Positions 1 through 64,000 of a stretch of DNA of 64,000 bases are shown in pieces. The DNA is from Lachnospiraceae bacterium (lineage in GTDB: Bacteria > Bacillota > Clostridia > Lachnospirales > Lachnospiraceae): assembly GCA_017935565.1 (NCBI GenBank), contig JAGBHK010000041.1:18225-82224 (forward strand). The letters run 5' to 3'. The translations under genes and the position numbers were made by a program. The notes below the pieces were generated by a model. The model was not told where the DNA came from, did no database searches, and was given only the letters and a program-made list of their open reading frames with translations. Every line of letters begins with the position of its first letter. Positions within the stretch are counted from its first letter, which is position 1.

Positions 1-3
1 AAT

Positions 4-972
4 TTACCTCAATTTACTATTCATTTGAGCCATTGAGCTTGCAGTTGATGCTGCACTACTCTGTATATTCGTAAGTTTAGCATTGTTACTTATATTTACC
101 GCTAAATTAGCCGAATTAATCATATTTCCTAATATCTGCTGTCTTACAAGTTCCTCTTGTTGACTAATCATTATTCGCTGATTATTAATCATTATCGTTT
201 GATTTGCTTTTATTGCTTTTAATTCTCCTGTTACTTCAGCTCGATACATATATGTTAAATATTTTTCTACGGCATCTTGAATATTTGTAACCATATGGTT
301 TTCTACAAGATTTATAAAATAATTTACTGCTGATAAATAACCATAATCTTTTGGAAACCAAGTAAGCGCATTTTTCCTATACTCATTTGCAATTTCACAT
401 TTCTGTTTACGAATTTCTTCAATTTGAACTTTACATTCTTCTTTATAAAGAATTATACCTTTGTTTTCCTCTGCAATTCTTTGATTGTCTTTCTCTATTG
501 CAGCATTTGCCAAATTAAACTCTTCAATCCTCTTGTTCTCTTTTTTGTTTATCTTTCTTGCAATGACAATAACGATTATTGCTAATATTATAGCTATTGG
601 AAGCATAGCCACCATAGCTTTAACCAAAGCTGTTCCGTAGTTAGTGGTCAATTCTCCATCATATCCTGGATAAGGCTCGTCATGTGTCATAACCCAATAT
701 GCTTTATCATCGACCATATCATATTCCAAAGCTCTCTTTTGGTCTTCATATAATGTGAAACTCAAATCAAATGTCTGCGTAATGATAATTAACAGATACA
801 CAACTATTAGTATTATTATTTTTGACTTTTCTTTTTTCACTTTATGTAATGGTCTTTGTGCAATCAATGGTCTTTGCATTTGTTGTACAACTTTTGCCTC
901 TTCTTCATTAAGACTTTGCATTTTTAGTAACAAAGACCTAATGTATATTAATCCATCATATAATCCATTCAT
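4..972 (-). CDS. membrane protein with coiled coil, unrecognised
   Basis: A 322-residue protein I cannot assign to a family. Two hydrophobic segments (about residues 50-68 and 118-138) flank a short outside loop, so both ends are probably cytoplasmic. A charged helical stretch rich in K, E and Q follows (about 140-200), then a Ser/Asn/Ala-rich tail. GGAG lies eight bases before the ATG. The stop codon is at the very edge of the window, so its downstream partners are not visible. It heads an accessory cluster and could belong to a mobile element; that is inference from position only. Confidence 0.7.
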   Translation of the reverse strand: MNGLYDGLIYIRSLLLKMQSLNEEEAKVVQQMQRPLIAQRPLHKVKKEKSKIIILIVVYLLIIITQTFDLSFTLYEDQKRALEYDMVDDKAYWVMTHDEPYPGYDGELTTNYGTALVKAMVAMLPIAIILAIIVIVIARKINKKENKRIEEFNLANAAIEKDNQRIAEENKGIILYKEECKVQIEEIRKQKCEIANEYRKNALTWFPKDYGYLSAVNYFINLVENHMVTNIQDAVEKYLTYMYRAEVTGELKAIKANQTIMINNQRIMISQQEELVRQQILGNMINSANLAVNISNNAKLTNIQSSAASTASSMAQMNSKLR

Positions 973-1094
973 GACTTTATCTCCTTGTCAGTATTTAGGA
1001 TATATTATACTCATTCTTTTAAGTATAGTCAATATTTTAAGTATGTAAATTTCCTCATAAACAAGCAAAAAATACATTCAAAAGCCATACAAAA

Positions 1095-1131
1095 GGTTGC
1101 CATTATATCCCTTTGTGATACAATGACAACC
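1095..1131 (-). terminator. rho-independent terminator after DUF5688 gene
   Basis: An imperfect hairpin has arms GGTTGcCATTaTA and TAcAATGaCAACC around an 11-base loop. On the minus strand it runs into CCTTTTG. It lies 13 bases after the DUF5688 stop codon and separates that operon from the membrane protein gene. Confidence 0.6.
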
Positions 1132-1143
1132 TCTCTTTATTAA

Positions 1144-2088
1144 TTATGAAATCATCTTTACATAGTTTGTATGTCTATAATAACGATATATGTTATTTGA
1201 AAGTACATCCTCATCATCAACTTCTGTTTCGTTAATCTCTCGAACCATCTGCAACAATTCTCTTTCACACTTGTCTGTTATGCATGGAACAAGTATCGTT
1301 TCGTGGATGCTTGCCGGAAGAATGTAAAAATCATCATCTATTATCTCTGCAAATTTTTCCATCAAATTCCTATATAATAGCACTCCTGCACCATTTACTT
1401 TTTGGGTATTAGTTGCCACATACATCATTTCACCTCTGTCACAGTTTACAAAACCTGTTCGATTTGAATTATTTTCCTCCATTCCATTCATTTTATTATA
1501 TATTTCCTCAACCACCTCTGACACTGGCATTACCACGCTTTTAAGAATGCCGGGTGTATTTCTCATTGAATCTTCGAACAGCTGACTTTCGCTGACATTC
1601 CACATTTTCATCATATTGGTTGTAATATTTATGTTTCCTAGCTGATTTATTTCCTCACCAGCCATAATATAATATGAAACAGCCATATCCATAAACCGTC
1701 TGTGTGGTCTGTTCTGCAAGCTTACCTTGTTTTTGTCTGCATTAATAAGTTTAAAACAAACCTTATGTCTTACATTTTCATAATTTGACAGTTTTGCAGT
1801 GTCACAGCTCACATCCACCTTGTTTTTCTCATAAATTCTCACAACACTTGTAACCACTTCCTGTATATCCATTCCATTTACATACATCTCATAATAATCA
1901 TCTATGTAAATGTTTGGCGCTAAATTACTATTTTTCCCTTTTATTGTAAGTCCTGTCTTAAAATTGTCATTATTCTTTATGACTTCATTTATTGTTATTA
2001 CGCAGTCAATAAGCCTGTCACCGACCATATCCCTTATCATTTCTGCAAATTTCTTCTTTGTAATGTTTTTTGTGCTTATTTCAACCAT
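1144..2088 (-). CDS. DUF5688 family protein
   Basis: A 314-residue soluble protein of the DUF5688 type, common in Lachnospiraceae and often near mobile elements; its function is unknown. The recognisable part is the C-terminal half, with the YILPASIHETILVP stretch and the terminal LSNNIYRYYR block usual for the family. AAAGGAG precedes the ATG at 2088. It is last in a tight minus-strand run with the VirD4-like, ClpP-like and RadC genes, and a terminator follows. Family call from memory of the conserved C-terminal pattern. Confidence 0.7.
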   Translation of the reverse strand: MVEISTKNITKKKFAEMIRDMVGDRLIDCVITINEVIKNNDNFKTGLTIKGKNSNLAPNIYIDDYYEMYVNGMDIQEVVTSVVRIYEKNKVDVSCDTAKLSNYENVRHKVCFKLINADKNKVSLQNRPHRRFMDMAVSYYIMAGEEINQLGNINITTNMMKMWNVSESQLFEDSMRNTPGILKSVVMPVSEVVEEIYNKMNGMEENNSNRTGFVNCDRGEMMYVATNTQKVNGAGVLLYRNLMEKFAEIIDDDFYILPASIHETILVPCITDKCERELLQMVREINETEVDDEDVLSNNIYRYYRHTNYVKMIS

Positions 2089-2102
2089 AGATTTTTTCTC
2101 CT

Positions 2103-3374
2103 TTAACTAACTTTTGCCTTATATTCAGGCAATTCCTTGTATTTTTTATGTGTCTTCAAATCAAATTTATTTACCATTCTTGGCTCTTTACCTCGTGTGA
2201 ACAGCCAGCAGCTTTCCAATGGCATTGTAAGAACAGAGTTCATCGTCCTGTTTGCCTTGGTGCTTACATATCGTGCAGTTTCCACATCCTGCCCGCCAAG
2301 ATATAGACAGTTATCGCAGTTATTTAATATAGTCCTTGCTTTTGCTTCTCCATACATATCATCAAGCTGTGAAATGCTCTGTAATATAATGCTCACATAT
2401 ATTTCTCGTGAACGGATTACCGATATTATCTTATCAAAATCCGGTATATAAACATTTGACGCAAAATCATCAAGTATCGTTCTCACAGGAACTTTTAGCC
2501 TGTTATCCTCGTAATCCTTGTCTGCACTGTTACAAAGTACCATTAATGCCTGTGTATAAAATAAATTTACTATACGATCAAGCGACCTGTCGGTGTCGCT
2601 TATCGTAAGAAACACAGCTGTCTTTTCCCTTCCAAGACTTGCAAAGTCAATCTTATTTGGATTGCAGAACAATACCCTTGCTCCATCAAATGCCATACTC
2701 GACAGTCTTTCTGCAATCATTGCCCTAATGCTTTCATACATTTTTTCAGCATTTTTCGTACCTCTATACATCTTGTATCGTGCGACTGCAAAACTCTCAG
2801 GATTAAGCTCGCAAAGTTCCATAAACAGTCTGTCAAATCTGCCTGTGGGCATCTCATTAAACAGTGTTACCACGCTGCCCAGCGTATGTTCTTCTTGCGG
2901 TAAACATTCAAGTACATACGCAATTATGCTTTCCAAATACATTCGTGCTGACAAGTCCCATACAGGCTCCTTCGTGTTCTCTAACGGAATTATACAAGCA
3001 GACACAGTCATTATGTCCTGTTCCCTGTATTTTCCGTTTTCCTCATCATAACGAACATAATCAAGGGGATTGTAACCATATGACGAAAAACAGTCCGTAA
3101 AGTCAATATTAATTACCTTATAACCTGACTGTTTCAAAACCACCTCAACTTCTTTCTGAATGCTTCCCTTAGTATCTGCTATAATCATACTTTCATTGCA
3201 TTGCAGAATGTTAGGCTTAACATAGCTTCTCGTCTTGCCACTTCCACTAGGACCTATGACAATATCATTATTATTAAGTCCTGTGACCCAGGTATCATTG
3301 TTCATCATACAGTTTTCTGCGAGTATTCTGCAATTTTCCTTATTACTACCTCTTATGTTACTATTCGTATTCAT
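2103..3374 (-). CDS. VirD4/TraG-like conjugative ATPase (type IV coupling protein family)
   Basis: A P-loop ATPase of the TraG/TraD/VirD4 family, which in conjugation moves DNA-protein complexes to the type IV channel. Walker A GPSGSGKT lies near residue 41; a Walker B-like stretch ending in LDDFAS and the QSISQLDDMYG motif near the end of the core are typical. I start it at ATG 3374, nine bases after GAGGTG, rather than at the longer open frame. That start leaves no N-terminal membrane helices, so this is a soluble or orphan form. No relaxase or VirB4 is visible. It starts 13 bases after the ClpP-like stop codon. Confidence 0.75.
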   Translation of the reverse strand: MNTNSNIRGSNKENCRILAENCMMNNDTWVTGLNNNDIVIGPSGSGKTRSYVKPNILQCNESMIIADTKGSIQKEVEVVLKQSGYKVINIDFTDCFSSYGYNPLDYVRYDEENGKYREQDIMTVSACIIPLENTKEPVWDLSARMYLESIIAYVLECLPQEEHTLGSVVTLFNEMPTGRFDRLFMELCELNPESFAVARYKMYRGTKNAEKMYESIRAMIAERLSSMAFDGARVLFCNPNKIDFASLGREKTAVFLTISDTDRSLDRIVNLFYTQALMVLCNSADKDYEDNRLKVPVRTILDDFASNVYIPDFDKIISVIRSREIYVSIILQSISQLDDMYGEAKARTILNNCDNCLYLGGQDVETARYVSTKANRTMNSVLTMPLESCWLFTRGKEPRMVNKFDLKTHKKYKELPEYKAKVS

Positions 3375-3387
3375 TATCTTAATCACC

Positions 3388-3978
3388 TCAAATCTTATTA
3401 ATAATCCTGTCTGCAAGACCAAATGCAACTGCTTCTTCAGCATCAAAATAGCTGTCCTTGGCAGTTTTCTCAAACACCTCAGACAGCTCTCTTCCTGTAT
3501 GCTTTACAAGTATTTTTCCTAATGTTTCCCTCGTTTTCATTAAATTTTTACCAATGTCATCGATTCTTAACGCACTTCCAGACACTCCATCTGTCATTAA
3601 TGGGTCGTGTATCATCACCCTTGCATGTGGCAACATTTCCCTTTTCTTTCCTGCTGTAAACAGTACAGCACCCATGCTTGCAGCCATTCCTACACATACT
3701 GTTCTTATTGGACAGCTTACTGCCTGCATAGCATCATATAATGCAAGACCACTTGAAACTTCTCCACCCTTACTGTTTATGTACATTGTAATCTCTTTTT
3801 TAGGTTCTTCCTTCTGTAAGTATCTAAGCTGCATAATCAGGGAGTTTGCAAGCGTTTCATTTATGTCTCCCACGCACTCTATTTCCCTATTTTTTAGCAT
3901 TTCATCCTGAATAGGATGTCTTATGTACCCTGTGCTTGTTTCTTTCAAAATACAGGGAATTATGACTTCATTTATCAT
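3388..3978 (-). CDS. ClpP-like serine protease
   Basis: A 196-residue member of the ClpP/crotonase-fold peptidases. The triad is visible: Ser101 in GMAASMG, His124 in MIHDPL and Asp175 in AKDSYFD. The length matches housekeeping ClpP, but it is divergent and sits beside a VirD4-like ATPase and RadC, not beside clpX or tig. It is therefore more likely an element-borne protease for processing or regulating an element protein. AAGGAG precedes the start. No Clp ATPase is nearby, so it would have to act alone or borrow the host unfoldase. Confidence 0.85.
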   Translation of the reverse strand: MINEVIIPCILKETSTGYIRHPIQDEMLKNREIECVGDINETLANSLIMQLRYLQKEEPKKEITMYINSKGGEVSSGLALYDAMQAVSCPIRTVCVGMAASMGAVLFTAGKKREMLPHARVMIHDPLMTDGVSGSALRIDDIGKNLMKTRETLGKILVKHTGRELSEVFEKTAKDSYFDAEEAVAFGLADRIINKI

Positions 3979-3993
3979 ATTTGCGTTTTCTCC

Positions 3994-4296
3994 TTAATCC
4001 TTCATAACCGAAAATGGTTCTATCAATGTTCTGTATAAAAAGTCTGCCTCATCCTTTTTATCCATCCTGTTTGCAAGTGTTACCAACTCACACAGAAATA
4101 ACTTTTGATTATTTAATCTTTCCTTTGAAAGTACCTCTGTGTTATACATAGTCCTGTAACACTCATCACCTGTAATTTTTGCAATCTCATTGAAATAATC
4201 CTCTGCAATCAAGTCAAACACAGTAAGTGTGTTAAACTTATCAGTTCCGATTGCCTCCAGTCGTTCCCTAAGTGATATTTTCCTTATGTCACTCAT
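3994..4296 (-). CDS. small hypothetical protein
   Basis: A 100-residue, mostly helical and charged protein with no membrane segment, which I do not recognise. Its start overlaps the stop of the next upstream gene by 8 bases, suggesting translational coupling. Both proteins begin with a similar ISLxxRL pattern, so they may be distant duplicates; that needs an alignment. Confidence 0.6.
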   Translation of the reverse strand: MSDIRKISLRERLEAIGTDKFNTLTVFDLIAEDYFNEIAKITGDECYRTMYNTEVLSKERLNNQKLFLCELVTLANRMDKKDEADFLYRTLIEPFSVMKD

Positions 4297-4621
4297 ATAT
4301 CATTTTCCTTTCCTCATAACATTTGAACAAAGGGAGTGCCATTATCATTATTGCTTCATCCCTCAACTGTCTATGAATCGGTCCCAATGGATGCTCCCTT
4401 ATCTTTACAGCCACATCTCTGTATGACATATACTTCATGTCATACTCCGTCAATCCTAGAATTTTACCTAATCTCTCTCTTTTGTCTTCAAACGAGCTTA
4501 AATACGACCAGATTTTTGTGTTGCCCAATGATTTAATCATGCTTGTGACATACTTCGGGTCGCTGTCATATCCGTTTTTTAACCTTTGTAAACGAAGCTC
4601 AAGAGATATTCTATCTACCAT
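4289..4621 (-). CDS. small hypothetical protein
   Basis: A soluble, charged protein of 110 residues with no recognised family. Several in-frame ATGs exist. I choose the one at 4621 because AAGGAG lies eight bases before it, while ATG 4627 is too close to that motif and ATG 4690 has no site. It belongs to the cluster with the ClpP-like and RadC genes. Confidence 0.55.
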   Translation of the reverse strand: MVDRISLELRLQRLKNGYDSDPKYVTSMIKSLGNTKIWSYLSSFEDKRERLGKILGLTEYDMKYMSYRDVAVKIREHPLGPIHRQLRDEAIMIMALPLFKCYEERKMIYE

Positions 4622-4693
4622 ACTCATTGCTCCTTTCCTTTCTTTTGTCATACACTCGGGCATTTTGTATGCCACAGATATATTCTGCAATTG

Positions 4694-5161
4694 CTACATT
4701 AATCCATTATTCCTAAAACTAAAGTAATTGTCTCTGCCAATGATAATACTATCAACAAAATTCATCCCCACAAATTCTGCACATTTCTTAAGTTTCTCTG
4801 TAATATCCTTGTCATTTGATGAAGGATTTGTCTCTCCACTTGGATGATTATGCACAATTACAAACTTACAGGCACCGTAAAGCAGTAATCTAATCATTAT
4901 CTCTCTTCGTCTTGCATATGTCGAGTTATGTACTCCGTGGGAAACCTCAAAGAAACTTATAGGCTTATATTGATATGTCATTGCTATAATGTATAGGTAT
5001 TCCTCTGCTTTCCTGTCCATTTCAAACACTTCATTCATTACCTTAACAATCTTGTCTGAATTATCAAGATTATCTAATTCTTTATAATTTATTTCACTTT
5101 CTTTAACCAATAATGGCTTAAAATCATCATCTAAAATGATATTTGATTTTTGTACTCTCAT
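4694..5161 (-). CDS. radC: RadC family JAB/MPN-domain protein
   Basis: A 155-residue RadC-like protein consisting of the JAMM metal-binding domain only; the N-terminal helix-hairpin-helix of chromosomal RadC is missing. Key residues are Glu72, His104, His106 (HNHPSG) and Asp117. The DNA-repair role once proposed for RadC is unproven, and short RadC copies are typical of mobile elements and islands. The ATG at 5161 follows AAGGAG. It heads the run radC, small genes, ClpP-like, VirD4-like, DUF5688. Confidence 0.85.
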   Translation of the reverse strand: MRVQKSNIILDDDFKPLLVKESEINYKELDNLDNSDKIVKVMNEVFEMDRKAEEYLYIIAMTYQYKPISFFEVSHGVHNSTYARRREIMIRLLLYGACKFVIVHNHPSGETNPSSNDKDITEKLKKCAEFVGMNFVDSIIIGRDNYFSFRNNGLM

Positions 5162-5197
5162 AATTTTTGCTCCTTTTGATTGAAAATTGAGTAACAA

Positions 5198-5225
5198 AAA
5201 AGAAGGTATATTTCAACCTTCTTTT
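5198..5225 (-). terminator. terminator, minus strand (possibly both directions)
   Basis: A perfect hairpin AAAAGAAGGT/ACCTTCTTTT with an eight-base loop lies downstream of the nuclease-like gene and upstream of radC. On the minus strand the stem runs into a T-tract, so it closes the transcript from 5396-6130. The 170 bases between it and that gene hold nothing I recognise. Confidence 0.7.
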
Positions 5226-5395
5226 AAACTGAATATAAACTTATTAATATGCTACAAACCTTGTATTACTATATCGGGTTCTGCAATACTACACTCGAAT
5301 AACTTGTTTATTCTCTATAAAACATTACAAGAACACAATAAATCTAATCCATTTTCGTCTATATTGATATTTTATTCTCCTTTTGTTTTATACTT

Positions 5396-6130
5396 CTACA
5401 AATAATAATCCCCCTTAAACATTTTATCATCAGAACTATCACATTCTACAAGATATTTAATATGTTGTTGTTCATATCCCATCTTCGCATTTTCATACAA
5501 ACTATTTGACTTTACCTCATATGGCTTGTTGTTTCTATCAATTATTGTCATAGAGGATACTTCAACATTAATACATATACTATTATATTCTGAATTTTTA
5601 TATATTAACTTTTCACCTTTTAATCTTTTTAATTGTGCATTATTAAACCAAAAATATTGGCGAGTGTATCCCACATAAGGGATTTCTTTTTCTTTTAAAG
5701 TATTGAAAGATAAATACTCTTTATCTTTCAATACTTCGCTTTTCCAATTTTCACACATACTAGACATCGGTAAGTAACTCTGTTCTCTATAAATTGTTAT
5801 ATCTTCTCTTCCATAAGAAATCTCTGGTTTACATAACACACAAATTAAATATCCGTTTTTATCTTCTAAAAGGCAATTAAAATCTTCTTCATCAATAAAA
5901 AATCTTGCTAGATTTTCGAAACATACGCATGCTTTAACCTGAATATTATATTGTCGAGATTTCTCTCTCAAGAACTTCGTTCTAGCACAATTCGTCACAA
6001 GCAAATCATAACCAATATCCGGTGATGTCTTCAATGCCTCATATCCCTGTGCATAAAACTCAGATTGTATGTACTTTTCACTAGCCTCACCAAAATAAAA
6101 TTTTTCGTAATTTTCATATGTAATCTTCAT
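5396..6130 (-). CDS. putative PD-(D/E)XK-superfamily nuclease
   Basis: A 244-residue protein whose N-terminal third resembles a restriction-endonuclease fold: an early GEASEKYIQ helix, the SPDIGYDLLV strand with its acidic residue near position 41, and YNIQVKA carrying a QxK variant of the (D/E)xK motif. The remainder is unassigned. Such proteins often act as stand-alone restriction or DUF4365-like nucleases in defence regions. The family is inferred from motifs only, and no methyltransferase is adjacent. It is followed by its own terminator. Confidence 0.55.
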   Translation of the reverse strand: MKITYENYEKFYFGEASEKYIQSEFYAQGYEALKTSPDIGYDLLVTNCARTKFLREKSRQYNIQVKACVCFENLARFFIDEEDFNCLLEDKNGYLICVLCKPEISYGREDITIYREQSYLPMSSMCENWKSEVLKDKEYLSFNTLKEKEIPYVGYTRQYFWFNNAQLKRLKGEKLIYKNSEYNSICINVEVSSMTIIDRNNKPYEVKSNSLYENAKMGYEQQHIKYLVECDSSDDKMFKGDYYL

Positions 6131-6337
6131 ATCTTTCTGTAAAAATAGACTATTTATGTTTAGTGTAAAATTATATATTTTTCCATCTACAATAAATATA
6201 GTATATTAACCTTTCCGTATAATTATAAATTCCATTCAGACTTTTATCTGACACATTTTTTGAAAATCATTCAACTTTTTTACATAAAGCAATCTTTTCT
6301 CCTAACTATCCATGGGATAAAACAGTAGCGTTACTAT

Positions 6338-7285
6338 TTATTGTAAATTATCGCTAGCAACTCCTACTCGCGGAATCTTTTTTCTAATATTTTCAATTTC
6401 TTTTTCCATTTTCTCAATACTATCTATTGTATTATCGTATAACAACGCCATATGAGCTCCTTTTGTTTCCTTTTCTCCAAGTTCTAAAAGCTTATTTATT
6501 ATACCTTCTCTTATTGAATACAACTTGTTTGCTCCAGTTTTATAAAAAAACACATTAAAACATTTATACAAATACATTATTCTTTGTGCTGTCAATGGAT
6601 GGTCTCTTTCCTTCTCGTCATAATAATTATCCACTTTTTTTATATTATACATTTCATCAGTATTTTGCACTTCCAAACTTTTCATAAAATAAAATATTGC
6701 CACAAAGCAGTCTATAAGTTCTTTTTGTATATTCTCACCTTCATATTCTTGTAATATTTTCTTTATCATAACATTTGCAGCTTCTATATCCGCTTCCGCT
6801 TCTTGAATTATTTTTTCAGATTTACTTTGTAAACAATGACCACAAAACAGATGCATGTACTCATGCATCACAACAAATTGAATTGTATATTCCATTATCT
6901 TCTCAATGTATGAATCATTAATATCTTTATTCCTCCTTGAAAATACCTCTTTCAAATGTGCTTTCTGTATAGTCAATATTCCTGAATAAATTATAATATA
7001 ATAACTATTTTCATACTTAAATGATACACCACCAAGTTTTTCCTTATCAACCACATATATTTGAGGAAACGGAATTGTTAATCCCATTTCTTTATATATA
7101 GGTATGACAATACCTTCAAAAAATTCATTGTACTTAGCCATTAAATCTAGTATCTCATAATTATATATTACTTTTTCTTTTTGTATATCCCAAATTATTT
7201 TTTCCGCTTCTTTAAACATTTTTTCCTTTCCATGTATCTCTACTATATCTTTTTTTAACTTCATTGATATATCAAACATATTCAT
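6338..7285 (-). CDS. HExxH zinc metallopeptidase-like protein
   Basis: A 315-residue protein with a zincin motif HEYMH (His141, Glu142, His145) followed by EAEAD, where Glu164 is the likely third ligand. A later DHPLTAQR block resembles the HPS-x-R motif seen after the active site in M48/ImmA-type peptidases. There is no signal peptide or membrane segment. Its place next to RES and sce7725/7726 genes suggests toxin control or defence, as for ImmA/IrrE proteins. The ribosome binding site is weak, so the start could be 7285 or 7279. Confidence 0.6.
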   Translation of the reverse strand: MNMFDISMKLKKDIVEIHGKEKMFKEAEKIIWDIQKEKVIYNYEILDLMAKYNEFFEGIVIPIYKEMGLTIPFPQIYVVDKEKLGGVSFKYENSYYIIIYSGILTIQKAHLKEVFSRRNKDINDSYIEKIMEYTIQFVVMHEYMHLFCGHCLQSKSEKIIQEAEADIEAANVMIKKILQEYEGENIQKELIDCFVAIFYFMKSLEVQNTDEMYNIKKVDNYYDEKERDHPLTAQRIMYLYKCFNVFFYKTGANKLYSIREGIINKLLELGEKETKGAHMALLYDNTIDSIEKMEKEIENIRKKIPRVGVASDNLQ

Positions 7286-7388
7286 AATCACTGTCTATTT
7301 TTATAAATATGCAAAAATTTCCCACTTACAATTTTGTATGCAGGAAATTTTATAAAATCATATTTTTCACACCAATAACTATGTATTT

Positions 7389-8468
7389 TTATAACGCATT
7401 CAATTTGTATTGCAAATCTCCAATATGATATGTTTTATGATATATACAATCGCAAGCTTCAACATCAAACAATGCTATATTATATGATGTTGAATCAAAT
7501 GTGCTCATATATTTTACCCCATCATATCCTAAATATTTTGCAAAAGCACTTATATATTGTGTTGGAAGATAATCCAAATCACTATCATTACTATTCATAG
7601 GTTTTGACAAATCTTCTGCAATATTTTTCAAATGAGTCTCATTAATTAAATACTTAACCTTATCCGTATCAGCATAAAATGGCGAATTGTGCGTTATACT
7701 ACTTAAATCTAATACTTTTAAATCACGATTTAATCTAAATTTTCCTATGGTAACAAAATCAAATGCACCTGCTCTGATTTCTTTTACTGTTGTTTCTCTT
7801 TTATCTGCTAAATATAAACAACTTACCCCTTTGGAATTAGCTCTTCCTGCAGTTGCTAAATCTTTAGGTGGCGCTCCTAACTCCTTCCTCTTAAATCCAT
7901 CTTTATTTTTAGCCAACCTAGCTCTGTAAAAGGTCATTCCTTTCGGCAATACTGTTTCTGTATCCTTTAAAACCTCTTCCAACACTTCCAACTGAATATA
8001 TCTACTATGAAATCTATTCTCATTTCTTAAATATAATTTAAAATTCTCCCAAGAATACTTTCCCATTATAGAATTGTAAAACAAATAGCCCTCATCATAC
8101 ATTTCGTTGATAGCACAGTTCTCACTTAATAGCCTTTTGTCTAATGTCATTGATTTTAAAACTATATCTTCTACTATAGTTCTAACACCTAATAAATCAA
8201 CATTAAATATATTCCAATCTTTAACCAGATGCTCCTCTATTGGTAATCTTGCTTCTTCAACCACATTAATGCTTAACTCTTCCTCAGCTTTATATATTTC
8301 AATAATTGAAGACAACAGCTCTTCAAATGATGAGTTCTCAAAATCTTTTTCGCTATCGTAAATCCATGTATGTTTGCTATGACAAATTGGACAATCACCT
8401 TTATGTCCAAGAGACTCTATTGCTGCTTTTACTTCAACATCAAAAAAACAATCTGTACAACAAATCAT
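7389..8468 (-). CDS. RES-domain protein (NAD+-degrading toxin family) with N-terminal zinc ribbon
   Basis: A 359-residue protein. The start carries CCTDCF and CPICHSK, a zinc-binding pair. A helical middle follows, then a RES domain from about residue 170 (FYRARLA, GRANSKGVSCLYLA, TTVKEIRAG, YDGVKYMST, NIALF). RES proteins in ResT-Xre and similar systems break down NAD+; the conserved Arg, Glu and Ser positions appear present. No Xre/MbcA-type antitoxin is adjacent. Instead its start overlaps the sce7725-type gene by 4 bases, so those proteins are its likely functional partners. Confidence 0.75.
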   Translation of the reverse strand: MICCTDCFFDVEVKAAIESLGHKGDCPICHSKHTWIYDSEKDFENSSFEELLSSIIEIYKAEEELSINVVEEARLPIEEHLVKDWNIFNVDLLGVRTIVEDIVLKSMTLDKRLLSENCAINEMYDEGYLFYNSIMGKYSWENFKLYLRNENRFHSRYIQLEVLEEVLKDTETVLPKGMTFYRARLAKNKDGFKRKELGAPPKDLATAGRANSKGVSCLYLADKRETTVKEIRAGAFDFVTIGKFRLNRDLKVLDLSSITHNSPFYADTDKVKYLINETHLKNIAEDLSKPMNSNDSDLDYLPTQYISAFAKYLGYDGVKYMSTFDSTSYNIALFDVEACDCIYHKTYHIGDLQYKLNAL

Positions 8469-9436
8469 CTATCTTCTCCTAAAAAATATGATATCAATTC
8501 CAAATGATGCATAATTGAATATCTCTTTATAACACCTAATCCCGGAAATTTACCATTTACATAATAATTTTCCAATTTATTAAGTCCAATCGTCCATCTA
8601 ACATTTTCATAATTTTCCCAATCTAATAATTTCCCCATCGCCTCTTCAAACTTGCGAGCAGGGTCAGAGATAGAATTGTTAGAATCCGATACAAAATGGT
8701 GTATTCTAAGTTGTTTCTTTTCATCAAAATAAACGACATGAATAGCTATAGCAACTGGTGCAAAACCACTTTCCTCAAACTCGTCACCCACTATAGAATA
8801 ATCAGAAAATCCTTGATAACCTCTCTTTCCATACACCAAATGATATTTGCTAAAGAATTCATCTGCATTTTCTATATAGTCTTTATTTCTCCTTGCTTTC
8901 TGAAAACAGTTCTCTAGTATAGATACATTACCAATAACTTCATCTTTAAAATCTTCATCTTTTGGTATAAATGTCATTCTTGCCTCAAATTTATCACCAT
9001 TTTCCAAATAAAAATCACAATCGCCTTCTTTTTTGTTTATAATAAAACAATTACTAATGTCAAGATTTCCTTTTACAATTTTATCAGCAAGTTCATCATT
9101 ATTTATAAAAGCTGTAATAATACTCTTATCATTTAAAATTGCTTTATATTCATCCGCTCTTTTTTGCATTGCCTCAGCTTTAGTTTTATCTTCTTCATTT
9201 TGAATATCTTGCAACATCTCCTTATATTCGGAGAAAAACTGTCCCACCTCTGGATTATGAATCAATGCAATATCATGTCCAGCCTCGATAAAATCTCTCA
9301 AAGTATCAAAAAGCGCCTTGCTACATTTAACAGGTTCTAATATAGGCGTAATATTTTTACTAAGTTTATTAAGTTTCAACAATTCTCTCAAGCAAAACAA
9401 TTCATTTTGTCTTGCTCTAAAATATGGATAATACAT
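8465..9436 (-). CDS. sce7725 family protein
   Basis: A 323-residue protein beginning MYYPYFRARQNEL, the signature start of the sce7725 family, named from Sorangium and of unknown function. These genes usually lie beside sce7726, as here. The overlap with the RES gene (ATGA-type junction) and a 3-base gap to sce7726 imply one operon. Related phage beta-protein-like folds are known, but I would not assign activity. Confidence 0.75.
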   Translation of the reverse strand: MYYPYFRARQNELFCLRELLKLNKLSKNITPILEPVKCSKALFDTLRDFIEAGHDIALIHNPEVGQFFSEYKEMLQDIQNEEDKTKAEAMQKRADEYKAILNDKSIITAFINNDELADKIVKGNLDISNCFIINKKEGDCDFYLENGDKFEARMTFIPKDEDFKDEVIGNVSILENCFQKARRNKDYIENADEFFSKYHLVYGKRGYQGFSDYSIVGDEFEESGFAPVAIAIHVVYFDEKKQLRIHHFVSDSNNSISDPARKFEEAMGKLLDWENYENVRWTIGLNKLENYYVNGKFPGLGVIKRYSIMHHLELISYFLGEDR

Positions 9437-9439
9437 CTT

Positions 9440-10288
9440 TTACACCTCAATTCTCTTTTCCCAAAACTTACCTATTACATCACAATCATATCTTTTAGAA
9501 AAGTATGAATAAAACTTAAGCTCATATGGAATCTTATTTTCAATAATCAATTTGTTTTCTGAAAACATTCTTTTTTTCAAACATATAAGCATCTCATTAT
9601 GTACTGTCTTTTTACTCATATTCTTTATCCAGTTCAAACATTCTCTATAATATAAAAAGCTGTTCACTTCAGGTAATTTTTTGTAATGTTTCAATATAAT
9701 GCTTTCAAATTCTTTCTTTCTTAAAATTTCAAACATAGTCTCATAAGAAAGATTTTTATCATTATATAGCGCTTTCTTTCTACAAATCAAATTACCTGTA
9801 TTATACAGAACAAAAATACCTACTGATGTATCACTCAATAATTCTTTCGCTTTTGAATAATTTTTATATCCAACAACAACATTAACATACGGAAATGCCT
9901 TATAATAATCTTCAATTTGATTTTTCAATCTATTAAAATTATCCAAATCAGTTTTTATTTCATACACTACGCCTTTGCCATTTATCATAACAAAATCCGC
10001 TTTCGAATCTGAAATCGGTAACTCTGTTAATGCTACAGTATCAGTCAAACTATGTTTTTTTAATAGCAATTGATTAAATATAGCATTCTTATAAAAATAT
10101 TCATTCCTATACGCACTATCCATATGGTTGTATACTGTACTTATAGCCGTTCCATATGTTTTATCATTCAAATCAACAAACGCCTTACTATAATCAAGAA
10201 GTAGTTCGGTGTTATTTTCCCAAATCATTTTATCAATGTTTGGAATTGTAAATATTTTATTCAACATATAATCATGTATTCTTTCCAT
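9440..10288 (-). CDS. sce7726 family protein, PD-(D/E)XK-like
   Basis: A 282-residue partner of the sce7725 gene. It carries NEYFYKNAIFNQLLL, then a nuclease-like core: ELPISDSKADFVMI and VVYEIKTDLDNF, i.e. an acidic residue followed by ExK. This is the arrangement of restriction-like nucleases. ATG 10288 lies eight bases after GGAG; a TTG just before it is less likely. It is first in the transcription order of the sce7726, sce7725, RES operon. Confidence 0.75.
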   Translation of the reverse strand: MERIHDYMLNKIFTIPNIDKMIWENNTELLLDYSKAFVDLNDKTYGTAISTVYNHMDSAYRNEYFYKNAIFNQLLLKKHSLTDTVALTELPISDSKADFVMINGKGVVYEIKTDLDNFNRLKNQIEDYYKAFPYVNVVVGYKNYSKAKELLSDTSVGIFVLYNTGNLICRKKALYNDKNLSYETMFEILRKKEFESIILKHYKKLPEVNSFLYYRECLNWIKNMSKKTVHNEMLICLKKRMFSENKLIIENKIPYELKFYSYFSKRYDCDVIGKFWEKRIEV

Positions 10289-10366
10289 CAAACCATCTCC
10301 TTTCCTATTATTCTAGTATACCATATATAAGTTACTTATTCATAGATTTTTTTAATATTTTATTTT

Positions 10367-12727
10367 TTATTGCAATCTTTCCACCAACTGTTCTGCCATT
10401 TTAGTATTAATATCCAGACTTCCTAATAATTCCGAATAAATATCATACGATTTTTGAGCATATTCTTTGCATTTGTCAAAATCACATTGAAGCATATACA
10501 AGTCATATGCAACAGAATAATATGACTGTGCCGTAGATGTATGCTTTTCTTGTATTTCTCTTCTTATTTCTAGAGCCAATGTATCGTATTCCAATGCTTT
10601 CTTATAATCTCTAAAATATTCAAAAAACAAATTTGCACAATTTTGATAAAAGAATGTTATTTCCATGCATTCTTTACCCTTACATTTTATAGTAGCTTCT
10701 TTTACATCTTGCAATATATCATAAGCTTCTTGGTATTTTCGTTCTTCTATCATTAACGCAAACAAATTCAACTGTATATCAACTCTATCTTCTTCCTTTA
10801 CTAATTCAGATTCTACATTATTTGCAGCTTCATATAACATTCTGGCCTTTTTTGTATTTTTTTGCTTTGCAGAAATTGTACCATACACAAATAAAATATC
10901 ATAATAGAGCCTGTCTTTATCACTAGTATGTTCAATTTCTTCAAAAATTGCCAATGCATCCTCACAATACCATTCAGCTATATTAAGTTTATTTGTTTCA
11001 TTATGAATTTTCGCCAACCGAAAATAATCTCTTGCTACTACCCATGAACATTGTCCATATTCTAATATATCATTATCCATATTCATCTCTGCATATATTT
11101 GCGCTTTACTAAACATACAATACTCTAATAAAGAATCAGCCAATACAGAAACTAAAACTTGTACCATTTTATTATTTCTGTTTGAAAAAAAACAAAGAAA
11201 TTTTTCTGCTATATTAAATCTTTTTATCATAATGTCTAATGCCGTACCAGGTAACAACCACCAATCAGATATCATAACATCTAACAAATACTGAACATCT
11301 TCTAATTCTGGCTTCTCTTGTAACAAAATTGCTTCTTTCATAACTGGATGCATTTCATAGTTGTTTTCTTGTTTATTAATCCAACCTTTAAGCATCAAGT
11401 TTTGATATTCTAAAGCATAATCATCATATTCATCAACAATCCACTTTTTATAATCTGCCGGTAATTGTTCATTAGGTGAAATCGCAAAATTTTTTAAAAT
11501 CACTTTTTCTTTATCGCTCATCCCTACAATAGAAAACAAAAATCTAATGTGTTCTACTATAGTATTTTGTGTTTTATTATGACTAATTTGAATTTTTTCT
11601 TTAATTTCATTGTAACCAGTATGCAAAAGTTGTTAAATAAAAGTTTCTAAATCACTATCACTAAATGCTGCTGCTTTTGCAAGTAATTCAATCATTAATG
11701 TATGGCATTCAACCTTTTTTATCATTTTTCTTACCATACCTTCTGCTTTCTCATTCCTTGTACCATAATATTTCCAAAATAGTTCTACAGACTCATCATC
11801 TTCCATTTCCTCAATTTTGTAACAATAAAAAGTATCTGTCAAATATTCTAATCTAGAAGATACTATAATCTTTACACCACCATCAATAAAATCAAAAAGC
11901 GAATCTTTCATCAATCTTTCGTCTACATCATCAATGAACATAATTATTTTATACTTATTTGTATATACAAATTGCTTTATTTTTTCTCTTTTCTGTTGTA
12001 TAGACAACTTATCTGACATTTGCACTGAAGAAAGTAAATCACTCTCCAAATCACCTGAATAATTTATCCATATAGGCAACAAATTTTCAAAATTCATATT
12101 ATGATACAAATATCTAAGTATAGAAGTTTTTCCAACTCCTCCAATTCCCTGTATACATAAATTACTATATTTCTTACTAAGCATAATTAAATCGCTTATT
12201 TCATCATCTCTAAAAGAAAACTGCACTGGAGGTTGTTTTGCTGTTGTTATAATGGTTACTTCATTAAGTTTTTCTAATATTTCTTTATTAATATCTTCAC
12301 TTACTATTTCTGTCAAATTATCTAATTTAGAAATAGCCATACTTACTTCTCTATGTATTTTTCTCTCTCCAATCGTCATTTGAGCTTTTACAAATTTATC
12401 AACTTCGCTTATTATCTCATCAATATGTTTATATATCTGTTTTCTTTGTTCATAAGTAACATCTATCGGAACTTGACTCTTATATCTCTTCTTGCATTCA
12501 TCCATTTCTGTTTTCGTAAGCTCATATAACTCATCATTCATTGAAATCAATTCAGATTTAACTTTATCTAGTGCTCTTTGTATTATTGGTTCATTATTTT
12601 CGATACAATCAAAATCAATTCGTCTCTTGCTTATTTTATATTTCTTTATTAGTCCAAACCATTCTCGTCCAGTTTCTTCAATACTGATTACTGATGATAT
12701 CAAACCTATAATTGCATCTATTTTCAT
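10367..12727 (-). pseudogene. STAND NTPase (NB-ARC + helical repeats) interrupted by one in-frame TAA
   Basis: One long frame of about 786 codons is broken only by TAA at 11633-11635; both sides stay in the same frame. N-terminal part: helical region, then NB-ARC core with Walker A GIGGVGKTS (about residue 195), Walker B IMFIDDVDE and sensor IIVSSRLEYL. After the stop: a winged-helix-like segment and a long run of TPR-like helices. STAND proteins of this build are often phage-sensing defence proteins. The second half has no ribosome binding site (first start TTG 11626), so it is probably a nonsense-disabled gene, though readthrough or split function is possible. Confidence 0.75.
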
Positions 12728-12967
12728 TTATAATATTTCTCCCTATATAAATAATCATATTATTTTTACATTATATAAAAAATGACATAATATTTAATGC
12801 ACCTATATACCTCTTATACTAAATATATACTCGCTATTAATATCTATATAAACTTGTTCACAAAATTCTTATATAACAAATAATATATGTTATTATATAT
12901 TATTTTTATTCCAGTATCAATTACATTTAACTATACACTCCCAGTTCTCCATTATTAAAATTGAGCA
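12728..12967. other. AT-rich intergenic region without a gene
   Basis: About 240 bases, over 80 percent A+T, upstream of the STAND gene. It presumably holds its promoter, but the sequence is so AT-rich that many TATAAT-like words occur and I cannot pick one. No coding frame or repeat is supported. Confidence 0.5.
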
Positions 12968-12996
12968 CAAAAAGAGAAGGCTTTGCGACCTTCTCT
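12968..12996 (-). terminator. rho-independent terminator
   Basis: A perfect AGAGAAGG/CCTTCTCT stem with an eight-base loop, followed on the minus strand by TTTTTG. It ends the transcript of the membrane protein gene at 13098-13784. The 100 bases between hold nothing recognisable. Confidence 0.75.
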
Positions 12997-13097
12997 CTTG
13001 TTACTTATAAATGTACGAAATTACACCGTCAAAACCGTTGTTTTCTCCTCATAGCTTAAACGTTATCACTACTCACAAGGTTTAAATAATTCTTAAT

Positions 13098-13784
13098 TCA
13101 TTGATTTTCATTATTTCTCTTAAAATATCTATGCTTTTTTACAATATCGTCTAATTGTAATAATATTGTTTTTTGAGAATTCTTTAATTCTTTTTTATCT
13201 CCACACAACAAATACTGAGTGTCCACCCTACGAAACACATACCATTTTTCACCATATATTTCTATAATAATGTTCGAGACAGCACCTTCTTGATTAAAAT
13301 ACAACAACGCAATTATAGCTATTTCCACTAACGCACATAATATAGTACAATTTAATGTTTTAATTCCAGTTGTTGTTGAACATACATATGTAATTATAGG
13401 AGATAAGAGTAGTATCAAGACTAAACCTATAATATATTTATATCTAAAAAAAACTTGTTCCAATTTACCGAATTTATATATAATATACAATACTATATAT
13501 AATATTATTGCAAGAGCAGACAACATCATACACATAAAAACAGATGTAGCTTCTAAAATAAATGTATAATTTGTTATACATACCGCAACAAATAGAATAA
13601 TATATATCATACTAGTTCTTTTTAATATTTCTTTTTTACCCATTAACAATATTTCTATATTTGTAGCATACAGAGAACCTATACAACTCGCCAAGACAAC
13701 AATCATAAATATGCTAAATATTAATACACTGTATATATTATTAAAATCAAAATTATTAAACCAATCTAACAAACTTTCTTCCAT
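13098..13784 (-). CDS. polytopic membrane protein, unrecognised
   Basis: A 228-residue protein with about five hydrophobic segments in the first 170 residues, then a hydrophilic C-terminal domain (about 175-228). GGAGG lies before the ATG. No family recognised. It lies at the junction between the accessory block and core genes, so it may belong to either. Confidence 0.65.
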   Translation of the reverse strand: MEESLLDWFNNFDFNNIYSVLIFSIFMIVVLASCIGSLYATNIEILLMGKKEILKRTSMIYIILFVAVCITNYTFILEATSVFMCMMLSALAIILYIVLYIIYKFGKLEQVFFRYKYIIGLVLILLLSPIITYVCSTTTGIKTLNCTILCALVEIAIIALLYFNQEGAVSNIIIEIYGEKWYVFRRVDTQYLLCGDKKELKNSQKTILLQLDDIVKKHRYFKRNNENQ

Positions 13785-13821
13785 TCATTTTCCTCCACAC
13801 TATATTTCATTTCTATTAGTA

Positions 13822-15501
13822 TTAAATTAAGCAAAAATACCTCAATGCATCCTTAATATACTCCACCTTCTCCTGTGGACATTGCTTGACCTCTGCATCA
13901 TCCTTCTTAGATTTATTATAGCATTCACCCATATCTATACCACACATTCTTTTCACCTGTGCGATATAAGATGTATGAACATTTACACCATACTTATCCC
14001 TTACATACTCCTTAATCTTCCCATAAGTTACACGCTCTTCTTCTGTATAGTTACTTTCAGAATCCACTTCCATTGTAACCTCTAGCTTAGGTTGATTTGT
14101 TTTGAGGGATAATAAGGCAACCGTCTCCACATGTGTCGTTCCAGGGAACATATCCACCGCGCACACCTTTTCCACCTTATAACCTCTCTCCTGCAACATT
14201 ACCAAATCCCTTGCAAGACTTGTTGGTTTACAAGAAATGTATACCATTCTATCCACGCCGAAATCGATAATCTTTGTCAATGCCTTTGGATTGATACCAT
14301 CGCGTGGGGGGTCAAGTACTATTAAATCAGGTTTATCCGTCAACTCATCAATTACTTTAAGCACATCGCCTGCAATGAAACTACAATTATCAAGACCATT
14401 TAAAGCCGCATTAATCTTTGCAGCCTCCACCGCTTCCTCGATAATTTCAACACCTGTCACACGTTTCGCCACTGGTGCAAGCATCTGAGCGATTGTACCT
14501 GTGCCGCTATAAAGGTCAAAAATAACTTTATTCTTTGTTTCTCCAACATAACTTCTAGCCTTTTCGTATAGCACTTCCGCACCCAATGAATTTGTCTGGA
14601 AGAATGAGAATGGAGAAATCTTGAAATTAAGTCCCAAAATGCTCTCAATAATGTAATCGCAACCATATAAAATGTCTGTCTTGTCGCTTTGTACCACATC
14701 CGACAAACTATCGTTATATGTATGCAATATTCCTGCAATCTTTCCATTAAGTTCAAGACCAAGCAATTTATCCTTCAAACCGTCGAGCATGTCGCTTTCA
14801 GATAACGTCGCCGCTTGTCCGCACTCATCCCATTTCGATGTTGTTACAAGGTCTATCATTATTTCTTCAGTCTTCTTTGTCCTTCTTACAAGCAAATGAC
14901 GAAGATAGCCTGTGTGCTTCATTTTGTGGTAAAATGCCACATCCATATCCTTGAAATATGAAAGCACCGCCTTAACAATCACATTGTAATCATCATTTAC
15001 AATCTTGCAGGCTTTTATTGAAACAATATCATGAAAACTTCCTTTTTTATGAAGTCCCAATGCAAGTGGACCGTCCTTATATTCATCGCCAAATGAAAAT
15101 TCCATTTTGTTACGATACTCAAAACTTTCAGGACTTCCTATAATGCCTTCAAATTCGTAATTTTCACATACTTCATCAATAATTGTCTTAACCTGTGAAG
15201 CCTTTAATTCAAGCTGTTTTTCATATGGAACATCCTGATAAACGCAACCGCCACAGTCTCCAAAATGTGGACATTTTGCTTCCTGCGACTGCATTTCTGA
15301 CTTCTCAATCACCTCTAATAATCTTGCCTCACAATTTCCAGAACGCTTTTTGTTAACCTGCGCTTTTACCACTTGCCCTGGCAATGTTCCTTTTACTGTT
15401 ACTTTAGTTATTTTTCCATCTTCTTCCTGACAAACTAAAATTCCCTTGTTAGGGAATTTCAGTTCGCAGATTTTTCCTGTTATAATCTGACCTTTTTTCA
15501 T
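13822..15501 (-). CDS. rlmD: 23S rRNA (uracil-C5)-methyltransferase, RlmD/RumA family
   Basis: Methylates a uridine of 23S rRNA at C5 using SAM. Order: N-terminal TRAM domain (about 1-60); iron-sulfur cluster cysteines CPHFGDCGGC with a later Cys; RNA-binding middle; Rossmann domain with IFDLYSGTGTI; LDPPRDG; catalytic VYISCKP. After the usual end near residue 455 there is an extra domain of about 90 residues (YGKIKEYVRDKYGVNVHTSY...MCGIDMGE...CPQEKVEYIKDALRYF), an add-on I recall from many clostridial homologues. The exact target (U747 or U1939 type) cannot be told from sequence. Confidence 0.9.
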   Translation of the reverse strand: MKKGQIITGKICELKFPNKGILVCQEEDGKITKVTVKGTLPGQVVKAQVNKKRSGNCEARLLEVIEKSEMQSQEAKCPHFGDCGGCVYQDVPYEKQLELKASQVKTIIDEVCENYEFEGIIGSPESFEYRNKMEFSFGDEYKDGPLALGLHKKGSFHDIVSIKACKIVNDDYNVIVKAVLSYFKDMDVAFYHKMKHTGYLRHLLVRRTKKTEEIMIDLVTTSKWDECGQAATLSESDMLDGLKDKLLGLELNGKIAGILHTYNDSLSDVVQSDKTDILYGCDYIIESILGLNFKISPFSFFQTNSLGAEVLYEKARSYVGETKNKVIFDLYSGTGTIAQMLAPVAKRVTGVEIIEEAVEAAKINAALNGLDNCSFIAGDVLKVIDELTDKPDLIVLDPPRDGINPKALTKIIDFGVDRMVYISCKPTSLARDLVMLQERGYKVEKVCAVDMFPGTTHVETVALLSLKTNQPKLEVTMEVDSESNYTEEERVTYGKIKEYVRDKYGVNVHTSYIAQVKRMCGIDMGECYNKSKKDDAEVKQCPQEKVEYIKDALRYFCLI

Positions 15502-15521
15502 TTTTAGTTTCCTTTATTCTT

Positions 15522-16931
15522 CTAATAATATTCAACACTACATGTCAAAGTAGTTATTGAGTAACCTCGATCTGTAGAACTATGGCAATCCACACCATAT
15601 TTGTATCCAGATGCGCCTGCCGGATGAGTTACTGCTCCAGATTGCAAGTAAGTTCCATATTGTGCCTTAACATTATTCATGATAGTTTCATAATTCAAAG
15701 AATCCTCCGCATAAATCAATGCAAATTCAGTTATCCCTTGTTTAAAATAGTTCTGTGCAGCAGTATTACCTTCAGCATATGATGTTATTTTTGTATATGG
15801 AGTATTTCCAATCAATTTCTTAATAGCCCATGTATCTACAGTTGTGTAGAAATCCTTCGATGTACATGAGATAGCGTCAAAACCATAGTACTCTTCGATA
15901 GTATGATCTTTTGTCATATCTGCTGTAGTAATAAGGAAATATTGATAACAAAGGTTTGCACCTTTAGGATCATTTTGTACACCATTCAATGCTGGGTCAT
16001 CCCATGTTACGTCTACCTGATACCACTTTCCACCTATCTTTACAATATTCCATTCATGTCCAACAGGGCCTGAACCACTACCATTATCTGCATCACCTGT
16101 AAGAATTCTAGCATCAATACCTGCTGTCCAACAAAGAAGGAAAAACGCTTCTGAATAACCTTCACATACTACATTTTTTCCAACCAATGCGCCTTCTGCT
16201 GTCAATGCAGACTCGTTTGCTGTACCGCCACCCTGAATATTCGCAGCTGCATCATAATTATAATTAATATTCTTAACCATCCAATCATGTATAGCCTTAA
16301 CTCTCTCAACTTCAGTCATGCTTGTCTTTAAAATGCTATTTAAAACTGTAACTGCAGCACTTTTAGCAGCATCTGAAATTCCTCTTCTTGAATATTTCTC
16401 CAAATTATCTTCTGAAAGAGGATTAATGATTGGACCATAATTAGTTGTTGTTGACGACTGCTGTTTTGTCGTAGTAGGTGTTGTAGTTGTAGCAGACGGC
16501 TTCTTTGTAGTTGTTTCCTGCGTAGTCGTAGCAGCTGGTTTCTTCGTAGTTGTAGGTTCTGTTGTAGTAGCCGGCTTCTTTGTGGTTGTTTCCGCAGGCT
16601 TTGTTGTCGTGTTTTCTTTTGTAGTTTCAATCACACTACCATCAGGCGTCGTTTCTCCTGCAATTGACTCACTACTCGTAGAATCATTTGATTCAGTTTC
16701 TCCACCTGTTGTCTCACTTTCGCCAGACTCTTCCACACTTGATTCATCACCTGATATTTCAGTTTCATCACTGGAGTCTTTATCATCATTTTCCGTAGTC
16801 TTCTTCTCATCCGAAACAGTTTCGTTTTTCTTTGCACTGCTAGATTCACTATCTTCTTTTACACAAGCAGCCATACTACTTACTATTAATGCTAATGTTA
16901 AAACAAGTACCAACAATTTTTTCATTTTCAT
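15522..16931 (-). CDS. transglutaminase-like domain lipoprotein
   Basis: A 469-residue secreted lipoprotein. Signal peptide with lipobox around Cys22 (SSMAAC); a long Ser/Thr/Glu-rich linker with TTTKKPA-like repeats (about 25-170) that probably spans the cell wall; then a transglutaminase-like core with Cys in VVCEGYSEAF, His in VGHEWN and Asp in YQVDVTWDD, a complete papain-like triad. In Firmicutes such proteins act on surface proteins or cell-wall peptides; the substrate is unknown. GGAGG sits before the start. Confidence 0.9.
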   Translation of the reverse strand: MKMKKLLVLVLTLALIVSSMAACVKEDSESSSAKKNETVSDEKKTTENDDKDSSDETEISGDESSVEESGESETTGGETESNDSTSSESIAGETTPDGSVIETTKENTTTKPAETTTKKPATTTEPTTTKKPAATTTQETTTKKPSATTTTPTTTKQQSSTTTNYGPIINPLSEDNLEKYSRRGISDAAKSAAVTVLNSILKTSMTEVERVKAIHDWMVKNINYNYDAAANIQGGGTANESALTAEGALVGKNVVCEGYSEAFFLLCWTAGIDARILTGDADNGSGSGPVGHEWNIVKIGGKWYQVDVTWDDPALNGVQNDPKGANLCYQYFLITTADMTKDHTIEEYYGFDAISCTSKDFYTTVDTWAIKKLIGNTPYTKITSYAEGNTAAQNYFKQGITEFALIYAEDSLNYETIMNNVKAQYGTYLQSGAVTHPAGASGYKYGVDCHSSTDRGYSITTLTCSVEYY

Positions 16932-17015
16932 AGGCGTTCCTCCATTCTGGGCAATTAATACTTCAACTATGTAAAAAGGCGTAATAGTACATAACCTTAC
17001 GCCCCATTCCCATCC

Positions 17016-17261
17016 TTATTCTTCAAAAATGTCTTCATCAAAACAATCGTCGAAATCTTCATCATCAAAGCAATCTTCAAAGTCCTCAAAATTTTCAACT
17101 GTACACTTCTTGTACCAAAAATATCCTACTACCGCTGCAACGGCAGCAAAAATAATCAGCATAATCCATACAGCCTTTTGCTTTCTTTTCTTTGCCAATT
17201 TCTTTTTGTTCAAAAGATTTACGAGCTTGTTTGTGTCTAAAAGTTCATCTACTTTATACAT
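17016..17261 (-). CDS. small single-pass membrane protein with acidic tail
   Basis: An 81-residue protein with a basic N-terminal region (KKKLAKKRKQK), one transmembrane helix (about 31-50) and a tail made almost only of Asp, Glu, Phe and Cys. ATG 17261 is chosen because GGAG lies six bases before it. Function unknown. Acidic C-terminal tails also occur on the SGNH protein and, as stalks, on the CAP protein nearby. Confidence 0.65.
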   Translation of the reverse strand: MYKVDELLDTNKLVNLLNKKKLAKKRKQKAVWIMLIIFAAVAAVVGYFWYKKCTVENFEDFEDCFDDEDFDDCFDEDIFEE

Positions 17262-17364
17262 ACTAATCTCCATTCCAAAGCAATTCTTCTTTATAATATT
17301 CAGTTCTCACGCATATTATATCCATTTATAATAATATTATTATATCAAAAAAACTGTAAAATTA

Positions 17365-19656
17365 CTACAATTTTTTTAATTTTGCAAAGGACGCAAACAT
17401 TTTCTTTTGACCAGCATTATCAAAATTTACTAAAACCTCATAATCCCTGCCACCATCAGTAATGCTTAGCACTGTTCCTTCGCCAAACTTTATGTGACGA
17501 ACTCTGTCACCTACCGAATACGAGAGACCATTCTCTGCCTTATTTATTGCTCCTACAAGATTTGCATTTCCCGAATATGAAGGAGTTTTTTCTGCAGTTG
17601 GCACTGAAAATGGTTTTGCATTAAATGTACTCTTGCTTCCCAAACCGCCAAAACCACCGAAACCACCAAAACTTCCTGCTCCAGCCGATGTTTTATGATT
17701 TCCTGAATCAACTTTATTTGAAAAATTTGAACCAGTATCTAATAATTCCTGCGGAATTTCCTTAATAAATCTTGATGGTCTATTGAACTGTGTTTCACCT
17801 CGTATCATTCTCGCCTTTGCGCATGAAATGTTGAGATTTTTCATTGCTCTTGTAATGGCAACATAGGCAAGACGTCGCTCTTCCTCCAAATCTGTTGGGT
17901 CATCAGACTGTATCGTCATATAACTTGGGAAAATACCTTCTTCCACACCACTTAAATATACTTTTGGAAACTCAAGTCCTTTTGCACTATGAATTGTCAT
18001 GAGAGCAACGTACTGCTCACTATCATTTAATGCATCAATATCTGCTATAAGCGCAACTTCTTCCAAAAATCCTTCAAGAGTTGGATTTTCATTTTCCTGT
18101 TCATAAGTAACTACTTTTGTCAAAAATTCATTGATATTTTCGATTCTGTCCTTTGATTCGTCAGTATTTTCTGCCTTAAGTTCATCAAGGTATCCTGTTT
18201 CTTCAAGAAGAAAATCCACGCCTTCTCTCAAACCCTTTGTATTTAATACATTTTTAATTTTCAATACCACTTCTACGAAATCCGATATCTTTCCAGCGGC
18301 TTTGCCAATGTTTGGAACTTCCGATGATATATCACAGGCATCAAAAAAACTCATGCCTATGTTTAAAGCATAATTGTCGATTCTTGCAATGCTTGTGGCT
18401 CCAATTCCTCTCTTTGGCACATTTATAATACGCTTTGTAGCAACATCATCCTTACCATTTAATGCAGTCTTTAAATAAGCTAAAATGTCCTTAATTTCTT
18501 TTCTCTGATAGAAGTTTTGTCCGCCAAAAATCTTGTAAGGAACATTGTATTTTATCAATTTTTCTTCCAATGAACGCGACTGTGCATTTGTTCTATAAAG
18601 ACATGCAATATCATTATATGCAAATTCACCATCATCAACACCTTTTTCAATATCTCTGGCAATAAATTCAGCCTCTTCAAATCCATTTTCAAATATTTTA
18701 AATGAAATTAAATCGCCTTCGTTTTTATCTGTCCACAAAGCCTTAGCTTTTCTTCCACGATTATTTTTTATTACACCATTGGCTGCATTCAAAATGTTTC
18801 CTACTGAACGATAATTTTGTTCAAGTTTAATAACGCAAGCATCTGGAAATACTTCTTCAAAATCCAAAATGTTTCTGATATTTGCACCTCTAAATTTATA
18901 AATAGACTGGTCGTCATCACCTACAACACAAAGGTTTCTGCTTCTTGCTGCAAGTAAGCTTATAAGTCTAAACTGTACTGTATTTGTATCCTGATATTCG
19001 TCAACCATTATGTATTTGAAACGTTTTTGATATGATTCTAGCACTTCTGGAACCTTTTCAAAAAGTTCTACAGCCTTCAATAACAAGTCATCAAAATCCA
19101 ACGCATTATTTTTCTTTAATGTGTCTTCGTACTCCTTGTATGCCTGTCCCATCTTCATCATACCAAAATTTCCCTGAGCATTTTTTATGAATTTTTCAGG
19201 AGTTATCATCTCATTTTTTGCAGATGAAATAGCAGAAAGAATAGTCTTTTCCTTCATATTCTTTGTATCAATTTCAAGACGCTTACAAACATCTTTCATA
19301 ACAGATTTTTGATCATCTGTGTCGTATATTGTAAAACTATTGTCATAGCCTATTCTATCAATATATCTTCTCAAAAACTTCACACAAGTCGAGTGAAATG
19401 TCGAAACCCACACAGAATCAGCACCAAAACCAATGAGGTCATCAACTCTTTCCCTCATCTCGCCTGCTGCCTTATTTGTAAATGTAATAGCCATGATATT
19501 GTATGGATTAACTCCAAGTTCTTCAATAAGATAAGCTATTCTATGTGTAATAACACGTGTCTTACCAGAACCTGCTCCTGCCAAAATCAAAACTGGTCCT
19601 TCTGTTGTAAACACGCCTTTTTGCTGCTGTTCATTCAATGTATCATATATACTCAT
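17365..19656 (-). CDS. pcrA: ATP-dependent DNA helicase PcrA/UvrD
   Basis: A superfamily 1A 3'-5' helicase for repair and replication-conflict removal. Motif I GAGSGKTRVITHR, motif II VDEYQDTN, QSIYKFRGA, motif IV EQNYRS, motif V TIHSAKGLEFPKV and motif VI YVAITRA are all present. The C-terminal tail is Gly-rich, then a short Tudor-like module (VGDRVRHIKFGEGTVL...KKMFASFAKLKKL), typical of PcrA and involved in RNA polymerase contact. I start at ATG 19656 (MSIYDTLNEQQ), the family start, rather than the 14-codon longer frame. Confidence 0.95.
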   Translation of the reverse strand: MSIYDTLNEQQQKGVFTTEGPVLILAGAGSGKTRVITHRIAYLIEELGVNPYNIMAITFTNKAAGEMRERVDDLIGFGADSVWVSTFHSTCVKFLRRYIDRIGYDNSFTIYDTDDQKSVMKDVCKRLEIDTKNMKEKTILSAISSAKNEMITPEKFIKNAQGNFGMMKMGQAYKEYEDTLKKNNALDFDDLLLKAVELFEKVPEVLESYQKRFKYIMVDEYQDTNTVQFRLISLLAARSRNLCVVGDDDQSIYKFRGANIRNILDFEEVFPDACVIKLEQNYRSVGNILNAANGVIKNNRGRKAKALWTDKNEGDLISFKIFENGFEEAEFIARDIEKGVDDGEFAYNDIACLYRTNAQSRSLEEKLIKYNVPYKIFGGQNFYQRKEIKDILAYLKTALNGKDDVATKRIINVPKRGIGATSIARIDNYALNIGMSFFDACDISSEVPNIGKAAGKISDFVEVVLKIKNVLNTKGLREGVDFLLEETGYLDELKAENTDESKDRIENINEFLTKVVTYEQENENPTLEGFLEEVALIADIDALNDSEQYVALMTIHSAKGLEFPKVYLSGVEEGIFPSYMTIQSDDPTDLEEERRLAYVAITRAMKNLNISCAKARMIRGETQFNRPSRFIKEIPQELLDTGSNFSNKVDSGNHKTSAGAGSFGGFGGFGGLGSKSTFNAKPFSVPTAEKTPSYSGNANLVGAINKAENGLSYSVGDRVRHIKFGEGTVLSITDGGRDYEVLVNFDNAGQKKMFASFAKLKKL

Positions 19657-19819
19657 AAGAATCTCAATCCTTTCTTTTCCGTCCTTATAGCATACCACAA
19701 AATTAACATATAATAAATAAAAATTTTTTATTGCAACATAGTAATTAACACTATATAATATATCTATGGTTATTATGTGGCATCAGCCACCATCACCTTT
19801 TGAAATGGAGATTATTACT

Positions 19820-20422
19820 ATGAGAGATATCAAAAAATTTATTGAAGAAACTATTAACGATACCAGTCTTTTAAAATCAGACGAGATTCCAAATATTGAT
19901 TTATACATGGACCAGGTTACAACATTTTTAACCTCACATCTTGCAAATGAAAGTGAAGACGAAGAGCCTGTTTTCACGAAAACTATGATTAACAATTACG
20001 CAAAATGTCAGTTGCTTCCTGCACCAGAGAAAAAGAAATATACTAAAGACCATATGCTGATGCTCATTAACATATATTATTTAAAAAATATTATGTCTAT
20101 TAACAACATACACAAGTTGTTAAATCCATTGGCAAAAGATTTCTTTCATGTTGAAGACGGTGTAGATTTATCCGATGTGTATGACGAAGTTTTCACATCT
20201 TTAGAAAATATAAAAAAAGAGACCAACAAAGATATGCTTGATAAATTGAAGTTATCTTCTGCTCTTTTTAAGGATTTAGACGTAAATGATAAAGATTACC
20301 TTCAATTATATTCTTTTATCAGTATGCTCTCATTTGATATTTATATGAAAAAACAGTTAATCGAATCATTAATTGACACTTTAGACACACCATCTAAAGA
20401 AAAAGATAAGGACAAAGAGTAA
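19820..20422 (+). CDS. DUF1836 domain protein
   Basis: A 200-residue protein of the DUF1836 family: IDLYMDQVTTFL, FTKTMINNYAKC and KKYTKDHMLMLINIYYLKNI are the family blocks, resembling a MerR-like helix-turn-helix. A transcriptional role is likely but not established. ATG 19820 follows GGAG; a longer upstream frame has no site. It is one of few plus-strand host genes and ends at a two-way terminator shared with yerC. Confidence 0.85.
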   Translation: MRDIKKFIEETINDTSLLKSDEIPNIDLYMDQVTTFLTSHLANESEDEEPVFTKTMINNYAKCQLLPAPEKKKYTKDHMLMLINIYYLKNIMSINNIHKLLNPLAKDFFHVEDGVDLSDVYDEVFTSLENIKKETNKDMLDKLKLSSALFKDLDVNDKDYLQLYSFISMLSFDIYMKKQLIESLIDTLDTPSKEKDKDKE

Positions 20423-20433
20423 GTTAAAAAAAA

Positions 20434-20471
20434 GGAAGATTCAAAAGTTCGTTAATGACTTTTAATCTTCC
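20434..20471. terminator. bidirectional terminator between DUF1836 gene and yerC
   Basis: Stem GGAAGATT/AATCTTCC, extended inside by AAGT/ACTT. An A-run precedes it and TTAATTTTTT follows it, so it works for both convergent genes. Confidence 0.8.
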
Positions 20472-20479
20472 TTAATTTT

Positions 20480-20776
20480 TTACTTATTCTGTTCTTTAAG
20501 TCTTGCAAATACCTTGTCATATCCGTCATTACCATAGTTTAATGCACGGTTAACACGGCTAATTGTTGCTGTAGAAGCACCTGTCTTCTCTGCAATATCT
20601 TTGTATGTTTCTTTTGTTCTAAGCATCTTTGCTACTGCAAATCTCTGAGCAATAGATAATACTTCATTTACTGTACATACGTCTTCGAAGAATTCATAGC
20701 ATTCCTCAACATCTTCCAATGTAAGCACTGCTTCGAAAAAGTTTTTTACGTCTTCTGTTCTTAATTTTTTTGTCAT
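20480..20776 (-). CDS. yerC: YerC/YecD family TrpR-like regulator
   Basis: A 98-residue small DNA-binding protein with the TrpR-like helix-turn-helix (VLSIAQRFAVAKML, TYKDIAEKTGASTATISRVNR). It is widespread in Firmicutes with an unclear regulon. The length is normal for the family. AAAGGAG precedes the ATG. Confidence 0.9.
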   Translation of the reverse strand: MTKKLRTEDVKNFFEAVLTLEDVEECYEFFEDVCTVNEVLSIAQRFAVAKMLRTKETYKDIAEKTGASTATISRVNRALNYGNDGYDKVFARLKEQNK

Positions 20777-20805
20777 TTTTTAATCTCCTTTATAATTAAT
20801 TATTT

Positions 20806-21654
20806 TTAATTTGAAAAAATTGCAACCCACACATATCCCAAACTCTCGGAATAATCAACTCCCACACCCACTCTGGTGTAATCTGTGCTAAGCACATTAT
20901 TATAATGCTTTTTGCTAGTTTTCCAACTACCTTCTACACCTGACACTACATCTTTTGCAGTCTCCTGACCTGCTGCCAAGTTTTCAACTGTTTTAGTAAA
21001 ACTGATTCCGATATTTTTCATCATATCGTAATACATTACCTCGCCCCCACCATCTACATTTGCCTTGTACGCAGCTTGGGACGCCATAGCACATGCCACG
21101 TAACTAATATTTTTATCAAATATCAATTCTTTCTTTCCAGCAGCACGTCTCTCAGCATTAATACTTTCATATAATTGCATTATTTTAACATTATACTCAG
21201 TATAAAGAGTCTTACCATCAATTAACATATATTCATAAGAAAATCTGTCCAATGGCTTCTGTGTTTCTGGTTCTGATGGTTTAGTAGTGGCAACTTCACT
21301 TTCAATTTCTTTAGTTGTTTCTTCCTCTACTTTTTCAGTTTCAGAACTTTCTTGGGTTTCTTGAGTTCCCTCTGTTTCGTCAGTATCCATAATCACTTCC
21401 GTTTCCATATCTGCATCGGATTCGGTTTCATCTGAAGAATTTTCTTCAATGGCTTCGCCTGACTCCTCCGTGGCTTTATCACTCTCATCGTCAACACTTT
21501 CATCATCATCTGAATCCTTATATTCTGTTACTTCGACTTCGTCATCATCAGGGTCGTCTTTATCCTTGGAACCATATCCAATAAATACAGCAAGAACGCA
21601 TATTATAACAACAATTATCGCAATGCATAATAATATAATATTTTTCTTTTTCAT
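20806..21654 (-). CDS. membrane-anchored CAP/SCP-domain protein
   Basis: A 282-residue protein: one N-terminal transmembrane anchor (about 5-26), a long Asp/Glu/Ser/Thr stalk (about 30-150), then a CAP-like domain (LYESINAERRAAGKKEL, NIGISFTKTVENLAAG, KKHYNNVL, TRVGVGV, YVWVAIFSN). The usual first His of the cavity is not obvious, so activity is uncertain. ATG 21654 sits after GGAGG; the longer frame is a shadow. Probably surface-exposed. Confidence 0.85.
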   Translation of the reverse strand: MKKKNIILLCIAIIVVIICVLAVFIGYGSKDKDDPDDDEVEVTEYKDSDDDESVDDESDKATEESGEAIEENSSDETESDADMETEVIMDTDETEGTQETQESSETEKVEEETTKEIESEVATTKPSEPETQKPLDRFSYEYMLIDGKTLYTEYNVKIMQLYESINAERRAAGKKELIFDKNISYVACAMASQAAYKANVDGGGEVMYYDMMKNIGISFTKTVENLAAGQETAKDVVSGVEGSWKTSKKHYNNVLSTDYTRVGVGVDYSESLGYVWVAIFSN

Positions 21655-21710
21655 TCGACCTCCTATTGATTTGCCACTTTTATATAATAATATCATAAAC
21701 AATGAAATAA

Positions 21711-22577
21711 TTAAAGCATCTTTTTAAGTTCTTCAATAGAAAATTCATAATTTGTATTACAAAAATGACAATTTACCTCTATAGGCTTGTTATCATTAAT
21801 CATTTCCATAATATCTTTCTTACCTATGCTGATTATAGCCTTTTTAACTTTCTCTTTACTACAATTACACTTATAATATGTATCAGTCTTATCAGTTATT
21901 TCCAAATCCATATCACCTAAAATATATTCTAAAATAGCTTCTGGGCTCATTCCTTCATCAAGCATAGTTGTAACAGAATTAATTGAGTTTATCTTCTGCT
22001 CAAGTTTATCAATCACTTCATCATCTGCAAAAGGCATAAGCTGAATTATAAATCCGCCTGCTTGTCTAACTGTATTTTCTTTGTTCATAAGTACACCCAA
22101 TCCAACTGATGTAGGTACCTGCTCGCTTGTAGCAAAATAATATGTTAAATCTTCTGCAATCTCACCAGTCATAAGGCCAACTTGTCCTGAATAAGGCTCC
22201 TTTAAACCAATATCCTTAATTACTGTAAGTGTACCATATCCAATAGCGCCACCTACATCAAATTTACCAAAGAAATTGGCAGGATTAACAAACGATGGAT
22301 TATTAACATAACCTTTAACTCCACCTTTTGAATCCGCAGTAACTGTGAGGCCTCCTAAAGGTCCATCGCCCTTAATTGAAAGCGTAGTTAAATCCTTCTC
22401 GCCCTTCATAGTTACACCCATCATAACACCTGCACACATAAGTCGTCCCAATGCAGCAGTTGCAACAGGACTAGTGTTGTGAATCTGTCTTGCTTTCTCT
22501 GTTAATTCTTTTGTAGTCGCTACAAATGCTCTTATTTGACCGCCTGCAGCCATCGCTCTTACTATATAATCTGACAT
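21711..22577 (-). CDS. hslO: Hsp33 redox-regulated chaperone
   Basis: A 288-residue cytosolic chaperone that turns on under oxidative unfolding stress. The C-terminal zinc switch is complete: KCNC (CxC, about 238-240) and CHFC (CxxC, about 271-274). The N-terminal core (VRAMAAGGQIRAFVATT, TSPVATAALGRLM) matches the family. It starts 11 bases after the stop of the methyltransferase gene, so the two are probably co-transcribed. Confidence 0.95.
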   Translation of the reverse strand: MSDYIVRAMAAGGQIRAFVATTKELTEKARQIHNTSPVATAALGRLMCAGVMMGVTMKGEKDLTTLSIKGDGPLGGLTVTADSKGGVKGYVNNPSFVNPANFFGKFDVGGAIGYGTLTVIKDIGLKEPYSGQVGLMTGEIAEDLTYYFATSEQVPTSVGLGVLMNKENTVRQAGGFIIQLMPFADDEVIDKLEQKINSINSVTTMLDEGMSPEAILEYILGDMDLEITDKTDTYYKCNCSKEKVKKAIISIGKKDIMEMINDNKPIEVNCHFCNTNYEFSIEELKKML

Positions 22578-22588
22578 ATCCTTACCTC

Positions 22589-23341
22589 TTACTTTCCATT
22601 TTCTCTTGCAATAATATATATTCTATCATTTTCCTCATTGGCATCTTCTCTTGTAAATGCATTATATGCACAAACAAATTCCATACCCGCTTCTTCTATC
22701 AATGCTTTAATCTCATCAATTCCATATGCCTTTTGTTGATGAAATTCTTCAATTCTCTCATACATCTCATCTTCTCTTTTAGTATATATTGTCAAAATGT
22801 ATTCATTAATCTTTTCATCATCATAATAGGTATTTTCCCAAATAAAACTGCTTTCGTCTCTGTTTTCTGCGATAGTTTTATCACCCAATTTTTTGTAATA
22901 TGTATCAGTTTTTAAATCGAAAATAAATACACCCTTTGGATCAAGATAATTATTTACATGTTTCAATACTGATATCATATCATCTCTATCCAATATATAA
23001 TTCATACAATCACAAACAGAAACCACTGCTCTAACTGTTCCATATAGTTCAAATTCTCGCATATCCTGACACAGATATAATATTTCATCTAAACCATTTT
23101 CACTTCTTTTTTCCATGGCAACAGATAGCATATCATAAGAATTATCTATCCCTATCATATCATAGCCTTCTTTTGCTAGAATCTCAGTGATATTTCCAGT
23201 TCCACATCCCATATCCAAGACTATTCCATCATTTACGCAATATTCTTTTAACAAAGATATAATATATTTTCCCCACATATCATATTCAATATTGTCCATA
23301 AATAAATCATAAACCTCAGAAAAACCTGTGTATGCACTCAT
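22589..23341 (-). CDS. class I SAM-dependent methyltransferase
   Basis: A 250-residue protein with the Rossmann methyltransferase motifs: VLDMGCGTGNITEIL, GIDNSYDML, and SVCDCMNYI at motif IV. The N-terminal GFSEVYDLFMD and the C-terminal FHQQKAY block are usual for the YqeM-like group found next to hslO in clostridia. Substrate unknown. GGAGG precedes the start. Confidence 0.85.
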   Translation of the reverse strand: MSAYTGFSEVYDLFMDNIEYDMWGKYIISLLKEYCVNDGIVLDMGCGTGNITEILAKEGYDMIGIDNSYDMLSVAMEKRSENGLDEILYLCQDMREFELYGTVRAVVSVCDCMNYILDRDDMISVLKHVNNYLDPKGVFIFDLKTDTYYKKLGDKTIAENRDESSFIWENTYYDDEKINEYILTIYTKREDEMYERIEEFHQQKAYGIDEIKALIEEAGMEFVCAYNAFTREDANEENDRIYIIARENGK

Positions 23342-23455
23342 AGATTAACCTCCATTTTTCTCTGTTAGATATAGTATCAGTTTTTTTCTTTAAATGCAAC
23401 CTTGATTATTATGTAAATTTAATTTATACTATCATAAAATATATTGGAGGTCAAA

Positions 23456-24481
23456 ATGAATCAGGGTAAAATAGATTTCGAGCAAAACTTAAAACTGGCT
23501 ATACGATTAACTGGCATAAAAAATGTAATCCCCTCTATTCTCATAGTGATGATTACTATTATTTTGCTATCTAAAATACCTTTTAGAAATGTATTTGTTC
23601 CAACTGATATTACAGATTTATCTAAATTGTCATTGGAAAATGATGAAGCTACCAAACACTATCATTTATCAACCGATGGTTGGAAATACACAGGATACAA
23701 CACCTATAAAGACAAGACTGTATCAGAGTACATTTTTTATTCACTCCAAGATAACCAATGTTATTTTCTTTTAGTTAGTCCGAATTTTGTAGATTCCGAT
23801 ACATTGCAAATAACTGAAGAAGTTGTAAATATAACTCTAACTGAACGAACTGATGTGTATAATAGTTTTTTGAATAATTTTGCATTAGATATTAATTGGA
23901 ATTATGAGTCACTTGCAAAAATCTGCTCGCCAATTGTATTGACATCGACTTCATACAATGAAACATTTTACAAAGTATTGTTCATTGTTTTAGTAATTAT
24001 TATTGTGCTAATGACTATCCAAATTATAATTGCTTGCTCACTGATTCTGTTCCCTTTATTGTCAAGGCAGTTTGCAACCAAGCATAAACATGCACCTGAC
24101 GATATTAGAAATCGTAGAGAATTTGCTAGTTATTTACAAACAGAATTAAATGATTATCTTTTTAAGGCAGACAAATTATATATAACAAATAACTACATTA
24201 TTAATTTAAATTGTGGTGAAATTGCGATAATTCCATTGAATCAATTATGTATGATGTTTGAACATGGTAATTTGCATAAATTTCTTTGGTTTTATATGAA
24301 AGTTACTCATACACTATATTTCTTGTGTAAAAATTCTTTAAAATGTCATTTTAAACACAAGTATCCTGGAAATATAGATTATATTATAAATATGCTCAAA
24401 CAAATTTGTCCAGATATAATGATTGGATATTCAGTTGAACATATGGAAAAATACTTAGAAATCACAAAAGGAAAGAGTTAA
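23456..24481 (+). CDS. two-pass membrane protein, unrecognised
   Basis: A 341-residue protein with one hydrophobic segment near residues 25-45 and a second near 175-205, separated by an extracytoplasmic domain, then a C-terminal cytoplasmic domain with Cys and His residues. ATG 23456 follows GGAGG; the longer TTG start is unlikely. It resembles uncharacterised lachnospiral membrane proteins in size, but I do not assign a DUF. A plus-strand terminator follows. Confidence 0.65.
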   Translation: MNQGKIDFEQNLKLAIRLTGIKNVIPSILIVMITIILLSKIPFRNVFVPTDITDLSKLSLENDEATKHYHLSTDGWKYTGYNTYKDKTVSEYIFYSLQDNQCYFLLVSPNFVDSDTLQITEEVVNITLTERTDVYNSFLNNFALDINWNYESLAKICSPIVLTSTSYNETFYKVLFIVLVIIIVLMTIQIIIACSLILFPLLSRQFATKHKHAPDDIRNRREFASYLQTELNDYLFKADKLYITNNYIINLNCGEIAIIPLNQLCMMFEHGNLHKFLWFYMKVTHTLYFLCKNSLKCHFKHKYPGNIDYIINMLKQICPDIMIGYSVEHMEKYLEITKGKS

Positions 24482-24500
24482 AAAACTCTTCCCTTTGTTT
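24467..24500 (+). terminator. rho-independent terminator
   Basis: Arms AAAGGaAAGAGTT and AACTCTTcCCTTT with a short A-rich loop are followed by TGTTTTT. It overlaps the end of the plus-strand gene and faces the SGNH gene. Confidence 0.75.
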
Positions 24501-24507
24501 TTATGCT

Positions 24508-25995
24508 TTATTCTTCATCGTCTTCATACTCGTCGTCTTCGTACTCGTCGTCTTCATATTCATCGTCTTCATACTCATCGTCTTCGTACTCGTCGTCTTC
24601 GTATTCATCATCATCTTCTTCTTCATACTCATCATCTTCGTATTCATCGTATCCTTGACGCTTCTTAATAACAATAAATACTACAACGCCTACAACAATA
24701 ACTACTGCAACAACTACTATAATAATGATTAATAAACCATTGTCTGATTTCTCTTCCGTAACTGCTGCTGTTGTTGTTTCTTCATTTTTCTTCTTTCCTG
24801 AAGCAGAACGTTCAACAATCTCACTGTCTGCTGATGCACCTACATTGTTTACTGCAACAACTTTATATTCATTATTATCTGTATCTAATTTTTCAGTTGT
24901 AGTATATGTAGTTAATTCAGTCTGTTTAACAACTTTCCATTCACCATCAACCTTATGATATACAAAATAAACCTGCGCCTTTGAATCAACGCCCCACTGT
25001 ATTGTAAATACTTTTTCTTTATTTTGTTTTATCTGAATCGATGGAGTATTTGGTTTTGCTGTTGGTAATGCGGCACTTGAAAGATTTTTCACAAAATATT
25101 CTTCACCTGTTTCTTTCAAGCCTTCAACAATCAATCTAGCCATCTGTACAGCACCATATGTTTGGAAATTCTCCTTATCAGCTGCACCATCTTTCATTTC
25201 TGTATTGTACTCACCAGGTTCACAGAATAAAAATACTTTTTTAAGTTCTTCTTCTGTCAAAGTAGAATAGAAATCCAATGATTTCTTCTCCATATCAATA
25301 AGAAATGTATCATACTCTGCTGCTAAATCTCTTACGACCTGCGCATAATCTGCATATGTTGAAATAAACTTTCCACTTTCATCAGTTTTCCAATCTGCAA
25401 TCGGTGTAACTAAAATAACTTTAAGTTGTCTTTCAGTTGCTTCGTCCAAAAATTTGATAAGATATGTTCTGTATTCCTCTAATGTAACATAATTATCCTG
25501 TGCATGTGCCTTATCTTCTGCACTCATAGAATCATCAGGTTTCAAGCCATCATCCTGACCAAACTGAACTAATAAATAATCTCCTGGTTGAGCTCCTCCA
25601 GCTTTATTCAATAATGAATCCAACTTATTTTCAGGAGTAGTCTGTCTACTTGGAAATCCATACAAATACGTCTTTACTGAATAATCATCAGCCGCATTGT
25701 GGTGAACTCTTAATGCTTGATTATCTGTTACAAACATAGGAAGTCCCTGTAACCAACCTGCTTTAGGATTATATGTTCCTGTATTGTATGCATCCTTTCC
25801 TGTTTCCCAGTCAAACACTGTTGAATCACCAGCTATATACAACTGTCTATAGCCTCTCTCTGTAGCAGGTTTTGTTTCTTCTTCAACCACTGCACTCTCT
25901 GACTCAGTCTCATCTGCAAAAACCAAACCACTAAAAACCGTTGATGACAAAATCACGAACATCATCAACATCGACAACAATTTTTTCTTCTTCAT
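24508..25995 (-). CDS. SGNH-hydrolase-fold surface protein with acidic repeat tail
   Basis: A 495-residue protein: signal peptide (about 1-27), SGNH/GDSL domain like rhamnogalacturonan acetylesterases (block I AGDSTVFDW, block III LVQFGQDDG), an Fn3-like module (about 320-400), a transmembrane helix (about 430-455), and a tail of repeated D-D-E-Y-E units. The expected block V Asp-x-x-His is replaced by a region reading DKENFQTYGA, so the catalytic His seems lost and hydrolase activity is doubtful. ATG 25995 has AAGGAG ten bases upstream; ATG 26001 is an alternative. Co-transcribed with the PilZ gene. Confidence 0.8.
   Translation of the reverse strand: MKKKKLLSMLMMFVILSSTVFSGLVFADETESESAVVEEETKPATERGYRQLYIAGDSTVFDWETGKDAYNTGTYNPKAGWLQGLPMFVTDNQALRVHHNAADDYSVKTYLYGFPSRQTTPENKLDSLLNKAGGAQPGDYLLVQFGQDDGLKPDDSMSAEDKAHAQDNYVTLEEYRTYLIKFLDEATERQLKVILVTPIADWKTDESGKFISTYADYAQVVRDLAAEYDTFLIDMEKKSLDFYSTLTEEELKKVFLFCEPGEYNTEMKDGAADKENFQTYGAVQMARLIVEGLKETGEEYFVKNLSSAALPTAKPNTPSIQIKQNKEKVFTIQWGVDSKAQVYFVYHKVDGEWKVVKQTELTTYTTTEKLDTDNNEYKVVAVNNVGASADSEIVERSASGKKKNEETTTAAVTEEKSDNGLLIIIIVVVAVVIVVGVVVFIVIKKRQGYDEYEDDEYEEEDDDEYEDDEYEDDEYEDDEYEDDEYEDDEYEDDEE
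24511..24612. repeat. 15-bp tandem repeat encoding DDEYE units
   Basis: About six to seven copies of a 15-base unit (cgtcttcatactcgt and variants) lie inside the 3' end of the SGNH gene. All stay in frame, so copy-number slippage would lengthen or shorten the acidic cytoplasmic tail without truncating the protein. Confidence 0.85.
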
Positions 25996-26011
25996 AATCA
26001 TCACGCTCCTT

Positions 26012-26665
26012 TTATTCATTAGAAGAATTATTTCCCATTCTGTTCGCCAAGATTCTCTGCTGTTTTTCACCTATATATTTTCCTAAAATAGGGCTAGGTA
26101 AATCCAACTTACATCCTAGCAAGATTCTACCATTTCTATCCTCCATTCTTACAATTTTTCCCACTAAATCAAGGACTGTCTTCAACTCTTCGTCCTTATG
26201 TACAACTCTTATAGGTCCGCCAATCTCATACGGAACATTAGGATCAATAATAACTGCAAACCCACTATAACTAACATCTCTAAGTGTCATCTGCAATGCT
26301 TCTTTATTTCTTCCGATTCTACCTTTAGCTGCGCCACCAATAGCCAATCTAAAATCGCCACGTCTATTAACTTCTTTAGCGTCGAATTTGCTACCAATTC
26401 TAACCATGACATTATTTTTAGCAACAACCATCTTTATCTCGCAATCAGTCCACATAAGCGGCTTGTCTTGTTCTCGGTCAATCATCACGCTAACTTTCAA
26501 TTCACCAGTTTCAAGATTAATAACTTTACCGTCAACACGAACCGCTGCAATCAAGATATCCTTACCTTTAGTTCCAACGCAACTCGATTTCAAATTTAAA
26601 GTTTTATCACCGAAAAGAATTACTAATGTAACTTCGGTTCCCAATTCCATTTCGTAAATTTTCAT
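26012..26665 (-). CDS. PilZ-domain c-di-GMP-binding protein
   Basis: A 217-residue protein with an N-terminal YcgR-like beta domain and a C-terminal PilZ domain. The ligand motifs are NRRGDFR (RxxxR type, about 103-109) and DVSYSGFAV (D/N-x-S-x-x-G). It should bind cyclic di-GMP and relay it to a partner. It stops 16 bases before the SGNH gene. The diguanylate cyclase gene three genes upstream is broken by the prophage, which may affect signalling to this receptor; that is inference. Confidence 0.85.
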   Translation of the reverse strand: MKIYEMELGTEVTLVILFGDKTLNLKSSCVGTKGKDILIAAVRVDGKVINLETGELKVSVMIDREQDKPLMWTDCEIKMVVAKNNVMVRIGSKFDAKEVNRRGDFRLAIGGAAKGRIGRNKEALQMTLRDVSYSGFAVIIDPNVPYEIGGPIRVVHKDEELKTVLDLVGKIVRMEDRNGRILLGCKLDLPSPILGKYIGEKQQRILANRMGNNSSNE

Positions 26666-26681
26666 CCACACACCAACTTCT

Positions 26682-27242
26682 TTATATTAATTCAGTATTA
26701 TAGCAAGCTCTTTCTCCACCTATAAATTTAGCTCTCGTTCTTGCACACACAAGATGGGCCTCCCCAATCTTATTTATGCTAATTCGAACAGGCACCGCAA
26801 CGTCTTTTAAATGCATTCCAATGAGTGTATCTCCAATATCCATCCCTGCGTCCGCTTTTATATGTTCGACAGCCACCGGTTCTTTAAAATTTGCATATGC
26901 AGTTGTAGCAAATGAACCACCTGCTTTTGGTTGTGGTACAACATTTACAAATGGTATCCTACGCTCTTTTGCTGCTGCTTTTTCAATGATAATCGCTCTA
27001 TTTAAATGTTCACAACACTGTGCCGCTAAATACACCTCAGCTTCCTTAGTTGCCTCATATATGCCTGCAAAAACAGCCTTAGCTGCATCAATACTTGAAT
27101 CTGTACCAATAGTACTTCCAATAACTTCACTAGTTGAACAGCCAACAACTAAAATATCATCTTTTTGTAATTTCGCACACGAAATTAGTTCTTCAGTCGC
27201 TTTTTTAGCACTTTCCTTCAAAAATTCCAACGAATTCTCCAT
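26682..27242 (-). CDS. UPF0340/TIGR01440 family protein
   Basis: A 186-residue protein of the YwlG/UPF0340 family (VVGCSTSEVIGSTIGT, QCCEHLNRA, VPQPKAGGSFAT, DIGDTLIGMHLKDVAVPVR). Function unknown; the family is conserved in Firmicutes. The start at 27242 fits the family N-terminus; a GTG seven codons upstream is possible. It lies 16 bases before the PilZ gene. Confidence 0.85.
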   Translation of the reverse strand: MENSLEFLKESAKKATEELISCAKLQKDDILVVGCSTSEVIGSTIGTDSSIDAAKAVFAGIYEATKEAEVYLAAQCCEHLNRAIIIEKAAAKERRIPFVNVVPQPKAGGSFATTAYANFKEPVAVEHIKADAGMDIGDTLIGMHLKDVAVPVRISINKIGEAHLVCARTRAKFIGGERACYNTELI

Positions 27243-27336
27243 ATTATTTTCTTCACTTTCCACTAATACTTCTTATATTATACCAAAAACATAGGTACTT
27301 TATCAACTAAAATACCTATTTTTATTTACAATTTTT

Positions 27337-27508
27337 GTAACTATTCAGCCATGTAGTAGTTCATATATGTATTATGCGTGAGAACTTGCTCGCAAAGCAT
27401 AATACATATATGAACTACCATATGGCGTTTAGCCATAAGTCCCAGCTAGTTGCGTAGCAACGATAAGCAGTTAACTGCATGCTGGGACCTTTATGTCTGA
27501 ATAGTTAC
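27337..27508. repeat. folded palindromic repeat element (MITE- or REP-like)
   Basis: A 172-base element bounded by 12-base inverted repeats GTAACTATTCAG (27337-27348) and its complement (27497-27508). Inside are several nested hairpins: 22-base perfect arms at 27356-27377 and 27397-27418; ATGGC/GCCAT; GTCCCAGC/GCTGGGAC enclosing GTTGC/GCAAC and the palindrome GCAGTTAACTGC. No coding capacity. The right end overlaps the last codons of the acyltransferase gene. It looks like a non-autonomous mobile repeat, or a structured RNA; copies elsewhere would decide. Confidence 0.7.
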
Positions 27509-28216
27509 ACAATTTTTATTCACAACTTCCTGTATCCTATCATGAACCATAACAGATAAGTCAACAGTATTCATATCCTTGTATTCATCGTATTTTATCG
27601 GTTCTAGATAATGTATCTGTACAGATAATTTCTTGCTTCCTTTTTCATCCAAAACCTTATATGAATCAACAAATGCCACTGGAACGATAGTACATTTCGA
27701 TTTAGTTGCACACTTAAAACTTCCACTATGAAATTCCAAAAGATTATTTCCATTTTTACTTCGTGTACCCTCTGGAAAAATCAAGTAATTTCTTCCTTCT
27801 TTTACTTCTTTTGTAACATTAATAATTACCTGCATAGACTGTTTTATATCTTCTCTATCCATAGGTTGTGACTTTGTACATTGGATTACTTGTTTTAAAA
27901 GAGGTATCTTACATAATTCCTTCTTTAATACTGCCGCTAACGGTTTATCACAACTTGCCACAACAGCTATAACATCAAATAAGCCTTGATGGTTTCCGTA
28001 TAAAATAAAACCATCCTCTTGTGGTATATTTTCTTTTCCATATACCTGCAAATCAACATTTCCTGATGAAATAACTTTTTCAAACATGTACTGAATATGG
28101 TCATATTTTTCTTCGAAACTATAATCGTCAGTATGTTTTGCATAATGACATAATTTATAATATGCTCCTGGAAATCTAAATATGTTTTTCAGTATAACTA
28201 ATGCTATTCTATTCAT
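27491..28216 (-). CDS. 1-acyl-sn-glycerol-3-phosphate acyltransferase (PlsC family)
   Basis: A 241-residue membrane-associated acyltransferase that makes phosphatidic acid from lyso-PA. Motifs: NHQGLFD (HX4D), then FPEGTRSKNG (block III) and IVPVAFVDS (block IV). The last codons, reading CVTIQT then stop, lie inside the inverted repeat of the palindromic element at 27337-27508, so the natural C-terminus has probably been replaced. GGAGG precedes the start. Confidence 0.9.
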   Translation of the reverse strand: MNRIALVILKNIFRFPGAYYKLCHYAKHTDDYSFEEKYDHIQYMFEKVISSGNVDLQVYGKENIPQEDGFILYGNHQGLFDVIAVVASCDKPLAAVLKKELCKIPLLKQVIQCTKSQPMDREDIKQSMQVIINVTKEVKEGRNYLIFPEGTRSKNGNNLLEFHSGSFKCATKSKCTIVPVAFVDSYKVLDEKGSKKLSVQIHYLEPIKYDEYKDMNTVDLSVMVHDRIQEVVNKNCVTIQT

Positions 28217-28283
28217 TCTTGCCTCCTAAATCTCTCTAGCCATTACTATACCATATTTTTAGAAAAATTGATATATTCTCAAA

Positions 28284-30008
28284 TTAATTTCCACCCATTT
28301 TATGCAGCATTTTTTCTTCATACATCAATTTATCTGCTACTTCAAAATAATTATTAATATTGCTACCATAATCATCAGAAGATAGAACAATACCTATGCT
28401 TAATTGTATATTAATTTCTTCTGCGGCTTCATTTATATTTTCCTTAACTAACTTAGCGTTTTCACCTGTAGCATCTGGGAAAAACATAATAAATTCATCG
28501 CCGCCGTATCTGCACGCATAACCGCCCCTTGGGCAATTTGAATCAATAATCCTAGCCACTTTTTTCAACACTTCATCTCCATACTCATGGCCGTATGTAT
28601 CATTAATCTGCTTAAATTTATCTACATCAATAAATGCAATCGCACATACTACACCTTTTTCATAATACTTCTTAAATTCTGGTGCAATCAATTCAGCATA
28701 CGCAACTCTATTATAAATTCCTGTAAGCTGATCCTTATTATAAATATCTTTCAGTTTTTTGTTTACAACCGAAAGTTTAATATGGTCATATAATGATTCC
28801 ATATCCTTTACAAGTATATTATGGAGATTATAAAAACTTGGATTATCGTATAAAAACTTTGCATTTTTTATTATTGTGTATCCAATAGTATATTGTCTAA
28901 AATGAATCGGTGTAAATAAATATTCATTTCTTGCTCCACTTTCTTCAATGTATGAATTCATTTCATCTACTGAAGAAAATTTCAAATTAATTCCTTTATC
29001 ACAGGCAAATACAACTTTCAAGTTTTCTTTATTATATCCTACAGTTTTAAACTTGTTTCTCTTTTCTCCTTCGATAAATAGTTTATCAATAATTACAAAA
29101 AATCCTTCACAATCAAACTCTGAAAAGAATTCATTCATGCAAGCATACAATCCTACAAATTCATTGCATTTAGCCATTGCACTTTCAAGTTCACTAATTC
29201 TCTCGTCTTGTGTAGCTTGTTTTACACCATAAATGATTTGCTCTTTCATATACTGTCTATAATCTACAGAACCGTTATTCTCACATCCACAACTTTCTGC
29301 AAATATGCATTTTGTATCGGTGTAATTATATTTTCTAGGTTGCTTGCCTTCCCATATATCAAATAATACTTCCATGCAACGACCAGATATTTCACCTCTA
29401 TTATGATGGTCAACAGTAGTTATCTGTGGCGTAAAATATGCCGCCTTATCTAAATTATCAAACCCCGTTACCTTAAAGTCTCTAGGTACAATATACCCCA
29501 TTTTTTCCGCTTGAGTACAAATGCCCGCAGCAATATTATCGCATGCGCATACCACTACATCTGGTATAGATTTACCTGACTGCACATATTCTTTAAAGAA
29601 TTTTTCTCCTGATGCAAAATCATAATCCAAATAATACACTGGATTATCTTCACGACTTAATCCCATTTTATCTACAAACTCAATGTAAGCCCCAACTCTA
29701 CTTTCATTTTCATAATTGTCTTTTGGGCCTCCTGCAAACACAAAACTTCTGCAACTATGAATATCATACATATGATTCAATAAATCTTTTATAGGCTTAC
29801 TATTATCAATGCCTGCATAATAAAAGCCGTCAATATCAATAGAAATACTAACTGCAGGAACATTACTTTTTCTAATCAATCCAGTCACATAATTAAAAAC
29901 TTTTTCATCATTAATATTATTTCCATCAAAAATAATACCATCATATTGGCTTAAATCCGGAAGATTAAAAATATTGTATTCTCCCTGATTATGAAGTTCG
30001 TCACTACT
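28284..30008 (-). pseudogene. diguanylate cyclase, 3' part (split by prophage)
   Basis: The C-terminal 574 codons of a cytosolic sensor cyclase. A periplasmic-binding-protein-like (LacI-type) sensor domain starts SSDELHNQGEYNIFNLPD; a middle region follows; then a GGDEF domain with the intact motif YGGDEF and no clear RxxD inhibitory site. The open frame runs on into the phage end and could use a TTG there, but the true first 45 codons lie at 61094-61228 on the far side of the prophage. Joining the two at the 5 bp duplication gives an uninterrupted 619-residue protein, so the gene is inactivated by insertion and is restorable. Confidence 0.95.
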
Positions 30009-30013
30009 CCAAT
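30009..30013. repeat. target-site duplication, left copy (CCAAT)
   Basis: The five bases CCAAT lie directly outside the left phage end TGTAAGC. The same five bases follow the right end (61094-61098). Five base pairs is the duplication size known for Mu. Confidence 0.9.
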
Positions 30014-30060
30014 TGTAAGCTCGCAAAAAAAATGTCAATTTTTCGCACTTAAAATGTCAA
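30014..30060 (-). repeat. left-end transposase binding sites L1 and L2
   Basis: Read on the minus strand, L1 (30038-30014) and L2 (30060-30041) both start TTGACATTTT and continue to a TGCGA core. L1 extends exactly to the phage terminus. They match R1 and R2 at the other end. The consensus TTGACATTyTTTrTGCGA is derived here by eye; binding by the MuA-like protein is inferred. Confidence 0.8.
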
Positions 30061-30166
30061 TTTCAAAAATTTTGAAATTAGAAAATAAATTTTAATCAAA
30101 AATAAACACTTTTATCTCTCATTAAAATTCATTTTAACATCTTTTTGATTATTTTTAAAGTTTCAT
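30061..30166. other. AT-rich phage left-end leader, no gene
   Basis: About 100 bases of very AT-rich sequence between the transposase sites and the first fibre recombination site. I see no coding frame, hairpin or promoter I would defend. Confidence 0.5.
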
Positions 30167-30188
30167 TTAAATAAATAGCAATTTAACT
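30167..30188 (+). repeat. fibre recombination site S1
   Basis: Contains the shared core ATAAATAGCAATTTAA (30171-30186), plus orientation. It is identical to S2 over 22 bases. In frame it encodes INSNL at the head of cassette 1. Confidence 0.85.
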
Positions 30189-30512
30189 TCAACTGGATTA
30201 TGGAAAGAATTAACTCTTCTTAATAGTTGGTCAGGCAGTTTAAAAGCAAGGATAGATACTTTTCACAAACAAGTATTTGTATGTGGTTATGTATACGCCA
30301 CAGCATCTGTTACTAATAACTCCTTTTGTAACTTGTCGGGGAATAGTTTGCCAACACCGATAAATAATTCTATTAGTATTGGTGTTCCTTGTTACAAATC
30401 AGGTGGTGTAGTATGTTATGTATACGCGTATAACAACCAGTATTTGACACTTGCAGGAAATGTAAGTAAACCTGCATATGTTAATATTGATTTTTCTTAT
30501 AGGTATGATTAA
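30171..30512 (+). CDS. silent tail-fibre C-terminal cassette 1
   Basis: A start-less open frame of 113 codons beginning INSNLTSTGLWKELTLLN and ending SYRYD. The composition (Gly, Asn, Ser, Tyr-rich, beta-like) suits a receptor-binding tip. It has no ATG or ribosome binding site of its own and would be expressed only after inversion fuses it to the fibre gene at the shared INSNL codons. Its stop overlaps that of cassette 2 by 3 bases, so the two are packed tail to tail. Confidence 0.8.
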   Translation: MNSNLTSTGLWKELTLLNSWSGSLKARIDTFHKQVFVCGYVYATASVTNNSFCNLSGNSLPTPINNSISIGVPCYKSGGVVCYVYAYNNQYLTLAGNVSKPAYVNIDFSYRYD

Positions 30513-30826
30513 TAACCTATAGCAAGCCATCTTACAGAATAGTTAACGGAAGCGATTCCGCCACTAGGGTCTATGACATTAAAATTTGCCTTGGTCGTTG
30601 TAACAGTATTTGTTGCTGTATGAAGCCTCGATGTAGTCGAACCATTGTCCGTGTTTACAAGAGAAACAATTGTTGTAGGTGGATTGGTGTATGTTACAGG
30701 AAATGTAACTGCAGCCTGTCGGTAATATCCGTTTAGATTTGTTGTAGAGTTTCTTCCCCAACAAACTTTTAAACCACCAGGAAGAACAAATTTACCATCT
30801 TCTTTTTGAGTTAAATTGCTATTTAT
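30509..30826 (-). CDS. silent tail-fibre C-terminal cassette 2
   Basis: A start-less frame of 105 codons starting INSNLTQKEDGKFVLPGGLK and ending VRWLAIGY. The pattern WGR, then FPVTYTNPPTTIVSL, then W-x-A-x-GY at the end, is typical of C-terminal receptor-binding domains of phage tail fibres. Silent for lack of a start; expressed only by recombination at S2. Confidence 0.85.
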   Translation of the reverse strand: MNSNLTQKEDGKFVLPGGLKVCWGRNSTTNLNGYYRQAAVTFPVTYTNPPTTIVSLVNTDNGSTTSRLHTATNTVTTTKANFNVIDPSGGIASVNYSVRWLAIGY

Positions 30827-30830
30827 TTAA
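30809..30830 (-). repeat. fibre recombination site S2
   Basis: Same core as S1, opposite orientation (core 30826-30811). S1 and S2 share 22 identical bases, so they can invert cassettes 1 and 2. Confidence 0.85.
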
Positions 30831-30882
30831 CCTTTTCTTTAATATTTTAAAAATTGTTAAAAATCTTTTAAACACGCAAATA

Positions 30883-30904
30883 AAGCTCATACAGTTATGA
30901 GCTT
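30883..30904 (-). terminator. terminator of the recombinase gene
   Basis: Perfect stem AAGCTCAT/ATGAGCTT with a six-base loop, followed on the minus strand by TATTTG. It sits about 26 bases after the recombinase stop codon. Confidence 0.65.
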
Positions 30905-30930
30905 CGAACGAGATATTCAATTACCCATAG

Positions 30931-31896
30931 TCAGGCTATATATTTTTTATGCGACATTTGGATATTATTAACATCAACATTACAATATATCATTGTTGTT
31001 TCTATTTTACTGTGTCCTAATAATGCTTGGACTTCCTGTATTGGCATACCTTTATTTATCCCCCTGGTTGCAACAGTTCTCCTGAATTTATGAGGATATG
31101 CTTTTATATTAATCTTTAAACCTAAATCTTTAATAATTTTTTCAACGCTATTTTTTGTCATTCGTTTATATAATCCATCAGTTTTATTATAGTTGATGAA
31201 TAATGCTTCATTATTATCTTTTCTGGTGCCAAGATACTTATTTACATAATATAACGCTTTATCCGAGAAATACACATGTCTTTCCTTGTTTCCTTTTCCA
31301 CGTATAACTGCAGTTCCTTGCTGTATATCTGATATATTTATATTACAAAGTTCAGATACTCTCACTCCTGTAGTATTCAACACCTCAATAATCGCTTTAT
31401 CTCTAATATTCATTGCTGTTTCTCTCATTTTTTCAACTTCCAATTCACCAAAAGAAGACTTTACAACCTTTAATTCTCTGACAGGCTTTGTTTTTCTTAC
31501 TGGATTACATTTAATTATATCCTCAAATTCCAGATAATTGAAAAAGGCTGATATAAAACGCCTCATATTATTAAGAGTTACATTACTTATTCCATGATAT
31601 TCCCTATATTCCGCCAAATATCTTTCTATATCCCTTTTATCAATATCTTCCACTCGTTTGTTAATGTGCGCCAAAAACTTCTCATTTTCACGCTTATACT
31701 GTGCTATCGTTTGTTCTGAACAATTCTCATAAACTTTGCTAGAAATAAAATCATCAAGCAGCTTATTATTGCTTATTTTATTCTCTGAATATTGCATTTC
31801 AAATTCTTTCAACAAAGTTTCTTCTAAAAGTTTCATTTGTTCACTGTTTAACGAATCTTTCATAGTTTTTAAAACATTCTTTAATATTATGTTCAT
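30931..31896 (-). CDS. tyrosine recombinase, fibre-switching (Rci-like role)
   Basis: A 321-residue phage-integrase-family recombinase with all catalytic residues: Arg179 (TGVRVSEL), Lys201 (RGKGNKER), His269 and Arg272 (HKFRR), His295 (LGHSKI) and Tyr304 (TMIYCNVD). An N-terminal SAM-like core-binding domain lies at about 45-130. ATG 31896 follows GGAGGTGG; a frame five codons longer is not needed. The prophage moves by a DDE transposase, so this enzyme is not its integrase. Its location among four inverted sites makes it the likely invertase. The protein resembles XerC/D-type enzymes more than serine invertases such as Gin. Confidence 0.85.
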   Translation of the reverse strand: MNIILKNVLKTMKDSLNSEQMKLLEETLLKEFEMQYSENKISNNKLLDDFISSKVYENCSEQTIAQYKRENEKFLAHINKRVEDIDKRDIERYLAEYREYHGISNVTLNNMRRFISAFFNYLEFEDIIKCNPVRKTKPVRELKVVKSSFGELEVEKMRETAMNIRDKAIIEVLNTTGVRVSELCNINISDIQQGTAVIRGKGNKERHVYFSDKALYYVNKYLGTRKDNNEALFINYNKTDGLYKRMTKNSVEKIIKDLGLKINIKAYPHKFRRTVATRGINKGMPIQEVQALLGHSKIETTMIYCNVDVNNIQMSHKKYIA

Positions 31897-31936
31897 ATAA
31901 GCCACCTCCATAAAAAAGAATAGCTTATATGAACAT
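31889..31936. repeat. 14-bp inverted repeat across recombinase start and site S3
   Basis: ATGTTCATATAAGC (31889-31902) and GCTTATATGAACAT (31923-31936) are perfect complements 20 bases apart. The left arm covers the recombinase start codon region, the right arm abuts recombination site S3. It could be an accessory binding site or a hairpin that masks the recombinase start; no T-run follows. Confidence 0.7.
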
Positions 31937-32288
31937 AAATAGCAATTTAACTAACTTTAGCATTAACGCTTATTCATTAGTTATAAGTGCAAATTTAACT
32001 ACAAATAATACGACATACACTCTATATGATGAAAGAAAATTTTCAGATTATGATTTTATTACAATAACAATTGGTGCTTCAACTTCTGATATACGTGCAG
32101 AAATGACTTTACCTAGAAGTGTTTTTACATCAGGTAAACAACTATTTTTGGATTGTCATTCTAATAATGGTAATACCTGGCATCAAGTTGCAGTTAAATA
32201 TGCAAGTGATAAAACTATAACGGCGTTTACTTCAACGGGTGCGACTGTTAAATATCTCAATATTTATGGATACAAAAAAATGTATTAG
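31929..32288 (+). CDS. silent tail-fibre C-terminal cassette 3
   Basis: An open frame of 119 codons starting MNINSNLTNFSINAYSL and ending YGYKKMY. The INSNL codons come from site S3. There is an ATG but no good ribosome binding site, so it is probably silent in this orientation. It converges on the expressed fibre gene, the two stop codons overlapping by 4 bases, which is the geometry of a paired invertible C-terminus. Confidence 0.8.
   Translation: MNINSNLTNFSINAYSLVISANLTTNNTTYTLYDERKFSDYDFITITIGASTSDIRAEMTLPRSVFTSGKQLFLDCHSNNGNTWHQVAVKYASDKTITAFTSTGATVKYLNIYGYKKMY
31935..31952 (+). repeat. fibre recombination site S3
   Basis: Core ATAAATAGCAATTTAA plus CT, plus orientation; shares 18 bases with S1 and S2. 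Paired with S4 it would swap cassettes 3 and 4. Confidence 0.85.
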
Positions 32289-35200
32289 GTACCGACCACA
32301 ATTACGTTGACATTCCCGCTCAATGTAGAACCATAATAATTTTGATAGTTAATAATAATTGTACTCTTGTTCGTATCATTCCATCCAACTGGATGAACTA
32401 CTACCCAGTCGCTATTAGCCGAATGAGTTATTATAAAGAAAGAAGCTGTTGAATAACTTTTTCCAAGTGAAACAGTTGTTTTGGCGGCTCTACCTAGGGA
32501 TGCAGTAGATGAAAAATTCATTGCAACGGTGTGAACGCCTAGTACCTTTAGTGAAGTTTTTAAATTGCTATTTATTGCTTCTATTCCCTCAGTTAACGAA
32601 TCCAACTCACTTAACAACATCCTACTTCTATAGCCTGAAGATAATGTTTCTTCTTGCAAATTAACAATTTCTATATCGCCATTTGTAAGGATAGATAATC
32701 CATGATTTGGTGAAAACAGACCACTTCTCTTTTCTTCTGAAGTACTTTGTCCACCATACCAACTTGTGGTTTTTTCGACACCACCAACATATACACTGTC
32801 ATCTTCTTCAAATGGTTTTGAGCCAACCTTCAAACCTTCAATTTTATATAATACAGACTGTACATTTCCACTTGATTCAGAAGTTGACTCACCCAGAACC
32901 ATATTTACATCTTCATCTATGCTTGATATGAACTTTGACCCAGTAAATGAACCTTCTTTTAAAGTAACATTTCCCTTTTCATCCATTTGAAAATTAGTAG
33001 ATTGAATTATCAACCTATTTGATAATATCTTTATAACATCTGCAGCCGCATTAATTTCAGAAATCAATGTCTCTTTATCAACCTTAAGAGATAATTCTGC
33101 CTGAATACTATTTGCAACCTCCCACGAAGCATCACATACTGCCGTGGTATATGTTTTTGTACCATCAGAATATGTTATTACGCTTCTAGTCCAAACATAT
33201 TTATCTTTTGACCAAGTAGGAGCTGCAGAACTCCATGAACCTCCTGCCAATGCTGTTTTACTTGTAGATACATAATATTGAGGAACAATACTACTAACAG
33301 TTAAACCGTCAGCACCCGCTGCTCCTGTTTCACCCTTGGCTCCTGTTTCGCCATGTGTTCCTATTATTCTTACTGATGTATTACTTGTGGTTCCATCCGT
33401 ATATGTAATCTTTTCATAGTTCCAAAGGTACTTCTTGGTTGTAGTCGTTGTCTGTAGACTTGTTGTCCATCCACTTGTTGAAGTTGTCACTCCACTTGCT
33501 GAGGATGAAGCAAGGTAATAATCCACCATTGATACTATTCCTTTTCCATCACTTCCATTACTTCCATCTTTTCCTGCCGCCCCAGTTGCTCCTGTTGCTC
33601 CTGTTTCACCCTTGGCTCCTGTTTCGCCATGTGTTCCTATTATTCTTACCGATGTATTACTTGTGGTTCCATCCGTATATGTAATCTTTTCATAGTTCCA
33701 AAGGTATTTCTTGGTCGTAGTCGTTGTCTGAAGACTTGTTGTCCATCCATTTGTCGCAGTTGTTACTCCGCTTGCTGAGGATGAAGCGAGGTAATAATCC
33801 ACTATTGATGTTATTCCTTTTCCATCACTTCCATTACTTCCGTCTTCTCCATCTTTGCCATCTTTTCCATTCGCACCATCCTCGCCATCTTTTCCATTTC
33901 GACCGGGAAGACAAATTGGAACACTTTCCACGGTAGTTTCATCACCGTATGTGGTTATTGTTTTCTGCCACATATACATTCCGTCAATCCATGTCGGAGC
34001 TTCTACATTCCAGCCATCATCTGGTGCTGTTTCGCAACTATCCGATAATGCATACACAACCTGTATTCCTACTACACCAGTATCACCAAGTGTAGCTACC
34101 TTTTCGATAAGTACTTTTAATTCGTTGTCTGTCTGTATTATCTCATTGTTAAGATTTTCCTCAAGATTTGTTATAAGTAATGAAGTAGCTTCCACTGTTC
34201 GTTTCAATCTATTCATTTTATTCTTAAGTTTAATTACATCCTCTGCAATACCAAAAGATTCACCTGTAGTCTTTGTTCCTGAAGACTTGATTACATCTTT
34301 TAAACCTTGAGTTCCTGATAAGGTACGTTGAAGTATCAATCCAACAAAACTTTCACCACTGGTAAGCTTATATGATACCTGTTGTCCACATTTTATGTAC
34401 GGCAATCCAATCTGTTCAGATGTATATGGAATGTATGTTATATCTTTAATAACTTCATATATATTAGCGGCCAATACTTCCAACTTTTCTGTACTGCTGC
34501 CATATATAAGAAAATTATCCTGTACAATATATGCATTGTCACCCTCGCCTGCAGAACCACCAATATCACCATCTTCTGTTCTAACATTTACCCTGGTAAA
34601 TTTATTAACGGTATAATTCTCTGTTTTGAGTGTTTTATAATGCTTAACTTCCAAGTATTCATTCACTACATTTGTATCAAGTGTTATAAATTCTATCTTT
34701 CCATCAGCTGCTGCCCTGAAAAAACCACCATTTAATTCAGCTATACTCTTAAGCACTGTGATACCCTTTATATCTTCAGGAGAAATCGTTTTTTCTAATT
34801 CAACCTCTCCATTAACAAGCGTTACTTCCGCCAATTCTACACCGATATAATCACACAAGCTTTGCAACATTGCATTCATTGTAGTAGGAAACTCTAGCAT
34901 TTCATACCATTCACTAACATTTGTATTGAATAATATAATGTTATCGTATGCAACTATATCTCTATACTTCTTATTCTCTGTAAGCAAACAACTATCAACA
35001 TTGTAAACACCTATATCCACACTATTTTCATTGATTATTTGTTTTAAATTAATCTTTTTATCACTAATATCGCCTATCTCTGCTACCATCTTAAGTTTCA
35101 GCATCGATGCATTACATTCTCCAAACCTAAGCTGCGTATTACTACATAATTTTTCTGTAAGGCTGAATGAGCCAAACACTATGTTCTTATTATCATAATC

Positions 35201-35290
35201 AGTACCATCAATTCCTATTACATAGTTTTTTGATATTGTACTGTCATTTGTCTTCTTATATAATTCCTTTATTTCATCTGATACATTCAT
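32285..35290 (-). CDS. baseplate/tail-fibre protein with collagen-like repeats and switchable C-terminus
   Basis: A 1001-residue structural protein. Residues 1-390 resemble tail-associated hub/baseplate proteins. A coiled region follows, then collagen-like Gly-x-y stretches (near 465-495, 580-610, 675-690) interleaved with two near-identical 92-residue repeats, then a LSLKVDKETLISEINA-type trimer segment, and a C-terminal tip. The last 97 residues or so, from INSNLKTSLKVL, are cassette 4, the form now expressed. The junction is recombination site S4. GGAGG precedes the start. Confidence 0.85.
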   Translation of the reverse strand: MNVSDEIKELYKKTNDSTISKNYVIGIDGTDYDNKNIVFGSFSLTEKLCSNTQLRFGECNASMLKLKMVAEIGDISDKKINLKQIINENSVDIGVYNVDSCLLTENKKYRDIVAYDNIILFNTNVSEWYEMLEFPTTMNAMLQSLCDYIGVELAEVTLVNGEVELEKTISPEDIKGITVLKSIAELNGGFFRAAADGKIEFITLDTNVVNEYLEVKHYKTLKTENYTVNKFTRVNVRTEDGDIGGSAGEGDNAYIVQDNFLIYGSSTEKLEVLAANIYEVIKDITYIPYTSEQIGLPYIKCGQQVSYKLTSGESFVGLILQRTLSGTQGLKDVIKSSGTKTTGESFGIAEDVIKLKNKMNRLKRTVEATSLLITNLEENLNNEIIQTDNELKVLIEKVATLGDTGVVGIQVVYALSDSCETAPDDGWNVEAPTWIDGMYMWQKTITTYGDETTVESVPICLPGRNGKDGEDGANGKDGKDGEDGSNGSDGKGITSIVDYYLASSSASGVTTATNGWTTSLQTTTTTKKYLWNYEKITYTDGTTSNTSVRIIGTHGETGAKGETGATGATGAAGKDGSNGSDGKGIVSMVDYYLASSSASGVTTSTSGWTTSLQTTTTTKKYLWNYEKITYTDGTTSNTSVRIIGTHGETGAKGETGAAGADGLTVSSIVPQYYVSTSKTALAGGSWSSAAPTWSKDKYVWTRSVITYSDGTKTYTTAVCDASWEVANSIQAELSLKVDKETLISEINAAADVIKILSNRLIIQSTNFQMDEKGNVTLKEGSFTGSKFISSIDEDVNMVLGESTSESSGNVQSVLYKIEGLKVGSKPFEEDDSVYVGGVEKTTSWYGGQSTSEEKRSGLFSPNHGLSILTNGDIEIVNLQEETLSSGYRSRMLLSELDSLTEGIEAINSNLKTSLKVLGVHTVAMNFSSTASLGRAAKTTVSLGKSYSTASFFIITHSANSDWVVVHPVGWNDTNKSTIIINYQNYYGSTLSGNVNVIVVGT
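32560..32575 (-). repeat. fibre recombination site S4 (expressed position)
   Basis: The 16-base core ATAAATAGCAATTTAA inside the fibre gene, read as INSNL. After the core it has AA instead of the CT of S1-S3, so it carries a slightly different flank; this may be a footprint of past exchange. Confidence 0.85.
33321..33846. repeat. 276-bp in-frame tandem duplication in the fibre gene
   Basis: Two copies (about 33321-33570 and 33597-33846) offset by exactly 276 bases encode the same 92-residue unit: DYYLASSSASGVTT, WTTSLQTTTTTKKYLWNYE, VRIIGTHGETG. Nearly identical DNA suggests recent duplication; it changes the shaft length. Confidence 0.9.
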
Positions 35291-35299
35291 AATAGCCTC

Positions 35300-35701
35300 C
35301 TAATACTCTATAATCTCTATAGATATAGCGTTGTAAATTATATCTGATTCCGTTCCTGCTTCTACCACTCTGTTAATTGGGAATTGCGGGTCAACCATAT
35401 AAAACTTACCTGTTTCATATGAATTTGTCTCATCATTCCAATATGTAAGTTCTGTATCATCTCTGTTAAAAAACGACTGCATCTCTATCTTGTCTGCTAA
35501 ATGTAATCCTTGTGGTGTTTGAAATGTACATTTAGTTCTCTTATGTGGCAGGATATTTCTCTGCAATTCACCATTTCCATCCGTGTATGAATCCTGGTCT
35601 GTTCTTTGATCAGGAGCTGAGCTCCAAGTTGAAAAAGAAATAAACCTGTTAGGAAATACTTTTTCTCCTACTTTTATCATATATCCTTCAAATCCATTCA
35701 T
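35300..35701 (-). CDS. tail protein, DUF6711-like
   Basis: A 133-residue protein between tape measure and baseplate genes, where a distal-tail component is expected. ATG 35701 (MNGFEGYMIKVG) follows AAGGAG; the longer frame starts inside the upstream hairpin. I recall lachnospiral phage DUF6711 proteins of this size and place, but the name is uncertain. Confidence 0.65.
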   Translation of the reverse strand: MNGFEGYMIKVGEKVFPNRFISFSTWSSAPDQRTDQDSYTDGNGELQRNILPHKRTKCTFQTPQGLHLADKIEMQSFFNRDDTELTYWNDETNSYETGKFYMVDPQFPINRVVEAGTESDIIYNAISIEIIEY

Positions 35702-35725
35702 TTTATCCGCTCCTTTTACCAAAAT

Positions 35726-35752
35726 AACCAAGACGGAGTTTCCGCCTTGGTT
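35726..35752. terminator. hairpin between tape measure and distal-tail genes
   Basis: Arms AACCAAGaCGGA/TCCGcCTTGGTT with a 3-base loop, 7 bases after the tape-measure stop. The T-run is short (ATTTTGG), so it may be a partial terminator or an mRNA-stabilising end rather than a full stop. Confidence 0.5.
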
Positions 35753-35758
35753 ACTAAT

Positions 35759-38308
35759 CTAATATGCATATCCTGCTGTCATCTTTTGGTTCTGCAGTCT
35801 TCGAAGTTCAACCTTCTCATAAACCACATCCCCATCCATATCTACTTTTACATAGATATTTCCATCACCGATTTTATCTGCAAGGTAATAAATAGCCTCA
35901 CTTAATCTGTCATTGTTTGAATAACTTGCAAACTTCTTAAAGAGAATATCCATCCAGCCTGTATTATTTTCAAGTGGCAACACAGCTTCCTTTCCTGCCT
36001 CACCGATGATAGCAGGTGTCGCACTATTAACAATACCACCTTTAGCCAAATATTCAATCTTTGAGAAACTTACCGGGTCAATGTCAAATCCAAATGTTTT
36101 TCCACCGATTTTAGGTACCCATTCCGGAATATCAAAACTTAACTTATTTATGCCATCCACGACAAAGTTTAACGCGCTCTCAACACCTGTAATCATAGCA
36201 TTTATCATACCAATTATTAAGTTTATTGGTATCTTCAAAACACTTACCATTCCATTCCATATTCCTGAGAGTGCTGTTTTCACTCCTGTCCAAGCTGTTT
36301 TCCAGTCACCTGTGAATACGCCTTTTATGAATGTCACTATACCAGTACAAGTCGTTATTATTCCGTTAATTGCATCAATCATATTTCCAATGATAGGTTC
36401 CACCACATTAAATATGCCTTGGAATACACTTTTAAATATCGGACCAAGAGTGCTTGATAACCAACCAACAATAGGAGCTATAAACTTGTTATAAATCGCT
36501 AGTGCTGCATCCACAAACTCACCAACAAAATTAGCGAGATTGCTCAATAACGGTTTCATATGTTCTGACCACACCTTGTCAATAAGTTTCATAAAACTAT
36601 CCCAAGTAGGCTTTATCCATGTTTCCCACGCATTAAGAATCACATCTGCAGTTGTTCTGATTGCTTCTCTAAAGCCCTCAAATATAGTTGCGCCATATTT
36701 TTGCCAGGTATCATTCATTATATCAAGAACATCAGACCACACTGTTGTTACCTGATTTAATATTGGAACAATACCTTCCGTCCATAATACAGAAACTATA
36801 CCAATTACTTCATCATTCCATACACCTATAGTCGCTGTCATTTCGGTAAGAACCTGTGTAAACATAGGTAAACCTACTACGACAAACTTCTCAAATAATG
36901 GTAAACCTGCCTGAGTCCATATATCAGAAAAGACGGTAGTATATAGTGATAACATATCTGCCAGATAATTAGCCGAGACATCAACTACAGTCTTCAAATA
37001 CTTGGTTACATCAACATTAAACCACGCCATGAGTGGCGATTTTAGTTTCGTCAATGTTTTCCATGTCTTGTCTGCCACAGAACTAAGTTTTTTTATACTG
37101 TCCTTTCCGGCATTATATACCTTTAGAAATGAACCCGAAAAATTATTTTTAATCCAGTTTGTAAACTTATTTAATGACGATTTAATTTTAGTTACTTCCT
37201 CGTTAACAACACTTGTAGTGTTTGTTATGCCTGATGTATCTATTGACAACGCCATTGATGATGAAGTGCCCGAATCTTCACCCTTACTACCCGATGATAT
37301 GTTATTAAGCTTGTCTATTCCTGACAATGCTCTCTTAACACTTTCAGCCGACGTTGCTGTACTTTCCATATTACTTGACAATACATCAGAGGATGCTGCA
37401 ACATCATTTATGGCATCATTACCTCCGCCTGCATCACCAAACAATGAAGTACTAAAATCTCTAAACATATCTGCAACAGTCTGTAACTTCGGTATAATTT
37501 CATTTATCAATCTCAATACTGGTGTAAGAACATTTATAAGACCCTGACCTACCGAAGCCTTAACAGAATTAAAGCTTTCCGATAATATCTTTGTCTGGTT
37601 TGCCCAAGAATTAGATGTCCTTGCAAAATCTCCTTGTGCATCAGATGTTACTTCCATCAGATAATTATATCTTAATAATACCTGTTCTGCCTGCTCCATG
37701 TCATTATACGCTTTGGTTATACCTTGGCTTAAAGCATAGGCTTCAAGATTTGCTACCGACATGTTTATACCAAGTTGTTTAAGTGGCTCCGTCTCACCAC
37801 TTATACCAGCTCGGAGTTTTGCAAAAGCATCATCTCCGGACAGATTGTAAAATGATGCCATATCTCCTGCCAAGCCAGTAAGGTTCTTTGACATTACCAA
37901 CACTTCATCCGATGTGATTCCCATGCTCTTTAGCATAGCACCCATAGTTGAAGTATACTGTTTTGCTGATAATTCAGATAAACCAAACTGGCTTATTGCA
38001 CTCTTGGCAAATTCATTTACATTTCCTGACATTGATTCAAAGGTAACATCTACCACGTTCTGCACTTCCTGCAGATCGGAACCAAGTTCTATACAACTTT
38101 TTGAAAAGGATGCAATAGCTGCTACTGAAAATGCCACAGCTATTCCTTTACCGATTTTGCTTACTAATGATTTAATTTTTCCTGTCTGCTTTTCTGTAGT
38201 TCCGGCGGTCTGCTTGACGGCTGTATTCACTTTTGACAGCTCATCTCTTATTCCCTTGGTATTTGCATCGATGATAACTTGCAACTTTTCAAGGGTAAGC
38301 CCTTCCAT
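35759..38308 (-). CDS. tail tape measure protein
   Basis: An 849-residue protein with an N-terminal coiled region, hydrophobic helices (IAVAFSVAAIASF), the conserved tape-measure block ELGSDLQEVQNVV...DEVLVMSKNLTGLAGDM, and alternating hydrophobic and Trp-rich segments toward the end. It sets tail length and helps DNA entry. The size suggests a tail of roughly 120-130 nm by the usual 0.15 nm per residue rule. It starts just after the frameshifted chaperone stop. Confidence 0.9.
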   Translation of the reverse strand: MEGLTLEKLQVIIDANTKGIRDELSKVNTAVKQTAGTTEKQTGKIKSLVSKIGKGIAVAFSVAAIASFSKSCIELGSDLQEVQNVVDVTFESMSGNVNEFAKSAISQFGLSELSAKQYTSTMGAMLKSMGITSDEVLVMSKNLTGLAGDMASFYNLSGDDAFAKLRAGISGETEPLKQLGINMSVANLEAYALSQGITKAYNDMEQAEQVLLRYNYLMEVTSDAQGDFARTSNSWANQTKILSESFNSVKASVGQGLINVLTPVLRLINEIIPKLQTVADMFRDFSTSLFGDAGGGNDAINDVAASSDVLSSNMESTATSAESVKRALSGIDKLNNISSGSKGEDSGTSSSMALSIDTSGITNTTSVVNEEVTKIKSSLNKFTNWIKNNFSGSFLKVYNAGKDSIKKLSSVADKTWKTLTKLKSPLMAWFNVDVTKYLKTVVDVSANYLADMLSLYTTVFSDIWTQAGLPLFEKFVVVGLPMFTQVLTEMTATIGVWNDEVIGIVSVLWTEGIVPILNQVTTVWSDVLDIMNDTWQKYGATIFEGFREAIRTTADVILNAWETWIKPTWDSFMKLIDKVWSEHMKPLLSNLANFVGEFVDAALAIYNKFIAPIVGWLSSTLGPIFKSVFQGIFNVVEPIIGNMIDAINGIITTCTGIVTFIKGVFTGDWKTAWTGVKTALSGIWNGMVSVLKIPINLIIGMINAMITGVESALNFVVDGINKLSFDIPEWVPKIGGKTFGFDIDPVSFSKIEYLAKGGIVNSATPAIIGEAGKEAVLPLENNTGWMDILFKKFASYSNNDRLSEAIYYLADKIGDGNIYVKVDMDGDVVYEKVELRRLQNQKMTAGYAY

Positions 38309-38312
38309 TTAC

Positions 38313-38816
38313 TCATTCACCACCTTTAAATCTCTGATTGTTCCAGAACATAAATTCTTCCATTCTTGCCTTATTAAGTTCCAGTTCAGCCTCTTGAACC
38401 TTTTTCTTCTCATCTTCATCCATTTCTTTTGTGAGATCAGCAAACCATTGTGGAAAAAAGTTCTGTAACGGAGTCAAGAACTTTTTCTTATCCTCCGCCT
38501 CTCCCGGCAGCAGCATACTTATATATTCCATAATCTGCTGTGCAAGAACTTTATTAAGAATGGCATCATATTTCTTGCCAATGTCCATATTTTCAGCTTC
38601 TTTTTTTTCTTTACGTCTTGAACTATCAAGCATATCTATAATTTCATCAATACTTGAATCCCAAAATAAAGAAGGAGTATACCCGGCATCCAAAAACACC
38701 GGATATACTTCCCATAATCGATCCGTCACAGTCAGTTCCTCTTTTAGTTCTGACTTTTTATTTTGCTTAACAACTAATTGCTGGTGTCCGCCATGCTCTC
38801 CAGCATCTCCTGAGTA
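38313..38816 (-). CDS. tail assembly chaperone, frameshift extension (gpT-like)
   Basis: An open frame with no ATG; its only nearby start is GTG 38729. The frame is open back to the run of seven T at 38816-38822, inside the upstream chaperone gene, and is in the -1 frame relative to it. A -1 slip there would give a 319-residue fusion, as for lambda G/GT and most siphophages. The sequence is Lys/Glu-rich and helical, fitting a chaperone that coats the tape measure. Confidence 0.8.
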   Translation of the reverse strand, partial: YSGDAGEHGGHQQLVVKQNKKSELKEELTVTDRLWEVYPVFLDAGYTPSLFWDSSIDEIIDMLDSSRRKEKKEAENMDIGKKYDAILNKVLAQQIMEYISMLLPGEAEDKKKFLTPLQNFFPQWFADLTKEMDEDEKKKVQEAELELNKARMEEFMFWNNQRFKGGE

Positions 38817-39271
38817 AAAAAACCTGAAGCTTTGTACACCTCAATGAAAACATCTCTCCAGAATGTCATCTGGTCATTACCTTCATCTATATATTTATCA
38901 TACAATGCCTGTATATGTTTAAGCTGCACACCCTTATGCCAAGGTGTCATTGCCATATGTACAACCTCCAGCATGATACTTAATGAAGGCATACTATCAA
39001 GGAATGACATAAGATTTCTCTTATATTTATTCTCTAACTGCTGAATTCCTGCCGTTTTAAGCTTAAGGCGATATCTGTTACCACAAACCTCCCAATATGC
39101 AAACATTGGTCTTTTTACCACTGGCTTAACCGGATTTTCAAACTTCTCTACAAAAGTTTCTTCCACAGCTACTTCCTCAACCATATTTTCTGTTACTATT
39201 ATTGTACTTTCCTCTTCCTGAATTTCCACTCCTTCAGGCATTTCAAAGTTTTCTGTTACATTTGTATCCAT
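38774..39271 (-). CDS. tail assembly chaperone (gpG-like)
   Basis: A 165-residue protein between tail tube and tape measure genes. Acidic N-terminal region, then a helical core (RPMFAYWEVCGNRYRLKLKTAGIQ, NLMSFLDSMPSL). The position and slippery heptamer identify it as the short chaperone; the core resembles DUF6096-type proteins. Codons GGT TTT TTT ACT near residue 150 contain the slip site. Confidence 0.8.
   Translation of the reverse strand: MDTNVTENFEMPEGVEIQEEESTIIVTENMVEEVAVEETFVEKFENPVKPVVKRPMFAYWEVCGNRYRLKLKTAGIQQLENKYKRNLMSFLDSMPSLSIMLEVVHMAMTPWHKGVQLKHIQALYDKYIDEGNDQMTFWRDVFIEVYKASGFFTQEMLESMADTSN
38816..38822 (-). promoter_or_regulatory. -1 ribosomal frameshift site T TTT TTT
   Basis: In the zero frame the mRNA reads GGT TTT TTT ACT, a perfect X XXY YYZ heptamer. 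Slipping back one base joins the gpG-like frame to the open gpT-like frame with no stop between. Confidence 0.8.
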
Positions 39272-39290
39272 CTTTTATTTCCTCCTGATT

Positions 39291-39713
39291 TTATTCTGTT
39301 GCTGCTGCAGGGTCTGCTGGTACCATTTCACCCTGAATTGCAAGTTTAAGTGTAAACTTAATACCACCATTAACTCCACCACCGCCAAGTTTAACATTGC
39401 ACATTGCCGGAAATGTGAACGAAAGTCCGTCTGGATATTCCTGTTTAAATTCAAGAATCTCCTTATCTGCCTGTGCCTGTCTAAATACTCTGTATGGTGA
39501 TGTTGATGACTTATTTTCGTAGATGAACTTGTATTCCAGTTCGCCATAATCACCAATACCATACTCATATTCATGGTTCTTTGAAGCAAGATGAGTCATC
39601 TGTACCTTTTCATCTTCACTACCAATATCTGGTATTTCCTCAAGCTTGGTTGCGATTGTCCAATCTTCAGCTCCCAATGTTCTATATGAGAGCGTTGTAC
39701 CATTAGCTAACAT
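39291..39713 (-). CDS. major tail tube protein
   Basis: A 140-residue protein, beta-rich (DWTIATKLEEIPDIG, EYEYGIGDYGELEYKFIY, FPAMCNVKLGGGGVNGGIKFTLKL). Size and place, directly before the chaperone pair, fit a siphovirus tail tube subunit. Confidence 0.8.
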   Translation of the reverse strand: MLANGTTLSYRTLGAEDWTIATKLEEIPDIGSEDEKVQMTHLASKNHEYEYGIGDYGELEYKFIYENKSSTSPYRVFRQAQADKEILEFKQEYPDGLSFTFPAMCNVKLGGGGVNGGIKFTLKLAIQGEMVPADPAAATE

Positions 39714-39731
39714 ATCTAGTTTCCTCCTTCC

Positions 39732-40235
39732 TTAATCCACTATCATCCAATCTTCAGCTAACATATCTGTCTGTGATGCCAACCAACCCACAACAATGTT
39801 ATTATCTGCTGTTTTCATTGCCACAACATTTGGCATTGAAAACTTTTCTTCAGACTGCATGAAGTTTGTCATATCTGCATCTGTTTCAAACTCTGTAACA
39901 TTAACCAGGAATAAAAACATACCTTTTCCATTCCATCCTGTTCTTGCAACCTTGAGACCTCTCTTAAGATACTTAATTGCATCTCCAAATCCCATTGTTG
40001 CAACACCACCTAATATTGGTGTGTTTTCTTCTTCAGCAATGAGCCAGTCCTCGGACAGAAGATTGTTAATCGTATATTCAACCCTTTCTGTCTCTCTAAT
40101 ATCCAGTGTTTTACCTTCATGAGTATGTATAAGTACCGTTTTCTTATCCTCATCCCAACTCCAGTAACCTCTCCATGCTGGTAACTTAACTTTTTTTCCT
40201 GCCTTCATTGCTGCCAACGCTTCAATAAACTTCAT
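39732..40235 (-). CDS. tad2: Tad2-like anti-Thoeris protein, two DUF2829 domains in tandem
   Basis: A 167-residue protein. Residues 80-167 (MGFGDAIKYLKRGLKVARTGWNG, FLFLV, MKTADNNIVVGWLASQTDML, EDWMIV) are a canonical DUF2829 domain, the family of Tad2, which sequesters the cyclic ADP-ribose-type signal made by Thoeris. Residues 1-70 (FIEALAAMKAGKKVKLPAW, NNLLSEDWLIAEEE) look like a second, diverged copy. Known Tad2 proteins are single-domain. It lies among tail genes between the tail terminator and tail tube. Activity is inferred from family only. Confidence 0.8.
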   Translation of the reverse strand: MKFIEALAAMKAGKKVKLPAWRGYWSWDEDKKTVLIHTHEGKTLDIRETERVEYTINNLLSEDWLIAEEENTPILGGVATMGFGDAIKYLKRGLKVARTGWNGKGMFLFLVNVTEFETDADMTNFMQSEEKFSMPNVVAMKTADNNIVVGWLASQTDMLAEDWMIVD

Positions 40236-40247
40236 TTATCCATCCTC

Positions 40248-40604
40248 CTAACTGTGTGTCACTCTGTCATTCTCCGGATTGATTATGCCTTCATAACGCA
40301 TCAATTTATGCTTTTCAGGGCTTTTATCCTCAACGTCAGTGCATTGGATTCTCTTAAGACCCAACTTAGCAATTCTTTTATCCAGTTCGCAGGCAAGCAA
40401 CGATGTCGAACCATCATTCCATATATCAAAGCGATATCTAACATAAGATTCATATTCCTTGTTATCAACCCATGAATGGACTTTGTTCTCTTCTTCGGTA
40501 TATTGAATCGCTGGTAATGTACCCTCCTCATCCGGGTAACTGTCACCCACATTTTCCACAAGATCTTTTATGGCTTCATATACCTCTTCTTTCTTATTTT
40601 GCAT
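40248..40604 (-). CDS. tail terminator / tail completion protein
   Basis: A 118-residue protein placed after the HK97 gp10-like gene and before the tail tube region, the usual slot for an SPP1 gp17-like tail terminator. Overlaps the upstream gene by 11 bases. Family by position; sequence similarity is weak. Confidence 0.6.
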   Translation of the reverse strand: MQNKKEEVYEAIKDLVENVGDSYPDEEGTLPAIQYTEEENKVHSWVDNKEYESYVRYRFDIWNDGSTSLLACELDKRIAKLGLKRIQCTDVEDKSPEKHKLMRYEGIINPENDRVTHS

Positions 40605-41034
40605 TACCTGTCACCTTCCTTATTTCTTTTCTTATATCTACATTTATACGCTCAAGAACTTGCTTTTCATTATTCTTAAGCGCAGGATACAAGAATGGTT
40701 GCGCCGGTTGCCCAGCCCATTCTTCATTGTAAGTTATGTCCTGATCGCCGTCATAGGTTGCAGCTCCACGACGTCCGGTACCAAGTTCAACATAAGGTCC
40801 ATATTCCTTATTTGTATAGACTTTTCCAATAACATGAGAATTCGAAACTTCAACTTTTGTTGATATACTGTTTCTTAATTCTCCCTTATCCACAGGGCAT
40901 AACAACTTAGCCTCTGCCTGAACCGTCTTACAGCCACGATGAACCGCTCGTTCCATCGCTCCCGACTTGAATACCTCTTCTATTACATCCAATTTCTTGA
41001 ATAAACTATCAAGTCCTTTTATTGTTGATGACAT
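40594..41034 (-). CDS. HK97 gp10-like head-tail protein
   Basis: A 146-residue protein with the typical pattern: LDSLFKKL, AEAKLLCPVDKGELRNSI, YGPYVELGTGRRG, GQPAQPFLYPAL. This family sits at the head-tail joint. Its start overlaps the stop of the previous gene by 1 base. Confidence 0.9.
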   Translation of the reverse strand: MSSTIKGLDSLFKKLDVIEEVFKSGAMERAVHRGCKTVQAEAKLLCPVDKGELRNSISTKVEVSNSHVIGKVYTNKEYGPYVELGTGRRGAATYDGDQDITYNEEWAGQPAQPFLYPALKNNEKQVLERINVDIRKEIRKVTGNAK

Positions 41035-41357
41035 TAGATTTCCTCCAGTTCATAAAACTTAATATCATATGGATATGTAGCAACAACCCTATAATCAGGC
41101 TTATCCGTAGATTTATAACAGATTCCATCACCTTTTTTTATTTCAATATCACCATCATATAACATATTTAAAATTCGAGATGATTTAGCTCCATACATGG
41201 CAATCAATCTCGCATCTATCTTTTGCCATATCTGCGCTTTTATGGGTATAGCCTTTTCATATGCTGCCGCTCTATGACCTTCTCCATCACGAGTGCTATT
41301 AAGTTTTTTGCAGTATCCATATTCCTTAAGTCGCTTCTGTGTCATTCTTCTGCTCAT
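41034..41357 (-). CDS. head closure protein (SPP1 gp16-like)
   Basis: A 107-residue protein between the connector and the gp10-like gene. ATG 41357 follows GGTGG; the longer frame is not needed. Beta-rich end (GDGICYKSTDKPDYRVVATYPY) as in head-completion proteins. Its start overlaps the connector gene. Confidence 0.65.
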   Translation of the reverse strand: MSRRMTQKRLKEYGYCKKLNSTRDGEGHRAAAYEKAIPIKAQIWQKIDARLIAMYGAKSSRILNMLYDGDIEIKKGDGICYKSTDKPDYRVVATYPYDIKFYELEEI

Positions 41358-41652
41358 AAATATGTCCACCAACCTTACCTAATCTTTTACCTTTTATTGC
41401 ACTTAATATTTCTGTTGGCATATCCGCAAATGCACTTGATATACCTCCCTCACTTCTTGATGTCTCGCCTTCCGTACCAAGACGATTGTATGCTATTACA
41501 GCCATCTTCAATTGAGTGGTTTCAAGTGATTGTGGAAACTCTTTCCTATTCGTTAATTCAAGGATAGTATCCTTTGATAACTCCAACAGGATGGAGAGCA
41601 ACTCTTCGTCGCTCTCCCCTGTAAGTTTTTTTAACTTTTCAAGTAGTGTCAT
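41326..41652 (-). CDS. gp6-like head-tail connector
   Basis: A 108-residue helical protein (MTLLEKLKKLTGESDEELL, ILELTNRKEFP, MAVIAYNRLGTEGETSRSEGGIS), matching the gp6/gp15-like connector family that docks under the portal. Confidence 0.85.
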   Translation of the reverse strand: MTLLEKLKKLTGESDEELLSILLELSKDTILELTNRKEFPQSLETTQLKMAVIAYNRLGTEGETSRSEGGISSAFADMPTEILSAIKGKRLGKVGGHIYEQKNDTEAT

Positions 41653-41660
41653 ATAATCAC

Positions 41661-42083
41661 CTATTTCTTATCTTCATCCGAACCTTCTGTAGCATTTTCC
41701 GGAACAGATACTTTTTCAGCAACGAGTCTTTCGATTAAATCATCTTTTGAACCGCTTGCTTTTAAGCCCATCTCCTTTGCTAATTTCTGAAGTTCCTGAT
41801 ATGAATAATCAGCAAATTGTCCAGCATCAAGGTGTCCTTCTAATGTATCATTCGAATTACCACCCTCTTCATCTGCCGTTTCATCCTGATTATCATTTTT
41901 TTCATCCTTCTCATCTTCAGACGTATTGTCCTTTGAACCGGATGAAGTTTCTTCCTTAACTGCTGCCACTTTTGATACAACTTCTTTGTATCCCATTTTC
42001 TTAAGTTTTGCCAATGCTTCTTCTGTATCTGCATATCTCTCAACACTTCCTTTTCTAAGTGTTACTCTCTCTTTTAACTTCAT
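41661..42083 (-). CDS. phage protein with C-terminal HeH/SAP-like domain
   Basis: A 140-residue protein: short N-terminal module, very acidic Asp/Glu/Ser linker (about 45-85), then YSYQELQKLAKEMGLKASGSKDDLIERL, a helix-extension-helix fold often found in head-gene neighbours. May bind DNA or join capsid subunits; exact role unknown. Confidence 0.7.
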   Translation of the reverse strand: MKLKERVTLRKGSVERYADTEEALAKLKKMGYKEVVSKVAAVKEETSSGSKDNTSEDEKDEKNDNQDETADEEGGNSNDTLEGHLDAGQFADYSYQELQKLAKEMGLKASGSKDDLIERLVAEKVSVPENATEGSDEDKK

Positions 42084-42096
42084 GTTACCTTACCTC

Positions 42097-43032
42097 CTAT
42101 GCTGGCTTCGCTGAACTGAATGTAATATGTGTCTGCTTGATTCTCTTTTCAGTCATCCATAAGTCATGATATCTTCTGTAATCTGCATGCCATGCTGCAG
42201 CCTTCTGATATGTCTTAGGATCAAAAATTCTAAACTTATCAAGTTTATTAACTGCCATTGGACCAACCATAGGTGTTGCGATAAGTTCAATATCCAACGC
42301 GCTCTCTGCCTTTTTCCAACCGCCAACCTTCTGGTCTTCAGATGTACCATCAAGTGTTGTGATAGCTGATACCATTCTGTTAGAAACAGTTTCAAAAATT
42401 GGATTACCGTCAATTGCTGGAACCTTAATTGTAATTCCACCTTTAACTACTTCCATAAACTGAAGTTTTGCTGCAAGTTCAAGCTTCAATTCTAACACAA
42501 AATTAGATGAAGCCTGAAGAGCAACAATACCGTCATAGCCCTGGTCTCTAACTGCCTTAATTGCCTCATATGCTTTTCTAAGTGCTGATGTTCCTGCTGT
42601 TCCTGGCACATAACCATACACAGTCATACCTGCCTCACTAGCACCAATTACGTTTGTTGCAATAGTGGAAATACGGTATGCATCAATTTCTGGTATTACC
42701 TTTTCTCTTTGGAATTCTCCCATTACTGAACTGATTTCCAGTGCATAATTGCTCTCATCAACATCCGCTTCATCGATAGTAAATCCTCTACCTCTGTCCT
42801 GTGTCATAGTTCTTGTCTCGTATTCAAGAGTAACATCTCCCTCTACGAATCCATTAGCACGATCGTAATCAGCCATACCATCCATATCAACTTTAGGTAT
42901 CTTAATTTCACGACCACCACTGTACTTAACCTTTCCGGCATTCTTATCCATCCAACCTGTACTTAATCCAACTGTTGAAGCTGTGTCTAAGTTCTTCTGA
43001 ATGACTGCTGCTGTTTCAATATAATTTGCCAT
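42097..43032 (-). CDS. major capsid protein
   Basis: A 311-residue HK97-fold capsid protein, following the scaffold gene. Conserved features: MANYIETAAVIQKNLD start, GGREIKIPKVDMDGMADYDR, TMTQDRGRGFTIDEADVDE. No covalent crosslink motif is visible. Confidence 0.85.
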   Translation of the reverse strand: MANYIETAAVIQKNLDTASTVGLSTGWMDKNAGKVKYSGGREIKIPKVDMDGMADYDRANGFVEGDVTLEYETRTMTQDRGRGFTIDEADVDESNYALEISSVMGEFQREKVIPEIDAYRISTIATNVIGASEAGMTVYGYVPGTAGTSALRKAYEAIKAVRDQGYDGIVALQASSNFVLELKLELAAKLQFMEVVKGGITIKVPAIDGNPIFETVSNRMVSAITTLDGTSEDQKVGGWKKAESALDIELIATPMVGPMAVNKLDKFRIFDPKTYQKAAAWHADYRRYHDLWMTEKRIKQTHITFSSAKPA

Positions 43033-43050
43033 TGTATATTCCTCCTATTC

Positions 43051-43650
43051 TTAATCTCCGTTGATTGCAGCCATTATGGCATCTGAATCAACTGTATCTG
43101 TTTCCTCCGGTGCTTTCTTCATAGCAACACCACCTACAAGTTTACTGTCAACGCCTGCCTGAACCGCCTTGTTAAACGCTTCAACAACTGTTTTAACAGA
43201 TGTTTCCATAGTTTCAGCACTTGAATAATCAAGAAGATTGGCAAGTTCCTTTGGAACATTTGCTTCAGTAAGTTTTTCTGTTGCTGAAACTCTTAATTCT
43301 TTTTCAAGAATAGCCTTTTCCCTTGCATCCAAATCTTCTTTACGTTTCTGCTCTTTCTCTTCAGGAGACATAGATGCAATTCGTTCCTGTTCTGCCTTTT
43401 CATCAAGAGCCTTTTTCACCTGTTCATCCACCTTTTTCTGATATGCTTCCGAAAATGCCTTATCCTTCAACAATTCTTCAAGATTAGGTGTTTCCTTTGT
43501 ATCAGCTTCCTTATCTGATGAATCATTTTCTGCTGCCTTTGTATCTTCAGGTTCCTTTGGAGAGTCATTTGCTGCTGTTGGATCAGCTGCAACATTCTCT
43601 GATGCAAAAAGCTGAAGATTCATTTTTAATGGTTCTCTTTGTGTCTTCAC
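43051..43650 (-). CDS. capsid scaffolding protein (DUF4355-like)
   Basis: A 199-residue, highly charged coiled-coil protein with MNLQLFA near its start and a central KKVDEQVKKALDEKAEQER helix, directly upstream of the capsid gene in transcription order. I keep the GTG start at 43650 because AGGAGG lies eight bases before it; ATG at codon 10 is the alternative. Confidence 0.85.
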   Translation of the reverse strand: MKTQREPLKMNLQLFASENVAADPTAANDSPKEPEDTKAAENDSSDKEADTKETPNLEELLKDKAFSEAYQKKVDEQVKKALDEKAEQERIASMSPEEKEQKRKEDLDAREKAILEKELRVSATEKLTEANVPKELANLLDYSSAETMETSVKTVVEAFNKAVQAGVDSKLVGGVAMKKAPEETDTVDSDAIMAAINGD

Positions 43651-43681
43651 TTTAGTTTCCTCCTTGTTAATTTTTTGTATT

Positions 43682-43710
43682 AAAAAAACACCCTCGCGGG
43701 CGTTTTTTAA
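43682..43710. terminator. hairpin with T-runs on both sides
   Basis: Stem AAACaCCC/GGGcGTTT (one G-T pair), four-base loop, T-run on either strand. It separates the gene at 43751 from the scaffold gene, so capsid expression may start at a promoter just downstream. Confidence 0.7.
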
Positions 43711-43750
43711 CCTTGTTTAAACATAATTTTAAGCAAAATAAAAGCACCTT

Positions 43751-43993
43751 TTAAGATGCTTTATTATCTAATATTAACTTTTTTGCCTCTTCTTCGGTTA
43801 TTTCTTCAATCCTCATGAGCATATCTGTATTTCCAATACCTTCGTTCGGGTCATATCCTATAAATCTGTCATTAACAATATTATCATTATCCACTTCCCA
43901 TTTTCCGTTTCTGTATATATATGATACATAATCTTCCATCTTGGCTACTAGTTTCAAATCATTCAACCAAAAATATGTTAATTCCTTAACCAT
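43751..43993 (-). CDS. small protein after the head-toxin fusion, possible immunity protein
   Basis: An 80-residue acidic protein that overlaps the end of the head-protein gene by 8 bases. Unknown family. The position directly after a RelA-like C-terminal domain and before a terminator is that of an immunity partner; this is inference. Confidence 0.55.
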   Translation of the reverse strand: MVKELTYFWLNDLKLVAKMEDYVSYIYRNGKWEVDNDNIVNDRFIGYDPNEGIGNTDMLMRIEEITEEEAKKLILDNKAS

Positions 43994-45728
43994 AAGATTT
44001 CACCCTTTCTATTCCGTTTGGAGTTTCAACAGAATCAAAGATTTTTTTCATCTCTAGTGACAAATCTCTCATCTCTATAGATGATAATTCCCCTTTTCTA
44101 ATCTGCTCATACATTTTATGTGCCTTTTGCTTTGCTTCAAAACTATCAGCTGTATGGTATTGAACTTCAAATTTGTTACCTTTAGAATCTTGAACAAATG
44201 TATTTACACCATTATACGGATTCTTTTTATTAAGCCACAAGTTCTTAACCTGACATACCTTATTTCCATCCTCGCCAAACTTCTCCATACTTTTTAGCGT
44301 TTTTTCAGCAAATTGTTTTGGTTCAGCAATCATAGTGTACCTTACAGTATCCTTAACCTCATAATGATAACCTGGCTTATATTCTCTGGCTATTTTATCC
44401 AAATAGCTGTCTTTGTCTTTTACTCGATATTCCAAACCAATAAGTTTCATACCAGACTGCTCTGCATTCTGTTTTACCAGTTTTGTTATCTCGGGTTCTG
44501 CAGCCACTGCCTTATCATAATATCCAGTTCCCTTATACTGCGCTTTCATTATCGCATATTTTTCAGGATTTGTATACTTAATTTTTTGGAATTCCTCTAA
44601 ACTACCAGCTGTATACTTCTTTCCAAGTCTTTCTTTATACTTATCAAATTGCTTTGAATCTGCCGTAACATTTTTAGCACTATTAGCAGCTGCTATTGCT
44701 TCCTCATTTCCTTCAACATACTTAGCATACCAATCTTTATATGTCATTCCTGCAGGAACAATCTCATTTTTTCCTGTAACCGGATTTCTTGCTCTTCGCC
44801 TCATCCTCTTAAGAGTATCTTCGTCAAGATATTCTATCGTGGTACTTCTACAGAACGGATGCATTGGTGGCATATTCACCCCTGGAACTGCATCTTTCAC
44901 ATAATACACTTTTCCATCATGGGATGCACACAATTCAGAAGTTCTTAAGTCAAGTGTCGCTATGAATATATACCTATCAATATCACATTCAGCATATGAC
45001 TGCATTTCCATCTCATTAGCAACATAGCAGCTTTCAGTTCTGACAAGTCTTCTGGCATTGAAAGCACTTGTAGAAAACTCATCCATGATAACTTTATACA
45101 TCTCATCCTGTGTCTTACCAGCCACATATCCCTGTATAATTTCACTCTTGAGCGTTTCTGCAAGTTTATCACCATTGGCCCATATTCTGGAACTGTAATT
45201 TTTTCCACTCCATTTACTGGTTACAAGTTTCTCAAATAGTTTATCATCCCATTCATTGAATGAAAAACCAAGTCCTGTGTGGCTCTGAACCTCATATATC
45301 GACTTGTAATATGTACTTTCTGCTACTTCCTTAAGTGCTTCTGTTGTATGTAATTCTTCTGTTTTTTTCAGAGAATCAACTGCATTCTGCACATTTTCAA
45401 GTTTTTCAACAAGCCTTTCGAACTTGTATTTTCTTCCTGGTTGTTCAAGATATTCAACCAGTTCTGTCAGACCTTTATTTTTTGCCACACGTACAATATC
45501 CTGATACGAGGTTACTCCTGCTTCCTTTATTATAGCAAGTACATCTTTATCCGATACCTTAAACTTTTTAGCTGCCTTTTCAAAATTATTAGACAGCTGA
45601 TGCTCAATATATTTAGCAACCTTATGATATTCTTTTCCTATAATATTCGAGGCATTTTCGGCTATTTCCATTTGCTCATACATCATTTGAGCTCTTCGCT
45701 CTTGCCAGTATGCATTTTTATCAGCCAT
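43986..45728 (-). CDS. Mu-F/SPP1 gp7-like minor head protein with RelA/SpoT-like C-terminal domain
   Basis: A 580-residue protein. Residues 1-310 are a minor head protein: helical, then ARRLVRTESCYVANEMEM, TSELCASHDGKVYY, MPPMHPFCRSTT with Cys/His. Residues about 400-570 form an unrelated module: VKDTVRYTMI, NPYNGVNTF, KFEVQYHTADSFEAKQKAHKMYEQIR. Its D-x-x-R and E-x-Q-x-H pattern resembles the RelA/SpoT nucleotidyltransferase fold. Such head-toxin fusions are known from polyvalent phage proteins. The injected domain could modify nucleotides or tRNA in the new host; that is inference. Confidence 0.75.
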   Translation of the reverse strand: MADKNAYWQERRAQMMYEQMEIAENASNIIGKEYHKVAKYIEHQLSNNFEKAAKKFKVSDKDVLAIIKEAGVTSYQDIVRVAKNKGLTELVEYLEQPGRKYKFERLVEKLENVQNAVDSLKKTEELHTTEALKEVAESTYYKSIYEVQSHTGLGFSFNEWDDKLFEKLVTSKWSGKNYSSRIWANGDKLAETLKSEIIQGYVAGKTQDEMYKVIMDEFSTSAFNARRLVRTESCYVANEMEMQSYAECDIDRYIFIATLDLRTSELCASHDGKVYYVKDAVPGVNMPPMHPFCRSTTIEYLDEDTLKRMRRRARNPVTGKNEIVPAGMTYKDWYAKYVEGNEEAIAAANSAKNVTADSKQFDKYKERLGKKYTAGSLEEFQKIKYTNPEKYAIMKAQYKGTGYYDKAVAAEPEITKLVKQNAEQSGMKLIGLEYRVKDKDSYLDKIAREYKPGYHYEVKDTVRYTMIAEPKQFAEKTLKSMEKFGEDGNKVCQVKNLWLNKKNPYNGVNTFVQDSKGNKFEVQYHTADSFEAKQKAHKMYEQIRKGELSSIEMRDLSLEMKKIFDSVETPNGIERVKSYG

Positions 45729-45741
45729 TACTCATCACCTC

Positions 45742-47100
45742 TTATATTGCCTGCGGTGGTGCATTAGAAAACAATTCCTTTTCCGCCTTAAGTTTCTTGC
45801 TCTTTTCCTCTTCTAATCTTTCAAGTTCCTCATCAGGATCCTCAACAAATGGCAGCAGTTTTACAAGTGTTCTGTTTGTCACGCTATCCTTAAGATTAGC
45901 AATAACTGTGCTCAACTCTGCAAGATTTTTAGGTAATGTTCTATTAAAATGTGGAACAATTGAATTTGCCTCCAGCATTATTTGCTTTAACCTTAAGTAA
46001 AAGCAAAATATACGTATACGCTTACGTAATCCTTTTCTAAAGTACCTTGTCTTTATAGTTGTCAGCATTTCCAAGCCAAGAAGCTTGTACTCCATAGCAA
46101 CACCTGAAGAGTTCCCAGCAAAATTCTCATCTGTAATATTTGGTACGTGTGAGAAATTGTATATATCTTCTTTTATTGCCTTTCGCAGAACTTCTACTCC
46201 ATTCTCATCAAGGCATCTTGACAGATATTCTGCTTTTGCATCTTCAGGAAGCTCCAAAAGTTTATTATCTCGAAGTTCCTTGGCAGCTGCACTTACTTCC
46301 TCTTCATCATCACCAAGAGAAGCACCATATATAATCAATATGGCATCTATAAACTGTTCAATGTCATTGATACGGTCGCTCATCAGAGTGTTATATGCAT
46401 CAATAAGAGGTATCTGCTGTTCAAAATCGCCGATAGCATATTTATTATTCATATACTCTATAAGTGGAATTTCCCCGAGATGATGCTCTCTTCTTCCTTT
46501 TTTTATGGCTCTTTCATCATCTTCGCCGATAATTACCATGTCATATATGTAGTGCTCCGTCATTATGGTTGCCACATATTTTGTCTTTCCTCGTTTATCA
46601 TCTTTCTTTTTCCAATAATAAACACCGAACAGCTCATTTTCTTCTATGGTATCATCAACAACAATAAAACAATTTCTTGCTTCCAAAACCTTTGATTTTA
46701 ATGAACCTTCTTTTCCTACATACAAATATTCATATGCTAGACCGTTTATTGACAAGTCAAGAGCCAATTCTGAATCCGTATCATCAACATTAGCATTATC
46801 AAATGCAACAAGCATTGGTTCAATATCTGCATCATCCGTATTTTCATAAGTTATTGGCGAACCCATGAAATATCCTGATGCCACATCCGATATGTCCTTT
46901 GCATGATTACAAGTAATTTTTTCATTTGGTGCATTAGCTGCTCTGGTTCTGTTCTGTATCTTGTGCTCACCCTTGTAATATTCCTGATTTCTTTTAATTT
47001 TCTCTACAGCATTAATATGTTGGGTGATAAGCCTGTATATATCTGTTCTGCAGATACGCTTTTCGTCATAATCCGATTTAGGATACACAAATTTAAACAT
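45742..47100 (-). CDS. portal protein, SPP1 gp6 family
   Basis: A 452-residue portal subunit: RNQEYYKGEHKIQNR, KITCNHAKDISDVASGYFMG, NDIEQFIDAILIIYGA, SGVAMEYKLLGLEML. Twelve copies would form the DNA entry ring. It stands directly after the terminase gene in transcription. Confidence 0.9.
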   Translation of the reverse strand: MFKFVYPKSDYDEKRICRTDIYRLITQHINAVEKIKRNQEYYKGEHKIQNRTRAANAPNEKITCNHAKDISDVASGYFMGSPITYENTDDADIEPMLVAFDNANVDDTDSELALDLSINGLAYEYLYVGKEGSLKSKVLEARNCFIVVDDTIEENELFGVYYWKKKDDKRGKTKYVATIMTEHYIYDMVIIGEDDERAIKKGRREHHLGEIPLIEYMNNKYAIGDFEQQIPLIDAYNTLMSDRINDIEQFIDAILIIYGASLGDDEEEVSAAAKELRDNKLLELPEDAKAEYLSRCLDENGVEVLRKAIKEDIYNFSHVPNITDENFAGNSSGVAMEYKLLGLEMLTTIKTRYFRKGLRKRIRIFCFYLRLKQIMLEANSIVPHFNRTLPKNLAELSTVIANLKDSVTNRTLVKLLPFVEDPDEELERLEEEKSKKLKAEKELFSNAPPQAI

Positions 47101-47114
47101 ATTTTCACCTCATT

Positions 47115-48710
47115 CTACAGTCCATATCTGCTTTTCTTCCTTACCTTTGCTTTCTTTTTCTTTCCTGTTATTTTCTCCGCAACACCTGTGGTTGCATCTG
47201 GTCCATCATCATGCTTGTCCTTACCATTTCCCTTGAATTCCTTCATAGCCTTATAATATTCAGGCCATCTGTCCATCCAGTTCACAGGGTAATAAATATG
47301 TTCCATTACCCATGTAGAATTACTCTTAATTCTTGCAAGTTTGTTTTCTGACTGATGAAACCATTTAACAACTGTTTTATTTGTTTTAAACATTGTTTTT
47401 AAAATATTTAAAACCTGTCTTGCAAAACCTTTACCACCATTATTACTCTCTATATCTGCTTCATTTACTTCATAATCAAAATAACTTTGAGCCACTTTCT
47501 TCTCCGTTATTTTCATTCCTTCCTGAGTATATATAATATCCAAGATATATGCTTCCATGTCATACACACCATATACAATGTTACACAAGTAATCATTACC
47601 CTCATCCGCTGTATCACAGTATGCTCGTATCATTGAAAATGCAGGTTTGCCATTCAAATGTCTAGGTATATCCTCGTATGTTTTAAATGAAGTATATAAC
47701 GCTCCCTTTATGCTGAACGGATCCTGATTGTAGTTTGCTTCAAATATCTGTGGCGACATTTTCCTTTTCTTTTTAATGTACGAATCGAAACTAAACAATT
47801 CCGGACAAAGCATTTTCTTCAACACTTCATCCACGCAGGCTCTCATTTTTAATTCATACCAATCTCCACCATCCTCATCAGCAAGAAGTTTGCCTGATAG
47901 GTCGTTTACACTCCATCTTGTCATTACAAGAATCTGCATTCCACCCTCTTCTATTCTGGATAGAAATGTATCCGTATACCAGGAATACTGACTGTCAAGA
48001 AAGTCATCATTAAAAGCTTCCGTGTCGTTTTTTACTGGGTCATCAATTATACCTAGTGAACAACCAACACCTGTGATTGTTCCTCCGAAACCTGCACCCA
48101 GGTAGTTGAAAAACTGTCCTTCCAACGCCCACATACCTACGGCTGAATCGCCATACTTAATTTTTGTTTCTGGAAACACATCAGAAAACACATGGAACCT
48201 ATCATCCACCTTTTCAGCTGCTATTCCATCTCTTACATTTTTTGAAAATCTGCCTGCGAGTGTGTCATTATAAGTAATGGCAATTACTCTGTTTTCATTA
48301 CTTACACCAAACATCCAGTCAACAAATAAAGACATGGTGTAACTCTTTCCATGTCTTGGTGGTATGTTCATCATAAGATTTTTACATATAATAAGCTCCT
48401 CTTCCGGCACAGGAACCAAAACTTCCGTTCCGTCCTCTGATATTACCGATTTATGCATATTCTTCTTTTCTTCATAGGTAACTATCTGCCACTTATCATC
48501 TTTGTTAACCTTAACAATTCGTTCTTCATACAAAGCCTGAAGCGTTATTGCTATAATCTTCAGATGTAGTCTATCTTCCCTGAAGAAGTTCGGATTAATA
48601 TATTTCTCATATTCCCAAAAGTCTTCCCTGCATATAGCAAGCTTGTCATTTGGCTTTTTACCACTGTTCACTTGTTTAAATTCTTCCGCAAACTTTAAAA
48701 GCTCACTCAT
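47115..48710 (-). CDS. terL: terminase large subunit
   Basis: The 531-residue DNA-packaging motor. Walker A-like PPRHGKS, adenine/coupling region RVIAITYNDTLAGRFS, Walker B-like SLGIIDDP, RNase-H-like nuclease start MIRAYCDTADEG and later acidic DDGPDA. I start at ATG 48710, which has AGGAG at proper spacing; ATG 48716 is too close to it. Confidence 0.9.
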   Translation of the reverse strand: MSELLKFAEEFKQVNSGKKPNDKLAICREDFWEYEKYINPNFFREDRLHLKIIAITLQALYEERIVKVNKDDKWQIVTYEEKKNMHKSVISEDGTEVLVPVPEEELIICKNLMMNIPPRHGKSYTMSLFVDWMFGVSNENRVIAITYNDTLAGRFSKNVRDGIAAEKVDDRFHVFSDVFPETKIKYGDSAVGMWALEGQFFNYLGAGFGGTITGVGCSLGIIDDPVKNDTEAFNDDFLDSQYSWYTDTFLSRIEEGGMQILVMTRWSVNDLSGKLLADEDGGDWYELKMRACVDEVLKKMLCPELFSFDSYIKKKRKMSPQIFEANYNQDPFSIKGALYTSFKTYEDIPRHLNGKPAFSMIRAYCDTADEGNDYLCNIVYGVYDMEAYILDIIYTQEGMKITEKKVAQSYFDYEVNEADIESNNGGKGFARQVLNILKTMFKTNKTVVKWFHQSENKLARIKSNSTWVMEHIYYPVNWMDRWPEYYKAMKEFKGNGKDKHDDGPDATTGVAEKITGKKKKAKVRKKSRYGL

Positions 48711-48724
48711 GCTCATTCTCCTGT

Positions 48725-49024
48725 CTAATGATATTTCTCTCTGCTAAGCTCAACTGCTGCCTGCTCATGTTCTCGTCGGAGAGTATCTCCTGTAACCTGA
48801 TACGATATTGTGTTTCGCCTATTTTTTTGCCAGTTGTTTTTATATTCAACTCTGTCTATTCGATTTTGCTCTTTCCTTCTGGCTGACTCGCCTTCGAACT
48901 CATCAAGAGTCTTAATATACTTACTTACTGTCTGTCTGCATACACCTACAATGTCTGCTATCTGTGATATATTCAGTTTTTCAATCAAAAAAAGAGCTTT
49001 CGCTCTAGTCTTCCAATCCTGCAT
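48725..49024 (-). CDS. helix-turn-helix protein before terminase
   Basis: A 99-residue protein with a clear HTH (LNISQIADIVGVCRQTVSKYIK) and a basic C-terminal half. It could be a second small-terminase-like or regulatory protein. ATG 49024 (MQDWKTRAKA) is preceded by AGGATGTGAG. The 195 bases upstream are AT-rich and hold no gene. Confidence 0.7.
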   Translation of the reverse strand: MQDWKTRAKALFLIEKLNISQIADIVGVCRQTVSKYIKTLDEFEGESARRKEQNRIDRVEYKNNWQKNRRNTISYQVTGDTLRREHEQAAVELSREKYH

Positions 49025-49219
49025 CTTCTCACATCCTAAATTTAACATTTTTGTCTTCATTCTTCAGGGCATAAACACAGACTGCAACTTTTTTACAAGT
49101 TACTTCTGTCTTAAAATCTGTTTTAAGCCGTTAAACACCCTTTCAATTTTGTTTAACAAATTTCACTCGAACAATTCCTAACTAAAAGTCAAAAATCGAA
49201 ATTTGGGCTTATTTTCGAC

Positions 49220-49777
49220 CTATTGTATTTTTGCCATCTCTGCCTCTGTCTGTTCTGCTAACTCAATTAATGCTGCAGCTATCTCCGGATGGCTTGAAGA
49301 TATTTCCTTAAACACCTTATTCTTAAGAATATTCATAGCAGTATGTACAGCTCCTGCCTGTTTTCTTGCCACTATCTTAAGCTTCTCATTATTCACCTGG
49401 GCATTTTGCAATGAGGCAATGCTCTTTGCCGATGCAGCTCTCTCTTCCGGTGTCATATCTGTATCAATTATCGCTTCCATAAGAATTTGAGACATTAACA
49501 TATTGTTTGCCTCGTGAAGTTCTGTTGGTGGTCTGTCGACATTATCCTCTGCCAGTAACTTGGCAAATTCCTTTGCAATTCTCACCGACTCAAATTTCTT
49601 TAGAAACTTTCTTCCATATCTTCCGATAGAACTAGGGTGGATATCTTCTCCGTGTTCTGCAAGATACTCTGATATACTTTCATATGTTTCGCCTTCAATG
49701 AGTTTTGTCTCTACTTCCTTTTTCATATCTTCAGGAAGCTTCTCAATCTTACTATGACTTCTGTTTGGATCACTCAT
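49220..49777 (-). CDS. DUF3486 / Mu gp27-like protein (small terminase of Mu-like phages)
   Basis: A 185-residue protein with SHSKIEKLPEDMKKEVETKLIEG, YESISEYLAEHG, SSIGRYGRKF, the N-terminal DNA-binding block of DUF3486 proteins. In Mu-like phages it sits before the large terminase, as here. It starts 1 base after the previous stop. Confidence 0.85.
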   Translation of the reverse strand: MSDPNRSHSKIEKLPEDMKKEVETKLIEGETYESISEYLAEHGEDIHPSSIGRYGRKFLKKFESVRIAKEFAKLLAEDNVDRPPTELHEANNMLMSQILMEAIIDTDMTPEERAASAKSIASLQNAQVNNEKLKIVARKQAGAVHTAMNILKNKVFKEISSSHPEIAAALIELAEQTEAEMAKIQ

Positions 49778-49778
49778 A

Positions 49779-50084
49779 TTAATCACCCAAACCTTCCACT
49801 ATGACCGAACCATCCACAACATCCATGCCAGCAGATGTAATTCTTATGATATCTCTTGATATTTTAAGAACCTTGTTCTCAACATGTTCTATCTCTACCA
49901 ATCCTTTACCTTTAAGATATGAACATTCACGTCTGACTTCTTCCGTATCACATTTTATCCCGGCTTTTGTCAGACATTTTGTAACAAGTTCTACGGATGC
50001 ACCATCCGAACCACACTCTTCCAACACTTCAAGAATGCCATTTCTTGTAATTTCCTTTTCAGCTAATTCAACTAACTTACTCAT
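49779..50084 (-). CDS. small winged-helix-like phage protein
   Basis: 101 residues, pattern of a winged helix (ILEVLEECGSDGASVELVTKCL, ECSYLKGKGLVEIE). Similar in layout to the next gene upstream, with which it overlaps by 8 bases. Equivalent small genes lie before gp27 in Mu-like phages of Firmicutes; function unknown. Confidence 0.65.
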   Translation of the reverse strand: MSKLVELAEKEITRNGILEVLEECGSDGASVELVTKCLTKAGIKCDTEEVRRECSYLKGKGLVEIEHVENKVLKISRDIIRITSAGMDVVDGSVIVEGLGD

Positions 50085-50382
50085 TTAACTCAACTCCTAC
50101 ATCTGTAATATCTCCCTCCGCCAGATTAACACCAGCCGGAGTAAGCCATATTTTACTGTTCATATAATTATCTTCATCGAGCTGCAGCTTAACATAACGC
50201 TTGTTCTCTCCACCGAGATAATATATCGCTCTTTTTATATCCATTTCCTGTACATTTCCCACAAAACGAAGCAAGCCCTGAAGGATAACCAGGTTAATAT
50301 CCTCTCCATAGGATAAGTACAGCTTTTCAATTATTCTTCCGCGAAGTTCTTTTGCCTTCGTCACCTTAATTATGTCCGCCAT
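50077..50382 (-). CDS. small winged-helix-like phage protein
   Basis: 101 residues with a helical start (KELRGRIIEKLYLSYGEDINLVILQGLL) and a wing-like end (KIWLTPAGVNLAEG). Probably a paralogue in fold of the following gene. Overlaps its neighbours by 8 and 17 bases; part of the late operon. Confidence 0.65.
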   Translation of the reverse strand: MADIIKVTKAKELRGRIIEKLYLSYGEDINLVILQGLLRFVGNVQEMDIKRAIYYLGGENKRYVKLQLDEDNYMNSKIWLTPAGVNLAEGDITDVGVELNE

Positions 50383-50893
50383 ATCGTTCCCTCTTCATCT
50401 CTTTAAATTCTTCCTTCATGTTCTTCAGACTAAGCTGCATCTCTCTCATTGACATCTGCATACTTGACATGTTTTTATTAATATCGCTCATTGTGTCACC
50501 AACCTTGGCAACACTCTTTGACATTTCAGATAAATTGTAAAGAAGTGCATTTTCTCTTTTTTCTGATTCTTCTCGCAACATTTTTTCTCGTTGCTCTGCC
50601 TCGTTTCTTATTAGAGACTCTCTTTTTGCACTTTCCATAATAAGCATATCTTCTCTTTCCTTAGCCAGCTTATTATTATTATCTATCTGTTCTTGAACAA
50701 CTTTATTTGCATCCTCAATTTGTTTTTGAGTCGCAGCTCTCTCTTTTATGATCTGTTCATCACGCTTTATGTCACGCTTTATAAAATAAATAATGAGAAC
50801 TATCACCAGAACTGCCATTATGCCAAATTCTCCAACCGAAGATAACATATCAGAAAAGGAAACTACATCTGCCGATAATAGTATGTTACTCAT
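50366..50893 (-). CDS. membrane-anchored coiled-coil protein, BhlA/UviB-holin-like
   Basis: 175 residues: one transmembrane helix (about 22-40) near the N-terminus, a basic KRDIKRDEQ segment, then a long coiled coil to the end. Small BhlA/UviB holin-like proteins have the same start, but this one is far longer, so it could instead be a spanin-like or tether protein. Next to the LLH-holin-like gene, it forms a probable lysis pair. Confidence 0.6.
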   Translation of the reverse strand: MSNILLSADVVSFSDMLSSVGEFGIMAVLVIVLIIYFIKRDIKRDEQIIKERAATQKQIEDANKVVQEQIDNNNKLAKEREDMLIMESAKRESLIRNEAEQREKMLREESEKRENALLYNLSEMSKSVAKVGDTMSDINKNMSSMQMSMREMQLSLKNMKEEFKEMKRERYGGHN

Positions 50894-51329
50894 CCGAACC
50901 GCCTCCTCCGGTCTGAAGCTTAACTTTTCTTACAGCATCCTCTATCTTGCTTAAGATATACTTTTCACTATCCACAATGACACCTGACATTTCCTCAAAT
51001 ACCATCGGTCCTAATGTTGCCACAATCTCATCATAAGCTTCCTTTGACAATGCTACCAGTTCCGCCCTGTCCTTTGTTCCATTTTTGACTAACTGTCTTA
51101 AATCTGCAGCTTTAACCTGTTCTATTTTACCTACCACGGTATCTACTGTGGTTGATATGATAATTTCTGCAGCTGTAAAAGCTGACTGAAGTGCTGTGTT
51201 TTTTGTAACAATTGCTTTCTGCTTTTCAGTTGCAATCTTGCTACATATCCATCTTCCGGCGCAGCCTATGATTGCCACTAATCCCGCACTTCCAATGGTT
51301 ACTAATGTTTCCATGATTAGTTCTTTCAT
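50886..51329 (-). CDS. holin, LLH-type
   Basis: 147 residues with one N-terminal hydrophobic segment (METLVTIGSAGLVAIIGCAGRWI), then an amphipathic helical domain and a Gly/acidic tail. This is the layout of LLH-family phage holins. First gene of the late operon; strong GGAGAGG before the start. The endolysin lies far away in the early region. Confidence 0.65.
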   Translation of the reverse strand: MKELIMETLVTIGSAGLVAIIGCAGRWICSKIATEKQKAIVTKNTALQSAFTAAEIIISTTVDTVVGKIEQVKAADLRQLVKNGTKDRAELVALSKEAYDEIVATLGPMVFEEMSGVIVDSEKYILSKIEDAVRKVKLQTGGGGSDE

Positions 51330-51355
51330 GATTACCTCTCCTCTCCTGATTAAAT

Positions 51356-51400
51356 AAAAAAAATAGTCACGTAAGAAGTTAACCTCTCCTTACATGACTA
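51356..51400 (-). terminator. terminator of the early/middle operon
   Basis: Arms TAGTCACGTAAG (51364-51375) and CTTACATGACTA (51389-51400) with one mismatch and a 13-base loop. On the minus strand the stem is followed by eight T. It lies between the Mor gene and the holin gene. Confidence 0.8.
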
Positions 51401-51441
51401 TTGTAGCACCTTTGCTCTGTCAAGTATTTTGTCACTGACAA
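51393..51441 (-). promoter_or_regulatory. candidate Mor-dependent late promoter with dyad
   Basis: Minus strand: perfect dyad TTGTCAGTGACAA (51441-51429), then -10 TACAAT (51405-51400), no properly spaced -35. A start near 51393 places the dyad centre about 42 bases upstream, close to where Mor binds on the Mu middle promoter. The -10 overlaps the terminator stem by one base. Function inferred. Confidence 0.55.
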
Positions 51442-51468
51442 TTTTTTTAAAAACGGTTTTTACATATT

Positions 51469-51801
51469 TTAAGTAAAAAAATCTTTCATTTCCATTTGAC
51501 CTTCAATTTGCTTTACAGCACTGCTGACAATCTTGTCTCGTACAAGACGATATACGGTAGATTCACTCACTCCGTATTTTTTTGCAAGTTTTTTGATGTT
51601 AAAACCATCAAATTCCTCTATTATAGCCTTATATTTAACATTCTTTAGCAGCATTTCCACCTGCGGAATATAAATCTGTGTACCACCGTAATATTTGGCC
51701 AGTGACATCAAATTTTCAATACCAATAATTTCCGCAAGCTCACGATACTGTTCTTGAAGGTCATCAGCTGTTATATTTTCGTTCACTTCCACACTGACCA
51801 T
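51469..51801 (-). CDS. mor: Mor transcription activator family protein
   Basis: 110 residues ending in the Mor/C-type HTH: LAKYYGGTQIYIPQVEMLLK, FDGFNIKKLAKKYGVSESTVYRLVRD. In Mu, Mor turns on the middle promoter; here it should drive the late genes that start just downstream. AAGGA is upstream; ATG 51801 or GTG 51792 could be the start. It follows GemA/Gp16 by 16 bases. Confidence 0.9.
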   Translation of the reverse strand: MVSVEVNENITADDLQEQYRELAEIIGIENLMSLAKYYGGTQIYIPQVEMLLKNVKYKAIIEEFDGFNIKKLAKKYGVSESTVYRLVRDKIVSSAVKQIEGQMEMKDFFT

Positions 51802-51817
51802 TCCTTTCTTATATTTG

Positions 51818-52231
51818 CTACGCTTCCTTTTTTTCTTCCCTGCTGATGAGACTCTTAAGTCCTTCAATGGTCTTGGTCGCCAATTTCCTTGTCAGGAACT
51901 TGTGACTGTCGACTCCATAATACTTTTTCACAAAGCCGTCAATTCTCTTTGTGTCAGCCTTACCATCTTCATCAATCCAACCTAGGTCCTTTGCCAACCC
52001 TTTTATATATGCTTCCTGACGATATGTCATATGCTCCCTGGATGAATCGACCGACTGTTTTTTGCTTTCAAGTCTGTCTATCACCTTAACGGCATCCATA
52101 ACAGTAAGCTCTTTTATGCTTGACTTTCCGGTTTCAGACTTGACTACCGAATGCAGCAGGTCACTATCAAGACCATATTCATTGGCAAGACTATGTATCT
52201 TTCTATTCTGTGCCGGTGTTATCCTTTTCAT
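51818..52231 (-). CDS. GemA/Gp16 family regulator (DUF1018)
   Basis: 137 residues: RITPAQNRKIHSLANEYGLD, LTVMDAVKVIDRLE, MTYRQEAYIKGLAKDLGW, the duplicated DUF1018 blocks. In Mu, gemA affects host gene expression and supercoiling. Its place directly before mor is conserved in Mu-like phages. Confidence 0.9.
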   Translation of the reverse strand: MKRITPAQNRKIHSLANEYGLDSDLLHSVVKSETGKSSIKELTVMDAVKVIDRLESKKQSVDSSREHMTYRQEAYIKGLAKDLGWIDEDGKADTKRIDGFVKKYYGVDSHKFLTRKLATKTIEGLKSLISREEKKEA

Positions 52232-52244
52232 GTGTGTATACCTC

Positions 52245-52937
52245 CTAAGCTACATTCTCTTCTTTTACTGACTTAGCAGCTATTTTTACTGTCTCATCAA
52301 CAATAATGCACTTCTTAATCTCATTCTTGAGTTTATTAAACTTATCCTCATTTTCAGTATCAAAAAACGCCTCTATCAACTGCCAGTTAATAATCTTACC
52401 AATTAAAAAGAGTTCTGTATCCATATCAAGCTCTGCATCCGTGACACCGATTACGCTGCAGATTGTTTTTTTATCTGCCTTATAATCACCTTTAAGCTTC
52501 TTTAATAGAAGATTTCTCTGTTTTGTATCATCTGTAATGCCTTCTACAACTTCCGATAAAGTATATCCTTTTGCATAATCACCTGTAACAAGAGCTGCAA
52601 CAGCCTGTCCAAATTTCTTATCAATCTCATACTTTACATCTGCAGGAACTCTCTTTATCTTCTCATTCAGGAACTCTTCTCCTAAAGTTTCCTGAAGTTT
52701 AAAGAAATTAAGAATTTCCATTTTCTGTGCTATCTGCACCGAGGCAATTCCATTTTCAGCACCAAAAAACTCAATGAATTTAGTATTTCGTTCTTCCAGA
52801 ACCTTAACACCTCTTGTTTGAATTTCTCCCTTCAGGATATCAATCTCACTCTTGAGTTCTTTTTCTTCTTTCTGTTTTGCAACGAGAATATCAATAAGTT
52901 CTGCCGATGTCTTGATTTCAATGTCCTGTTTATTCAT
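52245..52937 (-). CDS. phage protein with N-terminal coiled coil, unrecognised
   Basis: 230 residues. Helical start (ELIDILVAKQKEEKELKSEIDIL), the rest mixed helical with acidic end. No family recognised; in Mu-like phages this interval carries Gam-like or DUF3164-like proteins, and the coiled start and length would suit either. ATG 52937 overlaps the stop of the AbrB-like gene by 8 bases. Confidence 0.65.
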   Translation of the reverse strand: MNKQDIEIKTSAELIDILVAKQKEEKELKSEIDILKGEIQTRGVKVLEERNTKFIEFFGAENGIASVQIAQKMEILNFFKLQETLGEEFLNEKIKRVPADVKYEIDKKFGQAVAALVTGDYAKGYTLSEVVEGITDDTKQRNLLLKKLKGDYKADKKTICSVIGVTDAELDMDTELFLIGKIINWQLIEAFFDTENEDKFNKLKNEIKKCIIVDETVKIAAKSVKEENVA

Positions 52938-53199
52938 CAGAATCACCTGCCTTATCATCTTTAAATCGTGAAGCTGCATACTCAATACACTCACCACATA
53001 CATGTCTGCCATATATTTTTTTCATATTATCCTTACTTGCACCACAGAACATACATCTTGGCGAAACCGGAGTAATGACAATTGAACCATCCTGCATCTG
53101 TACATTAACTGCATCTTTAGGTTGCAAACACATATCTCTTCTCATTGCTATTGGTATACCAACATTACCACTGTTACTAATCTTTTTCTGATTAAGCAT
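52930..53199 (-). CDS. AbrB/SpoVT-like DNA-binding protein with zinc ribbon
   Basis: 89 residues: an AbrB-type swapped-hairpin domain (SGNVGIPIAMRRDM, KDAVNVQMQDGSIVITP) followed by CMFC and CGEC, a four-cysteine zinc site. AGGAGG precedes ATG 53199. Probably a regulator of the early operon or of the host. Confidence 0.8.
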   Translation of the reverse strand: MLNQKKISNSGNVGIPIAMRRDMCLQPKDAVNVQMQDGSIVITPVSPRCMFCGASKDNMKKIYGRHVCGECIEYAASRFKDDKAGDSDE

Positions 53200-53259
53200 G
53201 ATATTTTCCTCCTTTATTAAATTTTCAATGTTCTGCTCTGCATTCACACGGGCTTGCAA

Positions 53260-53419
53260 CCGTATAACTTATGTTATGCTGCATTAGAACTTTTTGGGTA
53301 TTTGCCACACTCCCTTTCGGGAGTGTGGACTTTGAGGGGGTATTATATGGGTTTTATAGCCTCGTGCAGTTATGGAATTCCTGCACGATATATTTCACGT
53401 CTTTTCATCGTTATCGCCT
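53260..53419 (-). other. structured intergenic segment with a 12-codon ORF
   Basis: Between transposase and AbrB-like genes. Features on the minus strand: a tiny ORF MKRREIYRAGIP (53408-53370) with GAGGCGATAACG before its ATG; a TCGTGCAG/CTGCACGA hairpin over that ORF; a perfect 10-bp stem CCACACTCCC/GGGAGTGTGG with GAAA tetraloop (53305-53328) and no T-run. This may be an attenuator, a processing site or a leader peptide; I could not match a known RNA. Confidence 0.5.
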
Positions 53420-55363
53420 CTACTTTCTATTTTCTTTTTCTGCCTTCAGTCTTCCAAGAGCCTCTGTCCAGTCAATCATATCTTCACCACCAACAACAGC
53501 TGCATATTCATCATATGCATTTTCTTCCTGGTATCTGATTGGAACAATAACGTTTGGAGCTATCTCATATTCATTCTGCATATCCTGTTCAGCTCTCCAT
53601 AATGCCAATTCAAGCTCACTGTCAGTCTGTATGTCTTTTTGTTTCCTATATCCCTTAACAGCCTTAACAGCTGCTCTGTTCTCACGCATAGCCTTTGCAA
53701 TCTCATCCTTGGATGCAAAATAGCTAAGTTGATTTCTAAGAGTTCCCACGCATAAGAATCTATCCTCGATGTCATAAATTCTTACCGTGTTAAGATCATC
53801 CGGATTGTATCTGAAGTATACTGACTCTCCCAAATGATTGATGAGGATTTCATCATTGCCATACCATAATTCTTTATCATATAACTTAAACATGATACCA
53901 TTACGCTTAACTTTCTGCATTCTGCTGTTTCTTAACATCATAAGGTTAAGCTCATCCTCTGTTGCTGTTCTCATCTCAATCAAGTTGCTGGCAAAAACTT
54001 CATCCGGACATTTACCAAACATTCCTTCAGCTTTTGAAGATGTCTTGTTAAGTCCACCTTCAATATATGTGTCAACAAAACGGATAAAATCTTCAATAAC
54101 AACAAGGTTGTCAGGGTTCTTCACAATATATTTAAGTCTCTCTGGTCTTTCAAGAACATTACCACCAGTATAAGCTTCAAACATTTTTGAAAACATTTCC
54201 TTCACATCAAGAAATCTTCTCTCAATAATCTTAGCTTTGGCATTCTTTACCAGAGCAGTCCTAAACTCAATTCCTAACCTCTGTAATATTGTCTTAGGTT
54301 CATGTTCCACCTGTGCAGATTTTCTAAAACCTCGACCACCAATATCATGAGTCAGGAACTCTCGACCGTTATCTGAATAAATCATTTTAGGGATACCAAA
54401 TCGTTCTATTCCTCTTCGAAGAGCATATAATGTAGCATCACTTCGTGGTGCATCCGTAACATACCAGCCAACTATCTTTCGAGAACGCACATCCATAAAT
54501 GCCGTGAGATAAACTCTAACAGGCTCACTGTCCTTGCTGACAAATATATCAAAGGTATGGTTATCAGTTACCCATACATCATTTGATAATAAATCATCGT
54601 ATTTTCTCTTAATATACGGTGCGCATTGGTCATAAAATGCTTTATCTCCAAGTCTGAAATATTTCAATATCGCCACAGGAAGCTTCTCAACCTTTCTTAT
54701 GAAGGTATCATATGAAGGTAATGGAAGAAATTCATCATCCCCATTTTTCATAAGCTGTGTCTCAGTGAGTTTTATGCACTGCGCTATGCTGCGTTGGTTC
54801 TGGTCGAGATAAAAGTTCTCAAAGATATCCCACACATAGTCAGCAAGTGCTTTTTTATGATTTCCATGTCGTCCGCGCTTGTCGATGAGCGACTGCTCAC
54901 CTTCTTCATTAAGAGCTTTCCACTTTCTGTAAAGAGTTCTTAATGTAATCTTGACGGAAGGATATGTAATTGTAGCAAATTCCACAAACTGTTCATCAGC
55001 TGCTTTTTTATCTTTTATGTTATCTCCGCTTCTGAATGTTCTCCAGTTCTGCAGAATTTCCTTCCACAGTTCAATCTCCTGTCTGTCAGCTTCAGATATG
55101 GTTTCATAATCAAGCTTTACAACCTTATTTTCCGGCTCTTCTGTATTCAATTTTTCTTTCTGCTTTTGGATACGCTTGTACTTTGTTATGAGCTTAGGTT
55201 CTATTCCAGGAAGAGGTATACGATATACTTTTCCACCTTTTCCACCACCCTTGACACCATCAACAATCTCCGCATTAATAGTACCTTTATTAATGAGTTT
55301 TATTACATAATAATGAGTACAACCTCTAAGCTCTGCATATTCCTCAACGCTTAAATACTCCAT
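53420..55363 (-). CDS. Mu-like DDE transposase (MuA family)
   Basis: A 647-residue transposase. N-terminal excisionase-like winged HTH (YLSVEEYAELRGCTHYYVIKLINKG); a second HTH region (about 120-200); rve catalytic core with Asp267 (TDNHTFD), Asp331 (YSDNGREF) and Glu381 (KIIERRF); C-terminal Mu-type beta-barrel and tail that should contact MuB and ClpX. The length is close to MuA (663). Unlike Mu, it comes after the MuB-like gene in transcription order, with ten or so genes between. Confidence 0.95.
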   Translation of the reverse strand: MEYLSVEEYAELRGCTHYYVIKLINKGTINAEIVDGVKGGGKGGKVYRIPLPGIEPKLITKYKRIQKQKEKLNTEEPENKVVKLDYETISEADRQEIELWKEILQNWRTFRSGDNIKDKKAADEQFVEFATITYPSVKITLRTLYRKWKALNEEGEQSLIDKRGRHGNHKKALADYVWDIFENFYLDQNQRSIAQCIKLTETQLMKNGDDEFLPLPSYDTFIRKVEKLPVAILKYFRLGDKAFYDQCAPYIKRKYDDLLSNDVWVTDNHTFDIFVSKDSEPVRVYLTAFMDVRSRKIVGWYVTDAPRSDATLYALRRGIERFGIPKMIYSDNGREFLTHDIGGRGFRKSAQVEHEPKTILQRLGIEFRTALVKNAKAKIIERRFLDVKEMFSKMFEAYTGGNVLERPERLKYIVKNPDNLVVIEDFIRFVDTYIEGGLNKTSSKAEGMFGKCPDEVFASNLIEMRTATEDELNLMMLRNSRMQKVKRNGIMFKLYDKELWYGNDEILINHLGESVYFRYNPDDLNTVRIYDIEDRFLCVGTLRNQLSYFASKDEIAKAMRENRAAVKAVKGYRKQKDIQTDSELELALWRAEQDMQNEYEIAPNVIVPIRYQEENAYDEYAAVVGGEDMIDWTEALGRLKAEKENRK

Positions 55364-55423
55364 TCAACCACCACTTTTCATCTTGACATCTATTCAGGTC
55401 ATATGTTATCATTTTGTTGTGTG

Positions 55424-55472
55424 TATAATGAGGCCCCGCATCTTTGGTGTTATCCGTGTGGGGCTTTGTTTT
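55424..55472 (+). terminator. plus-strand hairpin with T-run, preceded by TGTGTATAAT
   Basis: Stem GCCCCGCA/TGTGGGGC (55433-55440, 55457-55464) with TTTGTTTT after it. An extended -10 box TGTGTATAAT ends at 55429, so a very short plus-strand RNA or a block to antisense transcription into the HTH gene is possible. No proper -35 box is seen. Confidence 0.5.
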
Positions 55473-55653
55473 ATGCACTTTTTTCAAGTGTTTTTCTGAT
55501 AAGTTCCTTATGTGCCTCCTTGGTATTTCTACCAAACATGAGGTCACTTATGACCTTTTCGTTTATTCCTGTGATGACTGATAACTCTCTTTGTTTCATA
55601 TTCCTCTTTACAAGCTCCATTTTGAGCCATATGCCAAATTCACAATATGCCAT
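55471..55653 (-). CDS. small HTH protein upstream of the transposase
   Basis: 60 residues with a lambda-repressor-like HTH: MKQRELSVITGINEKVISDLMFG. A phage-encoded Ner- or Cro-like control protein is likely. ATG 55653 follows GGGAGG. It stands between pistol ribozyme 1 and the transposase. Confidence 0.75.
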   Translation of the reverse strand: MAYCEFGIWLKMELVKRNMKQRELSVITGINEKVISDLMFGRNTKEAHKELIRKTLEKSA

Positions 55654-55692
55654 GTTATCGCCTCCCATTTAATCTTGGTTAAACATATATTT

Positions 55693-55759
55693 AACCACCC
55701 AGGAGCTACGCTCCTGACGCTCTGTGCTTAAGGTTCTGTTTATACTCGCACAGACGAGT
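55693..55759 (-). ncRNA. pistol self-cleaving ribozyme 1
   Basis: 67 nt, 5' to 3' on the minus strand. P1 ACTCG/CGAGT with loop TCTGTG; linker ATAAACAG; AACC; TTAAG; CACAGA, which pairs with the P1 loop to form the pistol pseudoknot; GCGT; P3 CAGGAGC/GCTCCTG; GGTGGTT, whose GGTT closes P2 with AACC. These are all the parts of the pistol fold in order, including the conserved TTAAG and GCGT. Cleavage expected between G 55698 and U 55697 by family precedent. Confidence 0.9.
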
Positions 55760-55813
55760 TGTCTATTGCTTTCATTTGTGATACCATATAAGAAATAAAA
55801 TGGAGGTATCACT

Positions 55814-56020
55814 ATGGAAAATATGGAATTATTAAAATTACTACGCAATGAAATGTATGACAAATGTATTGAACAAGAACCTCTGGCATATGCCATAATC
55901 CAGCACCTTATGAAAACGGATAAGGATACTGCAAACAAAATACTGGATGAAGTTCTTGTCATACTTGAAAACAAATTAGCCCAGGCAATTACTAATCAAA
56001 CTGAAGAACAATGCGACTAA
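55814..56020 (+). CDS. small acidic phage protein on the plus strand
   Basis: 68 residues, helical and acidic (MENMELLKLLRNEMYDKC, MKTDKDTANKILDEVLVILENKL). GGAGG lies eight bases before the ATG and a strong plus-strand terminator follows at 56070, so it looks like a real single-gene transcript running against the early operon. Function unknown; it could be an immunity or lysogeny gene since it shares the repressor's direction. Confidence 0.65.
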   Translation: MENMELLKLLRNEMYDKCIEQEPLAYAIIQHLMKTDKDTANKILDEVLVILENKLAQAITNQTEEQCD

Positions 56021-56129
56021 TATTCTTACCTAATGGCTTTTTCTTCTTATATTGCCTAATTTGTTCTGCAGCTGCTTCCGAGCTCATCACATTGGAAGCA
56101 GCTTTTTTTTCTCTTCTATCTTTTTTCAT
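55992..56129 (-). CDS. possible very small basic protein
   Basis: 45 codons on the minus strand (MKKDRREKKAASNVMSSEAA...) with AAGGTG before the ATG, 13 bases after the zinc-ribbon gene. It overlaps the plus-strand gene and its terminator, so part of its open frame may be chance. Low confidence. Confidence 0.35.
   Translation of the reverse strand: MKKDRREKKAASNVMSSEAAAEQIRQYKKKKPLGKNISRIVLQFD
56070..56110 (+). terminator. strong plus-strand terminator
   Basis: Perfect 10-bp stem AGCTGCTTCC/GGAAGCAGCT with a 14-base loop and eight T. It ends the plus-strand gene 55814-56020. Confidence 0.8.
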
Positions 56130-56142
56130 AGCAAACACCTTC

Positions 56143-56595
56143 TTATTCCAATACCACAAGTTCATTTTTCTTAACTGGAATACAATTATATGAATATGTA
56201 AGTATTCTTTCTCTTTTATATGCGTATATACTGTGACAATTCGGACACTCATAATTATCATCCGAGTCCGTATTTTCCCAACAATCATCATCCTTATAAC
56301 CACAATAAGGACATATCAACTCGTCACTATCATACAGTTTTTCTGGCTCTTCATCACTAAGAAATATTGATTTCTTACCAATCTTTTCAGTATATGCCGC
56401 TATGGCTTCTTTTCCTCTGAAAGTCATTGAATGAACCGCATATACATTTCCATTAATTACAACAAGGTCTCCCATATCAACTTCCTTGCTTGTAATTAGT
56501 ATAGGTTTAATTCCCTCATCCTTTGGTGTTATTCCTCTTGCGGTATAATCCCATGACTTTTTTCCATCAAGGTCAGCATAATCATAAATTTCCAT
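56143..56595 (-). CDS. small protein with zinc ribbon, YopX-like start
   Basis: 150 residues. N-terminal beta-rich region (VDMGDLVVINGNVYAVHSM) and C-terminal CPYCGYKDDDC...CPNCHSIYAYKRER zinc ribbon. Possibly a phage protein that binds nucleic acid or modifies host transcription; no family name that I would defend. Confidence 0.65.
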   Translation of the reverse strand: MEIYDYADLDGKKSWDYTARGITPKDEGIKPILITSKEVDMGDLVVINGNVYAVHSMTFRGKEAIAAYTEKIGKKSIFLSDEEPEKLYDSDELICPYCGYKDDDCWENTDSDDNYECPNCHSIYAYKRERILTYSYNCIPVKKNELVVLE

Positions 56596-56605
56596 AAGAC
56601 ACCTC

Positions 56606-56899
56606 CTATATTATCTGCTCATATGCATCTGCATACCACAGCCCCATAACAGTACCAATATATCCAGTTGCTTTTTTTCCTCTTTTAACTTCTTCCTCTA
56701 TCGCGACATTACTATTTGCTGTAACATTTATAAGGAAGTTTTCTGAAGTAACCACATATTCACCATAGCCATTAATCAATGTCTTTATTTTGTTACCTGC
56801 CAACCTAAATACAATCATTTCATCACCTGTAAGGTTAATGTAATATTTGCATCCACATTCTTTGGCTGTTTTTTCTTTTTCAGCATAAATATCTCCCAT
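56606..56899 (-). CDS. small phage protein, unrecognised
   Basis: 97 residues with no clear domain. ATG 56899 is chosen because GGAGG lies seven bases before it. It is the first gene after pistol ribozyme 2, whose cleaved 3' fragment would start about 36 bases before this ATG. Confidence 0.6.
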   Translation of the reverse strand: MGDIYAEKEKTAKECGCKYYINLTGDEMIVFRLAGNKIKTLINGYGEYVVTSENFLINVTANSNVAIEEEVKRGKKATGYIGTVMGLWYADAYEQII

Positions 56900-56930
56900 A
56901 TACATACCTCCATATATTATTTGGTTTTTC

Positions 56931-56997
56931 AACCACCGGGGAGACCAGCTCCCCACGCTTCAGGCTTAAGGTTCTATTTATAGTCGCCCGAACGACT
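56931..56997 (-). ncRNA. pistol self-cleaving ribozyme 2
   Basis: 67 nt on the minus strand. P1 AGTCG/CGACT with loop TTCGGG; linker ATAAATAG; AACC; TTAAG; CCTGAA (pseudoknot with the loop); GCGT; P3 GGGGAG/CTCCCC; GGTGGTT closing P2. Compared with ribozyme 1 the P1, pseudoknot and P3 bases differ but still pair, which is covariation. It starts one base after the endolysin stop codon. Cleavage expected between G 56936 and U 56935. Confidence 0.92.
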
Positions 56998-56998
56998 C

Positions 56999-58078
56999 TT
57001 ATTCAAGAATTTCATTTACTCTCTTCTGAACTGCTTCATAACTGTAACCAGCTTTTTCGAGTGCTTCTCTTCTTGCAGCTCCATTTCCCCACTTACCAGC
57101 AATTACCTCTCTAGCAAGTTCTTCAACTGACTTTGTACCTTTTTGCACTGGTTTAATGCTATGTACAAGTTCATTAACTTTAGCCTGAACAGCCTCATAA
57201 CTATAACCAGCTTTTTCGAGTGCCTCTCTTCTTGCAGCTCCATTTCCCCACTTACCAGCAAGCACTTCTTTTGCCAATTCCTCAACTGATTTTACCTGTG
57301 GTTTCTCTTGTGGTTCTGCAGGATCTTTTTCAAGAAGTTTGTTAACTTTTGCCTGGACAGTTTCATAATCATATCCAGCATTTTCAAGTGCTTCTCTTCT
57401 TGCAACTCCGTTTCCCCACTTGCCAGCGATTACTTCTCTTGCAAGTTCTTCAACCGACTTGCCTGGTGCCACTGGTACCAATGTTGGTCCTGCACTATCC
57501 ACGCTATCAAACTCTGCATAATAGTAATCCAAATCAACATTACCTCTGATACCATCAACCGAACCTGTTGAAGTGTATTGCCAAGCAATTTCTCCTAAAT
57601 TTGGTTTTACTGTACTCCATTTTGCAATCCAATAGTTATCAGTTAAGGACTTGATTTCGTCTGTTAATATTGACTTGTACCAATATTGGTTGCAATAGAT
57701 TCCAACCTGATAACCTGCTTCAGATACAATCCCAAGAAATTTCTTTACAATTTCATAGAACAAATCCTTATCAAGGTTCTGCTGGCACTTGTCTTCCAAA
57801 TCTAACCAAACCTTAGCTTCCAACTGTTTACCCCTAAGCACATCTACTACCGCTTTAGCTTCAGCCTCCGCCTCATCCACTGTGGTAGCATAACTGTACT
57901 TGTAAACTCCGACTGCTAATCCATTCTCTTTTGCCTCTTTGTAATTGTATTCGAAGCATGCATCTACATACAAATCTCCGTCAACACAACGTATGATGGC
58001 AAATTGAATTCCTGCAGCTGCTACCTTTTTCCAATCAATAGCACCCTGCCATCGGCTTACATCAATGCCTGTATACAT
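56999..58078 (-). CDS. endolysin: GH25 lysozyme with three CW_7 repeats
   Basis: 359 residues. GH25 muramidase (about 1-195) with Asp6 (GIDVSRWQG) and Asp93/Glu95 (WLDLED), cutting the glycan strand. Then three Cpl-7-type wall-binding repeats (about 208-248, 265-305, 318-358), each SVEELAxEVxAGKWGNG plus ARREAL. The last two are nearly identical in DNA. No signal peptide, so release needs a holin. Unusual place: among early genes between MuB-like and MuA-like genes instead of with the holin. Confidence 0.95.
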   Translation of the reverse strand: MYTGIDVSRWQGAIDWKKVAAAGIQFAIIRCVDGDLYVDACFEYNYKEAKENGLAVGVYKYSYATTVDEAEAEAKAVVDVLRGKQLEAKVWLDLEDKCQQNLDKDLFYEIVKKFLGIVSEAGYQVGIYCNQYWYKSILTDEIKSLTDNYWIAKWSTVKPNLGEIAWQYTSTGSVDGIRGNVDLDYYYAEFDSVDSAGPTLVPVAPGKSVEELAREVIAGKWGNGVARREALENAGYDYETVQAKVNKLLEKDPAEPQEKPQVKSVEELAKEVLAGKWGNGAARREALEKAGYSYEAVQAKVNELVHSIKPVQKGTKSVEELAREVIAGKWGNGAARREALEKAGYSYEAVQKRVNEILE

Positions 58079-58205
58079 TTTTCTTCCTCCTATCTTGAGC
58101 CATTGCTCAGGTCTTTTAGGGAATAAGACCTATGAACCCTCTCCTCTCTGCGTTTTATAAGGACTTGAGACCTTTTCGTCTATGCGAAGTAGCATTAGAG
58201 AGGGG
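58079..58205 (-). other. structured leader before the endolysin gene
   Basis: 127 bases with several hairpins on the minus strand: a CCCCTCTC/GAGAGGG closing stem around an AT-rich core, GGTCTT/AAGACC, and GAGCaatgGCTC just before the ribosome binding site GGAGG. No T-run in the sense direction. May control endolysin translation; I tested it by eye against pistol and hammerhead cores without a match. Confidence 0.45.
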
Positions 58206-58415
58206 CTAAATGCCCCTTGTAATATGAGATAACATCTCATCTATTTTATGCATTGGAATAATAACCTCCAATTGTTTTGGATTTATTTCAGTTTCACTAT
58301 GTATTGAAATAAGTTTACCCTTTGGACTCTCATGAATTTCTTTAATAGCAGCTTCTATTAATGAAATTTCCAATGTATCAGTTCCTTCATATTCTACAAT
58401 CAATCTTTTACTCAT
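58206..58415 (-). CDS. small phage protein, unrecognised
   Basis: 69 residues, mixed alpha/beta (MSKRLIVEYEGTDTLEISLIE). Overlaps the upstream gene by 8 bases; part of the early operon. No family recognised. Confidence 0.55.
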   Translation of the reverse strand: MSKRLIVEYEGTDTLEISLIEAAIKEIHESPKGKLISIHSETEINPKQLEVIIPMHKIDEMLSHITRGI

Positions 58416-58602
58416 AATCTATTGCCTCCATATGTATGAATCCCTCTGTATCAATTCTTAACTTAAGCTCTATTCTGTTAAGTAATAATATGTTTCCTAC
58501 TTCTGCCTCCGACATTCCGCAACAGGTTGCAAGTGCCTTAACTCTTGCTGGTCTGTTTATGTTTGCCAATATAGCAAATAATCTTGCATATCCTAATCCC
58601 AT
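58408..58602 (-). CDS. small winged-helix-like phage protein
   Basis: 64 residues: GLGYARLFAILANINRPARVKALATCCGMSEAEVGNILL looks like a short winged helix with a C-terminal wing. GGAG lies before the ATG. Possible early regulator. Confidence 0.6.
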   Translation of the reverse strand: MGLGYARLFAILANINRPARVKALATCCGMSEAEVGNILLLNRIELKLRIDTEGFIHMEAIDYE

Positions 58603-58605
58603 AAG

Positions 58606-58773
58606 CTAGCTCCTTTCTTTTAAAGGTATCTTTCTTACCTTACTAGTTGCTCTGTTTACAAGATAAAGAAATTCGCTGTCTTTCTTCTGAACCAACCAAT
58701 TATCAACACTCAGACGAGCATTTTTTATGAGTTTCTTTTCTTTTAAAGTAGGTCTTTTTCCACTTTTTCTCAT
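58606..58773 (-). CDS. very small phage protein, DUF6906-like
   Basis: 55 codons starting MRKSGKRPTLKEKKLIKNAR and containing NWLVQKKDSEFLYLVNR. The GKRPT-x-x-x-K start with a following NWLV is the pattern I know from short DUF6906 proteins of clostridial phages. AGGTGAG lies before ATG 58773. It fills an otherwise empty 170-base gap in the early operon. Confidence 0.65.
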   Translation of the reverse strand: MRKSGKRPTLKEKKLIKNARLSVDNWLVQKKDSEFLYLVNRATSKVRKIPLKERS

Positions 58774-58778
58774 ATTAC

Positions 58779-59696
58779 TCACCTGCTTCCTATATTCATT
58801 TCCTTAGTCATTCGAGCCAATCCCTGAGGAGTAATATCTCCATATACGGCAGCAGTGTTTACATATACATTAACAGCTCCTCTTAATCCATAATTGGTTC
58901 TAGCAATCTTAAACAGGATATCCTGACTTTCTTCATCATCACCAATCGCTGAAAATACTGCTCTTATATCATCTTTGCTTAAGGTATTAGTCATCACCTG
59001 TTTTCTCATGCCGATACGACTAAATAACTGTGCAAAATCAGCTCTACCACTACCTTTGAGTTTTGTGTAAACTTCATCATTACCCACAAGAGTGATACCA
59101 ATTCCACTTTCATCAGCCATACATCTTATATGATTAAGAGTTCTAACGGTCAGATGCTGAGCTTCATCAATGATGATTACTCTGCCACTATCCTTAAGTT
59201 TTGTGATGATTTCCGCATACAATTTTCTTGACACACGTTCTCTTACGCCAAGCTGATCAGCGATAAGTTCATTCACACCGGACATACTTGCATATGAAGG
59301 TGATATGGTTATTTTTACTGCAAGAGTATTTTCTTTACAGTACTGATTTATAGCCATTGTCTTACCTATTCCTGCATCACCATACACAACTGCTATCTTT
59401 CCTTGTATATGGCTGTATGTGATAGCCGTTTCCACAGCCTGGCTAACTCTAGTTGGTACAAATGACGGTTCTCTTGGAGCTATCTCCTTGCGTTCCGAAA
59501 CAGTTAACAGTGCTTGAACCTTTGGAATAATAGTATGTGGTGCTTTATAAGTTCCACTTAAAAAACTGCTTAATTGAGCTCCACTTACTCCGAGTTCCTT
59601 TGCTATTAGTGTTTGGCTCTTACCTGTTTTCTCCTTGTAATCCTGAACCAACTGTCTAGCCTCGGCTTCATTCATATTAAGTTGTGTGTTTTCCAT
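58779..59696 (-). CDS. MuB-like AAA+ transposition ATPase
   Basis: 305 residues. N-terminal HTH (SQTLIAKELGVSGAQLSSFL), AAA+ core with Walker A YGDAGIGKT (about 106-113) and Walker B VIIIDEAQHL (about 170-179), sensor TLVGNDE. In Mu, MuB picks target DNA and activates MuA. First gene of the early operon; AGGAGG precedes ATG 59696. Confidence 0.9.
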   Translation of the reverse strand: MENTQLNMNEAEARQLVQDYKEKTGKSQTLIAKELGVSGAQLSSFLSGTYKAPHTIIPKVQALLTVSERKEIAPREPSFVPTRVSQAVETAITYSHIQGKIAVVYGDAGIGKTMAINQYCKENTLAVKITISPSYASMSGVNELIADQLGVRERVSRKLYAEIITKLKDSGRVIIIDEAQHLTVRTLNHIRCMADESGIGITLVGNDEVYTKLKGSGRADFAQLFSRIGMRKQVMTNTLSKDDIRAVFSAIGDDEESQDILFKIARTNYGLRGAVNVYVNTAAVYGDITPQGLARMTKEMNIGSR

Positions 59697-59751
59697 AAAA
59701 TTCCTCCTTTTAATCACCTTTTTAAATAATTTTTAAAAAGTTTAAAAACTA

Positions 59752-59780
59752 TTTAATTTTGATGAGTTTATGTGTATAAT
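59752..59780 (+). promoter_or_regulatory. repressor promoter (candidate)
   Basis: Extended -10 TGTGTATAAT (59771-59780) with a weak -35 TTTAAT 17 bases before. Start near 59788 gives a leader of about 90 bases before the repressor ATG. It faces the early promoter and the two starts overlap. Confidence 0.55.
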
Positions 59781-59785
59781 GGGTG

Positions 59786-59860
59786 TACAGATTTTTCTGT
59801 ATATGGGTATTATATTCGAATATTTTCTAATTGTCAATTACTTTATAGAATATTTTCGAA
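59786..59860. promoter_or_regulatory. candidate repressor operators O1-O3
   Basis: O1 TTCGAATATTTTCTA (59815-59829) fills the spacer of the early promoter. O2 TAGAATATTTTCGAA (59846-59860) is its near mirror copy upstream of the -35. O3 TACAGATTTTTCTGTA (59786-59801) is a perfect palindrome at the early start. O1 and O2 share GAATATTTTC. Binding by the S24 repressor or the HTH protein is inferred. Confidence 0.55.
59809..59837 (-). promoter_or_regulatory. early promoter of the transposition operon
   Basis: Minus strand TTGACA (59837-59832), 17-base spacer, TATAAT (59814-59809): a consensus sigma-A promoter. It would start near 59802, about 106 bases before the MuB-like ATG. Confidence 0.85.
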
Positions 59861-59880
59861 CTTTTTTTAGGAGGAATTAT

Positions 59881-60669
59881 ATGTCACTTGTAGAAAAACT
59901 TAGGGCTCTTGCCAAAGCCAAGAACACGTCTTTTTCAGCACTTGAGAAAGAATTAGGTTTCGGCAATGGTACCATTCAAAAATGGGATAACAGTTCGCCT
60001 TCGTGCGATAAGTTGTTAAAATTAGCAAATTTTCTAAACACATCTATTGACTCATTATTACGCGATGAGCCAATTAATGAAATTACGAACACGGCACATG
60101 AACAGCTTATAAATTTATATGATAAAGCAACGTCACAAGATCAATTACGTGTTATTAATTATTTAGAATTAGCAAACTCGCTTCCATTAAGTCAAAATTT
60201 ACCTTATAATCCACAGTATCCTGATACGCATTCCACAAAAAGTACAGTTATGCGCTATATCCCTTTACGTGGACATGTTGCAGCAGGAAAGCCAATTGAA
60301 GCAATTGATATGGTAATTGATGATGTAGAACTTACTGAAGAACTTGATGCAGATTATGCTCTCATTGTTAATGGAAACAGCATGCATCCAATTATAAAAG
60401 ATGGTGAATATGTATTCGTAAAATCGACTAAAGAACTAAACAATAATGATATTGGCGTCTTCTATTATAATGGAAATGTAACATGTAAAAAATTTTTCAA
60501 AAACGACGTAATGATAAAACTGATCTCTCTTAATCCTACATATGAAGATTTTGTATTCTATCTTAATGATAGTAAAAATGAATATATTAATTTTAAAATT
60601 GAAGGTAAGGTTTTATTATCCAATTCACAGGCTAAACGCTTGAGTAATTATTTTACATTTAATAGGTAG
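59881..60669 (+). CDS. phage repressor, Xre HTH plus S24 LexA-like protease
   Basis: 262 residues. HTH at about 5-60 (LVEKLRALAKAKNTSFSALEKELGFGNGTIQKWD). Autocleavage region RGHVAAGKP with an Ala-Gly bond, then S24 peptidase with Ser in GNSMHPIIKDGEYVFV and Lys in VTCKKFF. RecA-triggered self-cleavage would release lysogeny, unlike the classic Mu repressor, which uses ClpXP. AGGAGG sits before ATG 59881. A plus-strand terminator follows. Confidence 0.92.
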   Translation: MSLVEKLRALAKAKNTSFSALEKELGFGNGTIQKWDNSSPSCDKLLKLANFLNTSIDSLLRDEPINEITNTAHEQLINLYDKATSQDQLRVINYLELANSLPLSQNLPYNPQYPDTHSTKSTVMRYIPLRGHVAAGKPIEAIDMVIDDVELTEELDADYALIVNGNSMHPIIKDGEYVFVKSTKELNNNDIGVFYYNGNVTCKKFFKNDVMIKLISLNPTYEDFVFYLNDSKNEYINFKIEGKVLLSNSQAKRLSNYFTFNR

Positions 60670-60685
60670 AAACTATTTTTTTAAA

Positions 60686-60708
60686 TTGACATTCTTTGTG
60701 CGACTTTT
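60686..60708 (+). repeat. right-end transposase binding site R2
   Basis: TTGACATTCTTTGTGCGAC on the plus strand, best full match to the consensus of L1, L2 and R1. It lies about 385 bases inside the right end. Confidence 0.7.
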
Positions 60709-60764
60709 TTTTAATTTTATTTAGTTTACTTTCTGTATGCATTGATTTTACTGAATAAAACGAA

Positions 60765-60798
60765 GTGAGAAACTAATTTTATGGTTTCTCACTTTTTG
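60765..60798 (+). terminator. terminator of the repressor gene
   Basis: Perfect stem GTGAGAAAC/GTTTCTCAC with a ten-base loop and TTTTTG. Confidence 0.85.
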
Positions 60799-60966
60799 TT
60801 TCTCACTCCCAGCTTAAAATTTTATTAAAATCACTTTTAAATTTTTATGATTTTAAACTCTGTATGTATTGATTTTAAGAAGTTTTAAAAATCTTTTAAA
60901 AATTTTAAACACTATTTTTAAACATAAAAAAAGATGATGTTTTTAGTCCATCACCTTCAATTTTTT
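60799..60966. other. AT-rich right-end region, no gene
   Basis: A stretch over 80 percent A+T with repeated TTTTAAA words, similar in texture to the sequence around 59720-59760 and 30840-30880. No coding frame. Such tracts may bend DNA near the phage end; I see no defined site. Confidence 0.45.
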
Positions 60967-60986
60967 CTTCGCACTTAAAATGACAA
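60967..60986 (-). repeat. right-end transposase binding site R3
   Basis: Minus strand TTGTCATTTTAAGTGCGAAG, one mismatch from L2. Orientation is opposite to R1 and R2. Confidence 0.65.
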
Positions 60987-61068
60987 TTATTTTTTTTCAA
61001 CACCTTTCAACCTCTCTATTTTCAAGGTCTTTCGGGATTATTCGGTTTTATTCGGATTTCCTCACTTT

Positions 61069-61093
61069 TTGACATTCTTTATGAGTATTCACA
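61069..61093 (+). repeat. right terminal transposase site R1
   Basis: TTGACATTCTTTATGAGT and on to the terminal ACA. Same length (25 bases) from motif start to phage end as L1 on the left. Confidence 0.8.
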
Positions 61094-61228
61094 CCAATTT
61101 CCATAACAATTATAATGGTGTAATGTAACTTCTTCTGCATATTCATTTATTTTAATCATTATCCCATCAGCCCAGGCATAGATAATGTTTCGCTTCCATC
61201 CATCAGATATTAAAGCAACCTTCTTCAT
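61094..61228 (-). pseudogene. diguanylate cyclase, 5' part (split by prophage), with right CCAAT duplication
   Basis: The first 45 codons (MKKVALISDGWKRNIIYAWA ... NCYGNW) of the cyclase whose remainder is at 28284-30008. GGAGG lies before ATG 61228. It begins the LacI-type sensor domain. After the Trp codon the reading frame enters the phage end and stops four codons later. The bases 61094-61098 (CCAAT) are the right copy of the target duplication. Confidence 0.92.
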
Positions 61229-61311
61229 ACCGAAACCTCCATTTACATATCTGTATTTCCAATCACGACTAACTATTTTTTCATTATACCACATACACAC
61301 AAAAAATAAAA

Positions 61312-61337
61312 GACCTCTATCAAATATGATAGGGGTC
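61312..61337 (-). terminator. terminator after hisJ-like gene
   Basis: Stem GACCtCTATCA/TGATAGgGGTC with a 4-base loop, followed on the minus strand by TTTTATTTTTT. Confidence 0.85.
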
Positions 61338-61343
61338 CTTAGA

Positions 61344-62135
61344 CTACTTATGCTTTATATCAATAGATTCTAATAAATTTAAATCGTATTTTTTAGCAAG
61401 TTCAATACATTTACTTATCGCTGGCTTATTATCGTAATGCTTTGGATTATGAACATCCATACCAATAATTACATCATTTTGATGTTTTCCCGCTATTTTA
61501 AAGAATTTATCCGACGGATACTGGATTCCTCTAACTAAACCAAGCATATTGATTTCTAATGGAACATTACACGCTTTTGCAGCTATACAAATTTTCTCAA
61601 ATCCTTCATCAAGAAGTTCTGCAGCATTCTCTCCAACATAACGTGGTAAATCTGGATGTGCTACATACATAAATTTTCCTGTTTTAATACCCTCAATAAC
61701 ATAATCAACATATAAATCCAAATATTTTTTATCCTTAAAATCACCACCGAGATATATACCATGCTGTTCATCAGGTGTAAAATGCTGTCCCAAAATCATA
61801 TACTCCACAGGATAATCTTTACAAAAATCTATTAACTTATCAAAATATTCTGGAAAATATTCTGTTTCTAATCCTGCATAGATATCTATGTCATTCTTAT
61901 ACTCTTCACGAAGTTTATCAATTGATGCAAAGTATCCGTCTGCGTCATTAATATCCATTCTCATACCTGATTTAAATCCATTTGGATAAAATGTATGTTC
62001 AGAAAAACCCATTACCTTAAATCCTGCTGCAATTGCAGCTTCAACATACTCTCTGTCTTCTCCACAAGCATGTCCGCATCTTGTTGTGTGCGTATGATAA
62101 TTTGCCCAAATTGTTTCATTATATTTTTTTTCCAT
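61344..62135 (-). CDS. hisJ: PHP-domain histidinol-phosphatase family protein
   Basis: 263 residues. PHP metal ligands: NYHTHTTRCGHA, GFSEHTF, GLETEYF, LGQHF, VAHPDLPR, GMDVHNPKH. Removes phosphate from L-histidinol phosphate in the HisJ/HisK branch; other PHP phosphatases look alike and no his operon is seen, so the substrate is probable rather than certain. AGGAG precedes the start. Confidence 0.8.
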   Translation of the reverse strand: MEKKYNETIWANYHTHTTRCGHACGEDREYVEAAIAAGFKVMGFSEHTFYPNGFKSGMRMDINDADGYFASIDKLREEYKNDIDIYAGLETEYFPEYFDKLIDFCKDYPVEYMILGQHFTPDEQHGIYLGGDFKDKKYLDLYVDYVIEGIKTGKFMYVAHPDLPRYVGENAAELLDEGFEKICIAAKACNVPLEINMLGLVRGIQYPSDKFFKIAGKHQNDVIIGMDVHNPKHYDNKPAISKCIELAKKYDLNLLESIDIKHK

Positions 62136-62143
62136 AAATTCTC

Positions 62144-63388
62144 CTAATTTGTTACTTCTTCTAAAAATATATTTCCATCATTAGAAGATGATTCAGTTTC
62201 ACTAGTTTCAGTCTCACTAGTTTGTGTTTCTTCATTTTGTGTAGTTGTCTCATCAGTTGTTTCATCAGTTGTTGTTTCTGTTTCAGAACTTGGTTCTGTA
62301 ACTATTGGAATCGTTGTTGTTTCCTCTTCTTCAACAACAACTTTCACAATTACTTCAACATAACTTCCGATTGCATCGGTCACACTAACAATAATATTAT
62401 CATAAATTCCTGCCTTGTTCAAATCCAAATTTTTAGATAAAACAATTTTATTAGAAATATCATTACCACATGTATCCTTGGCTTTAAAATGCTTTAATAC
62501 TTCTAAAGCATCACTACCTTTTTTTACAGTAATTGACTTTGATTTAGGATATGTAATCGAAGCACCATACTTATGCCATGGATTATTAGGGTCCGGGTCA
62601 GTAGGGTCCCATCCCTTATGTGGACTATTTTCTGGAATCTTGATTGTTTCAGGTTTACCAAGTGGTCCCGGATTATTCTTATCATCGTAAATAATAACCG
62701 TTGTGCCAATTGGACAATTATCCATTAACCATTTTGCATCAATGACTGTCATTCGAATACATCCCTGAGAGGCTGGTGAACCAAGTTTATTGTATTCCTG
62801 CCATTTAAGTGTATCGTTTGATGCCGTATAATAAGGAACGGAATGGAATAATGTAGAACCAACTATTCTGTATGAATACTGTCCGTATACATTTCCAAAT
62901 AACAATCTCCATTTATAATTATTAATAGTTTTATATGTTCCAAGAGGTGTGCTATCTAATTCTAATCCACACGAAACAGTCATAGCTTTATGTGGTACAG
63001 TAAATTGACCATTTTCATCCTTTTTATAAACTGTAACACAATTTGCAGCTCTATTAATTTTAATCAAATAATTATATGTTACTGGAATATATTCCTTTGT
63101 CGTTTCTTCCTCTGTTGTTTCTTCTTCTGTTGTTGTTTCAGTAGTTTCTGAAGTTTCAGATGAAGATTGTGATTCCTCTGTACTAGATTTAGTTTCTTCT
63201 GAAGAAAAATCACTATTTTCGCTACTTTCTATATTTTGATTTGCATTGTTTTTTGTTGTCTCAACAGGTTCTTTAGTACCTATATTATCATTTGACATAT
63301 GTATCCCTAAAGCAACCATACATGCCGCAATAATCAACGCACATGTAGTTAATATTAAAACCTTATTTTTTATAATAAATTCTTTCAT
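62144..63388 (-). CDS. L,D-transpeptidase (YkuD) with Ser/Thr stalk and Ig-like end
   Basis: 414 residues. N-terminal membrane anchor (about 7-28), Ser/Thr/Glu stalk (about 35-105), YkuD catalytic domain (about 110-250) with His in LFHSVPYY and SQGCIRM carrying the Cys nucleophile, an Ig-like cell-adhesion-type region (about 280-355), and a Thr/Glu-rich tail. Makes 3-3 crosslinks or attaches proteins to peptidoglycan. ATG 63388 follows GGAG; a TTG four codons before is unlikely. Confidence 0.9.
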   Translation of the reverse strand: MKEFIIKNKVLILTTCALIIAACMVALGIHMSNDNIGTKEPVETTKNNANQNIESSENSDFSSEETKSSTEESQSSSETSETTETTTEEETTEEETTKEYIPVTYNYLIKINRAANCVTVYKKDENGQFTVPHKAMTVSCGLELDSTPLGTYKTINNYKWRLLFGNVYGQYSYRIVGSTLFHSVPYYTASNDTLKWQEYNKLGSPASQGCIRMTVIDAKWLMDNCPIGTTVIIYDDKNNPGPLGKPETIKIPENSPHKGWDPTDPDPNNPWHKYGASITYPKSKSITVKKGSDALEVLKHFKAKDTCGNDISNKIVLSKNLDLNKAGIYDNIIVSVTDAIGSYVEVIVKVVVEEEETTTIPIVTEPSSETETTTDETTDETTTQNEETQTSETETSETESSSNDGNIFLEEVTN

Positions 63389-63420
63389 AAATTGCTCCAA
63401 TTTAATTATTTGCTACAAAA

Positions 63421-63449
63421 AAGGAAATGTTGAACCTCAACATTTCCTT
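63421..63449 (-). terminator. terminator of the tRNA operon
   Basis: Stem AAGGAAATGTTGA/CAACATTTCCTT with a short loop; TTTTTTG follows on the minus strand. Confidence 0.85.
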
Positions 63450-63460
63450 CTCTTAGCTAA

Positions 63461-63544
63461 TGCCGGCGACCGGAATCGAACCGGTACTGTATTGCTACAA
63501 CGGGATTTTAAGTCCCGCGCGTCTGCCAGTTCCGCCACGCCGGC
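63461..63544 (-). tRNA. tRNA-Leu (TAA)
   Basis: Cloverleaf on the minus strand with acceptor GCCGGCG, anticodon loop CTTAAAA (TAA), a long variable arm as expected for Leu, and T-loop GGTTCGATT. Confidence 0.93.
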
Positions 63545-63562
63545 ATAAGTCTTTCGACTTAA

Positions 63563-63635
63563 TGGGACCAACAGGGCTCGAACCTGTGACCCTCTGCTTG
63601 TAAGGCAGATGCTCTCCCAGCTGAGCTATGATCCC
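63563..63635 (-). tRNA. tRNA-Val (TAC)
   Basis: Acceptor GGGATCA, D-arm AGCTCAGCTGGGAGAGC, anticodon loop CTTACAA (TAC), T-loop GGTTCGAGC. Confidence 0.93.
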
Positions 63636-63672
63636 TTGGGATATGTAATTTATATGTACTTTTCAGTACAAA

Positions 63673-63746
63673 CGACCCGGATGGGGTTCGAACCCACGAC
63701 CTCCGCCGTGACAGGGCGGCGCTCTAACCAGCTGAGCCACCGGGCC
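63673..63746 (-). tRNA. tRNA-Asp (GTC)
   Basis: Acceptor GGCCCGG, D-arm GGCTCAGCTGG, anticodon loop CTGTCAC (GTC), T-loop GGTTCGAAC. Confidence 0.93.
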
Positions 63747-63785
63747 ATATATTATTTATCTTTTGGAACCTTTGTTCTGGGTAAG

Positions 63786-63859
63786 TGGACCTTCAGGGAC
63801 TTGAACCCGGGACCGACCGGTTATGAGCCGGTTGCTCTAACCAACTGAGCTAAAGGTCC
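63786..63859 (-). tRNA. tRNA with CAT anticodon (Met, or Ile2 if lysidine-modified)
   Basis: Acceptor GGACCTT, D-arm AGCTCAGTTGG, anticodon loop CTCATAA, T-loop GGTTCAAGT. The acceptor lacks the initiator mismatch, so it is not initiator tRNA. Elongator Met is likely; the Ile2 option needs a covariance-model score. Confidence 0.9.
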
Positions 63860-63871
63860 AAAATTTTTGAA

Positions 63872-63943
63872 AGCCGATGATCGGACTCGAACCGATAACC
63901 TGCTGATTACAAATCAGCTGCTCTGCCGTTGAGCCACATCGGC
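63872..63943 (-). tRNA. tRNA-Thr (TGT)
   Basis: Acceptor GCCGATG, D-arm GGCTCAACGGC, anticodon loop TTTGTAA (TGT), T-loop GGTTCGAGT. Confidence 0.93.
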
Positions 63944-63983
63944 ATGTTGCGAGCCTCAGTGACGCTGATCACTTCCACTCAGA

Positions 63984-64000
63984 TGACCCCAACGAGATTC
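63984..64000 (-). tRNA. partial tRNA cut by the window edge
   Basis: The last 17 bases read on the minus strand as the start of a T-arm (GAATCTCGTT) and 3' acceptor GGGGTCA. The anticodon lies outside the window. Confidence 0.5.

Follow-up and report, generated by a model that had tools for sequence, protein, structure and literature searches.

The shufflon of plasmid R64 is a plasmid-borne system in which the tyrosine recombinase Rci, encoded at the edge of the locus, exchanges the C-termini of a pilus adhesin through multiple inversions. Serine recombinases drive the switches of phage Mu (the G segment, with Gin), P1 (Cin), and p15B (Min), as is generally known and as PMC6109161 mentions in part. 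In the Rin systems, a tyrosine recombinase swaps receptor-binding C-termini, as related in PMC6109161 for Bifidobacterium prophages, where inversions are also visible in reads, and in PMC8778435 for Eggerthella lenta clade 1 prophages. Here we describe a locus in the window, that is, the whole 64,000-nucleotide stretch of Lachnospiraceae DNA that was analyzed, which very probably serves a Mu-type phage as a self-contained shufflon with four tips. A sequence-only reading of the window had proposed a fibre shufflon with a tyrosine recombinase and four choices, and the sites, the frames, and the intact enzyme support it.

Sites, Fibre Gene, and Tips

The locus lies at one end of a Mu-type prophage (Table 1) whose gene matches include MuA, MuB-like, GemA, Gp27, Mu F-like, and S24 repressor proteins; the MuA- and MuB-like proteins, the TG...CA ends, and the 5-bp duplication uphold the earlier assignment to a Mu-like phage. 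The host of this prophage is a gut bacterium.

Table 1. Features of the prophage and its fibre locus (window coordinates)
Feature	Position	Strand	Remark
Complete Mu-type transposable prophage, 31.1 kb, TG...CA ends	30014..61093		5-bp target duplication CCAAT
Target duplication CCAAT	30009-30013 and 61094-61098		flanks of prophage
Site S1	30171..30186	+	exact-match scan
Silent tip T1, 113 aa + stop	30171..30512	+	no family recognised
Silent tip T2, 105 aa + stop	30509..30826	-	Gp53-like_C / H-type lectin domain
Site S2	30811..30826	-	exact-match scan
XerA/XerC-like tyrosine recombinase	30931..31911	-	likelier start 31896 behind GGAGGTGG
Inverted repeat, 16-bp perfect arms 31887-31902 and 31923-31938	31887..31938	-	covers recombinase start region
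Site S3	31935..31950	+	exact-match scan
Silent tip T3, 117 aa + stop	31935..32288	+	no family recognised
Active tip T4, 96 aa + stop, present fibre end	32285..32575	-	no family recognised
Site S4, within fibre gene	32560..32575	-	exact-match scan
Tail fibre / tail-tip protein, 1001 aa, collagen-like stretch	32285..35290	-	constant part upstream of 32575
MuA-type DDE transposase, does integration	53420..55363	-	protein family matches

The exact 16-base motif ATAAATAGCAATTTAA is present in four copies whose orientations alternate (+,-,+,-), with no further exact copy in the window, which confirms the four shared sites and the orientations read earlier. This recurrence exceeds chance: when the window was shuffled 200 times with its dinucleotides preserved, the motif never appeared, and among 1000 shuffles of 29901-32900 some 16-mer occurred four times in one and three times in one. 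Copies with up to three mismatches number 8 in the window against a chance mean of 5.03, a count that 18 of 100 shuffles reach; because this is no excess, the case for the sites is made by the exact copies alone.

Every site opens a frame beginning INSNL, as the sequence-only reading had stated, and the four frames span 96-117 aa. A long open frame ahead of a site (908 aa) is found only at 32575 and belongs to the fibre gene. The locus thus has the makings of a shufflon, namely at least three short sites in two orientations, each heading a C-terminal frame in frame with one constant gene, and a site-specific recombinase gene within the locus. The view that the three silent tips are start-less or unexpressed needs a slight qualification for T3, which an ATG at 31929 precedes by two codons, albeit one with no evident ribosome-binding site.

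The tips are mutually unrelated (best blastp match between different tips, E 0.88; forced global nucleotide identity, 56-62%). Family searches recognised a domain in T2 only, Pfam gave no Methylase_S (PF01420) match in the fibre or the tips, and comparison of the tips with 50,697 phage records yielded zero matches, while nothing similar was found among 59 cassette frames from relatives. Structure prediction for the fibre end from a single sequence reached a mean pLDDT of 45.4, a quality insufficient for use.

Recombinase and Its Leader

The recombinase is intact (PF00589, E 1.2e-38) and keeps the residues that are invariant among its relatives, its catalytic tyrosine being Y309, and the earlier description of two tail-to-tail tip pairs flanking a complete tyrosine recombinase proved accurate. 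Pfam finds only SAM-like and Phage_integrase domains, the armless combination of core-binding and catalytic parts that also typifies Rin. The best family models are XerA, XerC, and XerD, with the XerA-type NF040815 first, and the best-ranked plasmid match (38.8%) adjoins a restriction subunit S gene; these matches, which come from family models and plasmid records, give no support to calling the enzyme Rci-like by descent.

The inverted repeat at the recombinase start is able, judging from its sequence, to mask the ribosome-binding site and start codon in read-through RNA. A leader hairpin as a general feature of such loci was ruled out, as a z of -4 or lower was obtained in only 9 of 25 loci with a crude start finder. 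No Rfam family was found in 29900-33000, and the 18 promoter-like patterns in 30000-32800 are no excess over chance (mean 15.6).

Recurrence and Rearrangement in Relatives

Relatives were found via whole-genome searches, with relatives' recombinases, and with an alignment query; single-protein scans with the window recombinase (viral and genome contigs) and with either the constant fibre region or the transposase (viral contigs) returned nothing. The strict four-site layout is seen at 20 of 75 loci, a few duplicates among them, in two sets (7/41 and 13/34) and at 3/80 and 6/79 loci in two wider sets; once the flanks of each locus had been shuffled a single time, it was seen in no set (0/75 in the first two).

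Exchange of tips is visible between related prophages: the active tip of L084 is the silent tip of L085 (94% over 115 aa), and that of L092 is the silent tip of L086 (87 and 90%), with cassette blocks inverted amid otherwise collinear DNA of 90-98% identity. Mixed orientation was seen in only 3 of 16 locus pairs with matches. Coexisting junctions occur in three assemblies. Contigs C53 and C65 of a same-genus genome (G006) end in 141 identical bases, from the site on, preceded by different sequence, and at two further loci the 87 (L073) and 55 (L074) terminal bases repeat another junction of the same locus. We take these overlap lengths to be assembler k values. At the other contig ends lying at sites (L068, L077, L078, L079) no second exact copy was found in the same locus, and L090 and L091, which end about 130 bp beyond the recombinase without a site, were left out of the breaks. 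The comparison of assemblies proposed as a check on inversion speaks for it among relatives, through swapped tips and three duplicated junctions, but not in the window's own assembly, where no alternative junction was found and a single arrangement is present.

Two wider expectations failed. That Mu-type relatives generally carry such a locus found no support: among 12 stretches from 10 genomes, some of which stop short of the fibre end, inverted sites together with a full-length tyrosine recombinase occur in one (L300), and L297 has only a 40-aa match. A two-tip version with a tyrosine recombinase is nevertheless present in another Mu-type prophage. Nor are all four-site relatives fibre switches, as 14 of 40 stretches look like hsdS shufflons, a label we assigned ourselves; in the four of these that were examined with Pfam, each gave Methylase_S (PF01420).

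Proposed Mechanism and Alternative Explanations

On the shufflon reading, the tyrosine recombinase would act on inverted pairs of the 16-bp sites. The alternation of the four sites would allow S1-S2, S2-S3, S3-S4, and S1-S4 inversions and bring 16 arrangements within reach, any one of the four tips fusing in frame with the constant fibre at INSNL. Each virion would then display a single tip out of the four, and the phage population would hedge over host receptors. Directly repeated sites could also permit deletion, although inversion is probably far commoner. This reading draws directly on the sites, the frames, the intact recombinase, the Mu-type element, the recurrence of the layout, the swapped tips of relatives, and the double junctions in three assemblies; that the enzyme acts on these sites and inverts them in the present phage, and that the tips bind receptors, we infer.

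The single arrangement in the phage's own assembly would suit a relic, in which the layout is inherited, the enzyme or its control is defunct, and the silent tips serve as stock for rare homologous recombination. We consider this unlikely, given the preserved recombinase with its invariant residues and four sites that are still identical despite unrelated tips, a lack of kinship that leaves homologous recombination with only 16-22 bp. It is very unlikely that the enzyme is a phage integrase or resolvase amid incidental repeats, as its PHROGs placement among integrases and its Xer-type kinship might suggest: in relatives, too, the repeats flank the recombinase, and a Mu-type element with MuA- and MuB-like genes, TG...CA ends, and a 5-bp duplication can dispense with it for integration.

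That the repeats are conserved for the sake of a coiled-coil end in the protein (INSNL), and are not recombination sites, is more improbable still. Relatives and hsdS loci do read (I/L)-N-x-(N/K) at the same place, but all 16 bases, third positions included, are identical across four unrelated frames, S1 and S2 share 22 bp including bases upstream of the frame and behind a stop codon, and the site sequence varies from phage to phage while agreeing inside each one. Least credible, to the point of near exclusion, is a host recombinase working in trans while the phage enzyme has another job; the genome does hold two further recombinase matches, but their identity is no more than 34 and 30%, and the phage gene has the inner sites at distances of ~25 and ~105 bp, a position in which relatives retain a recombinase.

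Beyond the shufflon itself, we tentatively entertain a joint reading, possible but doubtful as a whole, in which the locus represents a phage shufflon class of its own, widespread among Lachnospiraceae and their neighbours, with two convergent pairs of tips around an invertible recombinase of the hsdS-flipping lineage, and a hairpin lock in one branch. Such a lock would seal the recombinase start only in transcripts that run on from the fibre operon, whereas the recombinase's own transcript would begin inside the loop and leave the start free; if so, flipping would be shielded from late transcription.

Implications

Tail-tip switching helps to determine which hosts are open to a temperate gut phage, and a recurrent, compact four-tip module would make host-range variation of Lachnospiraceae phages testable. 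It may also help to explain why these phages plaque poorly, a difficulty that the authors of PMC6109161 suggest tip switching causes for bifidophages. Contig breaks at sites remove tips from assembled phage genomes, so that a receptor predicted from a single assembly can mislead. If the joint reading is true, one recombinase lineage and a similar site serve both a phage attack switch (tips) and a bacterial defence switch (hsdS).

Comparison with Known Systems

The sequence-only reading had thought the system perhaps undescribed. Its kind is known, as PMC6109161 and PMC8778435 on Rin make clear, but the four-tip layout with the recombinase in the middle was not found for Lachnospiraceae phages in the literature that the searches brought up. 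With Rin, as those papers describe it, the locus shares a prophage setting, a tail-associated protein with a constant N-terminal part and several unrelated C-termini of ~100 aa, short junction sites, an armless tyrosine recombinase, and inversions between prophages. In Rin, the constant gene and a recombinase at the edge enclose the small Rv genes, whereas here the recombinase is central, between two convergent tip pairs, and invertible itself; the Rin site is TTCCCTAACCC, whereas ours is AT-rich; and Rin phages integrate by a tyrosine integrase, whereas the present phage is of Mu type. The layout is set apart from Rin on the strength of these descriptions.

The Mu G segment likewise lets a transposable phage invert its fibre end close to one terminus of the genome, but it is flipped by the serine recombinase Gin, whereas the enzyme here is of the tyrosine type (PF00589) and serves four tips. 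The R64 shufflon, as commonly described, differs from our locus in adhesin, replicon, and recombinase position. Type I hsdS shufflons (PMC5903667; loci L050, L058, L061, and L066) have a related tyrosine recombinase, four sites with the same alternation, and a site reading I-N-x-N-L, but the parts they exchange are Methylase_S halves of ~200 aa, whereas here they are fibre tips.

Organization of the putative switch locus and its recombinase

A 2.4-kb block, the putative switch, starts 157 bp inside the left end of the prophage and runs, in order, through site S1 (+) and silent tip T1, silent tip T2 and site S2 (-), the recombinase (-), site S3 (+) and silent tip T3, and the active tip T4 and site S4 (-), after which follows the constant part of the fibre gene. 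All four sites read ATAAATAGCAATTTAA, giving I-N-S-N-L in the frame of the fibre and the tips, and these exact, alternating, in-frame sites confirm the four-site locus noticed in the sequence-only reading. The motif occurred in none of 200 shuffles of the window, and among 1000 local shuffles some 16-mer was present four times in one and three times in another; with three mismatches permitted, the count of the motif was no higher than chance. Because the sites alternate in orientation, four inversions would be possible and 16 arrangements reachable, four per tip, by reasoning from this order. T2 matches the Gp53-like_C and H-type lectin domains (E 5.9e-10 and 6.9e-6), and a family search of T1, T3, and T4 found no family.

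The recombinase carries the SAM-like core-binding and Phage_integrase domains of Pfam, with no arm-binding domain found there. It scores 226.4 bits against the XerA-type model NF040815 (cut-off 220) and far below the cut-offs of the XerC and XerD models; among solved sequences, those nearest to it are XerC-like, XerA, and XerD. R184, K206, H274, R277, H300, and Y309, which we take to be the catalytic residues, are invariant across 24 relatives, and two more matches in its own genome share 34 and 30% identity with it.

The prophage and its insertion site

Both prophage ends are readable, with TG...CA termini and a 5-bp target duplication, and the element splits a host sensor gene, leaving the C-terminal part on its left and the N-terminal part on its right. 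Further genes encode GemA, Gp27, Mu F-like proteins, and an S24 repressor, and PHROGs matches include terminase, portal, major head, and tape-measure proteins; no tail sheath was found among the proteins scanned, which represent part of the prophage's genes, and we infer a siphovirus-type phage.

Features of the prophage, its surroundings, and the two-tip switch of L300, a stretch from genome G423
Feature	Position	Remarks
Host protein	24508-26070	signal-like start, membrane segment, long acidic EYEDD repeat tail (from sequence)
Interrupted host gene, LacI-like sensor with GGDEF domain	28284-30008 and from 61099 on	CCAAT duplication
Prophage left end	phage from 30014	CCAAT/TGTAAGC
Fibre gene repeat	33312-33850	tandem pair of 263-nt copies, 93% identity
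MuA-type transposase	53420-55363	
GH25-type lysozyme	56999-58078	three CW_7 cell-wall repeats
MuB-like ATPase	58779-59717	
Prophage right end	phage to 61093	TTCACA/CCAAT
L300 two-tip switch	14281-16517	another Mu-type prophage (G423)
L300 fibre frame	14281-15225	
L300 tyrosine recombinase frame	15516-16517	

Signs of switching in relatives

Good, indirect evidence indicates that switching is active in related loci, with none yet for the window phage itself, whose own assembly yielded no second arrangement. The active tip of L084 is a silent tip in L085 (94%, 115 aa), the partner tips matching as well (72%); that of L092 is silent in L086 as two near-copies (87 and 90%); and that of L083 is 88% like a silent and 78% like the active tip of L086. 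Inverted cassette blocks (87-97%) lie within collinear DNA of 90-98% in 3 of the 16 locus pairs with hits. Six silent sites in L083, L084, and L092 read TAAAATAGCAA: immediately ahead of the core they have a stop codon in the position that is TTA in the active site, and the exchange point in these loci should therefore fall to the right of the differing base.

Contig ends point the same way. In G006, a genome of the same genus, contig C53 ends inside the cassette adjoining the third site; its terminal 141 bases, beginning with the site, recur as the terminus of contig C65, where a different sequence precedes them. The 87 terminal bases of L073 (genome G043) and the 55 terminal bases of L074 each duplicate sequence at a second junction in their own locus. 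As assemblers commonly use k values of 141, 87, and 55, these repeats fit the branching expected of an assembly graph at a site; seven contig ends close to sites were tested, and the other four (L068, L077, L078, L079) have no second exact copy in their own locus. By orientations entered by hand, 22 of 26 loci have recombinase and fibre co-directed, and four (L034, L064, L068, and L075) have them opposed; the middle segment has therefore inverted among loci as well.

Recurrence of the layout

Recombinase matches at E <= 1e-45 were found in 52 of 397 genomes of the family draw, own included, and one of seven other genomes searched, G006 of the same genus, has an enzyme 67% identical. Comparison of 40 stretches (39 of 59 listed relative places plus G006) revealed a 13-mer in at least three copies, in both orientations and within 5 kb of the enzyme, in 22, and two classes, namely Type I restriction hsdS shufflons and tail-fibre loci, with some stretches unclassed. 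By the author's labels 14 are hsdS shufflons, with PF01420 in all four checked. These hsdS-shufflon-like loci (L042, L049, L050, L052, L053, L055, L057-L061, L065-L067) carry relatives of the window recombinase; sites such as ATAAACGATAATTTA give I-N-D-N-L, resembling the phage site. Most fibre loci have sites of the form (A/T/C)TAAAT(A/G)GYAA, that is (I/L)-N-(S/G)-(N/K), and others deviate, for example L082 (L-N-D-N).

We defined a strict layout as an alternating set of two inner sites, no more than 300 bp away from the enzyme, and two outer ones (12-mer, one mismatch allowed), and found it in 7/41 (window included), 13/34, 3/80, and 6/79 loci of four sets, as against 0 in every set after one flank shuffle per locus; three-site layouts numbered 3, 3, 4, and 4 versus 0, 0, 1, and 1. 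IMG/VR contributed 7 and 27 loci. These counts contain duplicates (L078 is identical in sequence to L080 and L044 to L093, L131 and L071 are one locus, and four of the last set's six four-site loci are already counted in the second set), include L062, L071, and L136 by layout alone without assignment as fibre loci, and may owe L137, L210, and L241 to chance. No repeated sites appeared, in the scans made, near the related recombinase clade L035-L038, L041, L045, and L048. On a tree of 74 recombinases the author's fibre label changes three times and the hsdS label twice, and the window groups with L034 and L094 in a starred clade (98/89), with poor support for where this clade sits among the others.

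A MuA relative is present in 2 of 397 family genomes at E <= 1e-60 and, at order level, in 15 of 392 genomes at E <= 1e-80, own included both times. One of 12 stretches from 10 MuA-bearing genomes, L300, has a two-tip version with a convergent 87-aa silent tip and inverted 15-bp sites; the window phage is therefore not alone in having a tyrosine enzyme where Mu has the serine invertase Gin.

A leader hairpin as possible control

A hairpin in the recombinase leader, with 16-bp perfect arms (z -5.97), sequesters both the start codon and the ribosome-binding site. L034, L070, L073, L074, L075, L076, L077, and L080 have hairpins whose stems differ in sequence (z -4.0 to -6.8), which with the window makes 9 of 25 tested loci; by group, hairpins are found in 7 of 9 of window/L034/L068-L080 and 2 of 15 of the L044 clade, and L095 is without. 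We hypothesize that the hairpin would act as a lock on the recombinase when transcription runs through from the fibre operon, a device known for some transposases. In L074-L077 the loop contains a TACAAT element, judging from sequence, and a transcript begun there would therefore be without the 5' arm; promoter patterns at the locus are at chance level only.

Comparison with known systems

PMC5903667 reports inversions of hsdS in 13 species and prophage inversions, mostly at tail fibres, in four species of Proteobacteria, and bacterial invertons are discussed in PMC7511551. Inversions were called in gut phage long reads, and the consulted part of that paper describes no such locus (PMC11323893). 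Among titles and abstract openings of open-licence PMC literature, we recognised no description of a four-tip fibre shufflon with the recombinase in its middle, and none of such a shufflon in Lachnospiraceae phages. The tyrosine-recombinase system Rin exchanges receptor-binding C-termini of 95-100 residues in Bifidobacterium prophages, with inversions seen in reads (PMC6109161), and is also carried by Eggerthella lenta clade 1 prophages (PMC8778435). The proposal of a four-tip switch by inversion is right in substance, and the suggestion that such a system may be undescribed was too strong, since Rin was already known: the four-tip layout is found in many related loci, and the kind of system is an established one.
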